Shown here piece by piece: positions 1-64,000 of a stretch of DNA of 64,000 nucleotides. Position 1 is the stretch's first letter. Every line of letters starts with the position of its first letter. The stretch is taken from NCBI GenBank assembly GCA_016125075.1, contig WGMO01000011.1, positions 124,001 to 188,000 of the forward strand. The letters run 5' to 3'. A program made the position numbers and the translations under genes. The DNA comes from Terrimonas sp. (GTDB lineage: Bacteria; Bacteroidota; Bacteroidia; Chitinophagales; Chitinophagaceae). The notes beneath the pieces are model-generated. The model searched no databases. It was not told the DNA's origin and saw nothing but the letters and a program-made list of their open reading frames with translations.

Positions 1-1044
1 TACATCCTGGTACATCGGCTCACCGGCTGCACCCGATTCCTTGGTCCTGTCCAGTACGGCAATGGATCTTACCGATTGCGGAATAGCATTTACCAGGTAT
101 TCAAGGGAAAAAGGACGGTATAAACGAACCTGTATAACCCCTGTCTTTTCACCTGTTTTATTCAGGGCCTTCACCGTTTCAGCAACAGTTTCCCCCCCCG
201 ATCCCATGATAATGATGAGTTGTTCAGCATCGGCAACGCCGCTGTACTGGAATAATTCGTAATGGCGTCCGGTCAGTTTTTCAAAGTCTTTCATCACAGT
301 ATTGACAATGTCCGGCATTTTGTTGTAATAGGTATTGACCGTTTCCCGGCCCTGGAAATACACATCGGGGTTTTGGGCTGTTCCCCTGATAAAGGGATGT
401 TCGGGGTTTAGTCCCCGCTGGCGGTGGGCCAACACCAAATCATCCGGCATCATGGAACGGATCTGTTCATCACTCAGCATTTCCAGCTTATTCACTTCAT
501 GGGAAGTACGGAACCCATCGAAGAAATGGACGATCGGGATCCTGGATTGTAAAGTAGCGACCTGTGCGATTAAAGCAAAATCATGTGCCTCCTGCACACT
601 GGCTGCCCCCAGCAGGGCAAATCCTGTAGTCCTGGCTGCCATAACGTCCTGGTGATCACCAAATATGGAAAGCCCCTGTGCCGCCAGTGAACGGGCTGCA
701 ACATGAAAAACAGCTGGTGTGAGTTCGCCTGCAATTTTGTACATGTTGGGCAACATCAGCATCAGGCCCTGCGAGGCCGTGAATGTAGTAGTGAGCGAAC
801 CCGTTTGCAATGCGCCATGCACGGCACCGGCTGCTCCCCCTTCACTTTGCATCTCCATGACATCGGGGATATTGTTCCAGATATTTTTTATCCCCTTTGA
901 AGCCCATTCATCGGCCAGTTCTGCCATGGTGGAAGATGGAGTGATCGGATAAATGGCACAAACCTCATTGACCCGGTAGGCTACATAGGCGGCGGCTTCA
1001 TTCCCGTCGATCGTAGAAATTATTTTTTTATGCTTTGACATCAT
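1..1044 (-). CDS. nifJ: Pyruvate:ferredoxin (flavodoxin) oxidoreductase, N-terminal part, cut by window edge
   Basis: About 348 N-terminal residues of a 2-oxoacid:ferredoxin oxidoreductase; the 3' end lies outside the window. The family decarboxylates pyruvate with thiamine diphosphate and passes electrons to ferredoxin. Visible are the domain I motifs YPITPSSTMAE, QSEGGAAGAVHGA and TASQGLMLMLPNM, then the start of domain II (YFQGRETVNTYYN, IIIMGSGGETVAE). Two consecutive ATG codons (1044 and 1041) begin the frame; either overlaps the end of the upstream flavoprotein gene by 14-17 bases, which suggests translational coupling. The partner gene probably connects this enzyme to NAD(P)H. Family assignment is strong; pyruvate as substrate is from family knowledge. 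Confidence 0.93.
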   Translation of the reverse strand, partial: MMSKHKKIISTIDGNEAAAYVAYRVNEVCAIYPITPSSTMAELADEWASKGIKNIWNNIPDVMEMQSEGGAAGAVHGALQTGSLTTTFTASQGLMLMLPNMYKIAGELTPAVFHVAARSLAAQGLSIFGDHQDVMAARTTGFALLGAASVQEAHDFALIAQVATLQSRIPIVHFFDGFRTSHEVNKLEMLSDEQIRSMMPDDLVLAHRQRGLNPEHPFIRGTAQNPDVYFQGRETVNTYYNKMPDIVNTVMKDFEKLTGRHYELFQYSGVADAEQLIIIMGSGGETVAETVKALNKTGEKTGVIQVRLYRPFSLEYLVNAIPQSVRSIAVLDRTKESGAAGEPMYQDV

Positions 1045-2677
1045 TTGTAAGATTAGCAGGTTCAGGAATCATTTCAATGGCATGACAGGGGCACTGTTCA
1101 TAACAAACAGCACAGCCGGTACAGGCATTATAATTGAACTTATAACGGTTACCCTTACCCAGTTTAATGATGGCATCTTCCGGGCAGGCCCCGAAACAGC
1201 CATCACATTCAAAACAGTTACCACAGCTCAGGCAGCGCTGTGCTTCAAAACTGGCTTCCTCAGCGGAGAGACCCTGCACCACTTCGTCAAAGCTCTTGAC
1301 TGCCACAGCCGGAGCCAGCTTATCCTGTTCTTGCTGGGGCGCTTCCGTTTTATACCACATGTGCAGTTTCCGGTAACCGGCTGTGGGATGCTTATCCGGT
1401 TTCTGGTAGGGTTCCTGCATCAGGTAACCATTGATATACCGGGCGGCTTTTTTACCCTGCCCGATCGCAATGGTGGAGCTCCTGTTTTCGCCCGGCAGCA
1501 TATCTCCACCTGCAAAAATCCCTTCCTGTCCTGTCATCCGTTGGGCATCGACAGCTACGGTACCATCCTCGTTGATCCGGATCCCAGAAACGGAACGCAA
1601 AAAACCGGAATCGGCTTCCTGCCGGTTTGCCAGAATCAGCACGTCGGCATTTACTGTTTCAAACTCCCCGGTACCGGTGGCTTTCCCCTTTTCAACACGC
1701 ATCTTTTCGAGCGTAACCTGGTTTTTTTCAATCTTCACAATATTCCTCAGCAGTTCAACTGTTACGCCTTCTGCCAGCGCATCCTCAGTTTCATAATCGT
1801 AGGCTGGCATCATTTTTTTATCACCCGGAAAATAGACGACGGCCTCGGAGCCAAACCTTTTTATGATCCGTGACAGGTAAAGGGCCAGCTTTCCCCCACC
1901 AAAAACAAGTACTTTTTTCCGCACATAAGGCGAGGAATTCAGGTTCGCTTCCTTAAAAAAGGTAAATGCATCAGTAATGGGTACGGAGTGATCATGTTCA
2001 AATGTTTCCTGGCGGATCAGTTGTGCGCCGATGGCCAGGTAAACTGCATCGAAATTGCCCGATTCCTTTTCCCGGATCACATCCTGCACCTTATGGTTCA
2101 TCCTTAACCTTACCCCCATCTTTAATATACGGTCAATTTCAGCCTCGATGATATTGCGCGGCAAACGATATTCGGGTATACCCGTCCGTAATAAACCACC
2201 CGGGAATGCCCCGGCATCATACACTTCAACTGTATGCCCCATCCTGGCCAGGTGATAGGCGGCCGATAAACCCGAAGGGCCGGCACCGATCACCAGCACT
2301 TTTTTGCCGGTGGGCGGCACATCAAAACGGATGGGCCAGCCTTGTTTGATGGCTTCATCGCCAATATACCGCTCCACCGCATGGATATTGACAGTGGTAT
2401 CGATATGGTTCCGGTTGCAACCCGTTTCGCAGGGCTTTACACAAACCCTGCCCATGATTCCTGGAAAGGGGTTGTCTTCCACCAGGGTCTGAAAGGCTTC
2501 AAAATAATCACCTGCCTGTGCATGTGCCATCCATCCCTGGATATTTTCACCTGCAGGGCAGGCACTGTTACAGGGAGGCATAAAGTCAACATAAACAGGT
2601 CGTTGAAACCTTTTTGGTCCTGTCCCTTCCGCATGAACCGAAAGGTCGACAGGTTTGGTAATGTCAAATAAAGACAT
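1028..2677 (-). CDS. GltD-like FAD/NAD(P) oxidoreductase with C-terminal 2[4Fe-4S] ferredoxin domain
   Basis: 549 residues. The N-terminus has the cysteine-rich domain of glutamate synthase small subunits (C36, C40, C79, C83, C87). A FAD-binding GAGPSG lies near residue 131 and a second Rossmann motif FGGGKLA near 259. The last 70 residues hold ferredoxin cysteines in CLSCGNC, CFGACP, CTGCAVC and CPCHAIE contexts. No GltB large subunit is present. The gene instead precedes and overlaps nifJ, so it is more likely an NAD(P)H:ferredoxin oxidoreductase serving pyruvate:ferredoxin oxidoreductase than a true glutamate synthase subunit; that role is inference. It is the first gene of the pair on the minus strand. 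Confidence 0.88.
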   Translation of the reverse strand: MSLFDITKPVDLSVHAEGTGPKRFQRPVYVDFMPPCNSACPAGENIQGWMAHAQAGDYFEAFQTLVEDNPFPGIMGRVCVKPCETGCNRNHIDTTVNIHAVERYIGDEAIKQGWPIRFDVPPTGKKVLVIGAGPSGLSAAYHLARMGHTVEVYDAGAFPGGLLRTGIPEYRLPRNIIEAEIDRILKMGVRLRMNHKVQDVIREKESGNFDAVYLAIGAQLIRQETFEHDHSVPITDAFTFFKEANLNSSPYVRKKVLVFGGGKLALYLSRIIKRFGSEAVVYFPGDKKMMPAYDYETEDALAEGVTVELLRNIVKIEKNQVTLEKMRVEKGKATGTGEFETVNADVLILANRQEADSGFLRSVSGIRINEDGTVAVDAQRMTGQEGIFAGGDMLPGENRSSTIAIGQGKKAARYINGYLMQEPYQKPDKHPTAGYRKLHMWYKTEAPQQEQDKLAPAVAVKSFDEVVQGLSAEEASFEAQRCLSCGNCFECDGCFGACPEDAIIKLGKGNRYKFNYNACTGCAVCYEQCPCHAIEMIPEPANLTNDVKA

Positions 2678-2837
2678 GATGATCGTTTTTTAGGAGACAA
2701 CATAGTATCCCCTGTAGATAAATAGGTACAGCAAAGTAGAATTTGATTTGAAAGATCCGGGTGACATAGTTCAAGGGATACAATGATTCCCATCATAATA
2801 ACCCATTAACTTTCAGCTGCAATGCGGGGCATAAAAA

Positions 2838-2862
2838 AGCCCCTTACTGTTTGTAAGGGGCT
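2838..2862 (-). terminator. Rho-independent terminator of the glycyl-tRNA synthetase gene
   Basis: A perfect 10-bp inverted repeat (AGCCCCTTAC/GTAAGGGGCT, 5-base loop) lies 19 bases past the glycyl-tRNA synthetase stop. On the minus strand it is followed by a run of six T. The rest of 2678-2880 shows no gene and presumably holds the promoter of the flavoprotein/nifJ pair. Confidence 0.85.
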
Positions 2863-2880
2863 AACTGCATATCTATTGTT

Positions 2881-4350
2881 TCAGATAATTGCTTTTGTAA
2901 CGATCGCCTTTAATTGGTCGATGGATACCCGTTCCTGTTCCATCGAATCCCGGTGACGAATGGTGACGGTATTATCTTCCCTTGTTTGATGATCGACGGT
3001 CACACAGAAAGGAGTGCCCAACGCATCCATCCTGCGGTAACGTTTACCAATTGTATCTTTTTCTTCATAAAAACAGTAAAAAGAGGAGCGGCAATCTTCG
3101 AGGATACCACGGGCGATTTCCGGTAATCCGTCTTTTTTGGTCAGGGGCAAAATGGCCAGCTTGACGGGCGCCAGGCGGGCAGGAAATTTAAGCACCACGC
3201 GGTCGTCTTTCTTTTCCGGGGTACTGAGATCCTCTTCGGTATAGGCATAACTCATTACGGCCAGGAACATACGATCCAGCCCGATGGAGGTTTCGATGAC
3301 ATAAGGAATATAATTCCCATAAGGTTTACCGGTGGAAGGATCCGTATCATTATCAAAATACTGCATTTTCTTTTTGCTGAATTCCTGGTGCTGGCGCAGG
3401 TCAAAATCCGTGCGGGAATGAATACCCTCCAGTTCCTTGAAACCGATGGGGAACTCAAATTCAATGTCGCAGGCAGCATCGGCATAATGAGCCAGTTTCA
3501 CATGGTCGTGAAACCGGAATTTTTCTGCCGGGATACCCAGGCTTTTATGCCATTGCAGTCTTTCATTCTTCCAGTAGGCATACCATTCCTGTTGGGTGCC
3601 GGGACGGATAAAAAACTGCATCTCCATCTGTTCAAATTCCCGCATCCGGAAAATAAACTGGCGGGCCACGATCTCATTCCTGAAGGCCTTCCCGACCTGG
3701 GCAATCCCAAAGGGGATTTTCATCCTGCCTGTTTTCTGCACATTCAGGAAATTGACAAAGATGCCCTGTGCCGTTTCGGGGCGCAGGTACACTTTATTAT
3801 CTTCATCCTCGGTAGAAACTGTTGACCCGAATTCGGTGGAAAACATCAGGTTGAACTGGCGGATGTCCGTCCAGTTGGAGGTGCCGCTGATGGGGCACTT
3901 GATCTTATGGTCTTCTATTAATTTTTTCAATCCTCCGAAATCATCACTGGCCAGCAATGTCTCCATGGATTTTACCAATGCAGCAGCCTCTGAGTCCCGG
4001 CCTCCTGATACCAGTTCTTCTGCATATCCTTCAATCAGGTGATCGACGCGGTAACGTTTCTTACTGTCCTTATTATCGATCATCGGGTCGTTAAAATTAT
4101 CAACGTGGCCGCTGGCCTTCCAGATGGTGGGATGCATAAAAATAGCAGCATCGATGCCCACAATGTTTTCATGCATCCGGGTCATGCTGTTCCACCAATA
4201 ATCCCTGATATTTCTCTTTAACTCACTCCCCCACTGGCCATAATCATACACTGCCTGCAGCCCGTCGTAGATTTCACTGCTGGGAAAAATAAAACCATAT
4301 TCTTTACAATGCGAAATGATCGCCTGGAACCTGTTTGAATCGTTTGCCAT
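2881..4350 (-). CDS. glyQS: Glycine--tRNA ligase (class II, homodimeric type)
   Basis: 489 residues from the ATG at 4350; an in-frame TTG three codons upstream is less likely to be the start. The protein charges tRNA-Gly with glycine. Recognisable blocks are the N-terminal YGFIFPSSEIYDGLQ and YDYGQWGSELKRNI, motif 2 (FRNEIVARQFIFRMREFEQME), the LRPETAQGIFVNF segment, motif 3 around ETSIGLDRMFLAV, and a C-terminal anticodon-binding domain starting near PVKLAILPL. This is the single-chain alpha2 type, not the alpha2beta2 type. A strong terminator follows; it appears to be a single-gene unit. Confidence 0.97.
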   Translation of the reverse strand: MANDSNRFQAIISHCKEYGFIFPSSEIYDGLQAVYDYGQWGSELKRNIRDYWWNSMTRMHENIVGIDAAIFMHPTIWKASGHVDNFNDPMIDNKDSKKRYRVDHLIEGYAEELVSGGRDSEAAALVKSMETLLASDDFGGLKKLIEDHKIKCPISGTSNWTDIRQFNLMFSTEFGSTVSTEDEDNKVYLRPETAQGIFVNFLNVQKTGRMKIPFGIAQVGKAFRNEIVARQFIFRMREFEQMEMQFFIRPGTQQEWYAYWKNERLQWHKSLGIPAEKFRFHDHVKLAHYADAACDIEFEFPIGFKELEGIHSRTDFDLRQHQEFSKKKMQYFDNDTDPSTGKPYGNYIPYVIETSIGLDRMFLAVMSYAYTEEDLSTPEKKDDRVVLKFPARLAPVKLAILPLTKKDGLPEIARGILEDCRSSFYCFYEEKDTIGKRYRRMDALGTPFCVTVDHQTREDNTVTIRHRDSMEQERVSIDQLKAIVTKAII

Positions 4351-4487
4351 AGGCGGCAAAAGTAAGCACTAAGCCGTAAACGATGGGGGTGAAAATGAAA
4401 ATTCATCATACCGGGTGATCATAAAATAGAGAAGCATATGCAGGCAGGCGATACAACGAGTGACATCAGTAAAAGGTCTGATGGCCT

Positions 4488-5183
4488 TCAGTTCCGGGTG
4501 ATCCCGGACTGCTTGACCTTGATCACGTCCAGTTCACCGGCTAATTCGGTGATCTGTTTTTGCAGACCCAGGATATCCATATCCAGGGAAGTATTTTTTG
4601 CTTCAAGCCCGGAGGCGACCGCTTCCGATTCTTTTCCGGCTTTCTTATTGTTTTTCTGGATGGAACGTTGTTTGGATTTGATTTCCCTTTCCAGTTTTTT
4701 GATGTCCTTTGTGATCCTGGCTGCTTCATCGGCATAAAAATCATTCAGGAACTCCATGCTGAAATCGTTCAGGAGCTCTTTCATTCCTTTAAAGGCATCT
4801 GGGTATTCGGCAGGCCCGATAAAAAAATCATACCCGAATGACATGAAATATTTCAATTCAGACCCGCCCGACACATCTCCCACCATGGCATAAAGGTTCA
4901 TGCGCTTATCAGAAATACGGTTGATGGTCACGTCCTCACTGCTGATAATATCTTTATCGGAGAAGAGGCCGATCCCCTTCGTCTTGATCTTATACTTTTT
5001 TGATAAGAACTGGCTCCAGGCCTTTTTCACCGTTTTGGCATCGGCATCGTAACCCACAAAAAGACAGGGCCTGAGCTTGTTTTCAAAACTGATTTCGCTG
5101 GTATCAATACGGTAGGTCTGGGCCCCCACCTGCATGGCGGCAAAAAGAACGGATACCCATAAAACAATAACCTTATTCATCAT
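4488..5183 (-). CDS. Secreted coiled-coil protein of unknown function (copy 1)
   Basis: 231 residues with a signal peptide (about residues 1-21, ending VGAQ), a globular middle region and a lysine/glutamate-rich coiled coil over about the last 80 residues. No named domain recognised. It shares architecture with the protein at 8904-9548: signal peptide, about 120-residue head, FLNDF/FLNDM-like segment, then heptad-rich tail. The two are therefore probably paralogues, both predicted periplasmic or surface-exposed. It stands alone on the minus strand. Confidence 0.75.
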   Translation of the reverse strand: MMNKVIVLWVSVLFAAMQVGAQTYRIDTSEISFENKLRPCLFVGYDADAKTVKKAWSQFLSKKYKIKTKGIGLFSDKDIISSEDVTINRISDKRMNLYAMVGDVSGGSELKYFMSFGYDFFIGPAEYPDAFKGMKELLNDFSMEFLNDFYADEAARITKDIKKLEREIKSKQRSIQKNNKKAGKESEAVASGLEAKNTSLDMDILGLQKQITELAGELDVIKVKQSGITRN

Positions 5184-5236
5184 CTTGATATTTATTAAAA
5201 AGGAGCCCTGGTCTTGCTCCCATCGCTCATGAATTC

Positions 5237-5563
5237 TTATTTCAATTTATCATTATTTTGATGACGTTGCGCATCCCGTGAATTTTTTTTCTCGAAATTT
5301 TTCTGAAGCGCCTCCGTCAGGTCCACCCCGGTTTGATTGGCCAGGCAGATCAGGACCCATAAAACATCCGCCATCTCATCGGCCAGGTCCCTTTTTGTAT
5401 CCGCCTCCCTGAAGGACTGGTCTCCATAGGTCCGGGCCATGATCCGGGCCAGCTCACCCACTTCTTCCGTGAGGATCGTCATATTGGTAAGTTCACTGAA
5501 ATACCGTACCCCTGTCGTCCTGATCCATTGATCCACCTCTTGCTGTGCTTTCCGTATCGTCAT
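5237..5563 (-). CDS. MazG-like nucleotide pyrophosphohydrolase
   Basis: 108 residues if translation starts at the ATG at 5563 (MTIRKAQQEVDQWI). Frame extension to 5701 adds sequence unlike the family and would run into the divergent gene's promoter. The all-alpha MazG metal-binding signature is visible: LTEEVGELARIM followed by KRDLADEMADVLWVLICLAN, supplying the acidic Mg2+ ligands. The family hydrolyses non-canonical or surplus nucleoside triphosphates to monophosphate and pyrophosphate. The single-domain length fits the short iMazG/RS21-like group. D-aminoacyl-tRNA deacylase lies one gene downstream in the same orientation. Confidence 0.88.
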   Translation of the reverse strand: MTIRKAQQEVDQWIRTTGVRYFSELTNMTILTEEVGELARIMARTYGDQSFREADTKRDLADEMADVLWVLICLANQTGVDLTEALQKNFEKKNSRDAQRHQNNDKLK

Positions 5564-5678
5564 AACAAAATTTTTTGAAACTGTATGCAATTTAGCATGA
5601 TTCTTGTCGTTTAGAGACTCCCTGCCCAATGAAGATAGAGTAAGTAACCAATTTCCAAAACCTAATTTTTGGTATCCC

Positions 5679-6026
5679 ATGATGCACCCGGCTATCCGCA
5701 AAGCCTTTTTTATACTGGCTTTATTCAGTTTTATGCTCCCATCGCAGGCTCAAAATCCTGCCTTACCCGGTTCCATACCGTCAACGGAGAAGAAAGCAAA
5801 AAAACCGTATAAGATACTCACCTCGGGCAAGACCATCACCATCAAGACGGCTTCCGTCAACCTGAAAAACCTGATGATCTGGACCGCCAGGGGCAACAGG
5901 ATCCTAGAACTGAAGGATATCAACCGTCAGCAATACAGCTATACATCCACCATCAACGAAAACATCTTTTTTATTTTGATGGAAATGGACAATGGGCAGC
6001 GTTTTACCGAAAAGATTGGGATATAA
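5679..6026 (+). CDS. Small secreted protein of unknown function
   Basis: 115 residues from the ATG at 5679 (a second ATG follows directly). That start places a clean signal peptide first (charged RK, hydrophobic AFFILALFSFML, cleavage after SQAQ). The upstream extension to 5604 would put 25 hydrophilic residues before it. The mature part is about 90 residues, lysine-rich then beta-strand-like. No recognised domain. It is transcribed divergently from the MazG-like gene, so 5564-5678 must hold both promoters. Confidence 0.65.
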   Translation: MMHPAIRKAFFILALFSFMLPSQAQNPALPGSIPSTEKKAKKPYKILTSGKTITIKTASVNLKNLMIWTARGNRILELKDINRQQYSYTSTINENIFFILMEMDNGQRFTEKIGI

Positions 6027-6053
6027 TCAGGGAAACTTTGCAAATTACTGATG

Positions 6054-6506
6054 CTACTCCCTTGCCTTTGTGTCGATCAGGATTGTTACCGGGCCGTCAT
6101 TCTCCAGTTCCACCTTCATATCTGCCCCGAAAATCCCGGTATGAACTGTTTTACCAAGGTCGTTTGAAAGCTGTTTGATCATTTTCTCATATACGGGTTT
6201 CGCCACACCGGGTTTGCTGGCCCTGATATAGGAAGGCCTGTTCCCTTTTTTGGTGGAAGCCTGTAAAGTGAACTGGCTCACCAGCAAGATATCGCCCTGC
6301 CGATCTTTTACAGAAACATTCATCACCCCCTCGTTATCATTGAAAACCCTGAGGTTGACGATCTTGCCGCTGAGCCACCCGATATCTTCTTCCGTATCGG
6401 CATCTTCAATACCGATAAATACCAACAGACCCGGGCCGATCGCCGAATGAACAATACCCTCAACCGTAACACTGGCCCTTGAAACACGTTGTATGACAGC
6501 CCGCAT
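6054..6506 (-). CDS. dtd: D-aminoacyl-tRNA deacylase
   Basis: 150 residues, the usual family length. The enzyme frees tRNA from D-amino acids (and glycine mischarged on tRNA-Ala). It begins MRAVIQRVSRASVTVEG and carries both active-site signatures: SQFTLQASTKKGNRPS near residue 80 and the cross-subunit Gly-Pro motif NDGPVTILID near the C-terminus. It is divergent from the downstream arfB-like gene on the plus strand. Confidence 0.97.
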   Translation of the reverse strand: MRAVIQRVSRASVTVEGIVHSAIGPGLLVFIGIEDADTEEDIGWLSGKIVNLRVFNDNEGVMNVSVKDRQGDILLVSQFTLQASTKKGNRPSYIRASKPGVAKPVYEKMIKQLSNDLGKTVHTGIFGADMKVELENDGPVTILIDTKARE

Positions 6507-6579
6507 ATTGCATAACTTTGTTGTTACACAAATATATCAACCATTCACCATTGACACATACCATTACCCTTGTTGCACC

Positions 6580-6990
6580 ATGACCACAATTGACCTCAAA
6601 AACGAAATCCTGTTCCAGACCACCAGAAGCGGTGGAAAGGGAGGACAAAACGTGAACAAGGTGGAAACCGCCGTTATCGGCAGTTTCCCGGTATTGGCTT
6701 CAAAACTTTTAAATGATGAGCAGAAAAGCATCCTCCTGCAACAACTCAGTAACAGGATCAATAAAGAAGGTGAATTGCAGGTGAAGGCACAAACCTTTCG
6801 TACACAACTCGAAAACAAGGAGGAGGTGATCCGGAAGCTCCAAACCCTTGTCGTAAACGCCTTACGCAAAAAAAAGAAAAGAATTGCCACAAAAGCTTCA
6901 AAGGCCTCCCGGGAAAAAAGACTGGAAGGCAAGAAAAAAGAATCGGCGATCAAGGCAGGAAGAAAAAAACTGAAACCCGGAGAATATTAA
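6580..6990 (+). CDS. arfB: ArfB/YaeJ-type peptidyl-tRNA hydrolase, ribosome rescue factor
   Basis: 136 residues starting at the ATG at 6580 (MTTIDLKNEI). The GGQ motif sits in TRSGGKGGQNVNKVETAV near residue 20, as in class I release factors. The codon-recognition domains are absent, and a basic lysine/arginine-rich tail follows (KKKKRIATKASKASREKR). That combination defines ArfB, which releases nascent chains from stalled ribosomes by threading its basic tail into the empty mRNA channel. The further in-frame ATG at 6493 would overlap dtd and adds non-family residues. Confidence 0.92.
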   Translation: MTTIDLKNEILFQTTRSGGKGGQNVNKVETAVIGSFPVLASKLLNDEQKSILLQQLSNRINKEGELQVKAQTFRTQLENKEEVIRKLQTLVVNALRKKKKRIATKASKASREKRLEGKKKESAIKAGRKKLKPGEY

Positions 6991-7043
6991 TGGCCCCTGA
7001 CTTTTGTCAGTTCCTCCCCGGCAATATTTTGTAATTTCAAAGG

Positions 7044-7811
7044 ATGAAAAAACTGGTTTTATGGATGGTGATGGCCCCGGTAACCGGATTATGTTTATCT
7101 TTTATGTACAGCCCTTCTGCTGTCAATCATCCTTCATCGAAAACGGGAAAGCTGATTATTAGTTTCAGGAATAGTGTGGACGCCCTGCCGCTGGAGCTTA
7201 ACAAAACCTATATCAACTCCCTCCAGGAACCTTTTAAGGTAACCCGGCTAAAATATTATATCTCCCATATTGAGCTGGATAATACGTCCGCGGTGATTAC
7301 CCCGGATGCAAACTATTTCCTGGTGAACGAAGAAGCACCTGTTTCAAAAACAATTACAGTCCCTTTTCCTGCGGGTTCCTACCACCGTATCACATTCTTA
7401 CTGGGGGTGGACAGCCTTCGCAATGTCAGCGGTGCACAATCGGGTGCCCTGGATCCGTTGAATGGCATGTTCTGGACCTGGAACAGTGGATATATCATGG
7501 CCAAACTGGAAGGCCGTTCGCCGGCATCTTCCCTGCCCTTACAACAATTCGAGTTCCATATCGGAGGTTTTCAGGGCAGGGACAATGTGCTTAAAAAAAT
7601 CAGCCTGGCATTTCCCGGTGGGAAACCATTTGTCTTAAAAGCCGGTAAGACCCTGACTATTGACATCAATGCCAATATCCAGAAATGGTTTCAAGGCCCC
7701 CGGTCCATTTCCATTGCCACCCACCCCTCCTGCACCACACCCGGAAGCCTGGCCAAACAGATTGCCGATAATTATGCTGAAATGTTTAGCATTGTTTCCG
7801 TAACCGATTAA
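7044..7811 (+). CDS. MbnP-like family secreted protein
   Basis: 255 residues with an N-terminal signal sequence. It matches the MbnP family by its beta-rich body, the segment FKVTRLKYYISHIEL, FLLGVDSLRN, and the tryptophan-containing block MFWTWNSGY at about residues 142-150. The next gene, 4 bases downstream, encodes an MbnH-like di-heme protein. In methanotrophs MbnH oxidises a tryptophan of MbnP to kynurenine and MbnP binds copper; whether the same occurs here is inference. No methanobactin biosynthesis gene is nearby, so a methanobactin role is unlikely. A copper- or metal-related periplasmic role is plausible. Confidence 0.82.
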   Translation: MKKLVLWMVMAPVTGLCLSFMYSPSAVNHPSSKTGKLIISFRNSVDALPLELNKTYINSLQEPFKVTRLKYYISHIELDNTSAVITPDANYFLVNEEAPVSKTITVPFPAGSYHRITFLLGVDSLRNVSGAQSGALDPLNGMFWTWNSGYIMAKLEGRSPASSLPLQQFEFHIGGFQGRDNVLKKISLAFPGGKPFVLKAGKTLTIDINANIQKWFQGPRSISIATHPSCTTPGSLAKQIADNYAEMFSIVSVTD

Positions 7812-7815
7812 TTTT

Positions 7816-8901
7816 ATGAATGTGAAAAGATCAACCCTCAGCCTATATTTCATTATTCTTATTACCACATCTTTCGGGCTGATGGCCGACAGCTGCAGCA
7901 AGAAAGTGAAAAATAATATTGCCACCACCCCCCTTCAACCGGATATCCCCGAGGGCTTTCCAAAACCGGTATATGATTTTGAAAACAATCCATTGACAGA
8001 AGAAGGTTTTGCACTGGGAAGAAAATTATTTTATGACGGGCGGCTGTCCATCGATGGCAATTTTCCCTGTGCTTCCTGCCACCAGCAGTTTGCTGCCTTT
8101 TCCTCCTATGACCATAGTTTCAGTCATGGCTTTAATAATGCATTCACCACCAGGAATGCGCCGGGCCTGTTCAATGAAGCCTGGCAAAGTGCATTTCACC
8201 TGGACGGTGGCATCAATAACCTGGAAGTACAACCGCTGGCGCCCATTACTGCCCCCAATGAAATGGCGGAATCCATCGAAAATATCATCCGGAAACTGAA
8301 CAAGGATGATGTTTACCGGCAAATGTTCCGGTCAGCGTTTGGGGATGATGCAATAACAAGTCAGCGAATGCTGAAAGCACTGGCGCAGTTCACGGTTTCC
8401 CTGGTATCTGCCGACTCAAAATATGACCGCTTCAAAAAGGGACTCCTGGCTTTTACCCCCTATGAAGAAAGAGGGTATGCATTATTCAAACAAAAATGTG
8501 CCACCTGTCATACCGAACCCTTGTTTACCGACGGGAGCTTTCGGAATATCGGTTTACCGGCTGTTCCGGGCATCGATGACCTGGGCAGGATGAAAATTAC
8601 GGGTGACCCAGCTGATTCATTGAAATTCAAAGTGCCTTCCCTCAGAAATGTCAATATCACGGTTCCCTATATGCACGATGGACGGTTTGCCAGCCTTGAA
8701 GCCTGCCTGCAGCATTATAATAATGGTGTGGTGAAAAGTGCCACCGTAGATCCGCTGGTAGCGGATGGCATACATCTCTCTAACACCGAAGTGGTAGATA
8801 TGGTCGCCTTTCTCCGTACACTAACGGATACGACCCTTACCAAAAATCCACGATTTGCCGACCCCGAACATAAAGCCATCTTCAGCCCCGACAGGCATTA
8901 A
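7816..8901 (+). CDS. Di-heme cytochrome c peroxidase/MbnH-like protein
   Basis: 361 residues. An N-terminal membrane or lipoprotein-type signal (hydrophobic to about residue 22, then ADSC) is followed by two c-type heme motifs, CASCH at residues 85-89 and CATCH at 228-232, in the bacterial di-heme peroxidase fold (family blocks LGRKLFYDGRLS, TRNAPGLFNEAW, FKVPSLRNV, PYMHDGRF). It follows the MbnP-like gene with a 4-base gap, so they form one operon and likely one functional pair. It acts in the periplasm. Either hydrogen-peroxide reduction or tryptophan oxidation of the MbnP partner is possible; the pairing favours the latter. Confidence 0.9.
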   Translation: MNVKRSTLSLYFIILITTSFGLMADSCSKKVKNNIATTPLQPDIPEGFPKPVYDFENNPLTEEGFALGRKLFYDGRLSIDGNFPCASCHQQFAAFSSYDHSFSHGFNNAFTTRNAPGLFNEAWQSAFHLDGGINNLEVQPLAPITAPNEMAESIENIIRKLNKDDVYRQMFRSAFGDDAITSQRMLKALAQFTVSLVSADSKYDRFKKGLLAFTPYEERGYALFKQKCATCHTEPLFTDGSFRNIGLPAVPGIDDLGRMKITGDPADSLKFKVPSLRNVNITVPYMHDGRFASLEACLQHYNNGVVKSATVDPLVADGIHLSNTEVVDMVAFLRTLTDTTLTKNPRFADPEHKAIFSPDRH

Positions 8902-8903
8902 GA

Positions 8904-9548
8904 TCAGTTCTTTCTTTTCGCCTTCATGGCTTCGAGTACCAGTTTCTGGTTCTGAATTTCACCGGACTGGTTTTCCTGGTCTTTGGCATTGTCTTCGATG
9001 TCTCCCTGTAGCTTTTTCAATTTGCGTTGCAGGTCATCTGCATCATCCTCCAGTTTTTTCAGTTTCTTTTCTGCTTTGTCTACCACATCCTGCTGTTTGC
9101 TGATTTCAACTTCCAGGTTGAAAGCCTCCATATAGGGCGCCATATCATTTAGAAAACGCCTGGCCTGGTTCTTCACATCATCTCCCAATAAAGAAAACAT
9201 ATTGGCATCCCCTTTCATGATCAGCATATACACGACAGATTCATCTTTTTCCTTCCGGCTTTTCCTTTCCACCCTGAAAACATAATCCATGCTTTCGGGT
9301 GTGATATTTTTAATAACGATCCCTTTATAGGTCCGGAACCCTTTTGATTCTTTGGTTTTAAAACCCATCTTCTCCAGTTTTTCCACCAAAGCATCTTCGA
9401 CAACCGATGAAGGATAGGGAAAAGCGATTGCAAATGTTTCCTGTGTCTTTTTCTGGTATTCCACTTTGTCGTCATAAGCAGATTCCTGTGAGCGGGCAAT
9501 ACCCGAGAGGGTAAACAACAATATCAATACGGTCAGCTTTTTCATCAT
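8904..9548 (-). CDS. Secreted coiled-coil protein of unknown function (copy 2)
   Basis: 214 residues: signal peptide ending ARSQ, a head of about 110 residues, then a strongly charged coiled coil (KAEKKLKKLEDDADDLQRKL) for about 75 residues. It resembles the protein encoded at 4488-5183 in domain order, length and tail composition, so the two look paralogous although overall identity is low by eye. It is convergent with the MbnH-like gene, with only 2 bases between stops. No named family recognised. Confidence 0.75.
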   Translation of the reverse strand: MMKKLTVLILLFTLSGIARSQESAYDDKVEYQKKTQETFAIAFPYPSSVVEDALVEKLEKMGFKTKESKGFRTYKGIVIKNITPESMDYVFRVERKSRKEKDESVVYMLIMKGDANMFSLLGDDVKNQARRFLNDMAPYMEAFNLEVEISKQQDVVDKAEKKLKKLEDDADDLQRKLKKLQGDIEDNAKDQENQSGEIQNQKLVLEAMKAKRKN

Positions 9549-9673
9549 CCTGGTTTTTTGTATACAGATAAATTTAACAAATGATTGGTTGCAACGAAGA
9601 TAATTTCTTTTACCCTTCCTAAAAATGCGTAATACCGGTTTGAAAAATTAAATTTGTCAAAATATCCTCTGTT

Positions 9674-11182
9674 TTGAGTAGTATAAAAAAACTGGCGGGT
9701 CAGACTATCTGGTATGGATTGAGTTCCATTGCCGCCCGTTTTATCAATTATTTACTCACACCCTACCTCACCTACAAATTCCTGGAATGGCAATACGGAG
9801 AGATGAGTATTATCTATGCCTTTATTCCTTTTATGAATGTGGTTTATACCTACGGGATGGAAACAGCTTTTTTCCGTTTTTCCAATAAAGCGGATAAAAG
9901 GGATGTTTATAACAGTTCCAGTATTTCGCTGATCATTTCCACCGTTTTGCTTTCCGTTCTCCTGATCTTGCTCCAAAACCCGCTGGCCCATCTCTTACAG
10001 ATCGATCAGCATCCTGAATACCTTTCTATGGCAGCTGCGATCATTGCGCTCGATGCCCTGACCACCATTCCTTTTGCCAAACTGAGACAGGATGGACGAC
10101 CGGTCAAATTTGCCATGACCAAGGTAGGAGGCATCATCATCAATATCATTTCTGTTTATTTTTTCCTGAGCATTTGTCCCCGGCTGGCGGAAAATGAAAA
10201 CAGTATTGTCCATCTCTTTTTCAATAAGGACTGGGCAGTAGGGTATGTGCTCCTGGCCAACCTGATCCAGACAATTGTCACCCTGTTATTGCTCACCAAA
10301 CAGTTCCTGGGTTTTGAATGGAGATTTGATAAGAATCTGTGGAAGGAAATGATGTTTTACGGCATGCCGCTCATCATTGCCGGCTTCGCCGGTATGATTA
10401 ATGAGACCTTCGACAGGATCATGCTGGGCTGGTGGGCACCGGTCAATTCCGAACAGGCGGCCAAGGCAGAGGTCGGTATCTATTCTGCCTGTTATAAACT
10501 CTCTATTTTGATTACCCTCGCCGTGCAGGCCTTCAGGATGGGTGCCGAGCCTTTTTTCTTCAGGCAATCCACCGAATCCAATGCACCCCGGGTTTATGCA
10601 AGGGTCATGAAATTCTTTGTGATCACCCTCTGTATCATGTTCCTGCTGGTGATGCTGTACCTGGATATCTGGAAACAATTTATCCGGAATGAAAACATGT
10701 GGACCGGTCTGAAAGTAGTGCCGATCCTCTTACTGGCCAATATGTTCCTGGGCATCTATTATAGCCTGAGTATTTGGTATAAACTCAGCCATCGGACAAT
10801 GGCCGGGGCCTGGATCACCCTGATAGGAGCTGCCATTACGTTGGGCATCAACTATTTCCTGATTCCCTATTTCAGTTATATGGCATGCGCCTGGGCCACT
10901 TTCTTCTGTTATGGCAGCATGATGGTGATCTCTTATATATGGGGGCAGAAAGCATATCCTATCCCCTATGCCTGGAAAAAGTTGACTGCTTATATTGTAA
11001 TAGTGGTGCTGCTTTATTTTATTGACCTTGTATTCATCCGGCTGGGATTTGAAGGTTGGGTCAATTACCTGTTTGCAACGGTGATGCTTGCCCTGTACAC
11101 GCTTTTCATCATCCGGGTGGAACGAAAAGAGTTCCAAAAGATACCCTATATCAACCGGTTGATCAGCAAGTCCGCTAGCTGA
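9674..11182 (+). CDS. Polysaccharide biosynthesis protein / oligosaccharide flippase (MATE/Wzx type)
   Basis: 502 residues with about 12-14 hydrophobic segments from the N-terminus to residue 485. It is typical of the polysaccharide_synt/Wzx-like MOP superfamily that flips lipid-linked saccharides across the inner membrane (early motif KLAGQTIWYGLSSIAARFINY). The frame opens at a TTG codon (9674); no ATG lies near the family N-terminus, so TTG is the most likely start. The gene stands alone with no glycosyltransferases beside it. Its end overlaps the convergent MBL-fold gene by 8 bases. Confidence 0.87.
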   Translation: MSSIKKLAGQTIWYGLSSIAARFINYLLTPYLTYKFLEWQYGEMSIIYAFIPFMNVVYTYGMETAFFRFSNKADKRDVYNSSSISLIISTVLLSVLLILLQNPLAHLLQIDQHPEYLSMAAAIIALDALTTIPFAKLRQDGRPVKFAMTKVGGIIINIISVYFFLSICPRLAENENSIVHLFFNKDWAVGYVLLANLIQTIVTLLLLTKQFLGFEWRFDKNLWKEMMFYGMPLIIAGFAGMINETFDRIMLGWWAPVNSEQAAKAEVGIYSACYKLSILITLAVQAFRMGAEPFFFRQSTESNAPRVYARVMKFFVITLCIMFLLVMLYLDIWKQFIRNENMWTGLKVVPILLLANMFLGIYYSLSIWYKLSHRTMAGAWITLIGAAITLGINYFLIPYFSYMACAWATFFCYGSMMVISYIWGQKAYPIPYAWKKLTAYIVIVVLLYFIDLVFIRLGFEGWVNYLFATVMLALYTLFIIRVERKEFQKIPYINRLISKSAS

Positions 11183-11819
11183 CCTTTACAAAGGGATTAT
11201 GTTGCTTTTCCCAGCCGATTGTGGTAACCGGCCCATGGCCTGAATATACTTTTGTTGATTCCGGCAAAGCGAAAAGCTCTGTTTCGACACTCTCTTTTAA
11301 AGTGGCAAAATTACCTCCGGGTAAATCCGTACGGCCGATACTTTCCCTGAAAAGGACATCCCCGCTGATCAGGAAACCCTCTTTTTCATCATATAAACTG
11401 ATACTGCCGGGGGAATGCCCCGGGGTAAACAACACTTTCAACGCATCCTGACCCAGCCTTATGATATCACCCTCCCGCACGATTACGAGTTTTCCGGAAT
11501 AATTCTCAAAAGGAAGTTGCCACATCTCCCCGCTCACCGGGGCGAATTCCAAAACTTGTCTTTCATTTTCGTGGATCTGCAGTTCCAGGTTCCAGGTTTC
11601 GGCAACGAACTTATTGCCAAAAACATGGTCCAGGTGACAATGGGTATTCAGCAACCCGATCGGCTTCAGCCCCCTTTTTTCTATAAAATCCCTTAATTCA
11701 TCCCTTTCCTCCGGGAAATAGCAACCGGGGTCAATAATGTAGCAGCTATTTTCTTCGTTATAAAGGACATAGGTATTTTCCTGGACGGGGTTGAAAGTAA
11801 AAGCTTTAACATGCAACAT
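11175..11819 (-). CDS. MBL-fold metallo-hydrolase (glyoxalase II-like)
   Basis: 214 residues from the ATG at 11819 (MLHVKAFTFNPVQENTYVLY); the longer frame to 12050 would run over the neighbouring gene. Metal-ligand motifs of the metallo-beta-lactamase fold are present: THCHLDH (HxHxDH), the later histidine in TPGHSPGS, the aspartate in LISGDVLF, and SGHGP. It is the short, YcbL/glyoxalase II-like type. The substrate cannot be read from sequence; a thioester such as S-lactoylglutathione-like compounds is the usual guess. It is divergent from the large outer-membrane protein gene. Confidence 0.9.
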   Translation of the reverse strand: MLHVKAFTFNPVQENTYVLYNEENSCYIIDPGCYFPEERDELRDFIEKRGLKPIGLLNTHCHLDHVFGNKFVAETWNLELQIHENERQVLEFAPVSGEMWQLPFENYSGKLVIVREGDIIRLGQDALKVLFTPGHSPGSISLYDEKEGFLISGDVLFRESIGRTDLPGGNFATLKESVETELFALPESTKVYSGHGPVTTIGWEKQHNPFVKVS

Positions 11820-11922
11820 GGTCGTTTTTTCGTATTTTAGTTTTTCCGAAAAGCCCTCGGAATGCGAAATTACATAACCTTGGAATTTAGCTTTAATCAG
11901 ACAAGAAACTGTAACGTTTTCT

Positions 11923-14900
11923 ATGAAACATTTTTTTAACCGATTCGCCACAACCTTTCTCATTATATCCATCATCAGTGGCCTGCCATCTGCTGCACAG
12001 GTCAGTTCTGTAGAGTTTGGAAAAAACAGGGTGCAATACCAGAAATTCAAATGGAAATATTACCAGACCAATAATTTCAATACTTACTTCAGCCAGGACG
12101 GACTGGCCATTGGTAAATATGTTGCACAGGTAGCGGAAAAGGAGCTTCCCTTACTCGAGGAGTTTATGGAATATGGACTTCAGCGGCGTACCAATATTGT
12201 GGTGTATAACAATTTTGACGAACTGCAGCAATCCAATATCGGGCTGGGTATCGACTGGCAAAATACCGGCGGTGTTACCAAACTGGTGAATAATAAGATG
12301 CTGGTCTTTTTCGACGGCAACCATAATAATTTAAGGAAACAGATCCGGCAGGGCATTGCCAAAGTGATCCTGCAGAACGTGCTGTTTGGTGATGACCTTG
12401 GCGAGTTTGCTGCCAACCAGGCCCTTTTGGACCTGCCCGAATGGCTTACAGACGGGTATATTGAATATGCTGCGGAAGAATGGAACACGGAATTGGACGG
12501 TGAACTGAAATCGGCCATCCTATCCGGCCGCTATAAAAATTTCTACCAGCTTGCTTTCGAAAAACCCCTGCTGGCCGGTCATGCATTCTGGAAATATATC
12601 GGCGATAAATTTGGTAAAAGCAAGACCACTTATATGCTATACCTGGCCAGGATCTATCGCAGCCTGAATGCTGCCTCGCAGAAAGTGACCAAGAAGAAAA
12701 AATTCAAAGACCTGTTGAAAGACTTCATGACCGAAGAGGGGGAAAAATATTTCAAGGATATCCGGGGCAGACGTCCCGTTCCAAAAGGACAACTCGCCGT
12801 TACCGAAGAGATCCGTAAAAAAGATTATATCCGCTTTAATGCCAACCCGCTTCCCAGGAGTTTCACCTATGCTGTTGTTGAATTCTTCCACGGCCAGTAC
12901 TGTGTTGTCCTGCATGAAAACTTCACGGAGAAGAAAGTGCTGCTGAAACTGGGAACCCGTACCCGTGAAAAAGAGATCAATCCCAATTATCCAATTCTGG
13001 CATGGGATGGAAAGGGAACCCGGCTGGCCTGTATCTATTCAGAAGAAGGGAAACTGAAGCTTTTTGTATATGATCTCGTAAACCGCTTTAAGCCGGTAAA
13101 GAACCGGGAACTGAAAGATTTTGACCAGGTACAGGACATGAAATATATGCTTGATGCCAATACCCTTTTATTGAGTGCCGTCAAAAGCGGGCAGACCGAT
13201 ATTTTCACGTACAAGATCGATAAGGAGACTGTTGAACAGATCACGGATGATGTGTATGATGACCTCGATGCTTCCTTTGTGTCTTTTCCGAATAAGACCG
13301 GTATCATTTTTTCCAGCAACCGGCCTTCCGGAACTGCCGTCAGCAATGATGAAACGATTGCCGGCGGACAGTATAATATTTTCCTGGTTGATAACTGGAA
13401 CAAATCCGAGTTCAAACAGATCTCCCAGCTCACGGACCTGAAACATGGCATGGCCCGGTTCCCTTCGCAGTACAACACCTATCATTTCACCTTTGTGAGC
13501 GATGAGAATGGTATCAGTAACCGTTATGCGGGATTCTTTGCCACAGAAAGGGCGGGTCTTGACACCCTCGTCTTTATCGGGGACGAGATTCTCCGGAACC
13601 CCGAACCTGCAGAAGTGGATTCCGTTATGAAGGAATGGGGTAAGACTGATATTGACAGTGTAGGATTTTTCTCGGTTACTAATGACTCTTCCTATGTTTT
13701 TCCCCTGACCAACTACCAGAATAACCTGCTGGAGACAAGAACAGCAGGGGATAACAGCCAGGTCAGTGAGGTGATCCAGCAGGGGGACTATAAATTTTTA
13801 TACCGGTTGAGAGTAGACGAAGCTACCCTGCGGAGGAGGAATGTGACTGCCAAGCCCACAGAATACATGAAAAAGGTAATCGATGATGAGAAGGCAGCGA
13901 CCGGGAGGCTGGTCACCGAAGAAGCGGATAAGTCGGATACCGCCGCAAAACAAAATGATTTTTTCCAGAATGAATTCATGAATGAACCGGCCGATACGGC
14001 CTCCAAAGAAGGGAAGGTGGTTATGGTAACTGAGGTGCCGGTAGCTGAACCTTCGGTGCTAAAAACCGCCAAGGTCTTTGAATACCGCCCACCCAAATTC
14101 TTTAACGATTATATCGTCAGCGGTTTTAATAATAATGTTTTGGTAACCCGCTACCAGCCTTATGCCGGTGGTTCGGGCCCGATCAGGCTGAGCAACAGCA
14201 ATTCCTTTAACGGGATGTTGCGGGTCGGCACCAGCGACCTGATGGAAGACTGGAAATTTGCCGGTGGCTTCCAGATCAGTACGGACCTGAAGGATAACCA
14301 GTATATTTTCTCCACCCAATACCTGAAAAAGAGGTTTGATTACGGGCTCACTTATTACAGGAGTTCGGAGCGGGCCGTCTTTAGCGATAACACCGGTTCC
14401 TTCGCTGCCAATGGCAAGATCTTTACCAACCTGTACCAGGCATCCGTGTCCTATCCCTTTGACAGGGTCAGGAGCCTGAGACTGAATGCGGCTTTCAGGT
14501 CGGATAATTATGTGATCCTGGCCGACGATTTCAATAACCCGCCGCTGACCCTACTACTGGAAAACCAGAAAAGAACCTATGGCCTTATACATCTTGAATA
14601 TGTATATGACGATGCGGTGAATCCTGCACAGAACATCTGGAACGGCTTACGATACAAAGCGTTTTTCGACCTCAATTCACAATTGAATGATAAAGGCACG
14701 GCCAATAAGCCCTTCTTTTTTAACCTAGGTGGAGATGCCCGTTACTATGTACCCATCTACCGCAATTTCATCTGGGCCTTAAGAGGGGCAATGGATGTTT
14801 CCTGGGGAACCCAGAAAATGATCTATTACCTGGGTGGTGTTGACAATGACCTGTTCCCCAAATTCAATGATGCCAATACGCCCGACCCCGATGGCAATTA

Positions 14901-15321
14901 TGCATTCCAGACCCTGGCTGTCAATATGCGCGGTTTTAACCAGAATGTCGCCAACGGCAACAATGCGATTGTCATCAACAGTGAATTCAGGCTGCCGGTT
15001 TTCACAACCTTATTCAATAAACCGATCAACAATGCCTTTATCCGGAATTTCCAACTGGTACAGTTCCTGGACCTGGGCACGGCCTGGAACGGCCAGTTTG
15101 ATAAGATCGAAAGACCATTTTCCGTTTACCGCGACCCGGGCAATCCCAATGTGACCGTTAGGATAAAAGCGGGTGGCATCGGGCCATTTGTGGGAGGGTA
15201 TGGTTTTGGGGTCAGAAGCACGCTCCTGGGTTATTTCTTAAGACTGGATGCTGCCTGGGAACTGAATGGCGTGTTCAGGGGGAAACCATTATTGTATTTT
15301 GCAATGGGACTTGATTTCTGA
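11923..15321 (+). CDS. Large surface protein: degenerate peptidase-MA domain, beta-propeller, Omp85-like barrel
   Basis: 1132 residues with a signal peptide (ending SAAQ, residue 26). Residues 30-290 resemble a peptidase MA-like (gluzincin) domain: the LPEWLTDGYIEY helix (171-182) is present, but the place of HExxH reads RQGIAKV (142-148), so it is probably catalytically dead. Residues about 300-620 look like a TolB/WD40-type beta-propeller (repeated ILAWDGKGTRLA, GIIFSSNRPSG). The last about 400 residues are beta-strand-rich and end like a surface antigen/BamA-type barrel, with RGFNQN...NSEFRLPVF and a terminal aromatic (GLDF). Predicted outer-membrane location. The function is unknown. A bidirectional terminator follows. 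Confidence 0.8.
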   Translation: MKHFFNRFATTFLIISIISGLPSAAQVSSVEFGKNRVQYQKFKWKYYQTNNFNTYFSQDGLAIGKYVAQVAEKELPLLEEFMEYGLQRRTNIVVYNNFDELQQSNIGLGIDWQNTGGVTKLVNNKMLVFFDGNHNNLRKQIRQGIAKVILQNVLFGDDLGEFAANQALLDLPEWLTDGYIEYAAEEWNTELDGELKSAILSGRYKNFYQLAFEKPLLAGHAFWKYIGDKFGKSKTTYMLYLARIYRSLNAASQKVTKKKKFKDLLKDFMTEEGEKYFKDIRGRRPVPKGQLAVTEEIRKKDYIRFNANPLPRSFTYAVVEFFHGQYCVVLHENFTEKKVLLKLGTRTREKEINPNYPILAWDGKGTRLACIYSEEGKLKLFVYDLVNRFKPVKNRELKDFDQVQDMKYMLDANTLLLSAVKSGQTDIFTYKIDKETVEQITDDVYDDLDASFVSFPNKTGIIFSSNRPSGTAVSNDETIAGGQYNIFLVDNWNKSEFKQISQLTDLKHGMARFPSQYNTYHFTFVSDENGISNRYAGFFATERAGLDTLVFIGDEILRNPEPAEVDSVMKEWGKTDIDSVGFFSVTNDSSYVFPLTNYQNNLLETRTAGDNSQVSEVIQQGDYKFLYRLRVDEATLRRRNVTAKPTEYMKKVIDDEKAATGRLVTEEADKSDTAAKQNDFFQNEFMNEPADTASKEGKVVMVTEVPVAEPSVLKTAKVFEYRPPKFFNDYIVSGFNNNVLVTRYQPYAGGSGPIRLSNSNSFNGMLRVGTSDLMEDWKFAGGFQISTDLKDNQYIFSTQYLKKRFDYGLTYYRSSERAVFSDNTGSFAANGKIFTNLYQASVSYPFDRVRSLRLNAAFRSDNYVILADDFNNPPLTLLLENQKRTYGLIHLEYVYDDAVNPAQNIWNGLRYKAFFDLNSQLNDKGTANKPFFFNLGGDARYYVPIYRNFIWALRGAMDVSWGTQKMIYYLGGVDNDLFPKFNDANTPDPDGNYAFQTLAVNMRGFNQNVANGNNAIVINSEFRLPVFTTLFNKPINNAFIRNFQLVQFLDLGTAWNGQFDKIERPFSVYRDPGNPNVTVRIKAGGIGPFVGGYGFGVRSTLLGYFLRLDAAWELNGVFRGKPLLYFAMGLDF

Positions 15322-15339
15322 TCCAATAATATTAATTGT

Positions 15340-15372
15340 AAAAAACCGCCCCGGAAACCGGGGCGGTTTTTT
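15340..15372 (+). terminator. Strong, probably bidirectional, rho-independent terminator
   Basis: A 9-bp GC stem (CCGCCCCGG/CCGGGGCGG, loop AAA) is flanked by six A and six T, lying between two convergent genes. It can serve the large barrel protein gene on the plus strand and the DUF1361 gene on the minus strand. Confidence 0.92.
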
Positions 15373-15373
15373 A

Positions 15374-16063
15374 TTAGTCAATTGACTTTCCCATTCGCTT
15401 GATGCTTTCATAGAGGATCACCATCAACAGGGTAAAACAACCGATCATACCCCATTCCTTTATATTCCTTAACGGGTGATGGATCAGGTACAGGATATCA
15501 CCCGTGAGCCGGATGGGGTTACTGAATACATCCCAGCTGTTGTACCGGAGATACCGGCCAATATAGATCCCCAGTGCATTCAGCCACATCACAGGAAGAA
15601 CGAAGAACAGGCCATTGAAAAAAGGGGCAATGATCGAAAATATTTTTTCCATCCGCCTTACGGATAATATACCCATCAGGATGCCATTCCAGGCAAAGGA
15701 AAAAATAACTGCAAGATCATACCAGCGCGGGGCTTCCGTGCTTTGCCCCAGGTGAAAAAGATCGGTGATGATATAAAAAGCATTGGGGATGAACAGGAGC
15801 CAGAGGAAAAAGACCAGGATAAACCGGTACCTGTTTTCTATCCACCGCGGATGGTTCGATACCCATTGGGTGATCGCATAGGGAATACAGGCTAGGAAAA
15901 GGTTCCAGGGCAGAAAAAGGAAAAATATTTCACGGGTGACCAGTACCCTTATCGCAACCAGCGCAATACAAAAAAAGGAAGACAGGATCAGTATCCGGTC
16001 GATCTCCGACTTTTTGAAATAATATTTCCTGAGATATACATTCTTGAATAACAATTTCATCAT
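15374..16063 (-). CDS. DUF1361 family membrane protein
   Basis: 229 residues with six or seven hydrophobic segments. Family blocks are visible: FLPWNLFLACIPYAITQW near residue 50 and FIPNAFYIITDLFHLGQ near residue 90. Function of DUF1361 is unknown. Its ATG overlaps the stop of the dgkA-like gene (ATGA, 4-base overlap), so the two are translationally coupled, which hints at an inner-membrane or lipid-related role. Confidence 0.85.
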   Translation of the reverse strand: MMKLLFKNVYLRKYYFKKSEIDRILILSSFFCIALVAIRVLVTREIFFLFLPWNLFLACIPYAITQWVSNHPRWIENRYRFILVFFLWLLFIPNAFYIITDLFHLGQSTEAPRWYDLAVIFSFAWNGILMGILSVRRMEKIFSIIAPFFNGLFFVLPVMWLNALGIYIGRYLRYNSWDVFSNPIRLTGDILYLIHHPLRNIKEWGMIGCFTLLMVILYESIKRMGKSID

Positions 16064-16434
16064 CCGTAAAAAAATTTAGGGATAAAAACGATACAACCCG
16101 TAACCAGGGCGGTAATGGCCGCCACCAATACCGCTGCCGCGGCAAGGTCCTTGATCACTTTGATTTCCTGCCTTCTTTCCGTTGTTATATAATCCATGAT
16201 CCTTTCAATCGCTGTATTGATTAATTCGGTTATCCAGACAAAGGCAATGGAAAACAAGAGGGCAATGGCCTCACAGGTATTCACCCCGGCAATAAATGCA
16301 AGAATGACACAGACGATCGTGGCCGCCAAATGGATCCAGGTATTATGTTCATGGTATAGAAATTCTGCGATACCATTGAAGGCGTACCGGAAGCTCCTGA
16401 TCCGGGCCTTCCATGAAAAAACGTCTTTATGCAT
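16060..16434 (-). CDS. dgkA: Diacylglycerol kinase family protein (DgkA-like)
   Basis: 124 residues, three transmembrane helices, typical of the small prokaryotic lipid kinase family. It includes the conserved helix FVWITELINTAIERIMDYI with the catalytic Glu and metal-binding ENTAIE-like motif (ELINTAIE), and the N-terminal SFRYAFNGIAEFLYHEHN amphipathic segment. It phosphorylates diacylglycerol or, as in Gram-positives, undecaprenol, recycling membrane lipid carriers; the substrate is not determined by the sequence. It is coupled to the downstream DUF1361 gene by a 4-base overlap. Confidence 0.93.
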   Translation of the reverse strand: MHKDVFSWKARIRSFRYAFNGIAEFLYHEHNTWIHLAATIVCVILAFIAGVNTCEAIALLFSIAFVWITELINTAIERIMDYITTERRQEIKVIKDLAAAAVLVAAITALVTGCIVFIPKFFYG

Positions 16435-16455
16435 GATTACAGTTTTAAAAAAGAA

Positions 16456-16487
16456 TATAATGACAGGGACGGGTCCCTGTCATTATA
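16456..16487 (-). terminator. Perfect 15-bp inverted repeat, terminator after creD
   Basis: TATAATGACAGGGAC pairs with GTCCCTGTCATTATA, with only two bases between the full arms (13-bp stem with a CGGG loop in RNA). On the minus strand it follows the creD stop by about 24 bases and is followed by ATTCTTTTTT. It most likely ends the creD operon and separates it from the dgkA-like gene. Confidence 0.75.
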
Positions 16488-16510
16488 TAAGATCTACGGT
16501 CATCTTCTTT

Positions 16511-17827
16511 TTACCATTGTAGTTTTCTTGAGAAATACATGATGATCGCCAAAGCCACAAAGAGCCCAAGGCTACCCATGAGCAAGGCAAAATCCTGCAA
16601 CTGGATGATCGTGAAAATATAACCATACACGACCGTCAACACGAAGCCGATAAATGTGGCCAGCCTGGCCGACTTCATGATACCACCGACAAACCAGGCC
16701 ACAAGCCCGATAGTGGCCGTTCCGGCTATCAGGTACGCCAGATTAAAACCCAGGTATTCCGAAATACTTAACAACAAGGTATAAAATAAAACCAGGGCCA
16801 GCCCTGCCAAACCGTACTGTATTAAATGCAGGGGCTTTTTATAGATGGATTCGATAAGGAAAAATGCAGCGAAAGTCAGCACGATACATAGCAATGCGTA
16901 TTTAACAGACCGCTCTGTTTTATCATATCCGTCAACCGGTATGATCAATGCTGCGCCGAACGAAACATCACCCAGGTCATTATAATGGTCTTTCCAAACC
17001 ATGGGAACCGTCCTGTTCATGTATTTCCAGGAAGCGGTGAAACCGCTATCGGAGACAGTCCTTTCATCCGGCAGTTTAATACCGGTAAAACTGGGGTCTT
17101 TCCAGCCGGAAGCCATGGTGATATTCGTTTCCCTGGCACCGGCCTTAAAGAGTAGTTCCTGCGACCCATTGAGTGAAAATTGAAGAGAGAAGCTATGTTG
17201 CTTCAGGGCACCTGTTTCCATATCCGGTAGGGGAGCCGCGAGTGCTTCCCCCATGGCCGTTTCACCGGACGATAAAGGGTTGCAAAGGATACGGGTACCA
17301 TCCCAGACCAGGTACACATCTTCATTGATGCCCCTTGCATGATCAGATACACTGAATACCAGTTTTGCCTCCTTCCAGAGCATCTTATCGGAAGGGATAT
17401 TGAGGGTTTCCCATCCTAAAGGGTTAAATAAACCCGAGATTGTAATATCACTTCTGTAAACAGCAACCTGGTAAATACTCCTATGCCTTTTTTCAGGTTT
17501 GATATCGGCAAAAGCCTTCATCTTATCAGGCATGAACCAGGCACTTCTTTTTACCGTTTCAATGCCACCCTTGTTGTCTTTTATTTCTTCAAAATAAGGC
17601 ACCCATAATAAGGGACCGGTTACTGACTGGCGGGATGCCCATTTATTGCTGATATCGTTTATGGCATCCTTTTGCCGGGCCGACCTTTCATTGATAATGC
17701 TGTTGATAAAAAGGGTGGGGATCCAAAGGCCAAGTGCCATGAAAAAAATAACCACTCCTTTAATAAAAAGCTTGCCCTTGTCCAGGAGGGAGATAAATGT
17801 ACCGGGGTTTTGAGAACTTGTTTCCAT
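16511..17827 (-). CDS. creD: CreD family inner-membrane protein
   Basis: 438 residues. One N-terminal transmembrane helix (about 20-42) is followed by a large periplasmic domain (about 45-310) and a C-terminal bundle of about five helices, the CreD layout. Recognisable family text includes LFINSIINERSARQKDAI and VTGPLLWVPY. In gamma-proteobacteria CreD is induced by the CreBC two-component system and affects envelope integrity and beta-lactam tolerance. Here there is no CreBC; the operon carries its own small HTH regulator at 18883-19182, the usual Bacteroidota arrangement. Last gene of the operon. Confidence 0.93.
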   Translation of the reverse strand: METSSQNPGTFISLLDKGKLFIKGVVIFFMALGLWIPTLFINSIINERSARQKDAINDISNKWASRQSVTGPLLWVPYFEEIKDNKGGIETVKRSAWFMPDKMKAFADIKPEKRHRSIYQVAVYRSDITISGLFNPLGWETLNIPSDKMLWKEAKLVFSVSDHARGINEDVYLVWDGTRILCNPLSSGETAMGEALAAPLPDMETGALKQHSFSLQFSLNGSQELLFKAGARETNITMASGWKDPSFTGIKLPDERTVSDSGFTASWKYMNRTVPMVWKDHYNDLGDVSFGAALIIPVDGYDKTERSVKYALLCIVLTFAAFFLIESIYKKPLHLIQYGLAGLALVLFYTLLLSISEYLGFNLAYLIAGTATIGLVAWFVGGIMKSARLATFIGFVLTVVYGYIFTIIQLQDFALLMGSLGLFVALAIIMYFSRKLQW

Positions 17828-17844
17828 AATTGTTTTTAAAGTTA

Positions 17845-18060
17845 TTAACTGGTTTTATCGGCGATCCATTTCCACCAGAAAGCGGTACAGCTGCCATAAA
17901 CAAAAATCTGGTACAGGTCATCACTGACCGAATGACCGTTCCTGAAAACAGCTATACATACCGGTACCATAAAAATGATCGCCAGCAGCGTGATGAGCAG
18001 GCCCATACCATGAACCGGTATGTAGATCCACCCCGTTCTTTTAAACCAAATTGATTTCAT
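17845..18060 (-). CDS. Small two-helix membrane protein in the creD operon
   Basis: 71 residues with two hydrophobic segments (about 11-38 and 48-63). No recognised family. It starts at the ATG at 18060, ends 17 bases before creD, and has the same orientation and close spacing, so it is probably co-expressed with creD. Confidence 0.6.
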   Translation of the reverse strand: MKSIWFKRTGWIYIPVHGMGLLITLLAIIFMVPVCIAVFRNGHSVSDDLYQIFVYGSCTAFWWKWIADKTS

Positions 18061-18114
18061 TGTTGATTGATTTTATTTGATTGATTTGATTCCGTTTCAT
18101 AAAAGAAGACCGGC

Positions 18115-18324
18115 TCAGTACCCGCCCGGTTTTCCCCGCTGCACCGAAAGCAACAGGGTATTCAAGGTCAGCAAAAGCATTAAACCGATATAGGAAATAA
18201 TCTCAGGAACTGTCCCTCTAAATCCTTCCTGAATGCCGTTATACAATATCCACAGCACAAAAACCATATTGGCCGTCATGGCACCCCCACGTAAAAGTTT
18301 AAAAATCCAGGTTTGCTTTTTCAT
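18115..18324 (-). CDS. Small membrane protein in the creD operon
   Basis: 69 residues from the ATG at 18324 (MKKQTWIFKLLRGGAM); the longer frame to 18351 is less likely. Two hydrophobic segments (about 13-32 and 42-61). No recognised family. It overlaps the end of the preceding gene (stop at 18299) by 26 bases, supporting co-translation. Confidence 0.6.
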   Translation of the reverse strand: MKKQTWIFKLLRGGAMTANMVFVLWILYNGIQEGFRGTVPEIISYIGLMLLLTLNTLLLSVQRGKPGGY

Positions 18325-18835
18325 ATCTGTTATTTTTAATAAAAGAATCATGTGTTGCTGCCGGAAAAGAAAATCCTTGTTCAGCCTGTAAGTCGCTGAT
18401 CCTTTGCTTTGCGATCAGCAGCGGAACCAGACCGAGTACGCCAAATGAACAATCGACCAGGCGCCACCAAACCGGTACCTGGCGGTAGTGACCGGCCACA
18501 AAGGCAAAGGGTATGATGAGGATACAGGCAATGATCCCGAAGTCGATCACCCAGGTATTCCTCACCGGGTCGCGGTAGGGACCGATAAAAAGAATCGCCA
18601 GGATAAAATGGGCAAAAGCCAGCCAGTCATATCCGTAGAGCAGATTGGGGAAATTCTTTTCCGTGGTGGTGATGGCGATCAGCAATTCTGTAAATTTATT
18701 TTTGATACTGCCTTCGAATGGGAAATGGGCGGCCAGCCATTTGAGTTCCGGCACTACGGGTATGGCGGTCAACCCGCTCAGGAAGAGCATGACCATAAAA
18801 AATAACAGCGCCCTTTTGACTGTTTTCATAATCAT
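18299..18835 (-). CDS. Membrane protein of unknown function in the creD operon
   Basis: 178 residues from the ATG at 18835 (MIMKTVKRALL; 18829 is also possible). The frame extends to 18883, but that would add non-membrane sequence and touch the regulator stop. Four hydrophobic helices (about 8-28, 65-85, 95-118, 130-150). No named domain recognised. Position between the HTH regulator and creD suggests a shared envelope function. Confidence 0.65.
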   Translation of the reverse strand: MIMKTVKRALLFFMVMLFLSGLTAIPVVPELKWLAAHFPFEGSIKNKFTELLIAITTTEKNFPNLLYGYDWLAFAHFILAILFIGPYRDPVRNTWVIDFGIIACILIIPFAFVAGHYRQVPVWWRLVDCSFGVLGLVPLLIAKQRISDLQAEQGFSFPAATHDSFIKNNRYEKANLDF

Positions 18836-18882
18836 ATTTTTAAAAGTACTTTGAATTTCAAAGTGAATATCCAAAAAAAACA

Positions 18883-19182
18883 CTACTTCATCCCCCTGAT
18901 CATTTGTTCCAGCGCACTGATATGGTCGGCAAATGCTTTTTCCCCGGCCTTTGTGATGGAATAGGTGGTATTGGTCTTCCGGCCGATAAACCCCTTGTGT
19001 ACTTTAATGTATCCGTTCTCCTCCAGGTTCACCAGGTGGGTGGCCAGGTTGCCATCGGTCACTTCCAGCATCTGCTTCAGGTCATTAAAACTGATCTCCT
19101 CATTCACCATCAGGATGCTCATCACCCCGAGGCGGATACGGTTATCAAAAATCTTATTGAGTCCTGTGATCGGATTCTTCAT
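18883..19182 (-). CDS. Winged-helix transcriptional regulator (HTH_34-like)
   Basis: 99 residues. The whole protein is a winged-helix DNA-binding domain: DNRIRLGVMSILMVNEEISFNDL, recognition helix LEVTDGNLATHLVNLEENGYI, and wing FIGRKTNTTYSITKAG. This MarR/ArsR-like subtype commonly sits beside creD and small membrane proteins in Bacteroidota. No ligand-binding cysteine pattern is present. It probably controls its own operon; the operator is not identifiable here. It follows the 209-residue membrane protein gene with a 10-base gap. Confidence 0.88.
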   Translation of the reverse strand: MKNPITGLNKIFDNRIRLGVMSILMVNEEISFNDLKQMLEVTDGNLATHLVNLEENGYIKVHKGFIGRKTNTTYSITKAGEKAFADHISALEQMIRGMK

Positions 19183-19192
19183 GATGTTTCAG

Positions 19193-19822
19193 TCAGTTTC
19201 TTTCATATTTTACCCACATGATGACGCCATAAATAATATGCAGGACGCCAAAACCCAAAGCCCAGAAATAGAGCCCTTTTCCCACCCACTGGGTATTGAG
19301 CAGCCCGATGATGATCTCACAATACCCCAGGTACCGGATATCCGTTACGGTATACTTACTGGCATGGATAAGTGCCATCCCGTAAAATATCAGGCTGGCC
19401 GGAGCGACAAAACGCCATTCATTGTATTGTAACATGGTCAGGATAAAGATCCCACCCGATACCAGCGGGATGAGCATATTGACCGTCAGCCGGCGGGATG
19501 TACTGTTCCAAACCGGTTGCTGGTCCTGTTTCGCCTTGCGCCAGGTAAAAAAGAAGGCAGTGACCAGGGCGGCGGCCAGTACCGCCAGGGCTATGACAAT
19601 GAGGCTGTTTTCCAATTCCCGGAATGCCGGAGCCCTGTACCCGTCATTCCTGAATGCGATATAGTAGTTGTTTAATGTTTGCCGCGCAAAATAGGCACCC
19701 ACCAGGGCACAAATACCGGCAGCAATACCGCTGAGACCGCTCAGGGAAATAAAACGGGACGACCGCTCCATGATCCGTTTGATGTCCTGCAGGGTTTCCA
19801 GGGATTGATTTTGCTCATTCAT
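19193..19822 (-). CDS. Four-helix membrane protein, first gene of the creD operon
   Basis: 209 residues from the ATG at 19822 (MNEQNQSLETLQDIKRIMER); the frame runs on to 19870 without supporting features. After a short cytoplasmic helix come hydrophobic segments at about 28-45, 75-95, 115-135, 140-158 and 170-190. No recognised domain. This gene and the adjoining regulator form the promoter-proximal part of a six-gene minus-strand unit ending with creD. Confidence 0.7.
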   Translation of the reverse strand: MNEQNQSLETLQDIKRIMERSSRFISLSGLSGIAAGICALVGAYFARQTLNNYYIAFRNDGYRAPAFRELENSLIVIALAVLAAALVTAFFFTWRKAKQDQQPVWNSTSRRLTVNMLIPLVSGGIFILTMLQYNEWRFVAPASLIFYGMALIHASKYTVTDIRYLGYCEIIIGLLNTQWVGKGLYFWALGFGVLHIIYGVIMWVKYERN

Positions 19823-19942
19823 AAAAAGCACTTTGAAATACAAAGTAAATGATCCCTTTTCATATTTCAAAATATTTTCTTTGTTGATTTGTCTGTTTTA
19901 TTACAGTTGTTAGCCGTTGAATAGCTTATTTTTATTCCCTGA

Positions 19943-22426
19943 ATGTTCCGGCTCCTGAAAATAAAATTTCTCCTTTTCCTCGCAGTAACCGGGGTTACGC
20001 AGACCCAGGCACAGCAAAAGATCATTTCAGGCATTGTAAAAGACCAGCACAGTGAAGAACCCATTCCCTTTGCCTCCGTTTACTTTGTGAACACCAGGAT
20101 CGGTAAACTCACCGATACCGCGGGGCATTTCCAGTTTATCCTGAATGGCTGGCCTTCAGATACCCTGGAGATCAGTACGGTGGGGTACCAGACCTTCCAG
20201 TTTGTGATTGACCGGAAAAAAGACAGTTTCCAATTGAATGTAATGATGGAAAGAGGGACTTTTAACCAGGGTGTCATTGTGCGGGCCAAGGTCAACCCGG
20301 GTTTATTCTTATGGCGTAAAATAGTTCAGCACAAGAACCAGAACGACCGTTACCGTTTTGAAAATTTTTCTTACGAGCTTTATAATAAACTGGAAGTGGA
20401 TATGAAAAATATCAATTTCCAGAAATTTTCGCGTTTCAAACCCCTGAAACCGATCAGCGAGCTGATAAAAGGCAGTGTCGACACATCGGAAGGTTTACCC
20501 TACCTCCCGGCCTACCTGACCGAAGTGCTGTCTGACTATTATTACCAGAAAAAACCCCTGAAGAGAAGGGAGGTGATCAAGGCCGTCAATACCAACGGGG
20601 TTAAAAATGAAAGTATCATCGGGTTCCTGGGAGGAATGGATCAGAATGTCAATATGTATAATAATTTTATCCCGGTCTTCAATAAACAGTTTGTCAGCCC
20701 CGTTAGCGATAATGGTGATAATTACTATATCTACCGGGTAATCGACACCCAGATGATCAACCAGCAAAGATTCTACCACCTCAGCTTTGTACCGAAACGA
20801 AGGGGCGAAAACACGTTTGAAGGCGACAGCTGGATCCATGCCGGCACTTTTGCCATACAAAAGATGAACCTGCGGCTGGGAAAAGATGCCAATGTCAATT
20901 TTGTCGATAACCTGAGCATGATCCAGGAATACCAGCTGCTGGATGATTCCACCACCTGGTTCCTGGCCAAAGATAAATTTGTGGTGGATGTAACGCCGGT
21001 TGGCAGCAAGAGCATCGGGCTGATCGGGAGAAAAACAACAACCTACCGGAACATAGTTGTGAATGACAGTTCCGTGGTCCGGGAACTGAATAAGAATAAA
21101 TTATTTGAGGAGGTCCATACCCTCGACGGCGCCGCCGATAAGAACCGTTCCTTCTGGACTGACAACCGGCATGAGCAATTATCAAAGAATGAATCGGCCA
21201 TCATTAAGATGATGGACACCCTGACAAATGCCCCGGCCTTTAAAAAGTTCACCAATACCCTTTATTTTATCACTGTCGGGTATGTTAACAAAGGGATCTT
21301 TGAATTTGGACCCTGGTTCAATGTCATGACCGCCAATTCCTGGGAAGGCTTTCGTACGCGTTTTGACCTGGGCACCAATACCCGGTTCAGTAAAAAACTC
21401 TGGTTGCACAGTTATCTGGCCTATGGTTTTGGGGATAAGCAATTCAAATGGAAGGCAGAAGCTTTTTATCTCATGAACCGGCACCCCAGAACGGCATTAA
21501 GGGCATCAGTTTCCGATGACCTTGAATTCGGGCAAAACTATTTTGGGGAAGTGACTGCTGATAATATTTTTGCGCTGGCGATCCGGAAAAACAATATTCC
21601 CATCAAGTTCATGCGGGTCAATGAAAAATTACTGGGATTTTATCACCAGACAAAATCGGGGTTTTCAGCCGATCTTTCCGCCACCCACAAGACTTTTACC
21701 CCCCTGCAGAATATCCCTTTGAAAGACTCCATCCGTTTTACCGGGAGCGGCAGGCCTTTTACCACATTCGAGACCACCCTGAAACTCAGGTTCGCCTACC
21801 TGGAACGCTTCCTCGAAAGTAATTTTAACAGGCTCAGTATCGGCAGCCCCTACCCCATTCCGGAGCTTACGGTTACAAAGGGCATGGCAGGTGTATGGAA
21901 AAGCAGTTATAGCTATACAAAAGTTTCGGGCAGCATCTCCGACTTTATCAAGATACCCCCCCTGGGGAGTATCGATTTTTACCTCTATGCCGGAAAAACA
22001 TTCGGCACCCTGCCCTATGTTTTGCTGGACATTGCCCCGGGCAATGAATTATACTATTACAACAAATATGCCTTTAACCTGATGAACAAATATGAGTTTG
22101 TGCATGACCGGTATACAGGCTTCAATTTCGAGCATAATATCGGGAACGGTTTGTTCCGTTTCATTCCGAAACTAAAATTCCGCCAGTTCTGGAACATCAA
22201 AATGCTGTGGGGACGCCTGTCTGCTGAAAATAAAGCCCTCAATTTTATCAATGGCCATAATTTCCAGTCGCTCGACGGAAAAACTTACATGGAACTCGGC
22301 ACGGGTATCGATAATATCTTAAAGGTCCTACGCCTGGACCTTGTCTGGCGGGTATCCCCCTCCCCCATCCCCAAGCAAACCAGCAAACGTTTTGGTATTT
22401 TCGGCAGTTTCCGGTTTAGCTTCTAG
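19943..22426 (+). CDS. DUF5686 outer-membrane protein with carboxypeptidase-like regulatory domain
   Basis: 827 residues. A signal sequence (to about residue 24, QTQAQQ) is followed by a CarboxypepD_reg-like beta-sandwich (about 28-112: IISGIVKDQHSEEPIPFASVYF, DTAGHFQF, STVGYQTFQF). The rest is a long DUF5686 region with many amphipathic beta-strands, ending in a barrel-like C-terminus (FGIFGSFRFSF). The family is Bacteroidota-specific and predicted to lie in the outer membrane; its function is unknown. It is divergent from the creD operon. Confidence 0.88.
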   Translation: MFRLLKIKFLLFLAVTGVTQTQAQQKIISGIVKDQHSEEPIPFASVYFVNTRIGKLTDTAGHFQFILNGWPSDTLEISTVGYQTFQFVIDRKKDSFQLNVMMERGTFNQGVIVRAKVNPGLFLWRKIVQHKNQNDRYRFENFSYELYNKLEVDMKNINFQKFSRFKPLKPISELIKGSVDTSEGLPYLPAYLTEVLSDYYYQKKPLKRREVIKAVNTNGVKNESIIGFLGGMDQNVNMYNNFIPVFNKQFVSPVSDNGDNYYIYRVIDTQMINQQRFYHLSFVPKRRGENTFEGDSWIHAGTFAIQKMNLRLGKDANVNFVDNLSMIQEYQLLDDSTTWFLAKDKFVVDVTPVGSKSIGLIGRKTTTYRNIVVNDSSVVRELNKNKLFEEVHTLDGAADKNRSFWTDNRHEQLSKNESAIIKMMDTLTNAPAFKKFTNTLYFITVGYVNKGIFEFGPWFNVMTANSWEGFRTRFDLGTNTRFSKKLWLHSYLAYGFGDKQFKWKAEAFYLMNRHPRTALRASVSDDLEFGQNYFGEVTADNIFALAIRKNNIPIKFMRVNEKLLGFYHQTKSGFSADLSATHKTFTPLQNIPLKDSIRFTGSGRPFTTFETTLKLRFAYLERFLESNFNRLSIGSPYPIPELTVTKGMAGVWKSSYSYTKVSGSISDFIKIPPLGSIDFYLYAGKTFGTLPYVLLDIAPGNELYYYNKYAFNLMNKYEFVHDRYTGFNFEHNIGNGLFRFIPKLKFRQFWNIKMLWGRLSAENKALNFINGHNFQSLDGKTYMELGTGIDNILKVLRLDLVWRVSPSPIPKQTSKRFGIFGSFRFSF

Positions 22427-22486
22427 AAAATTGATCACTTTCCGCAGATAAATTCCCCGTTTTTTTGACCAGACTCAAAGCAGCAA

Positions 22487-22552
22487 GTGATATTAATCAC
22501 GTTTTATGCAATTAGCTATCATATCCCAAACGTGGAATGCGGATTAGCTTTG
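22487..22552 (+). promoter_or_regulatory. CRP/FNR-type operator plus -7 box upstream of yceI
   Basis: Palindrome AAGTGATATTAATCACGTT contains GTGA-N6-TCAC with centre at 22493.5. A perfect Bacteroidota -7 box TAGCTTTG (TAnnTTTG) is at 22545-22552, its first base 51.5 bp from the palindrome centre. No TTTG -33 element is seen. The same layout recurs upstream of 24028 and 30723. It fits activation by a CRP/FNR-family protein bound near -61. Confidence 0.7.
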
Positions 22553-22585
22553 ACCGCATTTAATTTTTGATCATGTAAACAGTAA

Positions 22586-23191
22586 ATGATGAGCAAAACG
22601 ATCCCTGGCCAACCGAACAAGCAATTCCTGCTTTTAATGATCTTCCTGCTTTTCTCCGGTATTATTAATCTTTCCCCGGCACAGATCAATTCATCGGGAG
22701 CGGTTTCCATTTCCCTCGAAGGCAGTTCTAATTATCATGACTGGGACCTGTCATCCGATAAAGGTCAGTGTAATGCCACCTATACAATCGATTCTTCCGG
22801 CAATCTCACGACCCTGCAAAAACTTGTTTTCAATATCAAGGTTGAAACATTAAAAAGCGGAAAACCTTCGATGGATAAAAACACCTACCGCACCTTTGAT
22901 ATTGACAAGTACCCCAATATCAGTTTTGTGAGCAGCTCCGCCACGATCCGGCATCAGGGGGGGAATGACTATATCATTACCTGCGAGGGCAGGTTAACCA
23001 TTTCCAGTGTGACCCAAAATATCACGCTGGTGGCAAATACCAGCCTGACCATCGATAAATCCCTGAAAGGAACGGGAGAATATCATTTAAAAATGACGGA
23101 TTATGGTTTAACACCGCCCAGCATCCTGTTTGGTACCATAAAGACCGGAAATGATGTTACCGTTAAATTCGACTTCCTTTTAAAAAGCTGA
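22586..23191 (+). CDS. YceI family periplasmic protein
   Basis: 201 residues with a signal peptide (hydrophobic 12-32, cleavage near SPAQ). The mature part is a lipocalin-like YceI domain: SISLEGSSNYHDWDL, TLQKLVFNIKVETLKSG, YPNISFVSSSATI, ILFGTIKTGNDVTVKFDF. YceI proteins bind long-chain polyisoprenoid-like lipids. It is preceded by a CRP/FNR-type site and followed after 17 bases by a membrane protein gene. A second YceI-type protein lies 0.8 kb downstream under a similar site, so both probably answer the same regulator. Confidence 0.88.
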   Translation: MMSKTIPGQPNKQFLLLMIFLLFSGIINLSPAQINSSGAVSISLEGSSNYHDWDLSSDKGQCNATYTIDSSGNLTTLQKLVFNIKVETLKSGKPSMDKNTYRTFDIDKYPNISFVSSSATIRHQGGNDYIITCEGRLTISSVTQNITLVANTSLTIDKSLKGTGEYHLKMTDYGLTPPSILFGTIKTGNDVTVKFDFLLKS

Positions 23192-23208
23192 TTTATTCAT
23201 TCACCAAA

Positions 23209-23628
23209 ATGACAGTTATGAAAAAAGTCCTGATCGCCGGTTTCACAGCAGGCATTGCCGTATTGCTTGTCAGTCTTGGATTGTTGTATGCTTCCATCTT
23301 CCTATTTCCGGACCTGGTGGAAGAATATTTCAGCCCGGTCTTCCGTGAGTCTTCCCGCCAAACCGACTGGCTATTCTACGTACACCCCTTTATCCTCAGT
23401 TTTTCCCTGAAATGGTTCTGGGAAAGGTATAAGCAGTTATTTAAGGGTATCCCATTTGTAAGGGCCCTGGAACTGGCATTTGTGTATGGCATCGTGGCGA
23501 TGGTACCGGTATTATGGCTGACCTTCAGTGCCATTGATGTATCACTCACCGTCACCTTTACCTGGCTTATCTATGGCATTATTCAGGCCTTTGTAGCCGG
23601 GTTTATTTTTGCCTGGTTAAACCCATGA
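23209..23628 (+). CDS. Four-helix membrane protein of unknown function
   Basis: 139 residues (start at 23209, or 23218 giving MKKVLIAGF). Hydrophobic helices at about 7-32, 60-72, 88-108 and 115-135. No named family recognised. It lies 17 bases after yceI in the same orientation, so it is likely its operon partner. A weak hairpin (AAGATG/CATCTT, 23668-23686) follows and may end the unit. Confidence 0.65.
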   Translation: MTVMKKVLIAGFTAGIAVLLVSLGLLYASIFLFPDLVEEYFSPVFRESSRQTDWLFYVHPFILSFSLKWFWERYKQLFKGIPFVRALELAFVYGIVAMVPVLWLTFSAIDVSLTVTFTWLIYGIIQAFVAGFIFAWLNP

Positions 23629-24027
23629 AAAATTGAAATGAAATTAACCCTATTGGTACAATAAAAGAAGATGGCCCCGGCATCTTTCTGAAAATAGAAT
23701 ACTGTCTTTCAAGCCAATAAAGAACACACCCTATTTGAATGATAGCTCCAATTGCGGTATAAAAATCCTCTGCTGCGGATTTACATCACTTTATCATTCC
23801 CCAACACAATAATGATTCATATCAAAGAAAGAAATCATATCCGTTTCTGATACTGAAGAGGCGGGATAACAAATTGAATACGAAACTGATCGGCATGCAT
23901 GTTTAATATCGGCAGATAATGTGATTATTATCACATTACATTTTGATGACAGTCATACAGATTCGGTTATTTCCAAAATAATTTTACTCCCGATTAAAAA
24001 CATTTCTTATTTATTAAAATAAATTTT
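23629..24027. other. Intergenic region with a regulatory site, no gene
   Basis: 399 bases without a credible reading frame. It holds a weak hairpin (23668-23686) just after the upstream membrane protein gene, then AT-rich sequence. A CRP/FNR-type palindrome and a -7 box near the 3' end belong to the second yceI unit. I see no RNA gene or repeat in 23690-23910. Confidence 0.6.
23918..23986 (+). promoter_or_regulatory. CRP/FNR-type operator plus -7 box upstream of the YceI lipoprotein operon
   Basis: A perfect palindrome AATGTGAT-TATT-ATCACATT occupies 23918-23937 (TGTGA-N6-TCACA, centre 23927.5). A -7-like box TAATTTTA is at 23979-23986, its first base 51.5 bp from the centre, the same spacing as upstream of 22586 and 30723. 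This is the strongest of the three sites. It predicts control of 24028-26276 by a CRP/FNR-family activator. Confidence 0.78.
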
Positions 24028-24828
24028 ATGAAACTGCTTAGAAATAAGTCCCTCCTGGTTCTCCTGCTCCTGATCAGTGGCTTTGGGTATATCGTAAGTT
24101 GTACCAGAGATAATGACCTCCTGGTGCCCGTTCAATTAACTCCACCCTTTGTTGCCACCAGGGGAAATAATGTTCACCTTCCCGGCAATATGACTGCAGG
24201 AGATACCACCCAGTGGAAACTTGATAAAGTCCATTCCAGTACACTTTGGTCTACTGCCTATGTTGGGGCTGCAGGATTACTTACGGGTCGTTTTAACCAG
24301 TTTGGGATGCATGACGTCACTGATGCTGAAGCCATCAGTTATAATACGACGGGCCAGCCGCTCCTGGATAATTCATGGGCATTTTATGAAAGTGATCCCA
24401 CAAAAACATTTTTTAATGGATATGTGCAAATAAACACTTCCAATACGGGTGAACCGGGAAGAGATGCGGGTTGTAATATTTCCGGTATGGGTACCGTACC
24501 CATTGTAGCGGGCACTCAAAACCTGGCCTATCCTAACCTGGCAAAAATCAAGACAACAAAAATCGAGCTGGATCCCGCAAGCAACGGATATATTGTGACA
24601 TTTGATCTTACTTACCAGGGTAAATTATCTGCGCCCCTTACAAAATCAATTATTGGTACATTGAAATATATCAAAAGACAAACCGTACAATTTGGTACTG
24701 CAGCGGCTTATGATGTGTTTGGCCTTCAGTTGAAATTCCAGTTTAACTGCCGTGATTATGGTATTGTTAGTACCAGTATTGGAGATGTAATCGATATTGA
24801 ATGCAATATGAACTTCAACAACAAATGA
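24028..24828 (+). CDS. YceI-like lipoprotein
   Basis: 266 residues. Lipoprotein signal with Cys25 (YIVSC). From about residue 60 it has a YceI-type beta-barrel pattern: TTQWKLDKVHSSTLWSTAYV, GLLTGRFNQFGMHDV, NGYVQINTSNTGEPGRDAGC and GTLKYIKRQTVQFG. It differs from the 22586 protein in being lipid-anchored and longer. It heads an operon with a cytochrome lipoprotein and a DUF5777 barrel. A lipid- or quinone-binding periplasmic role is possible; YceI lipid binding is family knowledge, the rest inference. Confidence 0.82.
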   Translation: MKLLRNKSLLVLLLLISGFGYIVSCTRDNDLLVPVQLTPPFVATRGNNVHLPGNMTAGDTTQWKLDKVHSSTLWSTAYVGAAGLLTGRFNQFGMHDVTDAEAISYNTTGQPLLDNSWAFYESDPTKTFFNGYVQINTSNTGEPGRDAGCNISGMGTVPIVAGTQNLAYPNLAKIKTTKIELDPASNGYIVTFDLTYQGKLSAPLTKSIIGTLKYIKRQTVQFGTAAAYDVFGLQLKFQFNCRDYGIVSTSIGDVIDIECNMNFNNK

Positions 24829-24848
24829 TCACTATTAAACTCAGAGAA

Positions 24849-25232
24849 ATGAAACGACTCCTCATATATACTGGTCTGTTGTTAGCTGTTTTGATTGGCT
24901 TAACCAGTTGTTATAAAGATATCATCAAACCAGAGCTGGCGGTTGATCCTGACGGCCCACCGCAACAAGTAAGTTTCGCCAATGACCTCGCACCACTCTT
25001 CAATAGCAGTTGTGCACTGGCCGGATGCCATGTGGCAGGTTCCCACAAACCCTACCTGACAACAAATGAATCCTATATACAAATTGTTAACGGCGGCTTT
25101 GTTAACACTTCACTGCCCAAAAAAAGCATCCTGTATATCAATGTATTTGGTGAAATGGCTCAATACATGCCCTCCCAGGCAAACAGGCAGAAGGTGTACG
25201 ACTGGATCCGAAACGGTGCCCCCAATAATTAA
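24849..25232 (+). CDS. Cytochrome c-like lipoprotein with CX4CH heme motif
   Basis: 127 residues from the ATG at 24849; the frame extends to 24801, inside the preceding gene. Lipobox LTSC (Cys21). The heme motif is CALAGCH at residues 55-61, four residues between the cysteines rather than two, with SFANDLAPLFNSS before it and a possible axial methionine in GEMAQYMPSQ. The C-terminal VYDWIRNGA helix is typical of cytochrome c domains in this phylum. It lies between a YceI lipoprotein and a DUF5777 barrel, and is probably a periplasm-facing electron carrier. Confidence 0.8.
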   Translation: MKRLLIYTGLLLAVLIGLTSCYKDIIKPELAVDPDGPPQQVSFANDLAPLFNSSCALAGCHVAGSHKPYLTTNESYIQIVNGGFVNTSLPKKSILYINVFGEMAQYMPSQANRQKVYDWIRNGAPNN

Positions 25233-25253
25233 CTGACTTAAAAAACTAATCAA

Positions 25254-26276
25254 ATGAAACTTAATATATATAAGACAAAAAGTTGGTTAACGGCGGCTGT
25301 TACACTAACCTTTCTGTTCGGAATGCTTACTACGCAGGTATTGTGGGCACAAGATGACAGTACGGTTGTTAGTGAAGTGCCGGAAGCACCCGTCAAAGCC
25401 AAACCCGTAAAAAACACCTTCCAGAGCGTATGGATTGGCGATAATCAAACAGTCATGGTTCCGGTAAAGGGTACTATGGAAATGGATATTCAGCACCGCT
25501 TCGGAACCTGGAATAAGGGATATGAAGATTTCTGGGGATTTTTTGCCCCCTCCAATATCAGGATCGGCATCAGCTATGCACCCATTAACAAATTAAATTT
25601 GGGTATCGGTTTTACAAAAACGACAGCAGCTGTGATCCCCGGTTCTACGATTTCATCTGTTTCAGGGCCTGTATGGGATGGAAGTCTAAAATATTCCATC
25701 ATCACCCAAACAAAGGGCCAGTACCCGGTAAGCGTTACTTATTATGGTAATGCGGCTATCAATACAAAAAAAGATACGGCACATGATATTTACAGGTATG
25801 CCAGCGACAGGTTATCATATTTTCACCAGGTTATCATTGCCCGTAAAATCAACAACCATTTATCCGTTCAGCTAGCACCCAGTGTTTCACATCATAATGT
25901 TGTGAATGGCTACTTCAGCAAAGAAAATGACAGTACACTGAGAGTAAACCAGGCAATGAAATTTGACCATTTTGCCATTGCGCTCTCGGCCCGTTATAAA
26001 CTGACAGATGTAACCTCCCTGATGATTAACTATGACCAGCCAATTACCCGGCATGCAACCAATAACCCCAATCCAAGTGTTTCATTCGGAGTGGAATTTA
26101 ACACCAGTAGTCACTCATTTCAGTTATTTTTCACCAACTATTATTACCTGATACCCCAGATCAATAATATGTACAATACCAATAATCCATTTACCTATAC
26201 GGACAAAACAGACACCAAGATTAATGGCAATAAATTCCTGATAGGATTTAATATCACCCGGCTTTGGAACTACTAA
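25254..26276 (+). CDS. DUF5777 family beta-barrel outer-membrane protein
   Basis: 340 residues. Signal sequence (to about residue 32, LWAQ), then alternating amphipathic strands through to the C-terminus. Family blocks: TFQSVWIGDNQTVMVPVKG, MEMDIQHRFGTWNKGYEDFWG, NIRIGISYAPINKLNLGIGF and the C-terminal FLIGFNITRLWNY. Function of DUF5777 is unknown. It is third in an operon with a YceI lipoprotein and a cytochrome, and a hairpin terminator follows. It could form the outer-membrane part of that system. Confidence 0.87.
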   Translation: MKLNIYKTKSWLTAAVTLTFLFGMLTTQVLWAQDDSTVVSEVPEAPVKAKPVKNTFQSVWIGDNQTVMVPVKGTMEMDIQHRFGTWNKGYEDFWGFFAPSNIRIGISYAPINKLNLGIGFTKTTAAVIPGSTISSVSGPVWDGSLKYSIITQTKGQYPVSVTYYGNAAINTKKDTAHDIYRYASDRLSYFHQVIIARKINNHLSVQLAPSVSHHNVVNGYFSKENDSTLRVNQAMKFDHFAIALSARYKLTDVTSLMINYDQPITRHATNNPNPSVSFGVEFNTSSHSFQLFFTNYYYLIPQINNMYNTNNPFTYTDKTDTKINGNKFLIGFNITRLWNY

Positions 26277-26298
26277 TGTAAAAAAGCAGTTTTATCTT

Positions 26299-26325
26299 AG
26301 CCCTGAACTTAAACCATTCGGGGCT
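26299..26325 (+). terminator. Hairpin after the DUF5777 gene
   Basis: A 9-bp stem AGCCCTGAA/TTCGGGGCT (one G-T pair, 9-base loop) is followed by ATTTTATT. It lies 23 bases past the DUF5777 stop and 8 bases before the next ATG. It can act as a terminator or partial read-through attenuator. Confidence 0.55.
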
Positions 26326-26333
26326 ATTTTATT

Positions 26334-26837
26334 ATGAAACAGTGGGCGCATATATTACCAGTATGCCTGATGGCGGGGCTCATATCCTGTGCTGATTCCA
26401 ATGGAAAAGACAGTCAACAAACAGGCAGCGCAAAACCTGCTGTCGTTCAAAAGGTCAAACCTCCGGCCAGTTTCCAGGATACTTTGACCATCGACAAAAG
26501 ATCAGCCATCTTCTATATACCTGATTCCCTGCAGCTGGAACGAATAAAAGTCATTACGGAACCGGGGGTATTTGAATCTGCCCAGCATGAATATTATTTC
26601 CAGATGCGGAATGCCCGGATTGTCCTGCACAGCAATTGGCCTGAAGTGAAAATAATAGAGGCGCGACAATTAAGATTCCTCCGCTTCAAAAGAGTAAATG
26701 GGCGGGACACCCTGATCGATTTGAATACAAAGAATGACCCCTATGGCCTATTCTTATTTACACCCGGAAAAGCCCCCCGGCTCACTGATATGACCAATAT
26801 TGAGACTGAATTGTACTTTTATTTCAAAAAAACATGA
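26334..26837 (+). CDS. Lipoprotein of unknown function
   Basis: 167 residues. Lipobox LISC with Cys19; a low-complexity linker (to about residue 45) precedes a globular domain rich in beta-strands (SAIFYIPDSLQLERIKVIT, YYFQMRNARIVLHSNW, LIDLNTKNDPYGLFLFTPG). No recognised family. It begins 8 bases past the hairpin after DUF5777 and has no obvious promoter of its own, so it may depend on read-through. Confidence 0.65.
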   Translation: MKQWAHILPVCLMAGLISCADSNGKDSQQTGSAKPAVVQKVKPPASFQDTLTIDKRSAIFYIPDSLQLERIKVITEPGVFESAQHEYYFQMRNARIVLHSNWPEVKIIEARQLRFLRFKRVNGRDTLIDLNTKNDPYGLFLFTPGKAPRLTDMTNIETELYFYFKKT

Positions 26838-27010
26838 TCGTTTTTGCAGAAACCGGTATAAAATGTATGGGCAAGGCATGGAAAAAGCCGCATTCCGGGA
26901 CAATTCTCAAGGAAAAAGCTGAGTTAAATCAGTATTTCCCGGAAATATTTACAGTTATTTTAATACTGAAATGAAAACAACTATTACCAGTTTAACTCCC
27001 TGTCAAATTT

Positions 27011-28219
27011 ATGAAACTAACGATTCCGGTCAACTGGGAAGATGATTATTTTGATAAAATAGACTTTTCACAGACTGAAGAAATTTACGGGAAACTCAAT
27101 GTAGGCCTCATTGGAGGAGGCAGACCCTCACTTACACTCCCCGGTGTAAAAAAAGAAAAAGTAGGTGAATTTGTAAGAGAAGCCCACCGCCGGAACTTAA
27201 AATTCAATTACCTGATGAATGGCACCTGTTTTGATAATCTTGAAATCACCAAAACAGGTTACAGGGATATACGAAAAACGCTGGACTGGCTGGCAGAAAA
27301 TAATGTGGATGGCATCTCCGTGGCCTTACCCATGGTCATGGAAATCATCAAGAAGAACTACCCCCAGTTTTCAATATCCGCCTCTGTACAGGTGAGGATT
27401 GACAGTTTCGAAAAAGCAAGATACTGGGAAAACCTGGGGGCCGACAAGATCAATATCTCCTACGTGGATATCAATAAAAACTTCGAAGAGATAAAAAAGA
27501 TAAAAGAAAAAACCACTTGCAAAATTCAGACCATTGCTAATCTCATGTGTATGAATAAATGCCCGATGGTAACCCTCCATGCCAATTATAATGCACATGC
27601 CTCACAGAAAAACCATGTCAACAACAATTTCAGCTTTGATTATTACCTTTTTTCCTGTGCAGAAAAATTATTATCAAACCCGGTTGAAATTCTCAAATCG
27701 GCATTCATCAGGCCAGAAGACCTTCATTATTATGAAGAGGCCGGAGTTGACAATATAAAGCTGGTTGAAAGAAGCATGACCACAGATGCCCTTGCAAGGA
27801 TTGTTGATGCCTATTCGAAAAGATCATATGACGGCAATATGATGGATCTCATACACGGACTTTCCAAGTACATCATTTATAATAAGGATAAATATTACTG
27901 GAAAGGGTTAAAATACCTGCTGCAACCCTCTAAGATCAGCCTCACCAAGGCCCACAAACTCGTCAGCCAGCTAAACACACTGAGAAAAGAAAAGGCATTT
28001 AATGAAAGTTTCGACCTGTATATCGATAATAAGAAATTAAATGGCTTTATGGACTTCTTCCATAAAGGGAATTGCCACCGGGACTGTAATGAATGTAATT
28101 ATTGCCACAAATTTGCCGAAAAGGCTATCAGCTACCTGGTGCCGGTGGAAGAGCACGAAAAAGCTATGCAGTCACTCCGTGATACAAAGAATATGATGAT
28201 CAAAGGAGATCTTTTCTGA
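27011..28219 (+). CDS. Peptidase U32-family protein (probable Fe-S hydroxylase-type)
   Basis: 402 residues. U32-type TIM-barrel: NVGLIGGGRPSLTLPGVKKE, NYLMNGTCFDN, GISVALPMVMEIIKKNYPQ, SISASVQVRI, GADKINISYVDINKNFEE. Cysteines are C73, C180, C184 (MCMNKCP) and C216, plus a C-terminal CX3CX2CX2C (C355, C359, C362, C365). Characterised U32 members (UbiU/UbiV, TrhP, RlhA) use a [4Fe-4S] cluster for oxygen-independent hydroxylation of quinone precursors or RNA, rather than proteolysis. Neighbours are membrane-lipid and respiratory genes, which leans toward a lipid or quinone substrate; this is inference. It probably forms a unit with the MMPL gene 40 bases downstream. Confidence 0.8.
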   Translation: MKLTIPVNWEDDYFDKIDFSQTEEIYGKLNVGLIGGGRPSLTLPGVKKEKVGEFVREAHRRNLKFNYLMNGTCFDNLEITKTGYRDIRKTLDWLAENNVDGISVALPMVMEIIKKNYPQFSISASVQVRIDSFEKARYWENLGADKINISYVDINKNFEEIKKIKEKTTCKIQTIANLMCMNKCPMVTLHANYNAHASQKNHVNNNFSFDYYLFSCAEKLLSNPVEILKSAFIRPEDLHYYEEAGVDNIKLVERSMTTDALARIVDAYSKRSYDGNMMDLIHGLSKYIIYNKDKYYWKGLKYLLQPSKISLTKAHKLVSQLNTLRKEKAFNESFDLYIDNKKLNGFMDFFHKGNCHRDCNECNYCHKFAEKAISYLVPVEEHEKAMQSLRDTKNMMIKGDLF

Positions 28220-28259
28220 AATTATTCCCCTAAATTGAACGGAGAGAAAATACCGAATA

Positions 28260-30545
28260 ATGAACGAAAGAATAGGGCGCACTGGCTTAGTTGTTATCCT
28301 GCTGCTTACCCTGCTAAGCTTCCTGCCCCTTCGCTCGCTGAAATTCGAATTTAATATCGAAAAGCTTTTCCCGGCGGGGGATCCTGAACTTACTTTTTTC
28401 CAGCAATTTCAACAAGCATTTAATTCACAGATTGATGATGAATTCATCTTTATTGGCCTCAGGAATAACAAAGGGATTTTTGACAGGGATTTCCTGGTAA
28501 AAACCGACAGTTTGTCGCGCTTCCTATCAAGGATGGATCATATCATTAAAATCTACTCCCTCACCACAACCAATATCATTTTCTTCCAGGATCAGGAAAT
28601 TAATGCACGACCCCTGATCCATATCAACCAGCCTGCATTATATCCATCGGATTCTGTCTATCTCTTTCAGTCAACAGAATACAGGAATTTGCTGATTTCC
28701 AATGATGGAAAATCCATTGCAATCGCAGCATTTAACCAACAAAATCTCACCGATGACCAAAAAGATATTATTCTTAACAGTATTCAGAACAAGATCAACC
28801 GGTTGGGTTTTGACGAAAGCCACCTGACCGCTAAAATCAGGGTTGAAAGAATTTACATCACCGAAATTGAAAAAAATCTTAAAAAATATTTACTGCTCTC
28901 CCTGATCATTATTTGCGCGGCCCTTTATATATTATTCAAATCCATAAAAACGATCATTTTACCGTTGCTGGTTATCCTGGTTTCAATTCTCCTCACTTTT
29001 GCACTTATTGCCGTTACCGGTCATTCGATCGATATTATTTCCAGCCTGCTCCCGCCCATACTGGCAGCCATATGCATGTCGGATATCATACACATAACCA
29101 CCCACTATATTGAACAACTGAGGAATGGCTTATCTAAAAAAGAAGCGCTGCATAAGGCGTACAGGGAAGTGGGGCTGGCCACTTTTTTTACCTGTTGTAC
29201 GATTGCAATAGGATTTGTCACACTCGGCATTACGAATATCATACCTATCAGAAATTTCGGGTTCTTTGCCGCAGCCGGGCTATTAATCGGTTTTGTCATC
29301 ACATTCATTTCCCTTTATGTCTTATACTATTACTCGCCTGTACCAAAAATTGTACATGAAAAAAAAGCGGATCATCGCTGGAACAGTTTCCTGGCAACCT
29401 CTTTCCGAACAGTTATCAAAAATAAATACCTCGTTTTTACACTGTTAGCCATTCTAACCGGTATATCCGTTTATTACTCCACTAAAATAGAGATCAACTC
29501 AAGCCTTCTCCAGGAAATTCCGAAAAACAATCCCATGCTGGATGATTACCGGTTTATGGAAAAAGATTTTTCAGGTACCCGGCCCTTTGAACTTGCATTA
29601 ACGGTAAACGACCCTTCCTCCAACTTTTTTGATCTCAAAAAGATGCAGCAAGTTGAAGAAATTGAAAAATTCCTGAAAGACAGTTGCGGAATCGGATATA
29701 TCATTTCTCCCGTATCATTATTCAAGGGAGCCAATAAGGCCTTCCATGGAGGTGAAAATGCCCAATTCAAATTACCTGCATCTGAACAATCCATGAGCCG
29801 TTATTATGAAGGGATCATGCAAACAGAATTTGCCGATGAAATGAACCATTATATGGTTGCCAATGGCAGTATGCTCAGGATCAGCGGACGTTTACCCAAC
29901 CTGAGTGTAAAAGAATTTCAGCCATTAAAAGAAAAAATTGAACATTTCTTTTCTCTTAAAATTAATGAATTCGGGTTTTCGCACCAGGTCACGGGTTCTG
30001 CACTTTTACTGGACAAGGTTACCTATTCGCTAACGCAAAATCTTTTCACTGGAATATTCTTTGATGCCCTAATTATCTGCCTGATAGCATTATTTATTCT
30101 GAGGAACTGGACAATCATGGTCATTGTAATGATCCCAAACATCATCCCCCTGATTTTTATGGGAGGGGTGATGGGATACATGGGTATTAACCTAAAGGCT
30201 GACACTTCGGTGATCTTTGCCATTGCTCTGGGTCTAACAGTTGATGATACGATACATTTTCTAAGCAGGTTAAGACTTGAATTAACACGGGGGCTTTCTT
30301 TGCCATATGCAGTAAAAAGAACCTATCTTTCTACGGGGAAAGCCATCATTTTAACAACACTGGTATTATTATCCGGCTTTATGACTCTACTATCTTCCAG
30401 CTTTGGGGGAACTTATTATATTGGATTATTGATCAGCCTCTGTATGTTTTGTGCTATGATCATGGAACTCACTATTACCCCACTATTGGTATTATTATTA
30501 TATAGCCATAAAAAAAGAAAGAATCCAGGCCAGTCCAGATCATAA
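28260..30545 (+). CDS. MMPL/RND-superfamily membrane transporter
   Basis: 761 residues in the two-repeat RND layout. TM1 is at about residues 9-26, a large periplasmic loop follows, then helices about 208-360; TM7 is at about 390-408, a second loop follows, then helices about 600-755. Functional TM4/TM10-like motifs are AAICMSDIIHITTHY and GLTVDDTIHFLSRLR. It is single-chain and lacks adjacent MFP/TolC genes, so it resembles MMPL or HpnN-type lipid exporters rather than HAE1 drug pumps. Same orientation and 40-base gap to the U32 gene suggest a shared lipid-related function. Confidence 0.88.
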   Translation: MNERIGRTGLVVILLLTLLSFLPLRSLKFEFNIEKLFPAGDPELTFFQQFQQAFNSQIDDEFIFIGLRNNKGIFDRDFLVKTDSLSRFLSRMDHIIKIYSLTTTNIIFFQDQEINARPLIHINQPALYPSDSVYLFQSTEYRNLLISNDGKSIAIAAFNQQNLTDDQKDIILNSIQNKINRLGFDESHLTAKIRVERIYITEIEKNLKKYLLLSLIIICAALYILFKSIKTIILPLLVILVSILLTFALIAVTGHSIDIISSLLPPILAAICMSDIIHITTHYIEQLRNGLSKKEALHKAYREVGLATFFTCCTIAIGFVTLGITNIIPIRNFGFFAAAGLLIGFVITFISLYVLYYYSPVPKIVHEKKADHRWNSFLATSFRTVIKNKYLVFTLLAILTGISVYYSTKIEINSSLLQEIPKNNPMLDDYRFMEKDFSGTRPFELALTVNDPSSNFFDLKKMQQVEEIEKFLKDSCGIGYIISPVSLFKGANKAFHGGENAQFKLPASEQSMSRYYEGIMQTEFADEMNHYMVANGSMLRISGRLPNLSVKEFQPLKEKIEHFFSLKINEFGFSHQVTGSALLLDKVTYSLTQNLFTGIFFDALIICLIALFILRNWTIMVIVMIPNIIPLIFMGGVMGYMGINLKADTSVIFAIALGLTVDDTIHFLSRLRLELTRGLSLPYAVKRTYLSTGKAIILTTLVLLSGFMTLLSSSFGGTYYIGLLISLCMFCAMIMELTITPLLVLLLYSHKKRKNPGQSRS

Positions 30546-30605
30546 ATCACTCTTAATCAATCTTTAATAATTTTCTAACTTTTTTTGAGTCCTGTCATCA
30601 TTCTA

Positions 30606-30672
30606 TGTGATTAAAATCACAATGCATTAAGCCCCTTATCATTCTGCCAATGAATGAGCTACGGTACTTTAG
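30606..30672 (+). promoter_or_regulatory. CRP/FNR-type operator plus -7 box upstream of the Fe-S/NrfD operon
   Basis: TGTGATTAAAATCACA at 30606-30621 (GTGA-N6-TCAC, centre 30613.5). A -7-like box TACTTTAG is at 30665-30672, one mismatch to TAnnTTTG, with its first base 51.5 bp from the centre, exactly as in the two yceI units. No TTTG -33 element is visible. It implies activator-dependent transcription of the module starting at 30723. Confidence 0.72.
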
Positions 30673-30722
30673 TTTCCTGAAACGTTTTTTTTATTGAAAA
30701 TCAGATTACTAAAAAAAATAAA

Positions 30723-30938
30723 ATGGGCAATAACAAATCAGAAAATAAATCCCGCCGCTGGTTTTTAACCGGTGGGTTAACCGGTAAAGCCAAACAGGAA
30801 AAAGTCAAGATGCTAACAGCTGATGGCCAACTGGTTGAAATTGACAAAGCTGTTCTGGATGCTATAAAGACCAGTCAAAAAGCTACCAATAAAGAAATAT
30901 ACGACTGGATGAATAATCCTTCAAAAGAAAAAAAATAG
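30723..30938 (+). CDS. 71-residue SRRxFL mini-protein related to the Fe-S subunit N-terminus
   Basis: The protein begins with NKSRRWFLTGG, a twin-arginine-like motif, but lacks the hydrophobic stretch of a real Tat signal. Residues about 28-42 (VKMLTADGQLVEID) match VKLLSPDGEIVEID in the following Fe-S subunit, where it lies just after the Tat signal. So the gene looks like a free-standing, shortened copy of that N-terminal segment. It ends 22 bases before the Fe-S gene and has the operon's promoter upstream. No function is known; it may be a small subunit or assembly partner (inference). Confidence 0.72.
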   Translation: MGNNKSENKSRRWFLTGGLTGKAKQEKVKMLTADGQLVEIDKAVLDAIKTSQKATNKEIYDWMNNPSKEKK

Positions 30939-30960
30939 TTGATCTATATAAATCTTAAAA

Positions 30961-31926
30961 ATGAAAAAAGAAGAAGAAATCAACGATAAAAGCCGCCGCG
31001 ATTTTTTAAAGACGGCTGCCCTGGCAACTATCGCCACTACTGCATGCGGTAGCCTGGCTTGCTCCTGCTCTCCGAAAAAAGCTGAAGTGGCAAAAAAGGT
31101 CAAACTTCTCTCTCCGGACGGAGAAATTGTTGAAATCGATTCGGCCTACCTGAACTACCAGGAACATATGGCAATTGTTTCAAAACTGGAAGCCAGACAG
31201 GGAATTGCCGGAAAGAAATTTGTGATGGTTGTGGACCTCTCCCGTTGTAAAAATGCCCGCAAATGCGTTGCGGCCTGTCAAAAATGGCATTACCGGCCTG
31301 AAGACAAGGAATGGCTTACCGTCAAACTAATGAAAGACAGCGAAGAGGGTGCGCCTTATTGGTTTCCAAAACAATGCTTCCACTGCGACAATCCCCCCTG
31401 TGTTAAGGTTTGCCCTGTCGATGCTACATTTAAAAGACAGGACGGGCTTGTGTTGATTGATAATGAAAGGTGCATTGGGTGTAAATTCTGTATGGCTGCC
31501 TGTCCCTATTCTACCCGTGTCTTCAACTGGGAAGAGCCTGACATACCCATCGATATTAAAAACCTTCAATATTCACCCGAAACCGGAATCCCAGCCAGGG
31601 TCGGTACAGTTGAAAAATGTGATTTCTGCCCGGACAGGTCCAGAGAAGGCAAACTCCCTCCCTGTGTGGAAGCCTGCCCGAATGGTGTATTTTATTTTGG
31701 TGATGAAAATGAAGATACCGTAACAAATGGTGATGAAACGGTCAGTTTTTCTCAATTGATCAAAGACAGGGCTGCTTACCGCTTCATGGAAGAATTAGGC
31801 ACAAAACCAAGGGTCTATTATCTGCCGCCAAAAGACCGTCAATTTCCAGTTGAAAGAGGGTACGAAGATCTACCCGAGAAATTAAAAGACAGGTTTAAAT
31901 ATATTATGGAAGATAAAACAAAATAG
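30961..31926 (+). CDS. Tat-exported 4Fe-4S electron-transfer subunit (HybA/DsrO/NrfC-like)
   Basis: 321 residues. Tat signal KSRRDFLKTAALATIATTA (residues 10-28), then CGSLACSCS. Four cluster sites follow: site I C96-x2-A99-x2-C102-x3-C106, where the usual second cysteine is alanine; CFHCDNPPCVKVCP; CIGCKFCMAACP; and CDFCPDRSREGKLPPCVEACP. It belongs to the four-cluster subunits that pair with NrfD/PsrC proteins and pass electrons between the membrane quinone pool and a periplasmic partner. The NrfD gene follows directly. No molybdopterin subunit is present in the window. Confidence 0.9.
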   Translation: MKKEEEINDKSRRDFLKTAALATIATTACGSLACSCSPKKAEVAKKVKLLSPDGEIVEIDSAYLNYQEHMAIVSKLEARQGIAGKKFVMVVDLSRCKNARKCVAACQKWHYRPEDKEWLTVKLMKDSEEGAPYWFPKQCFHCDNPPCVKVCPVDATFKRQDGLVLIDNERCIGCKFCMAACPYSTRVFNWEEPDIPIDIKNLQYSPETGIPARVGTVEKCDFCPDRSREGKLPPCVEACPNGVFYFGDENEDTVTNGDETVSFSQLIKDRAAYRFMEELGTKPRVYYLPPKDRQFPVERGYEDLPEKLKDRFKYIMEDKTK

Positions 31927-31962
31927 GACCAGGCATTTCTTTAATTATCCAAAGAATCAATT

Positions 31963-33306
31963 ATGGAACTCAATACATACCAAAAAGAAATTTTCGAACG
32001 CCAGCGACCGGTGATAGAAAAATTTGGCAAAAGAACATGGGGGTGGACCATCTTTTACTTATTGTGGATTGGCGTAGGCGGATATGCCTTATACCTCCAG
32101 ATAGCAAAGGGGCATAAGGTTACAGGCATGAGAGATAATGTGGTGTGGGGATTATATATTGCAAATTTTATTTTCTTCATCGGGATCAGTTATGCAGGTG
32201 CCGTCATATCCGGTATCCTTCACCTTTTAAAAGTGGAATGGCGAAAACCAATCATCCGGATTGCCGAAATGATCACCGTCATTGCTACCATTATTGGGCC
32301 GATATTTATTCTATTATGTATTGGCCGTTTGGACCGTTTACACCATTTGTTCCTGTACCCGAGATTGCAATCGCCCATTACCTGGGATGTGCTGGCCATC
32401 GGTACCTACTTCACGGGAAGCGTGATATTCCTGTACCTGGCTTTAATAAAAGATTTCGCCATTTACCGGGACGCTAAATTGAATATCCCGAAATGGAAGC
32501 AAAAATTCTATAAGATTATGGCTATTGGTTACAGGGGTACGCCCAGCCAGAAACGCCATATAAAAATATCCACAAACCTAATGGCGATCATTATCATCCC
32601 CCTGGCCATTATTGTTCACTCTGTACTTTCCTGGATTTTCGGGATGACATTAAGACCCGGCTGGCACAGTACCATTTTCGGACCCTATTTCGTTTTAGCA
32701 GCCATTTACTCCGGAACCGGTGTATTAATCATCGCCATGTGGGTGTACAGGAGAATGTATAAACTGAACAGCTATCTTACCGATAAACATTTTATCTACC
32801 TGGGTTATATCATGATGGTGCTGGGCGCAGGTTATGGCTATTTCACCTTTTCAGAATACCTGACCGACTGGTTCGCCTCCGAAAAATGGGATAACGAGGT
32901 CATAGAAAAATTATTTAACCCGGCAAAATATGGCTGGTGGTTCCTGTTTGCAAACGTTGCGGGAATCATATTACCCATTTTGGTGGTAGCCATTCCAAAA
33001 ACCAGAAGACCCAATCTCATTACATTGGCTGCCTTCTTTATGGTTTTGGCACTTTGGGTAAAAAGGTACCTTATTATTGTTCCCACACTTGAATCACCCC
33101 TGCTCCCCATGCAGGACACAAGGATGGAATATGTAAAATACCACGCTACCTGGGTAGAATGGGCATTAACGCTTGCAGGTGTTGCTACCTTCTTCCTGTT
33201 TTTTACCCTGATGTCAAAATTTGTGACCATCATTCCCATTTCAGAATTTGGAGAAAAGGAAAAAGCGATGATACCGGCAAAAGAAAATGAAATCGCAACG
33301 GCTTAA
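31963..33306 (+). CDS. nrfD: NrfD/PsrC-like quinone-interacting membrane subunit
   Basis: 447 residues with about ten transmembrane helices. NrfD features include GLYIANFIFFIGISYAGAVI near residue 65, the LLCIGRLDRLHHLFLYPRLQ loop near 125, and WHSTIFGPYFVLAAIYSGTG near 230. Such proteins have no heme and exchange electrons with menaquinol at the periplasmic side, passing them to the partner Fe-S subunit. Here the partner is the Tat-exported subunit just upstream; a cytochrome c is two genes downstream. The next gene's ATG lies 10 bases after the stop. Confidence 0.92.
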   Translation: MELNTYQKEIFERQRPVIEKFGKRTWGWTIFYLLWIGVGGYALYLQIAKGHKVTGMRDNVVWGLYIANFIFFIGISYAGAVISGILHLLKVEWRKPIIRIAEMITVIATIIGPIFILLCIGRLDRLHHLFLYPRLQSPITWDVLAIGTYFTGSVIFLYLALIKDFAIYRDAKLNIPKWKQKFYKIMAIGYRGTPSQKRHIKISTNLMAIIIIPLAIIVHSVLSWIFGMTLRPGWHSTIFGPYFVLAAIYSGTGVLIIAMWVYRRMYKLNSYLTDKHFIYLGYIMMVLGAGYGYFTFSEYLTDWFASEKWDNEVIEKLFNPAKYGWWFLFANVAGIILPILVVAIPKTRRPNLITLAAFFMVLALWVKRYLIIVPTLESPLLPMQDTRMEYVKYHATWVEWALTLAGVATFFLFFTLMSKFVTIIPISEFGEKEKAMIPAKENEIATA

Positions 33307-33316
33307 AAAAAAAATT

Positions 33317-34234
33317 ATGAAAAAAATATCAGTTCATTGGATAAAAAACCGTCTTTTCCTGGTGTTTGCTGCCTGGCAGGTATTTGCCTTTCTCGCGCCC
33401 GGTATCGTCCAGGCCCAACCTGAGACAAAGATTAACCCGGCACAGGAAGAAGTGGAATTGATAAGCCCCTCCCTGGACTTCACCTGCACCCAAAAAAACG
33501 ACAACACCGTTAACCTGAAAGCCATCCTGCGCGGAAAAGTAGAAGGAACTTTTGTCAAGTTCAGGCAAATGAAGATCACGTTTTACCAGGCATCCCCCTC
33601 CGGTGAACAGGAAATGGGTGCTGTTCATACCAACAGCGATGGAATAGCTTTGCTTAATGTAAAATCAGATTCAATCGCCACTGATGAAACCGGCAAATTT
33701 CACTTTAAGGCAGTTTTTGAAGGAAATAAATCAATGGAGTCTGCCGAAGAAGAAATCAGTTTCGCAAAAGCCCAATTAACCGTCAATCCCTTAAAAGAAG
33801 ATTCCTTATTTACGGTGGGGGTCAAACTAACGGACCCCAGTACGGGAAACCCTGTTCCCGAGGCCACCATCGGTATTTATGTGCACCGGCTGTTCAAGCC
33901 ATTAAAGATTGCAGAGGGAACCACCGATGAAAATGGGGAAATGTCTGTTGAGATTCCGCAAAACCTGCCCGGTGATGCAAAAGGCAATCTCCATTTTTTG
34001 GCCAGACTAGATGAAAGTGACGAATACGGCAACCTGGAAACCAGCTTTACTGAAGCCTGGGGAAAACCCGTCTCGGATCAGTTACAGGAGTTACCTAGGG
34101 CATTATGGAGTTCACACCCCCCTATCTGGATGCTGGTAACCTTTATTATTCTCATGACAGCTGTATGGGGACATTATATTGTCATTGTTTACGAATTATT
34201 CCGATTAAGAAAAGAAGAGCCGGAATCTGTTTAA
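33317..34234 (+). CDS. Periplasmic Ig-like protein with C-terminal membrane anchor, NrfD operon
   Basis: 305 residues from the ATG at 33317 (MKKISVHWIK); an earlier ATG at 33287 lies inside nrfD. A signal peptide (ending VQAQ) is followed by two beta-sandwich or Ig-like domains (about 45-145 and 155-250; DENGEMSVEIPQNLPG is a CarboxypepD_reg/Big-like turn). One transmembrane helix (about 268-290) precedes a short charged tail (RLRKEEPESV). It has no heme or Fe-S motif. Conserved placement between NrfD and the cytochrome suggests a structural subunit of the complex. Confidence 0.72.
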   Translation: MKKISVHWIKNRLFLVFAAWQVFAFLAPGIVQAQPETKINPAQEEVELISPSLDFTCTQKNDNTVNLKAILRGKVEGTFVKFRQMKITFYQASPSGEQEMGAVHTNSDGIALLNVKSDSIATDETGKFHFKAVFEGNKSMESAEEEISFAKAQLTVNPLKEDSLFTVGVKLTDPSTGNPVPEATIGIYVHRLFKPLKIAEGTTDENGEMSVEIPQNLPGDAKGNLHFLARLDESDEYGNLETSFTEAWGKPVSDQLQELPRALWSSHPPIWMLVTFIILMTAVWGHYIVIVYELFRLRKEEPESV

Positions 34235-34288
34235 AATGCAACTATTTCTTAACTTAAAGAATCTATTAAATAAGAAAAAATAAACAAC

Positions 34289-34693
34289 ATGAAAAAGAAA
34301 GTCTTAATTCTGTTTACCGGCCTATTTGGTTTTATGTTACTGGGTTTTGTGCCCAAAAACACATTCCAGGATCCATGGCCTGTCCCCGATGCTTATAAAA
34401 AGAAAGTCAACCCGGTTAAGTCTGATGCCGAATCCCTGACAACCGGAAAAACCTTGTATAACCAGCATTGTAAATCATGCCATGGAACAAAAGGAAAAGG
34501 GGATGGATCAAAAGCAGCTCAATTAGATACAGAGTGCGGAGACTTTACAAAAGCCCCCTTCCAGTCACAAACCGATGGAGCCATTTTTTATAAAACCTTT
34601 GAAGGCCGCAAAGACATGCCCTCTTTCAAAAAGAAAATTTCAGATCCCAATGATATCTGGGCTGTTGTTAATTATGTGAGAACATTAAAATAA
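34289..34693 (+). CDS. Monoheme cytochrome c, NrfD operon
   Basis: 134 residues. Hydrophobic N-terminal signal or anchor (4-22), then a class I cytochrome c fold with CKSCH at residues 61-65 and the likely axial methionine in GRKDMPSF; the C-terminal helix is DIWAVVNYVRTL. It is the last gene of the 30723-34693 module and is followed by a strong terminator. It probably accepts electrons from, or delivers them to, the NrfD/Fe-S pair. Confidence 0.9.
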   Translation: MKKKVLILFTGLFGFMLLGFVPKNTFQDPWPVPDAYKKKVNPVKSDAESLTTGKTLYNQHCKSCHGTKGKGDGSKAAQLDTECGDFTKAPFQSQTDGAIFYKTFEGRKDMPSFKKKISDPNDIWAVVNYVRTLK

Positions 34694-34742
34694 ATATCAT
34701 TTCGAATTTTCAGTTTTTTTGATTGACGATTAATATCTCATA

Positions 34743-34776
34743 ACCGGAGTGGTGTCAAAACCACCCCGGTTTTTTT
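34743..34776 (+). terminator. Rho-independent terminator closing the NrfD operon
   Basis: ACCGGAGTGG pairs with CCACCCCGGT (one A/C mismatch, 8-base loop), followed by six more T. It separates the cytochrome gene from glpK. Confidence 0.9.
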
Positions 34777-34815
34777 GTTTTCCATTCAGTTCAAAGTAAC
34801 TTACCCATGAAATAG

Positions 34816-36315
34816 ATGAACATGGATACTTATATTCTGGCATTAGACCAGGGAACCACCAGTAGCCGCAGCATCCTGTTTAATAAAAAAGGGGATATGA
34901 TCAGTGTGGCACAGAAGGAATTTAAACAGTTTTTTCCCCAACCGGGATGGGTGGAGCATGATCCTGAAGAGATCTGGAGCACACAATTCGGCACCATGGC
35001 AGAAGTCGTGGCCAAAGCTGGGATTGCCATGCAGCAGATAGCCGGTATCGGCATCACAAATCAACGGGAAACCACAGTTGTATGGGACCGTAAGACCGGC
35101 AAACCGGTCTATCCCGCCATCGTTTGGCAGGACAGGAGGACCGCTGCCTTCTGTGATGAACTGAAAGCAGCCCACCATGAACCATTCATCCGGGAAAAAA
35201 CAGGCCTGGTCATCGATGCTTATTTTTCGGGCACCAAACTGAAATGGATACTGGATCATGTTCCAGGGGCCCGGGCAAGGGCTGAAAATGGCGAACTGGC
35301 TTTTGGTACCATCGATACCTGGCTGGTATGGAAACTGACAGGAGGAAAAGTGCATGTTACCGATGTGTCCAACGCTTCCAGGACCTTGCTGCTTGATATC
35401 CATACCCGGCAATGGGATGATGACCTGTTGAAGCTATTCAATATTCCCAAACAGGTATTACCGGAAGTAAAGCCTTCCAGCTATCCCTACGGGGTAACCG
35501 GGAATATCATCCCGGATTCGCAGATCCCGGTAGCGGGAATCGCCGGTGACCAGCAGGCGGCGCTTTTTGGCCAGATGTGTACCCAACCCGGCATGGTGAA
35601 AAACACGTATGGTACAGGTTGCTTTATGCTGATGAACACGGGCACCCGGGCCATCCCGTCAAAAAATAATTTGCTCACCACCATCGCCTGGCAAATCGGT
35701 GATACAACAGAATATGCCCTGGAAGGAAGTGTATTCATTGCAGGAGCGGTTGTACAATGGTTGCGCGACGGGCTGAAGATCATCCGTCATTCCGGGGAAG
35801 TGGAGGCCCTGGCAGCACAGGTCAGCGATACCGGTGGTGTTTATATTGTACCGGCTTTTGCGGGACTGGGAGCCCCCCATTGGAATCAGTATGCCAGGGG
35901 CAGCCTGTTTGGGTTGACCAGGGGCAGTACCAATGCCCATATTGCACGGGCAGCGATCGACAGTATTGCTTACCAGACCTATGATGTGTTGAAAGCCATG
36001 GAAGCTGATGCCGGTATCAGTATCGCAGAACTCCGTGTGGATGGCGGCGCTACCGTCAACAACCAGCTCCTGCAGTTCCAAAGCGATCTGCTCAATACAA
36101 AAGTGGTAAGACCAAAAGTGACGGAAACCACGGCATCGGGTGCCGCATACCTGGCGGGGCTGGCAGTGGGTTTCTGGAAAAATATTGAAGAGATCCAGGA
36201 ACAATGGCAAATGGAAAGGGAATTCCAACCCGCCATGCAAACGGAAGAAAGAAACGCATTGATCAGGGGTTGGAAACGGGCAGTCCGGGCCACAATCAGC
36301 TGGGCAAAAGAATAG
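34816..36315 (+). CDS. glpK: Glycerol kinase
   Basis: 499 residues, full family length (34822 is an alternative ATG). It phosphorylates glycerol to glycerol-3-phosphate with ATP. FGGY-kinase motifs: [14 protein letters not shown] at the N-terminus, [14 protein letters not shown], the nucleotide-binding [18 protein letters not shown], and [17 protein letters not shown]. It heads a glpK-glpD-glpF operon. The residues equivalent to the HPr-phosphorylated histidine of Firmicutes are not obvious, so regulation is not evident. Confidence 0.98.
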
Positions 36316-36374
36316 CAAGCCGCCAGTTACCCTTCCGGACGGGTCTTGTAACAATGTGAAATGTATAAATTTTA

Positions 36375-37961
36375 ATGAGGATGAATAGAACGGAGCAATT
36401 GGATGCATTAGTGAGCACGAAGGAATTTGATATCTGTGTCATCGGTGGTGGTGCTACCGGTCTCGGGATCGCAGTTGATGCTGCCTCCAGGGGATACAGG
36501 ACTGCCTTATTTGAAAAATATGATTTTGCCAAGGGCACTTCTTCCCGTAGCACCAAACTGGTACATGGCGGTGTCCGGTACCTGCAACAGGGCAATATCA
36601 AACTGGTCATGGAAGCGCTCAAGGAACGGGGCTTATTGAAAAAAAACGCTCCACATCTTGTCAAAAACCAATCCTTCGTCATCCCCAATTACAAATGGTG
36701 GGAACATCCTTTTTATGGGGTGGGGCTGAAAGTGTATGACTGGATGGCCGGCAGCCTGGGTTTGGGACCTTCCGAATTCCTGTCGCTGGAGGAAACGCTG
36801 GCATTGGCCCCCACCCTGGATCCAGAAGGGTTACGGGGCGGCATATTATATCATGATGGCCAATTTGATGATGCCCGCCTGGCAGTACACCTGGCCATGA
36901 CTGCTGCTGACCTGGGTACAGTGATACTGAACTATTGCGGCGTGGAAGGACTTATCAAAGAAAAAAACAAGGTTTGCGGGGTGATGGTGCATGACAGCCT
37001 CCATGACAAGCAATATATCGTCAGGGCTAAAGCGGTTATCAATGCCACGGGAGTCTTTACCGACAGTATCCTGAAAATGGATGATAGCGAAGCCGAACCT
37101 ATTGTTGCACCCAGCCAGGGCATCCACCTTGTTTTTGATAAGGAATTCCTTCCTTCTGATACCGCTATTATGATTCCCAAAACAGACGATGGAAGGGTTT
37201 TATTTGCTGTACCCTGGCATAACAAGATCATTGTAGGCACCACCGATACACCGGTCAGCAAAACCCCCATAGAACCCCTTGCACAGGTAGAGGAGATCGA
37301 ATTCGTGATGCACCATATTACACGTTACCTGACCAAAGACCCGGAACGCAAAGACATCAGGAGCATCTTTGCGGGATTACGACCACTTATAAAAGGCAAC
37401 AGCAAGATTACCGCATCCTTATCGAGGGATCATCATATCTCGGTTTCTGAATCCGAAATGATCACCGTTGCCGGAGGTAAATGGACCACCTACCGGAAAA
37501 TGGCCGAAGACGTGGTGGACATCGCCATCCACAAAGCAGGTTTACCCATCAAGGCCTGCACCACAGATGAACTCTGTATCCATGGTTACAGGGAGAAGGT
37601 TGATTATACAAAACCCCTTTACTATTACGGGAGTGATGAAGATGGCATCCATGCATTGGAAAAAAAAGATCCTGGTCTGAAAGCGCTGATCCACCCCCGG
37701 CTACCCTTTATCAAGGCGGAAATCATATGGGCTGTTCAACATGAGATGTGCCAGACCGTGGAAGACGCATTAAGCCGGAGAACCCGCGCATTATTACTGG
37801 ATGCAAAAGCCGCGATCGAATCAGCACCGGTGGTAGCAGCAATCATGGCAAGAGGATTGAATAAGGAAAAGGATTGGGAACAGGAACAGGTGAATGCGTT
37901 CAATATTACTGCAAAACATTATCTTCCATCTGTCAACCAAATTACGCAAACTGTAAACTAA
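36375..37961 (+). CDS. glpD: Aerobic-type glycerol-3-phosphate dehydrogenase (FAD)
   Basis: 528 residues (36381 is an alternative ATG). It oxidises glycerol-3-phosphate to dihydroxyacetone phosphate, feeding electrons to the quinone pool at the inner membrane. The FAD motif CVIGGGATGLGIAVDAASRG lies near residue 20, with the family SSRSTKLVHGGVRYLQQG and VPWHNKIIVGTTDTP, and a C-terminal DAO_C-like helical domain. It is second in the glycerol operon, 59 bases after glpK and 5 bases before glpF. Confidence 0.97.
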   Translation: MRMNRTEQLDALVSTKEFDICVIGGGATGLGIAVDAASRGYRTALFEKYDFAKGTSSRSTKLVHGGVRYLQQGNIKLVMEALKERGLLKKNAPHLVKNQSFVIPNYKWWEHPFYGVGLKVYDWMAGSLGLGPSEFLSLEETLALAPTLDPEGLRGGILYHDGQFDDARLAVHLAMTAADLGTVILNYCGVEGLIKEKNKVCGVMVHDSLHDKQYIVRAKAVINATGVFTDSILKMDDSEAEPIVAPSQGIHLVFDKEFLPSDTAIMIPKTDDGRVLFAVPWHNKIIVGTTDTPVSKTPIEPLAQVEEIEFVMHHITRYLTKDPERKDIRSIFAGLRPLIKGNSKITASLSRDHHISVSESEMITVAGGKWTTYRKMAEDVVDIAIHKAGLPIKACTTDELCIHGYREKVDYTKPLYYYGSDEDGIHALEKKDPGLKALIHPRLPFIKAEIIWAVQHEMCQTVEDALSRRTRALLLDAKAAIESAPVVAAIMARGLNKEKDWEQEQVNAFNITAKHYLPSVNQITQTVN

Positions 37962-37966
37962 CGAAT

Positions 37967-38677
37967 ATGCTTCCAGCCGTAACGGGTGAATTCTTTGGCA
38001 CTATGATGCTGATAATCCTGGGCAATGGTGTAAATGCAAATGTTGTCCTCAACAAAACCAAGGGGAATAACAGCGGATGGATCGTCATCGCTTTTGGATG
38101 GGCGATGGCCGTATTCATTGGTGTGTATATTTCCACCCGGCTCGGGGGCAGCGGACACCTGAACCCTGCCGTCACTATCGCCATGACAGCCTTTGACGGG
38201 TTTGATAAAAGCCTCGCCATCCCCTATATCCTGGCACAGTTTGCCGGCGCCATTGCCGGAGCTATTATCAATTGGATAGCGCATAAACAACATTTTGATA
38301 TTACGGATGATAAGGATTTGAAGCTCGTCGTGTTCTGCAATGCCCCGGCCATTAAAGGAAAGGGTTATAATATGGCTACGGAGATCATCGGTACCTTTAT
38401 CCTGGTATTTGGTGCGATGGCCATGTCGCCTGCGGCAACCACCCTGGGTACACTGGATGCCTTACCGGTCGGGTTGCTGGTGCTGGGAATCGGTCTTTCT
38501 TTGGGAGGTCCTACCGGTTATGCCATCAACCCCGCCCGTGACCTGGGGCCCCGGATCGCCCACTTCATCTTACCCATAAAAGACAAACGCGACAGTGACT
38601 GGGGATATAGCTGGATACCTGTAGTGGGTCCTGTAATCGGGGGTTTACTGGCCGCATATATTTTCAAATTACTATAA
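37967..38677 (+). CDS. glpF: Glycerol uptake facilitator (aquaglyceroporin)
   Basis: 236 residues from the ATG at 37967, five bases past the glpD stop; the frame's earlier opening at 37874 lies inside glpD. It has six transmembrane helices and both half-helix signatures of the MIP family: GSGHLNPAVT and GYAINPARDLGPR. The aspartate after the second NPAR is the mark of glycerol rather than pure water channels. It lets glycerol diffuse across the inner membrane to GlpK. Confidence 0.97.
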   Translation: MLPAVTGEFFGTMMLIILGNGVNANVVLNKTKGNNSGWIVIAFGWAMAVFIGVYISTRLGGSGHLNPAVTIAMTAFDGFDKSLAIPYILAQFAGAIAGAIINWIAHKQHFDITDDKDLKLVVFCNAPAIKGKGYNMATEIIGTFILVFGAMAMSPAATTLGTLDALPVGLLVLGIGLSLGGPTGYAINPARDLGPRIAHFILPIKDKRDSDWGYSWIPVVGPVIGGLLAAYIFKLL

Positions 38678-38820
38678 AAGGGAAAGTAATACAGATAGCA
38701 TCTTCATCAACAGTTTAGGTTTTTTTCAATCCATGCTATCCGGAAAACTAACCTCAATGATGCATAAAAAAATGACAATTCGCCCTGTGGTAAAGCCCGT
38801 TTGAAAAATACCCATACCCT

Positions 38821-40005
38821 TCAAGTTACCGCATCACAGGCAGCTAACAGGATACGGCAGGCTTTTTTTATCTGCGCTTCGCTGATGATCAGCGGAGGAG
38901 AAATACGCAGACAGGAGGAAGCAAAAAGGAACCAGTCGGTCAGTACCCCATGCTGAATACAGGCATCAATAACTTTTTTGTTCGTATCGAAAGAATCAAA
39001 TTCCACGGCGATCCACAACCCAAAACTTCTTACTGCTTTTATTTTTTCATGTACCAGTAATGCAACAAAAATTTGAGCCTTTTCATTGACCGTCTCCATC
39101 CATCCTTCCTCCAGCAATGCTTCCAGTCCTGCTTTCCCGGCTGCACAGGAAACCGGGTGACCGCCAAAGGTGGTTATATGGCCAAGGACCGGGTTATCCG
39201 TAAAGGCATCCATCAGTCGCTTATCAGCCACCAGCGCCCCCAATGGCATACCCCCGCCCAAAGCTTTTCCGAGCAATACAATATCGGGTATAATGCCGAA
39301 ATTTTCGAAACCCCATAATGTACCGGTCCTGCCAAAACCGGCCTGGATCTCATCGAGTATCAGTAAACTGCCGGTTTCCCGGCATTTCTCCTGTAAGGCC
39401 TTCATCCACGATGGCGCAGGGGCTAATATTCCGGCTTCCGCCTGTACCGTTTCCGCAATCACACAGGCGGTCTGTTCATTGATATATTCCAAAGAAGAAA
39501 AGTCGTTATAATCAAGATGAAACACATCCGGCAGGAGTGGCCGGAAAGCATTCCGCCAGTATTCATCCCCCATCACACTCAAAGCTCCCTGTGTAGACCC
39601 ATGATAAGAATTCTTAAAAGCGATGATACGGGTTCTCCCGGTGATTTTTTTAGCGAGTTTCATGGCAGCCTCTGTCGCTTCAGTACCTGAATTGGTAAAG
39701 TAAACAGCATTTAAAGTGTCCGGTAAATGCTCCACCAGCAACTGAGCGTACCTGACCTGGGGGCTTTCAACAAATTCACCATAGACCATAATATGCAAAT
39801 AGGCTTCCAGCTGCTGCTGAATGGCAGCGATGACTTTCGGATGACGGTGACCGATATTGGCCACGCTGATCCCGCCAATCAGATCAATATATTCCCTGCC
39901 GGCAGCGTCAAAAAGTGTGGCACAATCGGCTTTCACGATTTCCAGCGCCAGGGGAGCCGGAGAAGTTTGTGCGATATACCTTAAAAATAATTCCCGCTGG
40001 TTCAT
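38821..40005 (-). CDS. Class III PLP-dependent aminotransferase (acetylornithine/4-aminobutyrate type)
   Basis: 394 residues from the ATG at 40005, which overlaps the upstream TraB/GumN stop as ATGA. PLP signatures: FTNSGTEATEAAMKLA, FKNSYHGSTQGALSVMG, LILDEIQAGFGRTGTLWG and the lysine in LLGKALGGGMPLGAL; ITTFGGHPVSCAAG follows. It transfers an amino group from an omega-amino or alpha-amino donor. The substrate is uncertain, as no arginine, lysine or GABA pathway gene is adjacent. Tight coupling to a TraB/GumN protein is unusual but may be only positional. Confidence 0.92.
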   Translation of the reverse strand: MNQRELFLRYIAQTSPAPLALEIVKADCATLFDAAGREYIDLIGGISVANIGHRHPKVIAAIQQQLEAYLHIMVYGEFVESPQVRYAQLLVEHLPDTLNAVYFTNSGTEATEAAMKLAKKITGRTRIIAFKNSYHGSTQGALSVMGDEYWRNAFRPLLPDVFHLDYNDFSSLEYINEQTACVIAETVQAEAGILAPAPSWMKALQEKCRETGSLLILDEIQAGFGRTGTLWGFENFGIIPDIVLLGKALGGGMPLGALVADKRLMDAFTDNPVLGHITTFGGHPVSCAAGKAGLEALLEEGWMETVNEKAQIFVALLVHEKIKAVRSFGLWIAVEFDSFDTNKKVIDACIQHGVLTDWFLFASSCLRISPPLIISEAQIKKACRILLAACDAVT

Positions 40006-43000
40006 TCTTTCATCCACTTTATCCGATCATTGATATATTGCTCAAAGTAACTGTCGAGCATGTCGCCTGAAAATTCATCATCATAATAAACCCCGCTCAA
40101 ATTTTTATCCTTCTTGATGCCGATCGACTTTTCATCCAGGTCAAAAGGCCCGGCAATACCGAGGTAGGAAGTAACGACCGGGTCTTCCCCCTCCTCCTGC
40201 TCTTCTGTAAAATTAATGCGGAAGAGATAGAATCGTTTGTTTTTGCCTTCGATCATTTTGGTCATCTTCTTGATATAGATATATTCCTGTTCACCATAAA
40301 GATCATCTTCATCAAGAACGGACTGGTAAAGATAGCTTTCTGCCATATCCGACTGGTTACGGTATAAGCTTGGGAACAAGGACTGCTTACCCAGTTTGTC
40401 AAGCTCATCATACAACTCGGCCCGGTAATACTGGTCTGTGGCAATATCTTTCAATACCTGCTGGCTGACCGCTTTCCCATTCTTCAACAAAGCAATGGCG
40501 GCCGGCTCTTTGATACTGACGGGTTTTACCCTGAGATACTGGTTGATCAAAGCATCCGTTTCATCTTTCCTGAGCCTTTGTAACAAATCGATCATATTGA
40601 CAGCCGTATAATCATAGTCATCTGATTTCAACTTCAGGGACTTGTTGAGTTTTTCCCTGCCCAGATCCCGGATCTTTTCCTGATAGAGTGCAATATCCTG
40701 TACATGAAGAAAACCACTATCGAGCATTTTTGTCAGCAGCGGAATTATCATCTCCTGGTGAATGGAATCGTCCATCAGTTCATACAGGCGGGGAAACAAC
40801 TGTAATGTGAGTGCAAGGGAATCATTCAAATTGCTGTATAAACGATAGGGGGATCCTTTTTGTGGAATATGATCCCGGAGTAAGTCATTGATCAATGAAA
40901 AGGATTCCTTTGTTTTGAGGGAAGCGAGGACCCCCAGCATATAAAAGCGGTTATTTTCAATAACGGAATCCTCTTCTTGATATTTCTGCTGAATATATTC
41001 GCTGATCCGTTTCCGGTCCTGGTCGTCCAAACCTTTCATACCTATGATTTCACCAAAGATCTTTTCATTCACGGTCAGGTAATTGTTTTCATATTCCGGG
41101 TAATGCACCAGGGACTGTTCCAGCAGCAGGGGTAAATATTTTTTTTCGAAATGGAGCCCGTACCAGGCATTATAGGCTGCCTGGAATACTGCACTGTCCT
41201 CAGAAACAAGATCCCTGAATAAAACGGAAGGTGTGTTCCCGGTGATGAGGCTGGCATCTGATTCCCGGGTAAACCGGAAGGCATCAAAGAATTTATCTTC
41301 ATCCACGTCTGATTTGCCTGGGTCATACGTTTCCATTGATAACTGATATTTCCGGTTACCATTCAGCAATAACCTCGCCCGGGTAATCTGGTGCGTGTAT
41401 TGATCCGTAAAAACAAATTCCCTGCCGGTGATACCGCCATTGGTAACAACTTTCTCCGCGATCAATGAATCCCTGTAAGTTGTGATGACATTCGACTTCC
41501 AGTCATTATAGATGGAATCCGTGTTATCGGCCCAGTAATATTTACTGACGGGAGAAACGGCGATGTAGTAATAAGCAAGCGTATGGGGGTCAAATGCATA
41601 ATAGGATTTAGTCTCATCATCGTTTGAAGTCAGCTCATAGTCCTCCTCTTTATTCAATTTAACCGGTGCCGGCACCCAGGCCGTAAAATCCTTATCGGGT
41701 GAAGCCGATGAGCGCCAGGTACTTTTTGCAAAAGGCTGCAGGGCAAAAGATGCCAGAAATTCATCCCCGGCCTTTTTAAAATCGTTTCCCGAATCAAATT
41801 CAGTAGTAATAAAATACCCGGTATTGTTCCTTTTAATGATCAGCCCCATCACCTGGTTGCTGTTAACAGGATCGGTAATAAAATATTTTGCAGGGAAGCC
41901 ACCCAGGACGGTGTCGGTGGTTGTAACCCGGCTCTCTCCATAACTGGAAGCGATATTCTTTTCGTAAGAATCGAAAAAAGTATTCGGGTCCTTTAACATC
42001 CCCCCCTCTTTCGAACGGGTAACGATCACGGTATAGTTATTCCCGGTATTGATATCAAAAAAAGAATAAGAATTCAGACTGACCCGTTTATCGGTTTCAC
42101 TGTTCAATTTGATTGGTTCCTGCCTGGGCTTACCGGGGAACCTGATCTTAAACCCTTCGTCCTCCTGTTCTAAAGCATAGGGTGTAACGAGTGGTTTGGC
42201 CAGCACCCTGAAGGAAGAAAAAAACTGCTCTGCCTTTTCTGAAACCAGGTTGTTCTTATTTTCTGAAATCACGATCAGGATATAGAACATATTCTCCGAG
42301 AGCAGTTCGCGGTACCGTGATTTTCCTTTGTCTGTATAGGCACATTCCATTTCTTCGCCTTCAAGCCCCTGTTGAGTGATTGGCTTCCTGGAAATCATTT
42401 TTCCGCCAACATTTTCCACCATCTCCTCCAGGTGCTGATCGATCACAGCTTTAGCCCCCTTATTTTTATCTTCGGAGGTTAAACGGCCGGAAACAGTCAT
42501 ATAGAACATACCTCCTGCCAGGTCATAATACATCGAAACAAGTCTTCCCTGTGCCCCGTCTCTTTTTTGAGGGATGCCCGGCAGTTCTACCTGGAAACGA
42601 TGTTCGTCCACCTTCATGACATAGTTCTTGGTATTGAAGGCTTTCAACTGATAATCATCGGCACTGATCCGTTTGTCGGTAAAAACAGGCTCGACCGTGT
42701 ACCCCCTGTTTCGCAACAGGGATATGATACCTCTTTCCCCGGGCAGGTGTCCGGCGCCTACTGCCGTAAACAAGCGCTGCGTCTGCATGATTTCCTCCAT
42801 TCCTTTCACCATGACCAGGTTTCGGTCATACAAAAAAGTTTTGAGTGCCGCCTCGCTGAAGAATTCCGTAAAAAAATTTTCAATCCCGTTCAGGTCGCCC
42901 TGGTAATAGAATTCCTGTATCGGGGAGTTTTGATTGACGTCCCATTTCTGGATGAATTCAGAAATCTTTTTTTTATTAAATCCCGAACTGAGGGAGGATA

Positions 43001-43544
43001 ATGCCTTTAACTGGTCAATTCCGTTTTCCAGTCCGTTGATCGATTTACCATTGCTCCTGGCCACATCAAACAAATAGGCGTCCATGAAAGTGTTCATCGA
43101 GTTGTCATCCTTCTTATCATCGCCCCCGATAATATTATTGAAGAAATATTTGACCAGGCTCCCTTTTTTATTTTTATACTTTTCTTTGACTTCCTTGCTG
43201 ATATTTTTTTCCAGTTCCTTCATCTCCTTCTCCGAAAATACATCTACGGGTTCCTTATCCATTTCAATATCCCCTTCCATATAACTCATCATCAGGGCAT
43301 TTGCACTGTCGGGATGGAATTCCATGGCAAAGGCATCCGTATGTTCGATAAAGTAGTACAGCGAATCCGGGAAATTAAAAGCCTTTTTATCCGTTACATG
43401 CATGGTGCCAAAGAGGTAGGAAGGCATCGTCATGCCATGGCCGCTGATGCGCCAGAGCAAAGTATGGGCAAAGGGTTCATTTTTTTGTGCGCGGGAACAG
43501 AAACTGAAGAATACAGTTACAATTAAGATAAGGTTTCTTTTCAT
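40002..43544 (-). CDS. Large TraB/GumN-family protein with tandem C-terminal modules
   Basis: 1180 residues, about four times the usual family length. Signal sequence to about residue 19. Residues 20-295 are a TraB/GumN domain: SYLFGTMHVTDKKAF, DAFAMEFHPDS, and the closing AVGAGHLPGERGIISLLRNRG. Then come three related beta-rich modules of about 150 residues (about 305-455, 460-612, 615-765), each opening like FQVELPGIPQK, FKIRFPGKPRQ or FTAWVPAPVKL. An alpha-helical, HEAT-like region runs to the end. TraB-type domains are proposed metalloproteases; the module functions are unknown. Predicted secreted or periplasmic. Confidence 0.85.
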   Translation of the reverse strand: MKRNLILIVTVFFSFCSRAQKNEPFAHTLLWRISGHGMTMPSYLFGTMHVTDKKAFNFPDSLYYFIEHTDAFAMEFHPDSANALMMSYMEGDIEMDKEPVDVFSEKEMKELEKNISKEVKEKYKNKKGSLVKYFFNNIIGGDDKKDDNSMNTFMDAYLFDVARSNGKSINGLENGIDQLKALSSLSSGFNKKKISEFIQKWDVNQNSPIQEFYYQGDLNGIENFFTEFFSEAALKTFLYDRNLVMVKGMEEIMQTQRLFTAVGAGHLPGERGIISLLRNRGYTVEPVFTDKRISADDYQLKAFNTKNYVMKVDEHRFQVELPGIPQKRDGAQGRLVSMYYDLAGGMFYMTVSGRLTSEDKNKGAKAVIDQHLEEMVENVGGKMISRKPITQQGLEGEEMECAYTDKGKSRYRELLSENMFYILIVISENKNNLVSEKAEQFFSSFRVLAKPLVTPYALEQEDEGFKIRFPGKPRQEPIKLNSETDKRVSLNSYSFFDINTGNNYTVIVTRSKEGGMLKDPNTFFDSYEKNIASSYGESRVTTTDTVLGGFPAKYFITDPVNSNQVMGLIIKRNNTGYFITTEFDSGNDFKKAGDEFLASFALQPFAKSTWRSSASPDKDFTAWVPAPVKLNKEEDYELTSNDDETKSYYAFDPHTLAYYYIAVSPVSKYYWADNTDSIYNDWKSNVITTYRDSLIAEKVVTNGGITGREFVFTDQYTHQITRARLLLNGNRKYQLSMETYDPGKSDVDEDKFFDAFRFTRESDASLITGNTPSVLFRDLVSEDSAVFQAAYNAWYGLHFEKKYLPLLLEQSLVHYPEYENNYLTVNEKIFGEIIGMKGLDDQDRKRISEYIQQKYQEEDSVIENNRFYMLGVLASLKTKESFSLINDLLRDHIPQKGSPYRLYSNLNDSLALTLQLFPRLYELMDDSIHQEMIIPLLTKMLDSGFLHVQDIALYQEKIRDLGREKLNKSLKLKSDDYDYTAVNMIDLLQRLRKDETDALINQYLRVKPVSIKEPAAIALLKNGKAVSQQVLKDIATDQYYRAELYDELDKLGKQSLFPSLYRNQSDMAESYLYQSVLDEDDLYGEQEYIYIKKMTKMIEGKNKRFYLFRINFTEEQEEGEDPVVTSYLGIAGPFDLDEKSIGIKKDKNLSGVYYDDEFSGDMLDSYFEQYINDRIKWMKE

Positions 43545-43684
43545 CTGAATGCTATGCTGTTTAATTTTTGAACCGTTAAATTTCTGAAAAAAAATTCATA
43601 CTTTTTAATCACCCGGCAAGCTAATTTCATCCTGCCCGATCCGTTAATTAACCCCTATTTTTGAATCACAATACTAATCAATTT

Positions 43685-44203
43685 ATGGCGCTAATACTCC
43701 CGGTAGAAAATATCATGCCCCAATGGGGTGAAAACTGTTTCCTGGCACCAAACGCAACTGTAGTCGGTAATGTTATCATGGGTGCCGATTGCAGTGTCTG
43801 GTTCAATGCCGTCATTCGGGGAGACGTCAATTATATCCGAATGGGCAATAAGGTCAATGTACAGGACGGTGCCTGTATCCACTGCACCTATGAAAAGTAT
43901 GGCACTACCATCGGGAATAATGTGAGTATCGGACATCATGCTATTGTTCATGGATGTACCCTCCACGACCATGTATTGATCGGGATGGGAGCCATCGTGA
44001 TGGATAATGCCGTGGTTCATAGCAATACCATCATTGCAGCGGGAGCGGTGGTCCTGGAAAATACGGTTTGCGAAAGCGGGAGTATTTATGCCGGGATACC
44101 GGCCAAAAAAGTCAAATCAATATCCGCAGAAAAGATAGAAGGGGAAATCAACCGTATCGCAAATAATTATGTTAAATATGCCGATTGGTTCCGGAATCCT
44201 TAA
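43685..44203 (+). CDS. Gamma-carbonic anhydrase family protein
   Basis: 172 residues from the ATG at 43685 (MALILPVENI); the start at 43661 is less likely. It is a left-handed beta-helix of hexapeptide repeats: FLAPNATVVGNVIMGADCSVW, RGDVNYIRMGNKVNVQDG, IGNNVSIGHHAIVHGCTLHDHVLIGMGAIVMDN. Candidate zinc ligands are the histidines of IHCTYE and GHHAIVHG. Homologues include Cam, CaiE/PaaY and YrdA; many are metal-binding trimers without measurable carbonic anhydrase activity, so catalysis is not assured. Confidence 0.92.
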   Translation: MALILPVENIMPQWGENCFLAPNATVVGNVIMGADCSVWFNAVIRGDVNYIRMGNKVNVQDGACIHCTYEKYGTTIGNNVSIGHHAIVHGCTLHDHVLIGMGAIVMDNAVVHSNTIIAAGAVVLENTVCESGSIYAGIPAKKVKSISAEKIEGEINRIANNYVKYADWFRNP

Positions 44204-44304
44204 TTTTCAATTAATCCCTGTTCAAAATGCGGGGGGTTCGTAAAACTACCTTTTAGACGCAAGAAATCCGTTGTAAATTCGTTATGATAAAAACCCAACC
44301 TAAT

Positions 44305-44499
44305 ATGAAAACCGTTCGTATAATTACGTTTTGTATGGTGTTGATGTTTATGCTATCCTCCTGCAAGGTCTGGAACAGCATTTTTCCACCGAAATATGGC
44401 TGTCCTACCAATGGAAAGAACGTAGGTGCGGAAAAACTGATCAGCGGAGATCCAAAAGCGGAAAAAGCGGCCAGGAAAGCTAAAAAATTCAGATCATAA
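44305..44499 (+). CDS. Small lipoprotein
   Basis: 64 residues from the ATG at 44305 (MKTVRIITF); the start at 44284 is possible but gives a poorer signal. Lipobox LSSC is followed by KVWNSIFPPKYGCPTNGKNVGAEKLI and a lysine/alanine-rich tail. No known function. Confidence 0.6.
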   Translation: MKTVRIITFCMVLMFMLSSCKVWNSIFPPKYGCPTNGKNVGAEKLISGDPKAEKAARKAKKFRS

Positions 44500-44565
44500 T
44501 AACTTTAAGTTTCCCTTAATAAACGAAGATCCTCTATCCTGTTCAAAGCTTTAAAACGTACAACT

Positions 44566-44898
44566 ATGAGTTTAAATTTACGCATTGCACTGGGCTGCAC
44601 AGAAGCCATCATTGATGATGATGGAGGATTGAAAAGATTCTACCATGTTGCTGATATCTTAACCAGGTATTTCAACATCAACTTTACCCACAAAGAAGAT
44701 GATTTTGACACGATCGACTGGACATTCAGTTTCCGGGGTCATCAGCTTATCCTGCACTATAATATCTATACGGGCATTTCCCTGTACCCGTCAAAAACAA
44801 AAGATGCGGATAAGGCAGAAAATAATGCTGTGGCCGAGCTGGCCAATAGCCTGGAGCATAAACTGAATCATGACGATGCCTACCGGCATACGGCCTGA
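44566..44898 (+). CDS. Small cytoplasmic protein of unknown function
   Basis: 110 residues, no signal or membrane segment, mixed alpha/beta composition (DTIDWTFSFRGHQLILHYNIY). I do not recognise the family. It stands alone, and its stop abuts the stop of the convergent rsgA gene. Confidence 0.6.
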   Translation: MSLNLRIALGCTEAIIDDDGGLKRFYHVADILTRYFNINFTHKEDDFDTIDWTFSFRGHQLILHYNIYTGISLYPSKTKDADKAENNAVAELANSLEHKLNHDDAYRHTA

Positions 44899-45825
44899 TC
44901 AGTAGCCCTTTTGTTCTAATGATGCATGTATATTACAATAGCTGATGTACCGGTCTTCATGTATCCGCCCCTGTTCCACCGCTTCCTTGATGGCACAGCC
45001 GGGTTCATTGATATGCTCGCAGTTATTAAAACGGCAGTCATTGATCAGTTTACGCATTTCGGGAAAATAATGCGATAGTTCCTGTTTCTCCAGGTCAACC
45101 AGTCCGAACTCCCTGAGCCCGGGTGTATCGATCAGGGTGCCGCCAAAAGGCAAATCAAACATTTCTGCAAACGTGGTGGTATGCAGCCCTTTTCCACTCC
45201 AGCCACTGACCTCGCGGGTCTTTAACAACATTTCCGGGATGATCAGGTTGATGAAAGATGATTTACCGACCCCGCTATGTCCGCTGACCAAACTGCATTT
45301 GTCTTTGAGCAAGCTTTTCAATTCCTCCACCCCCTGGTTTTCCATTACACTGATCATCATCAGTTGGTAACCGATCTTTTCATACATGGCTTTCCAGGCT
45401 TCGAATTTTTCCAGTTCCTTTTTTTTATAGAGATCCGATTTATTGAACACAATGACCGACGGTACATGGTACATTTCGCCCGCCACCAGGAACCGGTCGA
45501 TAAAACCCTGCGATGTCCTGGGTTCCTTTAATGTAGCGAATAGCAGGGACTGGTCAATATTGGCTGCAATGATGTGATGCTGGTGTTTGTGCCGGGGCGA
45601 TTGCCGGCTGATATAATTATGCCGGGGATGGATGGCCGTGATGATACCGGTATCCCCGGTTTCATTCTCTTCCTCGATTTCAACGGCATCACCCACCGCC
45701 AGGGGGTTGGTGGAGGTGATGCCATCCATCTTGAAAATGCCTTTGATCCGGGCCTGGTGGAATTTTCCTGCCGGGTCTTTTACCGTGTACCAGCTGCCCG
45801 TTGATCTGTAGACGACTCCCCTCAT
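44899..45825 (-). CDS. rsgA: Ribosome small-subunit-dependent GTPase A
   Basis: 308 residues: an OB fold (about 1-70), then the circularly permuted GTPase domain with FNKSDLY (G4) before GHSGVGKSSFIN (P-loop) and DTPGLREFGL (G3), then the C-terminal zinc-finger CRFNNCEHINEPGCAIKEA. RsgA acts in late maturation of the 30S subunit. Confidence 0.97.
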   Translation of the reverse strand: MRGVVYRSTGSWYTVKDPAGKFHQARIKGIFKMDGITSTNPLAVGDAVEIEEENETGDTGIITAIHPRHNYISRQSPRHKHQHHIIAANIDQSLLFATLKEPRTSQGFIDRFLVAGEMYHVPSVIVFNKSDLYKKKELEKFEAWKAMYEKIGYQLMMISVMENQGVEELKSLLKDKCSLVSGHSGVGKSSFINLIIPEMLLKTREVSGWSGKGLHTTTFAEMFDLPFGGTLIDTPGLREFGLVDLEKQELSHYFPEMRKLINDCRFNNCEHINEPGCAIKEAVEQGRIHEDRYISYCNIHASLEQKGY

Positions 45826-45868
45826 AATTTTATAAACACGAAAGTAAATGAATTAGCCTGAATACATC

Positions 45869-46876
45869 TCAGGGGAACTTTCTGAAAACCGTGAACCGGA
45901 GCACCGTTTCGGTAAAGAGCAGGCAGAGGGCAATCAGTATGAAAACCGGGAAATGTTCGCGGATCCGCTTAAAGGAGATATGCTCGATCTTCACTTTCTC
46001 CAGTTGATCGATCTGGTCATAGATCTTCTTCAACCCCATCTTGTCCCGGGCACGGAAATATTCACCCCCGGTTTCCGCCGAAATTCTTTTTAGGAGGTCT
46101 TCATCGAGTAAAGCCGTATTGGTCTGTTTGATTTCTCCAGACCGGGTTTTCTCCTCAACGGCAACATAACCTTCCAGCGCCATCCCGATCGTATAGACCT
46201 TTACCCCTTCGGATTTGGCAATATCCAGCGCCATCAGGGGGTCGATGATCCTGTCTTCTGTGGGTTGTTCCTTTCCATCCGTCAGCAATATGATGACTTT
46301 GGACCGGGCCTTGCTTTCCTTTAACCGGGCCACTGCCGTTGCCAGGCCTTCCCCGATCAGTGTTCCGTCCTGCAATAGGCCGCTTTGCAAGGACTGGATT
46401 TGGGTAAGCAATGTGTTTTTGTCTGTGGTGAGCGGCGACAGGGTATAGCTTTCTCCTGAAAAAATGACAAGGCCAATCTGGTCAATAGGCCGGCTGCGGA
46501 TAAACTCACTCGCCACTTCTTTTGCCACTTCCAGCCTGTTGGGTTGAAAATCCCTCGACAGCATGCTGCCGCTAACATCAATACAGAGTACAATATCGAT
46601 ACCATTCCCCTGCTGCAGCTGTTCGTCATTCCGTTCACGGGGACGGGCCAGGGCCAGGATCAGGAAAACGATGGCCAGCAATCTCAGTATAAAAAGGAGG
46701 GACCGGAAACGGGTCCTGAAACTCGATACGCGGAAAGGCTCAACAGAGCTGACCAGGATAGAGGATTGCTGCTCATTGCCTTTGCGAAGGTACCAGGCAA
46801 TCATAAAGGGTATGATGAGCAATAATCCCAATACCTGCGGATACTCGAAACTGATATGTTTGAAATAATCAGGCAT
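45869..46876 (-). CDS. batA: BatA-type VWA domain membrane protein
   Basis: 335 residues. N-terminal membrane helices (about 12-28 and 58-78), a von Willebrand A domain with MIDAS DVSGSM and TDGKEQPTEDR (about 95-300), and a C-terminal helix (about 310-328). It is last in the MoxR-DUF58-BatD-BatA block, overlapping BatD by 8 bases. Bat proteins were first linked to aerotolerance in Bacteroides; their biochemical role with MoxR remains unclear. Confidence 0.93.
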   Translation of the reverse strand: MPDYFKHISFEYPQVLGLLLIIPFMIAWYLRKGNEQQSSILVSSVEPFRVSSFRTRFRSLLFILRLLAIVFLILALARPRERNDEQLQQGNGIDIVLCIDVSGSMLSRDFQPNRLEVAKEVASEFIRSRPIDQIGLVIFSGESYTLSPLTTDKNTLLTQIQSLQSGLLQDGTLIGEGLATAVARLKESKARSKVIILLTDGKEQPTEDRIIDPLMALDIAKSEGVKVYTIGMALEGYVAVEEKTRSGEIKQTNTALLDEDLLKRISAETGGEYFRARDKMGLKKIYDQIDQLEKVKIEHISFKRIREHFPVFILIALCLLFTETVLRFTVFRKFP

Positions 46877-47774
46877 TTACTTTTTGCTTGTTATGATCTT
46901 CTTCTATCTGACCGATAACTTTCCGGATGATCGTATACGAAGTCATCCTGTCCTCCTGTCCGGGTTCATACCGTGCAAATTTTACCAGGTCCGACATTCT
47001 TAAAGCGACAGACAGTTCATGAAAAATTGTTTTATCCAATCCAATCGAATGTAAAGGGATCAACAGGTCGCTGGTGGTTTTTTGCAGTGAATTGATATTT
47101 TTCCTATGCGAAAGATAACGCCGGAAAGAATCGGTGAGACGGGTAAAAAATTCCCTGCTTTCCGGTTCAGACTGCAACAGCGCATCCAGTTCGCTGATGG
47201 CCCTCGCATAAGGATCCTCCGTGATGGTATGCGTGGATACAGGCAGTTTCTTTTTCCGACCCGTCAAAAAGAAAGCCGCCACGGCCAGGATAGCGGCAGC
47301 ACCAACAATATAGATGAGCCAGTTGTTTTTTTCCGGCTTTATCTCCACCTCAATAATATCCTTTACATCATGATAGGCCTGACCAGTGTCAAAGGGGGTA
47401 TAGCTTACCGTTATAGCCATGGAATCGGTCTGAGGACCACCCGACGGATCGAGGGAAAATGCGGGCAGGTAATAACGGCCCGAATCAAAACTGGTGATCA
47501 CCAGGTCCTGCCGCAGCACAGTACCGGAAGGCGTATTCGCTGTATCGATCTTTCCTTTATGGATAAACTCAAAGTGATTGATCGTATCCAGATAAAAGAA
47601 ACGGATAGGGGCAGTTTCCGGGATATCCGCTTCCAGAGTAAGCTTTATTCGTTCACCGATCAGGATATGATTACGGTCAATCACCGCTTTTACCTTCGTG
47701 TCCTGGGCAGGGGTTTGCACAGCCAGGAATAAGAAGAAGATGCATATGGAGAGACGGCATTTCATTATTGTCAT
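46869..47774 (-). CDS. BatD-like protein
   Basis: 301 residues (or from 47765). Signal peptide (ending VQTPAQ), about 120 residues of beta-rich periplasmic domain (KVKAVIDRNHILIGERIKLTL), one transmembrane helix (about 155-172), then a cytoplasmic helical part (YARAISELDALLQSEPESREFFTRL). The layout and its position between DUF58 and BatA identify it as the BatD-equivalent of the block. Confidence 0.78.
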   Translation of the reverse strand: MTIMKCRLSICIFFLFLAVQTPAQDTKVKAVIDRNHILIGERIKLTLEADIPETAPIRFFYLDTINHFEFIHKGKIDTANTPSGTVLRQDLVITSFDSGRYYLPAFSLDPSGGPQTDSMAITVSYTPFDTGQAYHDVKDIIEVEIKPEKNNWLIYIVGAAAILAVAAFFLTGRKKKLPVSTHTITEDPYARAISELDALLQSEPESREFFTRLTDSFRRYLSHRKNINSLQKTTSDLLIPLHSIGLDKTIFHELSVALRMSDLVKFARYEPGQEDRMTSYTIIRKVIGQIEEDHNKQKVNA

Positions 47775-47780
47775 GAAGGA

Positions 47781-48653
47781 TCAGCGGTTACGGCTTAAAA
47801 AGAAACGTTGCAGCACTTTTACATAATCCTCGTCGGTACGAACATGTAAAAGGTCGCAACCCGCTTTTGAAAATACATTTTTACTATAGGCCGTTACCCG
47901 GAAGAATTCATCCTGGTATTGTTGCTGTGTTTTTTTATTTGAACTGTCCACCCATTTCAACTTGCCGGTTTCGAGATCTTTTACCTGTAACAAACCGGTT
48001 GAGGGCAGGCTCATGTCCATTTTATCATAGATCTTGATACCGGTTACATCATGCCTGCTTCCTGCAACCCGCAACCCATCTTCGTAACCGGCATCGATGA
48101 AATCGCTGAGTACAAATGCGATACTTTTTTGCCTTGTGGCATTATTAAACCTCCGCAGGGCATTGTTCAAACCAGTCCCTTTTTTCCCGGGCTGCAGGGT
48201 CAGCAGTTCCCGTACAATATACAAGGCATGTTGTCTGCCTTTTTTAGGAGGTATCGAAAGTTCAACATCTTCGCTGTAAAAGATAACACCCACCTTATCA
48301 TTATTATTGATGGCAGAAAATGCCAGTACGGCCGCCAGTTCCGTGATGATGTCTTTTTTCCGTGCGTGAACAGTCCCAAATAAGGAACTGGCGCTGATAT
48401 CGATCATCAACATCACCGTTAGTTCTCTTTCCTCTTCAAAAAGCTTGCTGTAAGGATGACCAAACCTTGCCGATACATTCCAGTCAATAAAACGGATATC
48501 ATCCCCCGCGGCATATTCCCTTACTTCCTTGAAGGACATCCCTTTTCCTTTAAAAGCGCTGTGGTACTCCCCGGTAAACAGGTTACTGGTCAGTTTCCTG
48601 CTCTTAATTTCCAGGTAGCGTACTTTTTTTAATATTTCAGCGGTTGTTAACAA
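47781..48653 (-). CDS. DUF58 (VWA-like) domain protein
   Basis: 290 residues with the DUF58 core YHSAFKGKGMSFKEVREYAAGDDIRFIDWNVSAR near residues 30-65 and a VWA-like segment with MIDISASSLFG. It is cytoplasmic, without a membrane segment. In MoxR-associated clusters DUF58 proteins are thought to be recruited partners or substrates of the MoxR ATPase. It lies 47 bases after the moxR gene and 6 bases before the BatD-like gene. Confidence 0.92.
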   Translation of the reverse strand: MLTTAEILKKVRYLEIKSRKLTSNLFTGEYHSAFKGKGMSFKEVREYAAGDDIRFIDWNVSARFGHPYSKLFEEERELTVMLMIDISASSLFGTVHARKKDIITELAAVLAFSAINNNDKVGVIFYSEDVELSIPPKKGRQHALYIVRELLTLQPGKKGTGLNNALRRFNNATRQKSIAFVLSDFIDAGYEDGLRVAGSRHDVTGIKIYDKMDMSLPSTGLLQVKDLETGKLKWVDSSNKKTQQQYQDEFFRVTAYSKNVFSKAGCDLLHVRTDEDYVKVLQRFFLSRNR

Positions 48654-48700
48654 GACGGGATGATTATTATTTTTTCTGTTTATAATGCTTCCAAAAATGA

Positions 48701-49702
48701 TCAGGGCACTTTAACCTTCTGCAGCATATCATCAATCACATTCTCCACATTCACTCCTTCTGCTTCTGCCTCATAGGTTAACCCGATCCGGTGCCGCAGC
48801 ACGTCCTTACAGATCGCTTTCACATCATCGGGCACCACAAACCCTCTTTTTTCCAGGAAGGCAAAAGACTTGGCCGCCAGGGCTAGATTGATGCTCCCTC
48901 TGGGCGAAGCCCCATAGGCGATCAGGGGTTTTAAACCCGGTAGGCCATATTGGTCCGGGTTTCGGGAGGCAAAAATGATATCAAGGATATATTGCTCAAT
49001 TTTCTCATCCAGGTACACTTCCCGCACCAATTCCCTGGCATGTGACACTTCCTGTATGGATACTACCTGTTTTACGGCAGGCACTTTTAGCCCCTGCACA
49101 TTTTGACGCATGATCATTTGCTCTTCCTGCATGGAGGGATAGCCAACCACCACCTTCATAATAAACCGGTCCACCTGTGCTTCCGGTAAAGGATAAGTGC
49201 CTTCCTGTTCCAGGGGGTTTTGCGTGGCAAGCACCAGGAACGGCTCCTCCAGTTTATAGGTACTGTCGCCAATGGTCACCTGTCTTTCCTGCATGGCTTC
49301 CAGCAAGGCACTCTGCACTTTGGCCGGTGCACGGTTAATTTCATCTGCCAGAATGAAATTGGCAAAAATGGGGCCCTTACGAACCTCAAACTCGTTGCGT
49401 TGCTGGTTATAGATCAGGGTTCCTAAAACATCCGCCGGCAGGAGATCTGGTGTAAACTGGATCCTGCTGAATTTGGCATGTATCGCCTGGGAAAGTGATT
49501 TGATGGTAAGGGTTTTTGCCAAACCGGGAACACCTTCCAGCAATACATGGCCATTGCTCAATAAACCGATCAGGAGGCGGTCAAGCATATAATGCTGCCC
49601 AATGATGACATGTCCTACTTCCCCCCGAAGCCGGTCAGCAAACTGGCCGGCCTGCTCTATACGCTGGTTGAGTTGTTTAATTTCCGCTGCCGTTTTATAC
49701 AT
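48701..49702 (-). CDS. MoxR family AAA+ ATPase
   Basis: 333 residues. Walker A in LLEGVPGLAKTLTIKSL, Walker B in FILADEINRAPAKVQSALLEAM, sensor region ATQNPLEQEGTYPLPEAQVDRF, C-terminal lid with YGASPRGSINLALAAKS. It is a chaperone-like ATPase, first gene of the MoxR-DUF58-BatD-BatA minus-strand unit. Confidence 0.95.
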   Translation of the reverse strand: MYKTAAEIKQLNQRIEQAGQFADRLRGEVGHVIIGQHYMLDRLLIGLLSNGHVLLEGVPGLAKTLTIKSLSQAIHAKFSRIQFTPDLLPADVLGTLIYNQQRNEFEVRKGPIFANFILADEINRAPAKVQSALLEAMQERQVTIGDSTYKLEEPFLVLATQNPLEQEGTYPLPEAQVDRFIMKVVVGYPSMQEEQMIMRQNVQGLKVPAVKQVVSIQEVSHARELVREVYLDEKIEQYILDIIFASRNPDQYGLPGLKPLIAYGASPRGSINLALAAKSFAFLEKRGFVVPDDVKAICKDVLRHRIGLTYEAEAEGVNVENVIDDMLQKVKVP

Positions 49703-49847
49703 AGAAATGAATTAAATATGTAATATATGATATCCTGCATTGCAAATACTTTGCCGGGTTACGATATTCCCGGCACTTGTTTGAAATAACGGCCCTACCC
49801 TGCAATTCTTGCCAAAGTTTGTCTATTTTTAAAGATAATTTTAGTCT

Positions 49848-50285
49848 ATGAAGAAATTATTTTTATCGGTTCTGCCCTTAATGCTCCTGTTCCTAATCTC
49901 CTGCAAAAAGAATAGCGGGGCCAAATCAAACGAAGAAAAGTTAATGAGTGGTTCCTGGAAGATCCAGGCAGCTTCGGCGAATGGTTCCGATGTGATGCCA
50001 CTTGTTCCCTCCTGTGTGAAGGATAACAAGGTTAGTTTTCAGACGGGTGGCATTGGTTTTCTATCTGAAGAGACCGATATCTGCAACCCCTCGAATGAAA
50101 CGAATTTTCTCTGGAGTTTAATCAATAATGATACCCAGCTCAGTATGAGTGCCAATATCATTCCCGGTGGTACCGGCGCCTTTACCATTGTTACACTCTC
50201 AGAGTCATCGCTTGTTTTATCACAGGAATCATCGCTGATACCATCGCCCACACCGGTTACAGTTGTGATCTCCCTGGTTCATTGA
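49848..50285 (+). CDS. Lipocalin-like lipoprotein
   Basis: 145 residues. Lipobox LISC (Cys19), then LMSGSWKIQAA typical of small lipocalin-like proteins of this phylum, two cysteines in SCVKDN and DICNP, and a serine-rich C-terminus. Function is unknown. It stands divergent from moxR. Confidence 0.65.
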   Translation: MKKLFLSVLPLMLLFLISCKKNSGAKSNEEKLMSGSWKIQAASANGSDVMPLVPSCVKDNKVSFQTGGIGFLSEETDICNPSNETNFLWSLINNDTQLSMSANIIPGGTGAFTIVTLSESSLVLSQESSLIPSPTPVTVVISLVH

Positions 50286-50293
50286 TCAATCCA

Positions 50294-51997
50294 TCAGGAC
50301 AGGTATTTTGCAACAATGGGCACCCGCCTGCCTACGCCAAATGCCTTGGTGCTGATGCGGATGATCGGGCAGAACTGGTTGCGCTTATATTCATTGGTAT
50401 TGACGAGTTTTAAGATCCGGTTCACCAGTGCCGCATCATAACCCGCTGCGATGATCTCTTTCGGACCTTTCCTGTTTTCGATATATTGGAATAAGACCCT
50501 GTCAAGGATATCATATTCCGGCAGGCTGTCGCTGTCTTTTTGGTCGGGTCGCAGTTCGGCAGAAGGTGCTTTGCTGATGATGTTTTGAGGAATGATTTCC
50601 TTTTCCCGATTGATATATTTCGACAAGGCATACACCTGCATCTTATATACATCTCCCAATACTCCCAAACCACCCGCCATATCGCCATAGAGTGTTCCGT
50701 AACCGGTTGCCAGTTCACTCTTGTTGGAGGTATTGAGTAAAATATAGCCAAATTTATTGGCCATGGCCATCAACAGGTTACCCCGTGTACGGCTTTGTAT
50801 ATTTTCTTCCGCCACATTAAAAGGCAGGTCGTTAAATACCGGGTGAAGGGTTTCCATAAAAGCATCAAAGACCTGCTTTATGGGTAATACATGATAGGGA
50901 TTACCAAGATTTTTGCTCAATTGTTCCGCATCCAGCACGGAATGGGAACTGGAAAAATGGGAAGGCATGAGCACGGCTGTGACATTTTCCTTTCCCAGGG
51001 CTGCCACGGCCAATGCCAGGGTCACCGCGCTGTCTATACCACCCGAAGAACCCAGGATGGCCCTGGTAAAACCGAGTTTTTGAAAATAGTCACGGATCCC
51101 CATCACCAGGGCATGATAGATCTCATCGATATTTTTTTCATTGGTCAGGTATTCGAGCACATCTACCCCTTTCCCAACATCAGCAGCGGAAAAAAAAGGC
51201 GCTGAATTTGTCGTGATGGCTTCCTCTTTTTTACGGGATAAAACCTCCAGGTCAAACACCTGGAAGTCTTCTTCAAAATATTTCATCTCCATCACTTTCT
51301 GCCCGTTGATATCATAGACCAGGCTCCCCCCGTCAAACACAATTTCCGTCTGTGAACCTACCGTATTGCAATACAACATCGGAAGCTGGTACTTAAGCGT
51401 GTGGGCTTTTACAATACTGTTCCGTACCACATCCTGCGCATAATTGTAAGGAGATGCCGACAGGTTGATCATGACCTCGGGGTTCATCCCGATTAACTGC
51501 TCCATGGGGGTAATACGGTACAGGGGGTTATCGCCCATGTTCCAGATATCCTCGCAGATCGTGATGGCCAGTTTCTTTCCTTTAAATTCGAGGACTTTCC
51601 AATCAAAGGCCGGTTCAAAATACCGGTACTCATCAAAAACGTCATAATTCGGCAGTAAGGTTTTATGCACTTCGCCTTTGATCTCTTTTTCATACAAAAG
51701 GAAAACAGCATTAAAAAGGTCTTTCCCCTCTTTCACAGGGTTACGGGCCGGCGATCCTACCAGCACCCCGATCGTATCGGCATATTCCCTGATCTTGTCC
51801 AGTGAATCGTAACAGGCATTGATAAAATCATTGAATTCAAGAAAATCACGGGGTGGATAACCGCAGATACACAATTCAGAGAAAACCACCAGGTCGGCCC
51901 CTTCCCGTTTGGCCCTGACAATGGCATCTATCATCTTTTTCCTGTTGTCGTCGAAATTGCCGATATGATAGTTTTGCTGTGCTAATGCGATCTTCAT
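50294..51997 (-). CDS. nadE: Glutamine-dependent NAD+ synthetase
   Basis: 567 residues. The N-terminal nitrilase-type glutaminase domain has the Glu of LVVFSELCICGYPP, Lys in HKTLLPNYDVFDEYRYF and catalytic Cys in ITICEDIWNMG. The C-terminal synthetase has the P-loop GSSGGIDSAVTLALAV. It amidates nicotinic acid adenine dinucleotide to NAD+. nadC, an earlier step of the same pathway, is elsewhere in the window at 56020-56883. It is divergent from gldB. Confidence 0.97.
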   Translation of the reverse strand: MKIALAQQNYHIGNFDDNRKKMIDAIVRAKREGADLVVFSELCICGYPPRDFLEFNDFINACYDSLDKIREYADTIGVLVGSPARNPVKEGKDLFNAVFLLYEKEIKGEVHKTLLPNYDVFDEYRYFEPAFDWKVLEFKGKKLAITICEDIWNMGDNPLYRITPMEQLIGMNPEVMINLSASPYNYAQDVVRNSIVKAHTLKYQLPMLYCNTVGSQTEIVFDGGSLVYDINGQKVMEMKYFEEDFQVFDLEVLSRKKEEAITTNSAPFFSAADVGKGVDVLEYLTNEKNIDEIYHALVMGIRDYFQKLGFTRAILGSSGGIDSAVTLALAVAALGKENVTAVLMPSHFSSSHSVLDAEQLSKNLGNPYHVLPIKQVFDAFMETLHPVFNDLPFNVAEENIQSRTRGNLLMAMANKFGYILLNTSNKSELATGYGTLYGDMAGGLGVLGDVYKMQVYALSKYINREKEIIPQNIISKAPSAELRPDQKDSDSLPEYDILDRVLFQYIENRKGPKEIIAAGYDAALVNRILKLVNTNEYKRNQFCPIIRISTKAFGVGRRVPIVAKYLS

Positions 51998-52094
51998 GGA
52001 ACAAATTTACTGTAGTGTGAAACTATTTAACACTAATTTTTTAGCCCGTAATTTCGCATAAACAACATTCATAAATTTTTGTCGTTTGGGAAAC

Positions 52095-53108
52095 ATGAGA
52101 AAAATGCTACTGGCGGTTCTGGCTTTACCGATTTTATTTTCCTGTAATAACCATCAGAACCTGCCTGATATATCCGGCATCAAAGTGTCGATCCCTTTTG
52201 AGCGGTTTGAAAAAGTCTTTTTTGCAAACGACAGTAATGATATTGCCGGCGGACTTTCATCCGTTTCCAGGGAGTACCCGGATTTTTATCCCGATTTCAT
52301 GCAGCAGATCCTTGGGGTAAGTGGCAGGCCCGATGATGCCAATACCCAATCGGTTACCCTGAGTTTTCTCCGGGGATATACCTGGGTATACGATACCTTA
52401 TCGCAGATGTACAGGGATATAACACCGGTAAAAGCCGAATTGGAGAAGAGTTTCCGTTACCTGAAATATTATTTCCCGGAGTATCAGACCGGCAAGGCTA
52501 TCACATTTATTGGACCCTTTGATGCTCCCGGTGTTGCCCTCACCCGTTCGGGACTGGCTATCGGGTTACAGCAATATGCCGGCAGGAACTTCTCCATTTA
52601 TCACAGCACGATCGGGGAGCAACTCTTCCCGACCTATATCTCCCGGAGGTTTGAGCCCCAGTATATTTCCACCAATTGCATCAGGGCCGTATTGAATGAA
52701 ATGTTCCCGGACCATAGTTCCGGTAAACCCCTGGTAGAACAGATCATTGAAAAAGGAAAGCAGTGGTATGCCCTGGATAAGGTATTGCCCGGGATAGCCG
52801 ATTCCATTAAAACCGGGTACACCACAAAGCAATTGGAATGGTGTGCGGCCAATGAGGGAGAGATATGGAGCTTTGTGCTCCAAAATGAAAACCTGAATTC
52901 AATTGAACCCGTAGTGATACAAACCTATATCGGGGAATCACCATTTACCCAGGGCATGCCGGAAGTGTCACCGGGTAATATCGGCCAGTGGATCGGGTGG
53001 CAGATCGTAAAAAAATATGCTGAATCTCAATCTTCATTATCATTGAAGGCGATCATGCAAACGGATGCCAGAAAGATACTGGACGAGGCGAAATATAAAC
53101 CGAAGTAA
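52095..53108 (+). CDS. gldB: Gliding motility lipoprotein GldB
   Basis: 337 residues from the ATG at 52095 (MRKMLLAVLAL); the frame opens three codons earlier at a TTG. Lipobox FSC is followed by the GldB-specific RFEKVFFANDSNDIAGGLSSVSREYPDFYPDF and FIGPFDAPGVALTRSGLAIGLQQY. GldB is needed for Bacteroidota gliding and for assembly of the type IX secretion/gliding apparatus; its exact role is unknown. Divergent placement next to nadE recurs in this phylum. Confidence 0.92.
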   Translation: MRKMLLAVLALPILFSCNNHQNLPDISGIKVSIPFERFEKVFFANDSNDIAGGLSSVSREYPDFYPDFMQQILGVSGRPDDANTQSVTLSFLRGYTWVYDTLSQMYRDITPVKAELEKSFRYLKYYFPEYQTGKAITFIGPFDAPGVALTRSGLAIGLQQYAGRNFSIYHSTIGEQLFPTYISRRFEPQYISTNCIRAVLNEMFPDHSSGKPLVEQIIEKGKQWYALDKVLPGIADSIKTGYTTKQLEWCAANEGEIWSFVLQNENLNSIEPVVIQTYIGESPFTQGMPEVSPGNIGQWIGWQIVKKYAESQSSLSLKAIMQTDARKILDEAKYKPK

Positions 53109-53115
53109 ACGGGGA

Positions 53116-53502
53116 TCAGTTTCCCTTGAAAGGAACGATCATTTCGAAAGAAGGGATATTGACATCAAATAATTGGCGGGTATTCATGTTCTCCATCTGG
53201 TAGGTACCAGTCATCTTACCCATCTCGGTACGCAGGTTGCAACCACTGACGTATTGGTATTTTTCGCCGGGTTGTAATACCGGCTGAACACCTACCACCC
53301 CTTCACCTTCCACTTCGCGGTAGCTGCCATTACTGTCGAAAATATGCCAGTGGCGACGGTGTAATTTCACCGGAAATGAATTATGATTCTCCATCGATAC
53401 CCGGTAAGCAAACATGAACTCCGATTGGATCGGATTGCTGTAATCGGATTGATAAAATGTTTCCACACTTATTTCAACACCCTCTGATATTTTACTGACC
53501 AT
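53116..53502 (-). CDS. apaG: ApaG domain protein
   Basis: 128 residues from the ATG at 53502 (MVSKISEGVEISVE); longer frame to 53529 not needed. It is a fibronectin-III-like fold with the ApaG blocks FAYRVSMENHNSFPVKLHRRHWHI, GEGVVGVQPVLQPGEKYQYVSGC and GTYQMEN. In E. coli ApaG is linked to Co2+/Mg2+ homeostasis and to diadenosine tetraphosphate metabolism. It is convergent with gldB with 7 bases between. Confidence 0.93.
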   Translation of the reverse strand: MVSKISEGVEISVETFYQSDYSNPIQSEFMFAYRVSMENHNSFPVKLHRRHWHIFDSNGSYREVEGEGVVGVQPVLQPGEKYQYVSGCNLRTEMGKMTGTYQMENMNTRQLFDVNIPSFEMIVPFKGN

Positions 53503-53640
53503 AAAATGGCTTTGTGTAAAAATAGACAAAAAGGGGAATCTTTCCCTTTGATAGGAGATTTATAATACTATTTTCTGGCTGTTATAGTAATTTTGCCCAC
53601 TTGCAGATCCATTATAAGCTCAAATTCAAAGTATTACTAT

Positions 53641-55092
53641 ATGAAAATTGCTGTTGCTAAAGGAGATGGGATTGGCCCGGAGATCATGGAAGCCGTACTG
53701 ACTGTGTTTCGTGCCAATAAAGTGCCGCTCGAATACGAATATGTTGAGATGGGAAAATGGGTATTTGACAAGGGCTTTTCCAATGGGATGACACCCGTTG
53801 CAAAAGAGACGATCGAGCAACTGGGGATGTTATTCAAAGGACCCATGGAAACACCCAAAGGCAAAGGTGTGAAGAGTATCAATGTGACCGCCCGTAAAAC
53901 CTGGAACACATTTGCCAATAAAAGGGTCTTCCAAACCTTGCACGGCGTCGACACTGTTTTCTCTAAAGCGGGTATTCCTATCGATATCACGGTAGTGCGG
54001 GAAAATATAGAAGATACCTATGGCGGCATCGAACATATGCTGACCCATGATGTGGCCCTCAGCCGGCGGTTTATCACCCGACCGGGCAGCGAACAGGTGA
54101 TCAAATATGCTTTCGAAATGGCCCGGAAAAAAAAGACCAGAAGGATCACCTGTGGCCATAAAGCGAATATCATGAAAATCACGGACGGCCTTTTTCTGGA
54201 TATCTTCTATGAAGTGGCGAAAGATTATCCCGAACTGAAAGCCGATGATGTGATCGTGGATGACCTTTGTATGAAACTGGTTACCCGGCCTGATACATTT
54301 GATGTCGTAGTGCTCACCAACCTGCAGGGAGATATCGTGTCAGACCTTTGTGCGGGACTGGTGGGGGGATTGGGATTTGCACCCTCTGCGAATATCGGTG
54401 ACCATATCTGCATTTTTGAAGCGGTTCATGGCACTGCACCCGATATTGCCGGAAAAAATATTGCCAACCCAACGGCCCTCCTCCTCAGCGGCATCGCCAT
54501 GCTGCAACACGTCGGACTGACGGAAAATGCCGCCACCATTGAAAATGCATTGTTGTATACCCTGGAAACGGGCATTCATACCGGCGATTTCGGGGATAAA
54601 ACCATACCGCCTGTCAATACCACGGCCTTTGCTGAAGCCATCATCCAAAACCTGGGAAAAAAACCTAAGCTCAATGCCAAAGAGGTTATTCCGAATATGC
54701 CGGGTACTCCCACCCCGCTTAAACTCGAAAGAAATTCCATGATGGTGTCCCAGGAAGACGAAAGCGAAAGCATTGCCGGCGTTGATCTATTCATTGAAAG
54801 TGATGAGCAACCGGAAATCATTGCCGAAAAATGTATGCGGCATGCCGGCGTCAAGTTCAAGCTCGTCAGCATCAGCAACCGGGGTACCCAGGTCTGGCCA
54901 ACAGGATCCTTGTATACCAACCTGGTGAATCAATACAATGTTCGGTTTGAAAGCCTGGATGATAAACCCCTGAACCAGCAGGATATTATTGGTCTGTATG
55001 TAAGTATGAGCGGGAACTTCAAAATCTGTTCACTTGAATTGCTCAATTCATGGGGCGGGAAAAAGGCTTATAGCCTTGCGCAGGGTCAATAA
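53641..55092 (+). CDS. icd: Isocitrate dehydrogenase with C-terminal extension (Thermus/Bacteroidota type)
   Basis: 483 residues from the ATG at 53641. It oxidatively decarboxylates isocitrate to 2-oxoglutarate in the TCA cycle. Family blocks: VAKGDGIGPEIMEAV, VRENIEDTYGGIEHM, GHKANIMKITDGLF, DLQGDIVSDLCAGLVGGLGF, HGTAPDIAGKNIANPTALL. The catalytic domain ends near residue 335; a further 150 residues (about EDESESIAGVDLFIE onward) form the small C-terminal domain seen in Thermus-type enzymes. Coenzyme specificity is not determined here. Confidence 0.94.
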   Translation: MKIAVAKGDGIGPEIMEAVLTVFRANKVPLEYEYVEMGKWVFDKGFSNGMTPVAKETIEQLGMLFKGPMETPKGKGVKSINVTARKTWNTFANKRVFQTLHGVDTVFSKAGIPIDITVVRENIEDTYGGIEHMLTHDVALSRRFITRPGSEQVIKYAFEMARKKKTRRITCGHKANIMKITDGLFLDIFYEVAKDYPELKADDVIVDDLCMKLVTRPDTFDVVVLTNLQGDIVSDLCAGLVGGLGFAPSANIGDHICIFEAVHGTAPDIAGKNIANPTALLLSGIAMLQHVGLTENAATIENALLYTLETGIHTGDFGDKTIPPVNTTAFAEAIIQNLGKKPKLNAKEVIPNMPGTPTPLKLERNSMMVSQEDESESIAGVDLFIESDEQPEIIAEKCMRHAGVKFKLVSISNRGTQVWPTGSLYTNLVNQYNVRFESLDDKPLNQQDIIGLYVSMSGNFKICSLELLNSWGGKKAYSLAQGQ

Positions 55093-55150
55093 CACCTGTT
55101 TTTCTTGCCTAAAATCAATAATATAGCGTTGTTTTCCCCAAATATGCCAG

Positions 55151-55166
55151 TTGGCATAATATTAGC
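55151..55166 (+). promoter_or_regulatory. Possible sigma-54 promoter
   Basis: TTGGCATAATATTAGC matches the sigma-54 pattern: TTGGCA with GG exactly 10 bases before GC (55153-55154 and 55165-55166). It overlaps a 7-bp-arm palindrome TATGCCA-GT-TGGCATA (55143-55158). It lies 59 bases past icd, well upstream of a terminator and with no gene between. Presence of RpoN in this genome is not known. Confidence 0.35.
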
Positions 55167-55177
55167 TTTATAAATAA

Positions 55178-55349
55178 CTGAAAAACACATTCGGCAAAGA
55201 CCCGTTTTCTAAAAGCCGTTGATTTCCTTTGAAGAACACCAAATTTATAAGGTCTGATATTGATCTGATTTAACCCCTAGGGCAAAGTTTTAATACAATT
55301 TTCCCTATGCAATATCCTAAAGAAGTCCCGTCGAGGCGGGATTTTTTTT
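55178..55349 (+). ncRNA. Candidate small RNA or long 3' UTR between icd and the yjdI-like gene
   Basis: About 170 bases run from a predicted start 12 bases past the sigma-54-like match to a terminator at 55326-55349. No reading frame of note lies inside. The terminator is 230 bases from the icd stop, longer than other gene-terminator distances here. A structured RNA is possible but unproven; a leader of the following gene is an alternative. Confidence 0.25.
55326..55349 (+). terminator. Rho-independent terminator
   Basis: TCCCG pairs with CGGGA (6-base loop, weak extension) and is followed by eight T. It terminates transcripts coming from icd or from a start inside the icd-yjdI gap, 25 bases before the next ATG. 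Confidence 0.75.
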
Positions 55350-55373
55350 GCCCTTTTCTCTGTAAATTCACTC

Positions 55374-55607
55374 ATGCCAAAAGAGACTTTCCATTATTCA
55401 AATGATGACATTACCGTTGTCTGGAAACCCCATGTATGCCAGCATTCCACTTTATGCTGGAAAGGCCTGATTCAGGTCTTTAACCCCCAAAAAAAGCCCT
55501 GGGTCAATATCGATGCTGCCGATTCAGAACGTATCATCGAACAGGTTAAGATATGCCCAAGCGGGGCACTGAGCTATTTTATGAACAGGGACAAGCCGGG
55601 TGAATAA
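55374..55607 (+). CDS. YjdI-type 4Fe-4S mono-cluster protein (Fer4_19)
   Basis: 77 residues. Conserved VVWKPHVCQHSTLCWKGLIQVFN and VKICPSGALSYF supply Cys residues of one cluster; CQHS, WVNIDAAD and CPSGAL match the Fer4_19 family. It is a small electron carrier or Fe-S domain protein, found free-standing or fused to CDGSH or GNAT partners. No partner is adjacent here. Confidence 0.88.
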   Translation: MPKETFHYSNDDITVVWKPHVCQHSTLCWKGLIQVFNPQKKPWVNIDAADSERIIEQVKICPSGALSYFMNRDKPGE

Positions 55608-55672
55608 ATAGATGCTGCTTGCAAAGCAAATCAGGAGTTTTGGATACCAGTCAGGGGTTTTATGAACCGGTG

Positions 55673-56023
55673 CTATATTTTCCTTGCCAGTTTGTATTCA
55701 TGTTTAAGCAGCCAGGACAGAACCTTTTCCCGCTGATCGCCCTGGATAATTATCTCTCCTTCTTTGGCAGCACCGCCTGTTCCGCAAAAATTCTTCAATT
55801 GCCGGCAAAGCTCCTGTTGGTCTTCTGCTGTTCCGGTAAACCCTTCGATGAGCGTAACAGCCTTGCCGGCACGGTGTTTGGTTTCCAGCCGGATTTTTAA
55901 TTTTTGCTGGGAGGGGTGAATGGTTTCGATAGATTCTTTTTCCTCCTCAAAAGAAAAATTGGGGTCCGTGCTATAGATGAATCCTCTTTTATCGGGTTTG
56001 TTTTTCTTGGGCATGGCAATCAT
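55673..56023 (-). CDS. SUI1/eIF1-like translation factor (YciH)
   Basis: 116 residues from the ATG at 56023 (56014 is an alternative). The SUI1 core is KLKIRLETKHRAGKAVTLIEGFTG ... LKNFCGTGGAAKEGEIIIQGDQREKVLSWL. Bacterial YciH can affect initiation fidelity in vitro; its physiological role is uncertain. The ATG overlaps the nadC stop as ATGA, so it is translationally coupled to nadC. Confidence 0.9.
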   Translation of the reverse strand: MIAMPKKNKPDKRGFIYSTDPNFSFEEEKESIETIHPSQQKLKIRLETKHRAGKAVTLIEGFTGTAEDQQELCRQLKNFCGTGGAAKEGEIIIQGDQREKVLSWLLKHEYKLARKI

Positions 56024-56883
56024 TTTACTAAAAGGGCCTTTAAGCTGAGATCGAGGCTTTTTGCCTGGTGGATCAGGGCCCCGACACTGATATAATCAAC
56101 CCCTGTTTTCGCATAGTCTACGATATTCTCCAGGTTAATGCCACCACTGGCTTCTGTTTCAAACCTCCCGCCTATCAGGGAGAGTGCCTCTGTAATCTGG
56201 CCGGGGGAAAAATTGTCGAGCATGATCCGGAACACCTTTCCCTCGCCCACCGTTACCACTTTTTTTACATCCTCCAAATTCCTGGTCTCCACTTCGATCC
56301 TGAGTCCCGGCTTATGCGCTTGCACATAGGCATAGGACCGTTCAATGGCTTTTTCAATACCACCACAAAAATCAATATGATTATCCTTGAGCATGATCAT
56401 ATCAAAAAGGCCAAAACGGTGATTCACCCCTCCCCCGATCCGGACGGCTTCCTTTTCCAGTAACCTGAAATTGGGCGTTGTCTTTCGGGTATCCAATATG
56501 CGGGTAGGATATCCCTGCAACCGGTCAACATATTGACGGGTCAGCGTTGCGATCCCGCTCATTCTTTGCATACAATTCAGTACGATCCGCTCGCAGGTCA
56601 GGATGGTGTAGACAGTTGCTTCAATGGAAAATGCTTCTTCCCCTTCCGCAATCATTTCCCCGTCCTTTTTAAAAGCGTTAAAGGTGCAGGCTGGTTCTAT
56701 ATACCGGAATATTTTTTCTGCCACTGCCAGGCCTGCCAGTATGCCGGATTGTTTGATCCTGAGCACAGCCTTTCCACGGGTACCGGGAGGGATGCAGGCC
56801 ATCGTGGTATGATCACCATCGCCAATATCCTCTTTCATCGAAGCATCGATAAGGGTATAGAACTGCTGATCAAAAACATTCAT
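56020..56883 (-). CDS. nadC: Nicotinate-nucleotide pyrophosphorylase (carboxylating)
   Basis: 287 residues, the usual length. It converts quinolinate and PRPP to nicotinate mononucleotide, CO2 and pyrophosphate. Motifs: EDIGDGDHTTMACIP, RILDTRKTTPNFRLLEKEAV, GGGVNHRFGLFDMIMLKDNH, EASGGINLENIVDYAKTGVDYISVG. The downstream SUI1-like gene overlaps its stop by 4 bases. It works in the same pathway as nadE at 50294-51997. Confidence 0.97.
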   Translation of the reverse strand: MNVFDQQFYTLIDASMKEDIGDGDHTTMACIPPGTRGKAVLRIKQSGILAGLAVAEKIFRYIEPACTFNAFKKDGEMIAEGEEAFSIEATVYTILTCERIVLNCMQRMSGIATLTRQYVDRLQGYPTRILDTRKTTPNFRLLEKEAVRIGGGVNHRFGLFDMIMLKDNHIDFCGGIEKAIERSYAYVQAHKPGLRIEVETRNLEDVKKVVTVGEGKVFRIMLDNFSPGQITEALSLIGGRFETEASGGINLENIVDYAKTGVDYISVGALIHQAKSLDLSLKALLVK

Positions 56884-56969
56884 GCTTCAAAACTATTAAA
56901 AAGAAAAATGCACAAAAGAAAAATCTCACCGCAGTGAACGGTGAGATGAATTAATGATTTCGCAGAAGA

Positions 56970-57359
56970 TTATTCGGCCTGTATCCGTATTTCCTGGACC
57001 AGCATCTTATCATGCTTGCTTTTCATAAATACGTTCACCCTGTACTTCCCGTTTTTGGTGAGCAAGGTACCAATACAGTATTGACCATTATTGCCATCAT
57101 TGTCACCTTTATGTTTTACCTCAAAATTCTTAACAGCATTATTGTTGAAAAAATCCCTGATCACCAGTTCAGCCTGGCTCTTGCTATAATTACTACTTTT
57201 TTCCGGCATGGTGATATCCACATAATTGTCGAAGTATTTAGCCAACCCGGCACTACTCCCTGTCTTCAGGGCATTGATCACATTTTCAATGCCATCCTGG
57301 TAGGTAAAGGAAGATAAAAATACCAGTAAGCTGATCCATATAAAACTTGTCTTTTTCAT
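56970..57359 (-). CDS. DUF4783 family secreted protein
   Basis: 129 residues from the ATG at 57359 (MKKTSFIWISLL), giving a clean signal peptide; earlier ATG at 57377 is possible. The mature NTF2-like domain has the DUF4783 pattern: GIENVINALKTGSSAGLAKYFDNYVDITMPEK, SKSQAELVIRDFFNNNAVKNF and YCIGTLLTKNGKYRVNVFMK. Function is unknown. It is divergent from gpmI. Confidence 0.88.
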   Translation of the reverse strand: MKKTSFIWISLLVFLSSFTYQDGIENVINALKTGSSAGLAKYFDNYVDITMPEKSSNYSKSQAELVIRDFFNNNAVKNFEVKHKGDNDGNNGQYCIGTLLTKNGKYRVNVFMKSKHDKMLVQEIRIQAE

Positions 57360-57540
57360 GTTTGTTATGGTTTTCATAAGGGTATAATCTAAAAACATGC
57401 CATTGTCGCCTGCCTGTCTTTCGGGATAACTAAATTACTAAAAATCAAGCTGTTTTCATAGATAAACCTTAAAATCATTTAGCTTTGCAGCATATTTTTG
57501 ATTGAAAATGAGACCCTTCTGATATACTAATCTTATAGAT

Positions 57541-59076
57541 ATGAATAATAACAAAAAAGTTGCATTGATTATCATGGATGGCTGGGGATTAGGGAAGATA
57601 AAATCATCTGATGCCATTCAAAATGCCAATGTTCCATTCGTAACCTCGCTGTATTCTCAATACCCGCATACCACCCTTACCACCTGTGGAGAACTGGTGG
57701 GGCTCCCGGAAGGACAGATGGGCAATTCTGAAGTTGGCCACCTTAATTTAGGGGCGGGCCGCATCGTGTACCAGGAATTGCAGCGTATTAATGTTGCCGT
57801 TAAGGATGGTTCATTTGCTAAAAACACGGTACTGTTAAATGCCATCCGGTATGCAAAAACAAATCATAAACCCCTGCACCTGCTGGGTTTGGTAAGTGAT
57901 GGCGGTGTGCATTCCCATATCAATCATATAAAAGCGATTACAGATCTCTGTAAGGCGGAAGGGCTGACAGAAGTTTTTATCCATGCATTTACGGATGGCA
58001 GGGACTGTGACCCCCGGAGCGGGCTTGGCTTTATTAAAGACTTGCAGCTGCATTTAAACCAAACGGTGGGTAAGATCGCTACCGTGTGTGGCCGGTATTA
58101 TGCCATGGACCGCGACAAAAGATGGGAAAGGGTACAACTGGCCTATGATGCCCTGGTAAAGGGGATCGGGGAAAAAGCCACCGACGCTATCGCTGCTGTT
58201 GAGCATTCCTACGCCCTTGACATTACAGATGAATTTATCAAGCCGGCAGTAATCATAGCCGAAGACCAGCAACCGCTCGCGACCATCAAAGACGGGGATG
58301 TAGCGATCTGTTTTAATTTCCGGACTGACCGGTGCCGGGAGATCACAGAAGTGCTGACCCAAAAAGATTTCCCGGAACAGGGCATGCGGAAACTGAAGCT
58401 TCATTATACCACGATGACAGAGTATGATAAGACCTTCAGGGATGTTCATGTAATTTTTGAAAACGACAATCTTGTCAATACCCTGGGGGAAGTGCTGGAG
58501 CAAAATCACCTGCGGCAGATACGGATAGCAGAAACCGAAAAATATCCGCATGTCACCTTCTTTTTCAGCGGCGGCCGGGAAGTCCCCTTTGAAGGGGAAA
58601 AAAGAATCATGATCCCCTCCCCCAAGGTGGCCACTTATGACCTGCAACCCGAAATGAGCGCCAATGAGGTTACGGCTGCCTTATTGCCCGAGATCAAAAA
58701 CCAGACAGCCGACTTTATCTGTCTCAACTACGCCAACACGGATATGGTAGGGCATACCGGCGTATGGAATGCTGCAATAAGGGCAGCGGAAACGGTTGAC
58801 CATTGTGTACAACAGGTAGTCACGGCCTGTCTCGAAAACGGCTATACGGTATTCCTGACCGCAGATCATGGCAATTCCGATTACCTGATCAATGAAGACG
58901 GTTCACCCAATACCGCCCACACCCTGAACCCGGTTCCTTTGTTCATTATCGACAAGCACTGGAAGGGTGAAGTAAAACCCGGTAAACTCGGTGATATTGC
59001 CCCGACCATACTAACGTTTATGCACCTGCCGGTTCCCGGGGAAATGACCGGTGAAATTCTGGCAAATCCTTATTAA
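57541..59076 (+). CDS. gpmI: 2,3-bisphosphoglycerate-independent phosphoglycerate mutase
   Basis: 511 residues. It interconverts 3- and 2-phosphoglycerate using Mn2+. Alkaline-phosphatase-fold residues are visible: IMDGWGLG, the phosphoserine site MGNSEVGHLNLGAGRIV, HAFTDGRDCDPRSG, ADHGNSDY and NTAHTLNPVPLFI. A heme-binding protein gene follows after 20 bases. Confidence 0.98.
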   Translation: MNNNKKVALIIMDGWGLGKIKSSDAIQNANVPFVTSLYSQYPHTTLTTCGELVGLPEGQMGNSEVGHLNLGAGRIVYQELQRINVAVKDGSFAKNTVLLNAIRYAKTNHKPLHLLGLVSDGGVHSHINHIKAITDLCKAEGLTEVFIHAFTDGRDCDPRSGLGFIKDLQLHLNQTVGKIATVCGRYYAMDRDKRWERVQLAYDALVKGIGEKATDAIAAVEHSYALDITDEFIKPAVIIAEDQQPLATIKDGDVAICFNFRTDRCREITEVLTQKDFPEQGMRKLKLHYTTMTEYDKTFRDVHVIFENDNLVNTLGEVLEQNHLRQIRIAETEKYPHVTFFFSGGREVPFEGEKRIMIPSPKVATYDLQPEMSANEVTAALLPEIKNQTADFICLNYANTDMVGHTGVWNAAIRAAETVDHCVQQVVTACLENGYTVFLTADHGNSDYLINEDGSPNTAHTLNPVPLFIIDKHWKGEVKPGKLGDIAPTILTFMHLPVPGEMTGEILANPY

Positions 59077-59096
59077 TTTTAGCAAAAATAAAATTT

Positions 59097-59585
59097 ATGA
59101 TAAAGAAGATCCTCCTCTTTTTACTGGCTGCATTGGTTGTGATACAGTTTTTCCATCCCAAAAAAAATATAGAGGAGGGGCTTTCGGCTAACGATATCAC
59201 CACCAAGTACAAAATGCCGGAAGATATTAAGACCATTATGGATAAGGCCTGCAATGATTGTCACAGCAATAATACCCGCTACCCCTGGTATAATAATATT
59301 CAACCGGTAGCCTGGTGGCTGGATAATCATATCCGCGAAGGGAAGCAACACCTTAATTTTTCAGAATATACCAACAAAAGACCCCGTTTCCAATATCATA
59401 AAATGGAAGACATCATCGAACAGGTTAAAAAAGGAGAAATGCCCCTTGATTCCTATACCTGGATCCACAAAGATGCCATCCTGACCCAGGAAGAGAAAAC
59501 AAAGATCATCGACTGGGCGAATGCGGTCATGGACCAGATGAAGACCGAATATCCGATCGACAGCCTCGTCAGGAAGCGAAGCTGA
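59097..59585 (+). CDS. Heme-binding domain protein (cytochrome c-like)
   Basis: 162 residues. N-terminal hydrophobic signal or anchor (about 4-18), then CNDCH (residues 52-56) followed by NNTRYPWYNNIQPVAWWLDNHI and LNFSE, the conserved blocks of the small haem_bd family common in Bacteroidota. It is predicted periplasmic. It lies 20 bases after gpmI and may be co-transcribed, but no metabolic link is evident. Confidence 0.9.
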   Translation: MIKKILLFLLAALVVIQFFHPKKNIEEGLSANDITTKYKMPEDIKTIMDKACNDCHSNNTRYPWYNNIQPVAWWLDNHIREGKQHLNFSEYTNKRPRFQYHKMEDIIEQVKKGEMPLDSYTWIHKDAILTQEEKTKIIDWANAVMDQMKTEYPIDSLVRKRS

Positions 59586-59736
59586 ATGAGCCACGGGCTC
59601 CCTGCCGAATCAGGCTCCCGCCTAAATTGGTGGAAAAGCAGCTCCCTGAAATTCAACCGAATAATCAAAATTTTACAATTCTGTGCAGCATTTGTATCTC
59701 AAAAATGTCTAAATTACAGGCAACCAAACGGGATTT

Positions 59737-60318
59737 ATGACCGAGGAAGCCATTTTAAAAGGCTGTTTGAAAAATAATGCGGCGGCGCAACGGGAATTAT
59801 ACAATAAGTATAGTGCCAAGATGCTGTCTGTATGTTACCGGTTTGGGCATAACAGGGAAGATGCTGAAGATATGTTGCAGGAAGGATTTATCAAGGTATT
59901 TTCCCAGATACACACATTTGAGAACCGGGGCTCTTTTGAAGGCTGGATCCGAAGGATAATGGTACATACCTGTATCAATATCCTGAAGAAGAACAAGAAG
60001 TTCAATGAAAGCGTGGATATTATTCATGCTACGGGTGTACAGGTAAGGGAAGAAACAGTTCCCTCGATCATTCAGGCCAAGCAGGTAGTGGAATGTATCC
60101 GTTTACTGCCGATTGGTTACCGGACCGTGTTGAACCTGTATGCTATTGAAGGATATTCACACCGTGAGATCTCACAGATGCTGGATATCGAAGAAAGCAC
60201 CAGCCGATCGCAGTACACGAGGGCGAAAGCGATGCTGGAAGATGTGCTGATAAGAAAAAGAATATTGCAAAAACCAAAACAAAATATTGAATGGATAGCT
60301 GCTGGTAATCGCAGGTAA
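59737..60318 (+). CDS. ECF-family RNA polymerase sigma factor
   Basis: 193 residues: region 2 (QRELYNKYSAKMLSVCYRFG ... AEDMLQEGFIKVFSQIHTFE, GWIRRIMVHTCINIL) and region 4 (LPIGYRTVLNLYAIEGYSHREISQML, STSRSQYTRAKAML). It lacks regions 1 and 3, as expected for ECF type. The following gene, 30 bases downstream, encodes a protein with a short cytoplasmic head and one membrane helix that could be its anti-sigma partner. Confidence 0.94.
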   Translation: MTEEAILKGCLKNNAAAQRELYNKYSAKMLSVCYRFGHNREDAEDMLQEGFIKVFSQIHTFENRGSFEGWIRRIMVHTCINILKKNKKFNESVDIIHATGVQVREETVPSIIQAKQVVECIRLLPIGYRTVLNLYAIEGYSHREISQMLDIEESTSRSQYTRAKAMLEDVLIRKRILQKPKQNIEWIAAGNRR

Positions 60319-60348
60319 TTCTGATCCGACCCTTAATTGTGACTGGTT

Positions 60349-61749
60349 ATGGAGAGAAATTCTTACAAAGGAGATTTTGAAAGGTTTTTAAGAGATAATG
60401 CCAACCAATACCGGATGTACCCTTCCGAAAAGGTTTGGAATGGTGTCTATAAATCCCTTCATACACGCAACTTCCGGTTTCGCGTAGCAGGCCTGGTATT
60501 GATATTCCTGGCCGTTTCAACCGGTTTTATTCTTCTCTTTACCAATGGCAACCGCAAATCAATTAACCCTGTTACCGAAGCAACCGGTGAAGGAACCCTC
60601 GCCCCGGCATCCACTGGTATAGCCAGGCTGAACACCGCTGACAACCCCGCACAGGGTGCAACGGCAGAACAAGTCAGAAAAAATAGTGGAACCGGAATCG
60701 TTTTGACCAGGAACAGTAACCAGCCCCCTGCTCTTGCTGCTGGTGTCAATAGAATTGTTGAAGCCAGTCATACCCTTCCTGCGCGTCAAAATGCCGATCC
60801 CGCCTCAACAGATGTTTTGACTGACCTGCCCCTTTTCACGCCAGGGCTTAATGAGACTATTATCGAAGCAATACCGGCTCCGTTCCATTACGGCCCCATA
60901 GCGGCCCTGGATATCAATAGAGGATTTTTATCACCCATCAGTGCTGAAAAAGTGTCCGATAGCAGGCTGCAAACCCTGACTACCGGCAGCAATATCCCTT
61001 TTATCAACAAAAGAAAATCGAATATCAACTGGCAATTGCATTTTACACCTACCGTCAGTTATCGGAAACTTACTGAAAATAAACATAGCCTCACTTTTCT
61101 AACCCCTTCCGGGGCCATCAGTTATACCTCATTACAGAATATCAATGATGCCGTCAATCATAAACCCGATATCGGGTTTGAAGTGGGCATCGATGCCCGC
61201 TTGCCGATCACCAGCAGGCTGAAGGCAAAAGCCGGTATACAATCTAATGTTACTAGATATGGCATAAGAGCTTACTCCTATCGTTCAGAAGTTGCGACGA
61301 TTTCCCTGAATACAGGAAACGGCCTGTCGAATTCGGTCAACGCTATCAGCAATTACAGGAACTTTAGTGGTAACAGTTCCAACTGGCTGGAAAATCTTTA
61401 TTTACAGATTTCGATACCCCTTGGTTTTGACTACACCTTTGCCAAAACCAGGAAAGATGTACAATTCGGGTTTTCCAGTTCTATCCAACCCACCTACCTG
61501 TTGGGTAAATCGGCTTACCTGATCTCTGCTGATTATAAGAACTATGTGAAAGTGCCCGACCTGATCCGCCGCTGGAACATGAATGCGGATATAGAGACCT
61601 TTGTAAGTTATTCCACCGGCAAAGTGAAATGGCAGGTTGGACCCCAGGCTCGTTACCAGTTGCTATCAAGTTTTGTGAAAAAATATCCTGTAAAGGAGAA
61701 CCTGTTTGATTTTGGTCTTAAAGTCGGGGTTTCACTCAATAACAAATAA
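60349..61749 (+). CDS. Probable anti-sigma-like membrane protein with C-terminal outer-membrane-type beta region
   Basis: 466 residues. Residues 1-44 are cytoplasmic and charged (FERFLRDNANQYRMYPSEKVWN), residues 46-64 are one hydrophobic helix, then a low-complexity periplasmic linker, then about 245 residues of amphipathic beta-strands (NWQLHFTPTVSYRKL, IGFEVGIDARLPITS, FGFSSSIQPTYLLGKS, FDFGLKVGVSLNNK) resembling a porin-like fold. It is paired with the ECF sigma factor. Combining an inner-membrane helix with a barrel-like domain is odd; it may be an anti-sigma factor with a sensory domain. A strong terminator follows. Confidence 0.7.
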   Translation: MERNSYKGDFERFLRDNANQYRMYPSEKVWNGVYKSLHTRNFRFRVAGLVLIFLAVSTGFILLFTNGNRKSINPVTEATGEGTLAPASTGIARLNTADNPAQGATAEQVRKNSGTGIVLTRNSNQPPALAAGVNRIVEASHTLPARQNADPASTDVLTDLPLFTPGLNETIIEAIPAPFHYGPIAALDINRGFLSPISAEKVSDSRLQTLTTGSNIPFINKRKSNINWQLHFTPTVSYRKLTENKHSLTFLTPSGAISYTSLQNINDAVNHKPDIGFEVGIDARLPITSRLKAKAGIQSNVTRYGIRAYSYRSEVATISLNTGNGLSNSVNAISNYRNFSGNSSNWLENLYLQISIPLGFDYTFAKTRKDVQFGFSSSIQPTYLLGKSAYLISADYKNYVKVPDLIRRWNMNADIETFVSYSTGKVKWQVGPQARYQLLSSFVKKYPVKENLFDFGLKVGVSLNNK

Positions 61750-61776
61750 CTAACTCATTTAATAATAAATCATCTT

Positions 61777-61807
61777 GTATCCCGCCTTTTGGCGGGATAC
61801 TTTTTTT
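61777..61807 (+). terminator. Strong rho-independent terminator
   Basis: A perfect 10-bp stem GTATCCCGCC/GGCGGGATAC with loop TTTT is followed by seven T. It ends the sigma factor/anti-sigma-like operon. Confidence 0.95.
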
Positions 61808-61834
61808 AAACGGTATTCATTTAATTTTGACGCT

Positions 61835-62404
61835 ATGAAAAAAATTGTATCCATCCTTCTCATTGCCGCGGTCATTGCGGGCTGTAAACCCGAAAAGCAA
61901 AATGATTTTTTCCCGGTCCTGTCCTTTATCCAAAGCCAGGTAAAACATGTGGATACCTCGGTATATGCCATCAGGAAGATCACAAAAACAGACAGTCTTT
62001 ATGACACGGTCTATATAAAAAGGGAGGAATTCCGTTCGGAAGCCGCCGATTTTTTAAATATTCCCGACCTCACCGCTGGCCGCTATACAAAAAAATATGA
62101 GGAAAGGAAGAACTATGAAGAGGATTTGAACAGGGCTTCGATCGCTTACTACCCGTTGAAAAAGGGAATGGAAATCACCCGCGAAGAGGTCAATATCATC
62201 CCCACACCCGCCGGGAATGACAAAATCAGGAGCATCTATATTGAAACCTTCAGGGATGTAAAAGACAGTATCATCACGAAGAAACTTTACTGGCAGGTCG
62301 ATGAAAGTTTTAAGACCGTTACCATCATTCAAAAAGAGAATCAGCCCGATAAAGTCTTCCAGAAAGAAGTGATTTGGAACAAACCTGCAGAAAGCAATGA
62401 ATAA
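61835..62404 (+). CDS. Lipoprotein of unknown function
   Basis: 189 residues from the ATG at 61835 (MKKIVSILLIAAVIAGC); the longer frame begins in the terminator. Lipobox IAGC (Cys17). The mature part is charged and mixed alpha/beta (SEAADFLNIPDLTAGRYTKKYEE, YWQVDESFKTVTIIQ). No recognised family. It lies 12 bases upstream of uvrC and may share its transcript. Confidence 0.7.
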   Translation: MKKIVSILLIAAVIAGCKPEKQNDFFPVLSFIQSQVKHVDTSVYAIRKITKTDSLYDTVYIKREEFRSEAADFLNIPDLTAGRYTKKYEERKNYEEDLNRASIAYYPLKKGMEITREEVNIIPTPAGNDKIRSIYIETFRDVKDSIITKKLYWQVDESFKTVTIIQKENQPDKVFQKEVIWNKPAESNE

Positions 62405-62416
62405 AACCGGAAAGGC

Positions 62417-64000
62417 ATGACCGCTGCAGACTATAAAAAGATTTCAGGATCGATCCCTTCGCAGCCCGGCGTATACAAGTACTATGACCGTGATGAGACC
62501 CTCTTATACGTAGGCAAGGCCAAGAACCTAAGAAAAAGGGTCAGTTCCTATTTTATAAAAAAACAGGGCAACTATAAGACCCACGAACTGGTATCCCGGA
62601 TCAATAAGATTGAATTTACCATTGTCAACTCAGAGCAGGATGCCTTACTGCTGGAAAATTCTCTCATTAAAAATTTCCAGCCCAAATACAATATCGACCT
62701 TAAAGATGATAAGTCCTACCCGTTTATCGTTATCAAAAATGAACCCTTTCCCAGGGTCTTCCTTACCAGGAAGAAAATTGATGATGGTTCCGAATACCTG
62801 GGCCCCTATACATCCGTTCAGAAAGTGCGGGAATTACTGACCCTGATCAAGCAAAACATACAACTTCGTACCTGTACCCTTGACCTGAGCGAAACAAATA
62901 TCCGGAAAAAGAAATTCAAGGTCTGTCTCGAATATCACCTTGGCAACTGTAAAGGGCCCTGTGAAAACCTGCAAAGCCCCGAAGATTACCGCCAGGGCAT
63001 CCTCCAGTTAAAGAATCTCCTGAAAGGAAACCTCTATCCTGTCATTCAGCATTTCAGGAAAGAAATGAAAACACAGGCGGAAGCGCTTGCTTTTGAAAAA
63101 GCAGAAATCACGAGGAAAAAGATTGAATACCTGGAGCAGTACCAGTCAAAATCCACGATTGTCAATACCCGTTTATCGAATATCGATGTATTTGCAGTGC
63201 TGAAAGAAAACCAGGTGGCCTATGTCAATTACCTGATGGTAGAGAACGGAACCATTGTCCAGACCAAAACCATTAGACTGGAATCCCACCTGGACGAAAC
63301 CGAAGAAGAGATTTTGATGGTTGCGGTGATGCATCTCCGTGCTAAGTTTGAAAGCAAGGCCACGGAGATCATTGTTCCCTTCAGGATCAGCCTGCCGGAA
63401 AATGATATCATGGTCACGGTTCCGAAAACCGGTGATAAGAAAAAGCTATTGGAACTTTCCATCAAAAACGCCACCTATTTTATCGAAGAGATCAGGAAAA
63501 AGGAAAGATTACAACTCTCGGATGCTTCCGTCAACCGGGAAGTTATATTACAGCATCTGCAGGAAGACCTATTGCTACAGCAATTACCCCGGCACATCGA
63601 GTGCTTTGACAATTCCAATTTCCAGGGTGCGTACCCGGTATCCGCCATGGTTTGTTTCAAGAACGGTGTGCCCAGTAAAAAGGATTACCGCCATTTCAAC
63701 ATTAAAACAGTTAAGGGTATTAACGATTTTGCCAGTATGAAAGAAACCGTTTTCAGGCGGTATAAACGCGTGCTGGCAGACAATGATCCCATTCCTCAAT
63801 TGATCATCATTGATGGAGGGAAAGGGCAACTGGGGGCCGCAGCAGAAGCCCTGCGTGAACTGGGACTGGAAAATAAAACGACAATCGTAGGGCTGGCAAA
63901 AAATGAAGAAGAGTTATTCTTTGCTCATGACCAGGAATCCTTAAAACTTCCCTACAATAGTGATAGCCTGAAATTCATCCGCAGGATCAGGGATGAAGTA
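62417..64000 (+). CDS. uvrC: Excinuclease ABC subunit C, N-terminal part, cut by window edge
   Basis: 528 in-frame codons from the ATG at 62417 to the window end. It makes both incisions in nucleotide excision repair. The GIY-YIG nuclease lies at residues about 12-95 (GVYKYYD, LLYVGKAKNLRKRVSSYF); a UvrB-interaction region follows, then the RNase H-like C-terminal nuclease with ECFDNSNFQGAYPVSAMV and LIIIDGGKGQLGAA. About the last 70 residues, including the helix-hairpin-helix, lie outside. Confidence 0.96.
   Translation, partial: MTAADYKKISGSIPSQPGVYKYYDRDETLLYVGKAKNLRKRVSSYFIKKQGNYKTHELVSRINKIEFTIVNSEQDALLLENSLIKNFQPKYNIDLKDDKSYPFIVIKNEPFPRVFLTRKKIDDGSEYLGPYTSVQKVRELLTLIKQNIQLRTCTLDLSETNIRKKKFKVCLEYHLGNCKGPCENLQSPEDYRQGILQLKNLLKGNLYPVIQHFRKEMKTQAEALAFEKAEITRKKIEYLEQYQSKSTIVNTRLSNIDVFAVLKENQVAYVNYLMVENGTIVQTKTIRLESHLDETEEEILMVAVMHLRAKFESKATEIIVPFRISLPENDIMVTVPKTGDKKKLLELSIKNATYFIEEIRKKERLQLSDASVNREVILQHLQEDLLLQQLPRHIECFDNSNFQGAYPVSAMVCFKNGVPSKKDYRHFNIKTVKGINDFASMKETVFRRYKRVLADNDPIPQLIIIDGGKGQLGAAAEALRELGLENKTTIVGLAKNEEELFFAHDQESLKLPYNSDSLKFIRRIRDEV

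Follow-up and report, generated by a model that had tools for sequence, protein, structure and literature searches.

At Escherichia coli class II promoters, CRP and FNR bind TGA-N6-TCA dyad sites, one of which is centered at –41.5, whereas a class I Crp promoter carries one upstream site near –61.5, –72 or –82 and none at –41.5. The E. coli FNR site reads TTGAT-N4-ATCAA, and E and R residues are conserved in the recognition helix. FixLJ-FixK and DosRS are examples of low-oxygen regulation by two-component systems. To our knowledge, little is known about the control of oxygen limitation and N2O reduction in environmental Bacteroidota. Here, we describe a 64-kb stretch of DNA (the window) with palindromes that, judged from their sequence, are quite probably members of tandem activator sites of one low-oxygen respiration and stress regulon, run by regulators of the type of P0001 and P0002 described below.

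Palindromes, boxes and tandem geometry

A preliminary description had reported a GTGA-N6-TCAC palindrome upstream of three transcription units, centered exactly 51.5 bp before the first base of a TAnnTTTG-like box. All three palindromes are present and the distance is exact at 3/3 promoters, TAGCTTTG being the only perfect TAnnTTTG among the three boxes (Table 1). The window contains four exact matches to GTGA-N6-TCAC versus 0.51 expected, a number reached in none of 100 shuffles; the fourth match (6268–6281) lies inside the open reading frame 6054–6506. The scan of the 3.92-Mb genome likewise gave a frequency above chance, with 15 copies of GTGATN4ATCAC versus one of the reversed pattern. Ten of these 15 sites lie within long open reading frames, three of them in TonB-receptor genes with a Plug domain, where we read the palindrome as coding sequence for GVI-ITTKKG. 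The five intergenic copies comprise the three already described and two near sulfur genes on C22. Given the share of sites in open reading frames and the minority status of the outer G, which precedes the distal TGA in 14% in the array consensus, we discarded the idea that GTGATN4ATCAC marks a regulon genome-wide.

The 51.5-bp distance is the sum of 22 and 29.5 bp, because each palindrome belongs to a row of TGA-N6-TCA sites spaced by 22 bp, and the proximal site of each row is centered 29.5 bp before the box. Five sites in these 22-bp steps were absent from the preliminary description, namely the distal TGA-N6-TCA and proximal sites of the yceI and Fe-S/NrfD promoters and the proximal site of the YceI-lipoprotein operon, as was a fourth array on the minus strand. 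Two of the three proximal sites (yceI and Fe-S/NrfD) are half-sites. Promoters of Flavobacterium psychrophilum (sigma-A and SM5) have their TAnnTTTG or TAnnTTGY box between –12 and –5 according to PMC9723704; on this basis, the site centers fall at –41.5 and –63.5.

Table 1. Promoter parts and genes in the window
Feature	Position	Strand	Remarks
yceI promoter, distal TGA-N6-TCA TGACCAGACTCA	22466..22477	+	22 bp before central palindrome, about –85.5
yceI promoter, palindrome GTGATATTAATCAC	22487..22500	+	center 51.5 bp before box, about –63.5
yceI promoter, degenerate proximal site CAATTAGCTATCAT	22509..22522	+	3′ half only; center 29.5 bp before box, about –41.5
yceI promoter, –7 box TAGCTTTG	22545..22552	+	perfect TAnnTTTG
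yceI gene (PF04264), 201 aa	22586..23191	+	
YceI-lipoprotein operon, distal site GTGATTATTATCAC	23921..23934	+	about –63.5
YceI-lipoprotein operon, proximal site TTGATGACAGTCAT	23943..23956	+	center 29.5 bp before box, about –41.5; conserved in orthologues
YceI-lipoprotein operon, –7 box TAATTTTA	23979..23986	+	one mismatch
YceI-lipoprotein operon, whole	24028..26276	+	
YceI-like lipoprotein	24028..24828	+	Pfam YceI score just under cut-off
Lipoprotein with CxxxxCH motif	24849..25232	+	
DUF5777 barrel	25254..26276	+	
Fe-S/NrfD promoter, distal TGA-N6-TCA TGAGTCCTGTCA	30586..30597	+	about –85.5
Fe-S/NrfD promoter, palindrome GTGATTAAAATCAC	30607..30620	+	center 51.5 bp before box, about –63.5
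Fe-S/NrfD promoter, degenerate proximal site AAGCCCCTTATCAT	30629..30642	+	3′ half only, about –41.5
Fe-S/NrfD promoter, –7 box TACTTTAG	30665..30672	+	one mismatch
Fe-S/NrfD operon, first gene, 71-aa protein	30723..30938	+	RRWFL (twin-arginine-like) start
Fe-S/NrfD operon, remainder	30961..34693	+	Fe-S protein, NrfD protein (PF03916), 304-aa protein, cytochrome c
Fourth array	2762..2795	-	exact 22-bp tandem before gene 1028–2677
Box of fourth array TACTTTGC	2731..2738	-	TAnnTTGC type; 29.5 bp after proximal site
Flavin/4Fe-4S NAD(P)-binding protein	1028..2677	-	NCBIfam PRK12771, above cut-off

Across 98 genomes of the family, we counted 543 exact tandems versus 11 copies of the reversed pattern. 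Spacing is rigid: among 132 close pairs listed, 48 are 22 bp apart and three each 21 and 23 bp. The same holds for the box (up to one mismatch): around 30 arrays picked without using a box and scanned in both orientations, it starts 15 times at 29.5 bp and six times at 30.5 bp, versus a mean of 0.54 at every other offset. Arrays near regulator genes have a box at 29.5 bp in 37/48 cases (at most 4/48 at any other single offset), those of Fe-S relatives in 33/37. The array consensus, TGAY-N4-RTCA, leaves out the outer G and C of GTGA/TCAC. A –33 TTTG element, whose absence was first noted for the three promoters, is missing in general: no TTTG consensus emerges between –36 and –30 when 66 oriented arrays are compared.

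The genome containing the window has 12 exact arrays versus no control match. Eight of these have a box at 29.5 bp, to which the yceI and Fe-S promoters are added via their degenerate proximal sites; for the arrays at C30:26098 and 26154, a box at this distance was not found. At nos, the array is flanked on both sides by a box at a distance of 29.5 bp. A search for palindrome plus box over the relatives listed 40 matches, for all of which the spacers were tabulated; a spacer of 44–46 in 12 of these 40 is suggestive, with coding matches diluting the signal. Extended to the phylum, the search hit 10 of 395 genomes, including the one under study.

Conservation and genes behind the arrays

The shared spacing is not confined to the three promoters: it was found again before other genes and, on comparison of orthologous upstream regions, in relatives. 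In 13 YceI-lipoprotein promoters, the best 13 of 31 and full or nearly full length, we counted 26 TGA-N6-TCA sites versus 1.26 in shuffles, and 10 of the 13 contain the exact 22-bp pair. Upstream of the named Fe-S relatives, this pair is present at 29 of 75 loci, and none was found at any other spacing from 14 to 39. The nearest Fe-S orthologues have the full tandem in 7/8 cases, more distant ones (55–61% identical) the exact pair in just 2/21, and at five named loci that are close relatives (L187, L194, L195, L203 and L204) the exact pair is absent.

Genes preceded by arrays include those for a cbb3 oxidase, a P-type ATPase and nosZ. In the window, the Fe-S protein is DsrO-like and the NrfD protein DsrP-like, both with model scores under the cut-off. 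From such resemblances, we predict that the arrays precede low-oxygen respiration and stress genes in many genomes of the family. The rule of two TGAY-N4-RTCA sites in a 22-bp step, followed after 29.5 bp by TAnnTTTG or TAnnTTGC, would make this regulon, nosZ included, readable from the sequence.

Candidate regulators and alternative readings

The sites fit the DNA-binding domain of the Crp/Fnr family, as the preliminary description had expected of the regulator, but neither an ordinary CRP nor an ordinary FNR is the best candidate. Most likely, the arrays are bound by the receiver-cNMP-HTH two-component proteins P0001 and P0002, in which PF00027 (cNMP-binding) and PF13545 (Crp-type HTH) both score above the cut-off and the receiver domain PF00072 reaches 100 and 98 bits. 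A PAS-HisKA-HATPase gene adjoins each of them, which names two candidate regulator–kinase pairs. The genome encodes 12 proteins with a cNMP domain, and of these only P0001 and P0002 have a GTATES-IR helix. The two start with the receiver domain and lack the N-terminal cysteine cluster expected of an FNR [4Fe-4S] protein; scores against the CRP model (87 and 70 bits) and the Fnr model (72 and 74 bits) are far under the respective cut-offs of 266 and 228 bits.

Around receiver-cNMP-HTH genes, arrays are enriched ∼75-fold (48 versus 0.64 expected in 0.496 Mb around 57 genes), and 23 of the 57 neighborhoods contain no exact array. At least three arrays occur in 59/71 genomes with a full-length receiver-cNMP-HTH gene versus 6/27 without (P = 2e-8, inflated by shared ancestry like all genome-association P values given here). 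In G028, G529 and G051, an array lies directly upstream of the receiver-cNMP-HTH gene itself. The six genomes with at least three arrays and no full-length gene are G066 (8), G087 (6), G078 (6), G080 (5), G031 (3) and G530 (3); G078 has a gene fragment at a contig edge, G530 is 60% complete, and G066, G080 and G087 encode a homologue that has a single domain and a similar helix. Conversely, G012 and G026 have the receiver-type gene and no exact array. A first helix pattern matched 45/60 loci and a looser one resolved 50/57 receiver-type loci, 46 as ATES-x-IR (29 with an exact array) and four as AKES-x-IR (none with an exact array, too few to judge). As a general regulator, L023 was rejected, with a close orthologue (E < 1e-60) in just 8 of 98 genomes.

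It is unlikely, though worth weighing, that the arrays are instead the target of an FNR-like regulator with a single domain; in the genome under study, this would be L019, which adjoins TauE/SafE and MBL-rhodanese genes on C22. Its orthologues also track array number (mean 6.7 in 71 genomes with versus 2.4 in 27 without; P = 2e-5, likewise inflated), discordant genomes fail to separate it from the receiver-type gene (P = 0.16), and in G066, G080 and G087 an array lies beside the single-domain homologue, in which a GTATESTIR or GTATETAIR helix is accompanied by several cysteines. The helix of L019, however, differs (ATSREVVSR), the two intergenic palindromes near it are missing from the list of 22-bp tandems, and 13 genomes with the receiver-type gene and without L019 still average 4.1 arrays.

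We regard a role of the arrays as repressor operators as improbable. Sites adjoining a promoter can block polymerase, but the fixed –41.5 register, the absent –33 consensus in 66 arrays and the two-sided boxes of the nos array fit activation better.

According to the preliminary description, a single site near –61 would confer class I activation. This was not supported, as the conserved unit is a tandem at –41.5, the class II position, and –63.5; the promoters fall outside the class I definition because the –63.5 site has a –41.5 companion, full in relatives. A close variant, class I activation from –63.5 alone with an incidental proximal sequence, agrees with the mere half-site at –41.5 before yceI and the Fe-S/NrfD operon, but we consider it very doubtful: orthologues and other arrays have full proximal sites with the box at a distance of 29.5 bp, and –63.5 is shifted by 2 bp from the usual –61.5. 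Chance palindromes in AT-rich intergenic DNA, which the sample of three sites and the short box consensus might have suggested, are hardly credible against the 543 tandems versus 11 controls and the peaks of spacing and box offset.

Proposed mechanism and comparison with known systems

From the geometry and conservation of the arrays, the genes behind them and their association with the regulator gene, we propose that promoters combining a TAnnTTTG (or TAnnTTGC) box with the lack of a –33 element would be bound by two dimers of a Crp/Fnr-type activator, one on each TGAY-N4-RTCA site, centered at –41.5 and –63.5 with exactly 22 bp between the centers. The dimer nearer the box would substitute for the –33 contact, as in class II activation, and the upstream one may assist by binding cooperatively or through contact with alpha-CTD. 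Most likely, the activator would be P0001 and P0002, response regulators whose genes each lie beside one for a PAS histidine kinase, with phosphorylation as the presumed switch and oxygen or redox as the presumed signal. The rigid 22-bp spacing raises the structural question of how polymerase is accommodated together with two Crp-like dimers. We give an even chance to the wider view that a receiver–Crp fusion made Crp/Fnr-type activation a two-component output, with two dimers locked 22 bp apart at –41.5 and –63.5 replacing the –33 element of Bacteroidota promoters, and that this output governs a main microaerobic regulon of the family (cbb3, N2O reduction, NrfD complex, Usp), one array being able to drive two divergent promoters.

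The arrays share TAnnTTTG/TAnnTTGY boxes with the F. psychrophilum promoters of PMC9723704, in whose main text “crp” and “palindrom” have no occurrences and an array may be described in other words. Our literature search, which covered few subscription journals, did not recognize a 22-bp Crp/Fnr array in Bacteroidota. Of solved structures, the Crp/Fnr regulator PDB 2gau is the best sequence relative of the single-domain homologue of G087 (E = 8e-37); it also scores highest among Crp/Fnr chains against P0002 (E = 2e-16), where the match is limited to the cNMP and HTH part (residues 152–347).

Like class II Crp/Fnr promoters, the arrays contain TGA-N6-TCA dyads of the kind recognized by a Crp/Fnr HTH, and the position of the box would put one of these at –41.5. 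They differ in a second site exactly 22 bp further upstream (–63.5), in the Bacteroidota TAnnTTTG/TAnnTTGC box and in a probable regulator with a receiver domain. With E. coli FNR, P0001 and P0002 share the conserved E and R of the recognition helix and a similar site core, whereas the first base of the array site is unspecified and the N-terminal cysteine cluster is missing. The PAS histidine kinase, the response regulator and the likely targets (cbb3, denitrification and Usp genes) resemble FixLJ-FixK and DosRS, but in P0001 and P0002 the receiver and the Crp-type output are united in one protein.

Paired sites in the window and its genome

The window contains four GTGA-N6-TCAC palindromes, compared with 0.51 expected, and those reported in the preliminary description upstream of yceI, the YceI-lipoprotein operon and the Fe-S/NrfD operon were correctly located. 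All three lie 51.5 bp ahead of the named box, which is a perfect TAnnTTTG only at yceI and carries one mismatch at the other two promoters. Genome-wide (G000; 3.92 Mb in 32 contigs, with the window at C10:124001-188000), GTGATN4ATCAC occurs 15 times and its reversed pattern once. Because 10 of the 15 sites are ORF-internal, including three within TonB-receptor genes that encode a Plug domain, the palindrome alone is a poor marker. In these three genes (L006, L010 and L015, at C12:191639, C20:118925 and C29:62565), the coding DNA for a stretch read as GVI-ITTKKG resembles a Crp/Fnr palindrome, which can mislead motif scans in Bacteroidota. Two more intergenic copies, at C22:360836 and C22:370254 (L012, L013, L178), are absent from the tandem list; they neighbor the FNR-like gene L019, TauE/SafE, MBL-rhodanese and a thioredoxin-like gene, and probably represent a separate sulfur-related regulon.

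Eight of the 12 exact own-genome arrays (two TGA-N6-TCA sites 22 bp apart) are followed by a box 29.5 bp from the proximal-site center (at most one mismatch to TAnnTTTG, or TAnnTTGC), and the yceI and Fe-S promoters match this geometry via a proximal half-site. At L163, both boxes are perfect and lie 29.5 bp beyond the array (TACTTTTG toward nos, TAATTTTG toward the Rrf2 gene); judging from this arrangement, a single array can serve two divergent promoters. The array pair at C30:26098 and C30:26154 lacks a box at 29.5 bp. Contig C30 also has a Usp gene scoring above the Pfam cut-off, a second one scoring below it, and a regulator-kinase pair that includes P0001.

Sites at the window promoters and own-genome arrays with a box at 29.5 bp
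Feature	Position	Remark
yceI promoter, additional site	22466-22477	22 bp upstream
yceI promoter, proximal place	22509-22522	3' half TATCAT only
Lipoprotein promoter, both sites	23921-23934, 23943-23956	array with box
Fe-S promoter, additional site	30586-30597	22 bp upstream
Fe-S promoter, proximal place	30629-30642	3' half TATCAT only
Flavin/Fe-S gene	1028-2677 (gene)	array with box TACTTTGC
ccoN (cbb3 oxidase)		array with box
P-type ATPase gene adjoining ccoN		array with box
nosZ operon, Rrf2 gene on other side (L163)	C22:306991	boxes both ways
Array	C22:314124	box
Array	C30:15343	boxes in both directions
Array	C31:25475	box

The small lipoprotein encoded at 24849-25232 contains the sequence SCALAGCH; this CxxxxCH motif is unusual and may be heme-binding. 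The region 30723-34693 encodes a DsrO/DsrP-like pair, a twin-arginine-like small protein and a cytochrome c, with no obvious catalytic subunit adjoining the pair.

Arrays across the family

The tandem TGA-N6-TCA-N10-TGA-N6-TCA is present in 83 of 98 family genomes, with 543 matches versus 11 for the reversed pattern; the window's genome has 12 exact matches versus none, and 44 versus one if one mismatch is allowed. Varying the gap from 0 to 30 in 40 genomes gave at least 132 distinct places from at least 20 genomes. Among the 132 matches listed, 48 have a center-to-center spacing of 22 bp and three each of 21 and 23 bp (P about 5e-37 for the 22-bp peak under a uniform null that ignores relatedness); a second peak among them, at 27 bp (nine places), has the appearance of a single conserved coding segment. 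A search that ignored the box gave 30 arrays in 30 genomes; among these, boxes with no more than one mismatch lie at 29.5 bp (15) or 30.5 bp (six), every other offset having a mean of 0.54, and 12 of the 15 perfect boxes fall at these two offsets.

The YceI-lipoprotein has matches in 24 of 195 family genomes. Comparing orthologous upstream regions, as the preliminary description had suggested, we found 26 TGA-N6-TCA sites in the promoters of the 13 best loci, which include the window's own, versus a mean of 1.26 and a maximum of 5 in 500 mononucleotide shuffles. Ten of the 13 contain an exact pair at 22 bp, some promoters having three sites. Seven have a box with no more than one mismatch at 29.5 or 30.5 bp past the proximal-site center, the same box being 51.5 or 52.5 bp past the next center; none was found at 29.5 or 30.5 bp in the remaining six.

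For the Fe-S gene, seven of the eight nearest orthologues (76-86% identical) have an exact 22-bp pair, about 320-380 bp ahead of the gene; among the next 21 (55-61% identical), only two have such a pair. Named genomes yielded 80 loci, 75 with enough upstream DNA: 37 carry an array (at most one mismatch; reversed control, 0/75), and exact pairs occur in 29 loci at 22 bp and in none at other spacings from 14 to 39. With six offsets tried and TAnnTTTG (one mismatch allowed) or exact TAnnTTGC accepted, 33 of the 37 arrays have a box at 29.5 bp, of the TAnnTTGC type in 26. Most array-bearing loci have the title Chitinophagaceae, Ferruginibacter, Chitinophagales or plain Bacteroidetes; no array was found in examined loci titled Saprospiraceae, Saprospirales, Cyclobacteriaceae, Lewinellaceae or Bacteroidales, nor in five near loci (L187, L194, L195, L203, L204). 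Ten loci (L191, L197, L199, L205, L212, L214, L217, L220, L223, L251) have an extra single site, mostly ATGACTTTAGTCAC, 48-49 bp upstream of the tandem.

Candidate regulators

The window's genome encodes 12 cNMP-domain proteins. Only P0001 and P0002, receiver-cNMP-HTH proteins each adjoining a PAS kinase gene, have the helix GTATESLIR. A full-length relative (E < 1e-80) is found in 71 of 98 genomes, which average 7.0 arrays, versus 1.6 in genomes without one (Mann-Whitney P = 2e-8); at least three arrays occur in 59/71 and 6/27, respectively. The neighborhoods of 57 of the 96 full-length genes listed contain 48 exact arrays, in 34 neighborhoods, versus 0.64 expected from the family average, and other spacings occur at most twice each. 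A box lies at 29.5 bp in at least one direction for 37 of these 48 arrays (any other single offset, at most four), and in G028, G529 and G051 an array is directly 5' of the regulator gene.

The FNR-like L019 is also associated with arrays: its presence tracks array number (P = 2e-5), and the genomes discordant for L019 and the receiver type (13 versus 13) favor neither candidate (P = 0.16). Another candidate, L023, was rejected as a general regulator because it is too rare.

Counting against the receiver type, three array-bearing genomes (G087, G066 and G080) have no full-length copy of it. There, an array lies just beyond the 3' end of genes for single-domain Crp/Fnr proteins (L307, L308 and L309, respectively) with the helix GTATESTIR or GTATETAIR; therefore, the helix, not the receiver, may define the predicted binding. 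These proteins have several N-terminal cysteines and are candidate Fe-S sensors; among solved relatives, 2gau is closest to the L307 protein.

Predicted promoter architecture and known systems

The consensus of 66 oriented arrays, whose selection itself required the TGA/TCA letters and a box within one mismatch, is TGAY-N4-RTCA at both sites followed by TAnTTTTG; the base after the proximal TCA is T in 61%. The -33 element, noted as missing at the window promoters, is missing here too: the interval from -36 to -30 shows no TTTG consensus. We take the helix of the candidate regulators to retain the E and R of FNR/CRP and not the FNR serine, and the absent first-base preference agrees with this.

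The Flavobacterium psychrophilum TAnnTTTG box occupies -12 to -5 (PMC9723704); if this position is carried over, the sites would center at -41.5, -63.5 and -85.5, and the predicted leaders of the three window promoters are 29, 37 and 46 bases. With low oxygen as the presumed signal, a phosphorylated regulator would bind cooperatively and activate transcription: its proximal dimer at -41.5 would be a class II activator substituting for the -33 element, assisted by a second dimer 22 bp upstream. The sequences, their spacing and conservation, the genes behind them and the association with the regulator gene are observed, and the other steps of the model are inferred. This model replaces the class I activation from a single site near -61 proposed earlier.

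TAnnTTGC replaces TAnnTTTG 29.5 bp past the array in L128-L132, L134 and L135 as well as the 26 Fe-S loci. It resembles TAnnTTGY, the SM5 promoter class of F. psychrophilum (PMC9723704), and such boxes possibly use another sigma factor. A fixed combination of Crp/Fnr HTH, class II position and receiver domain was not found in the searchable literature; each part is known, and the new element would be their fixed combination.
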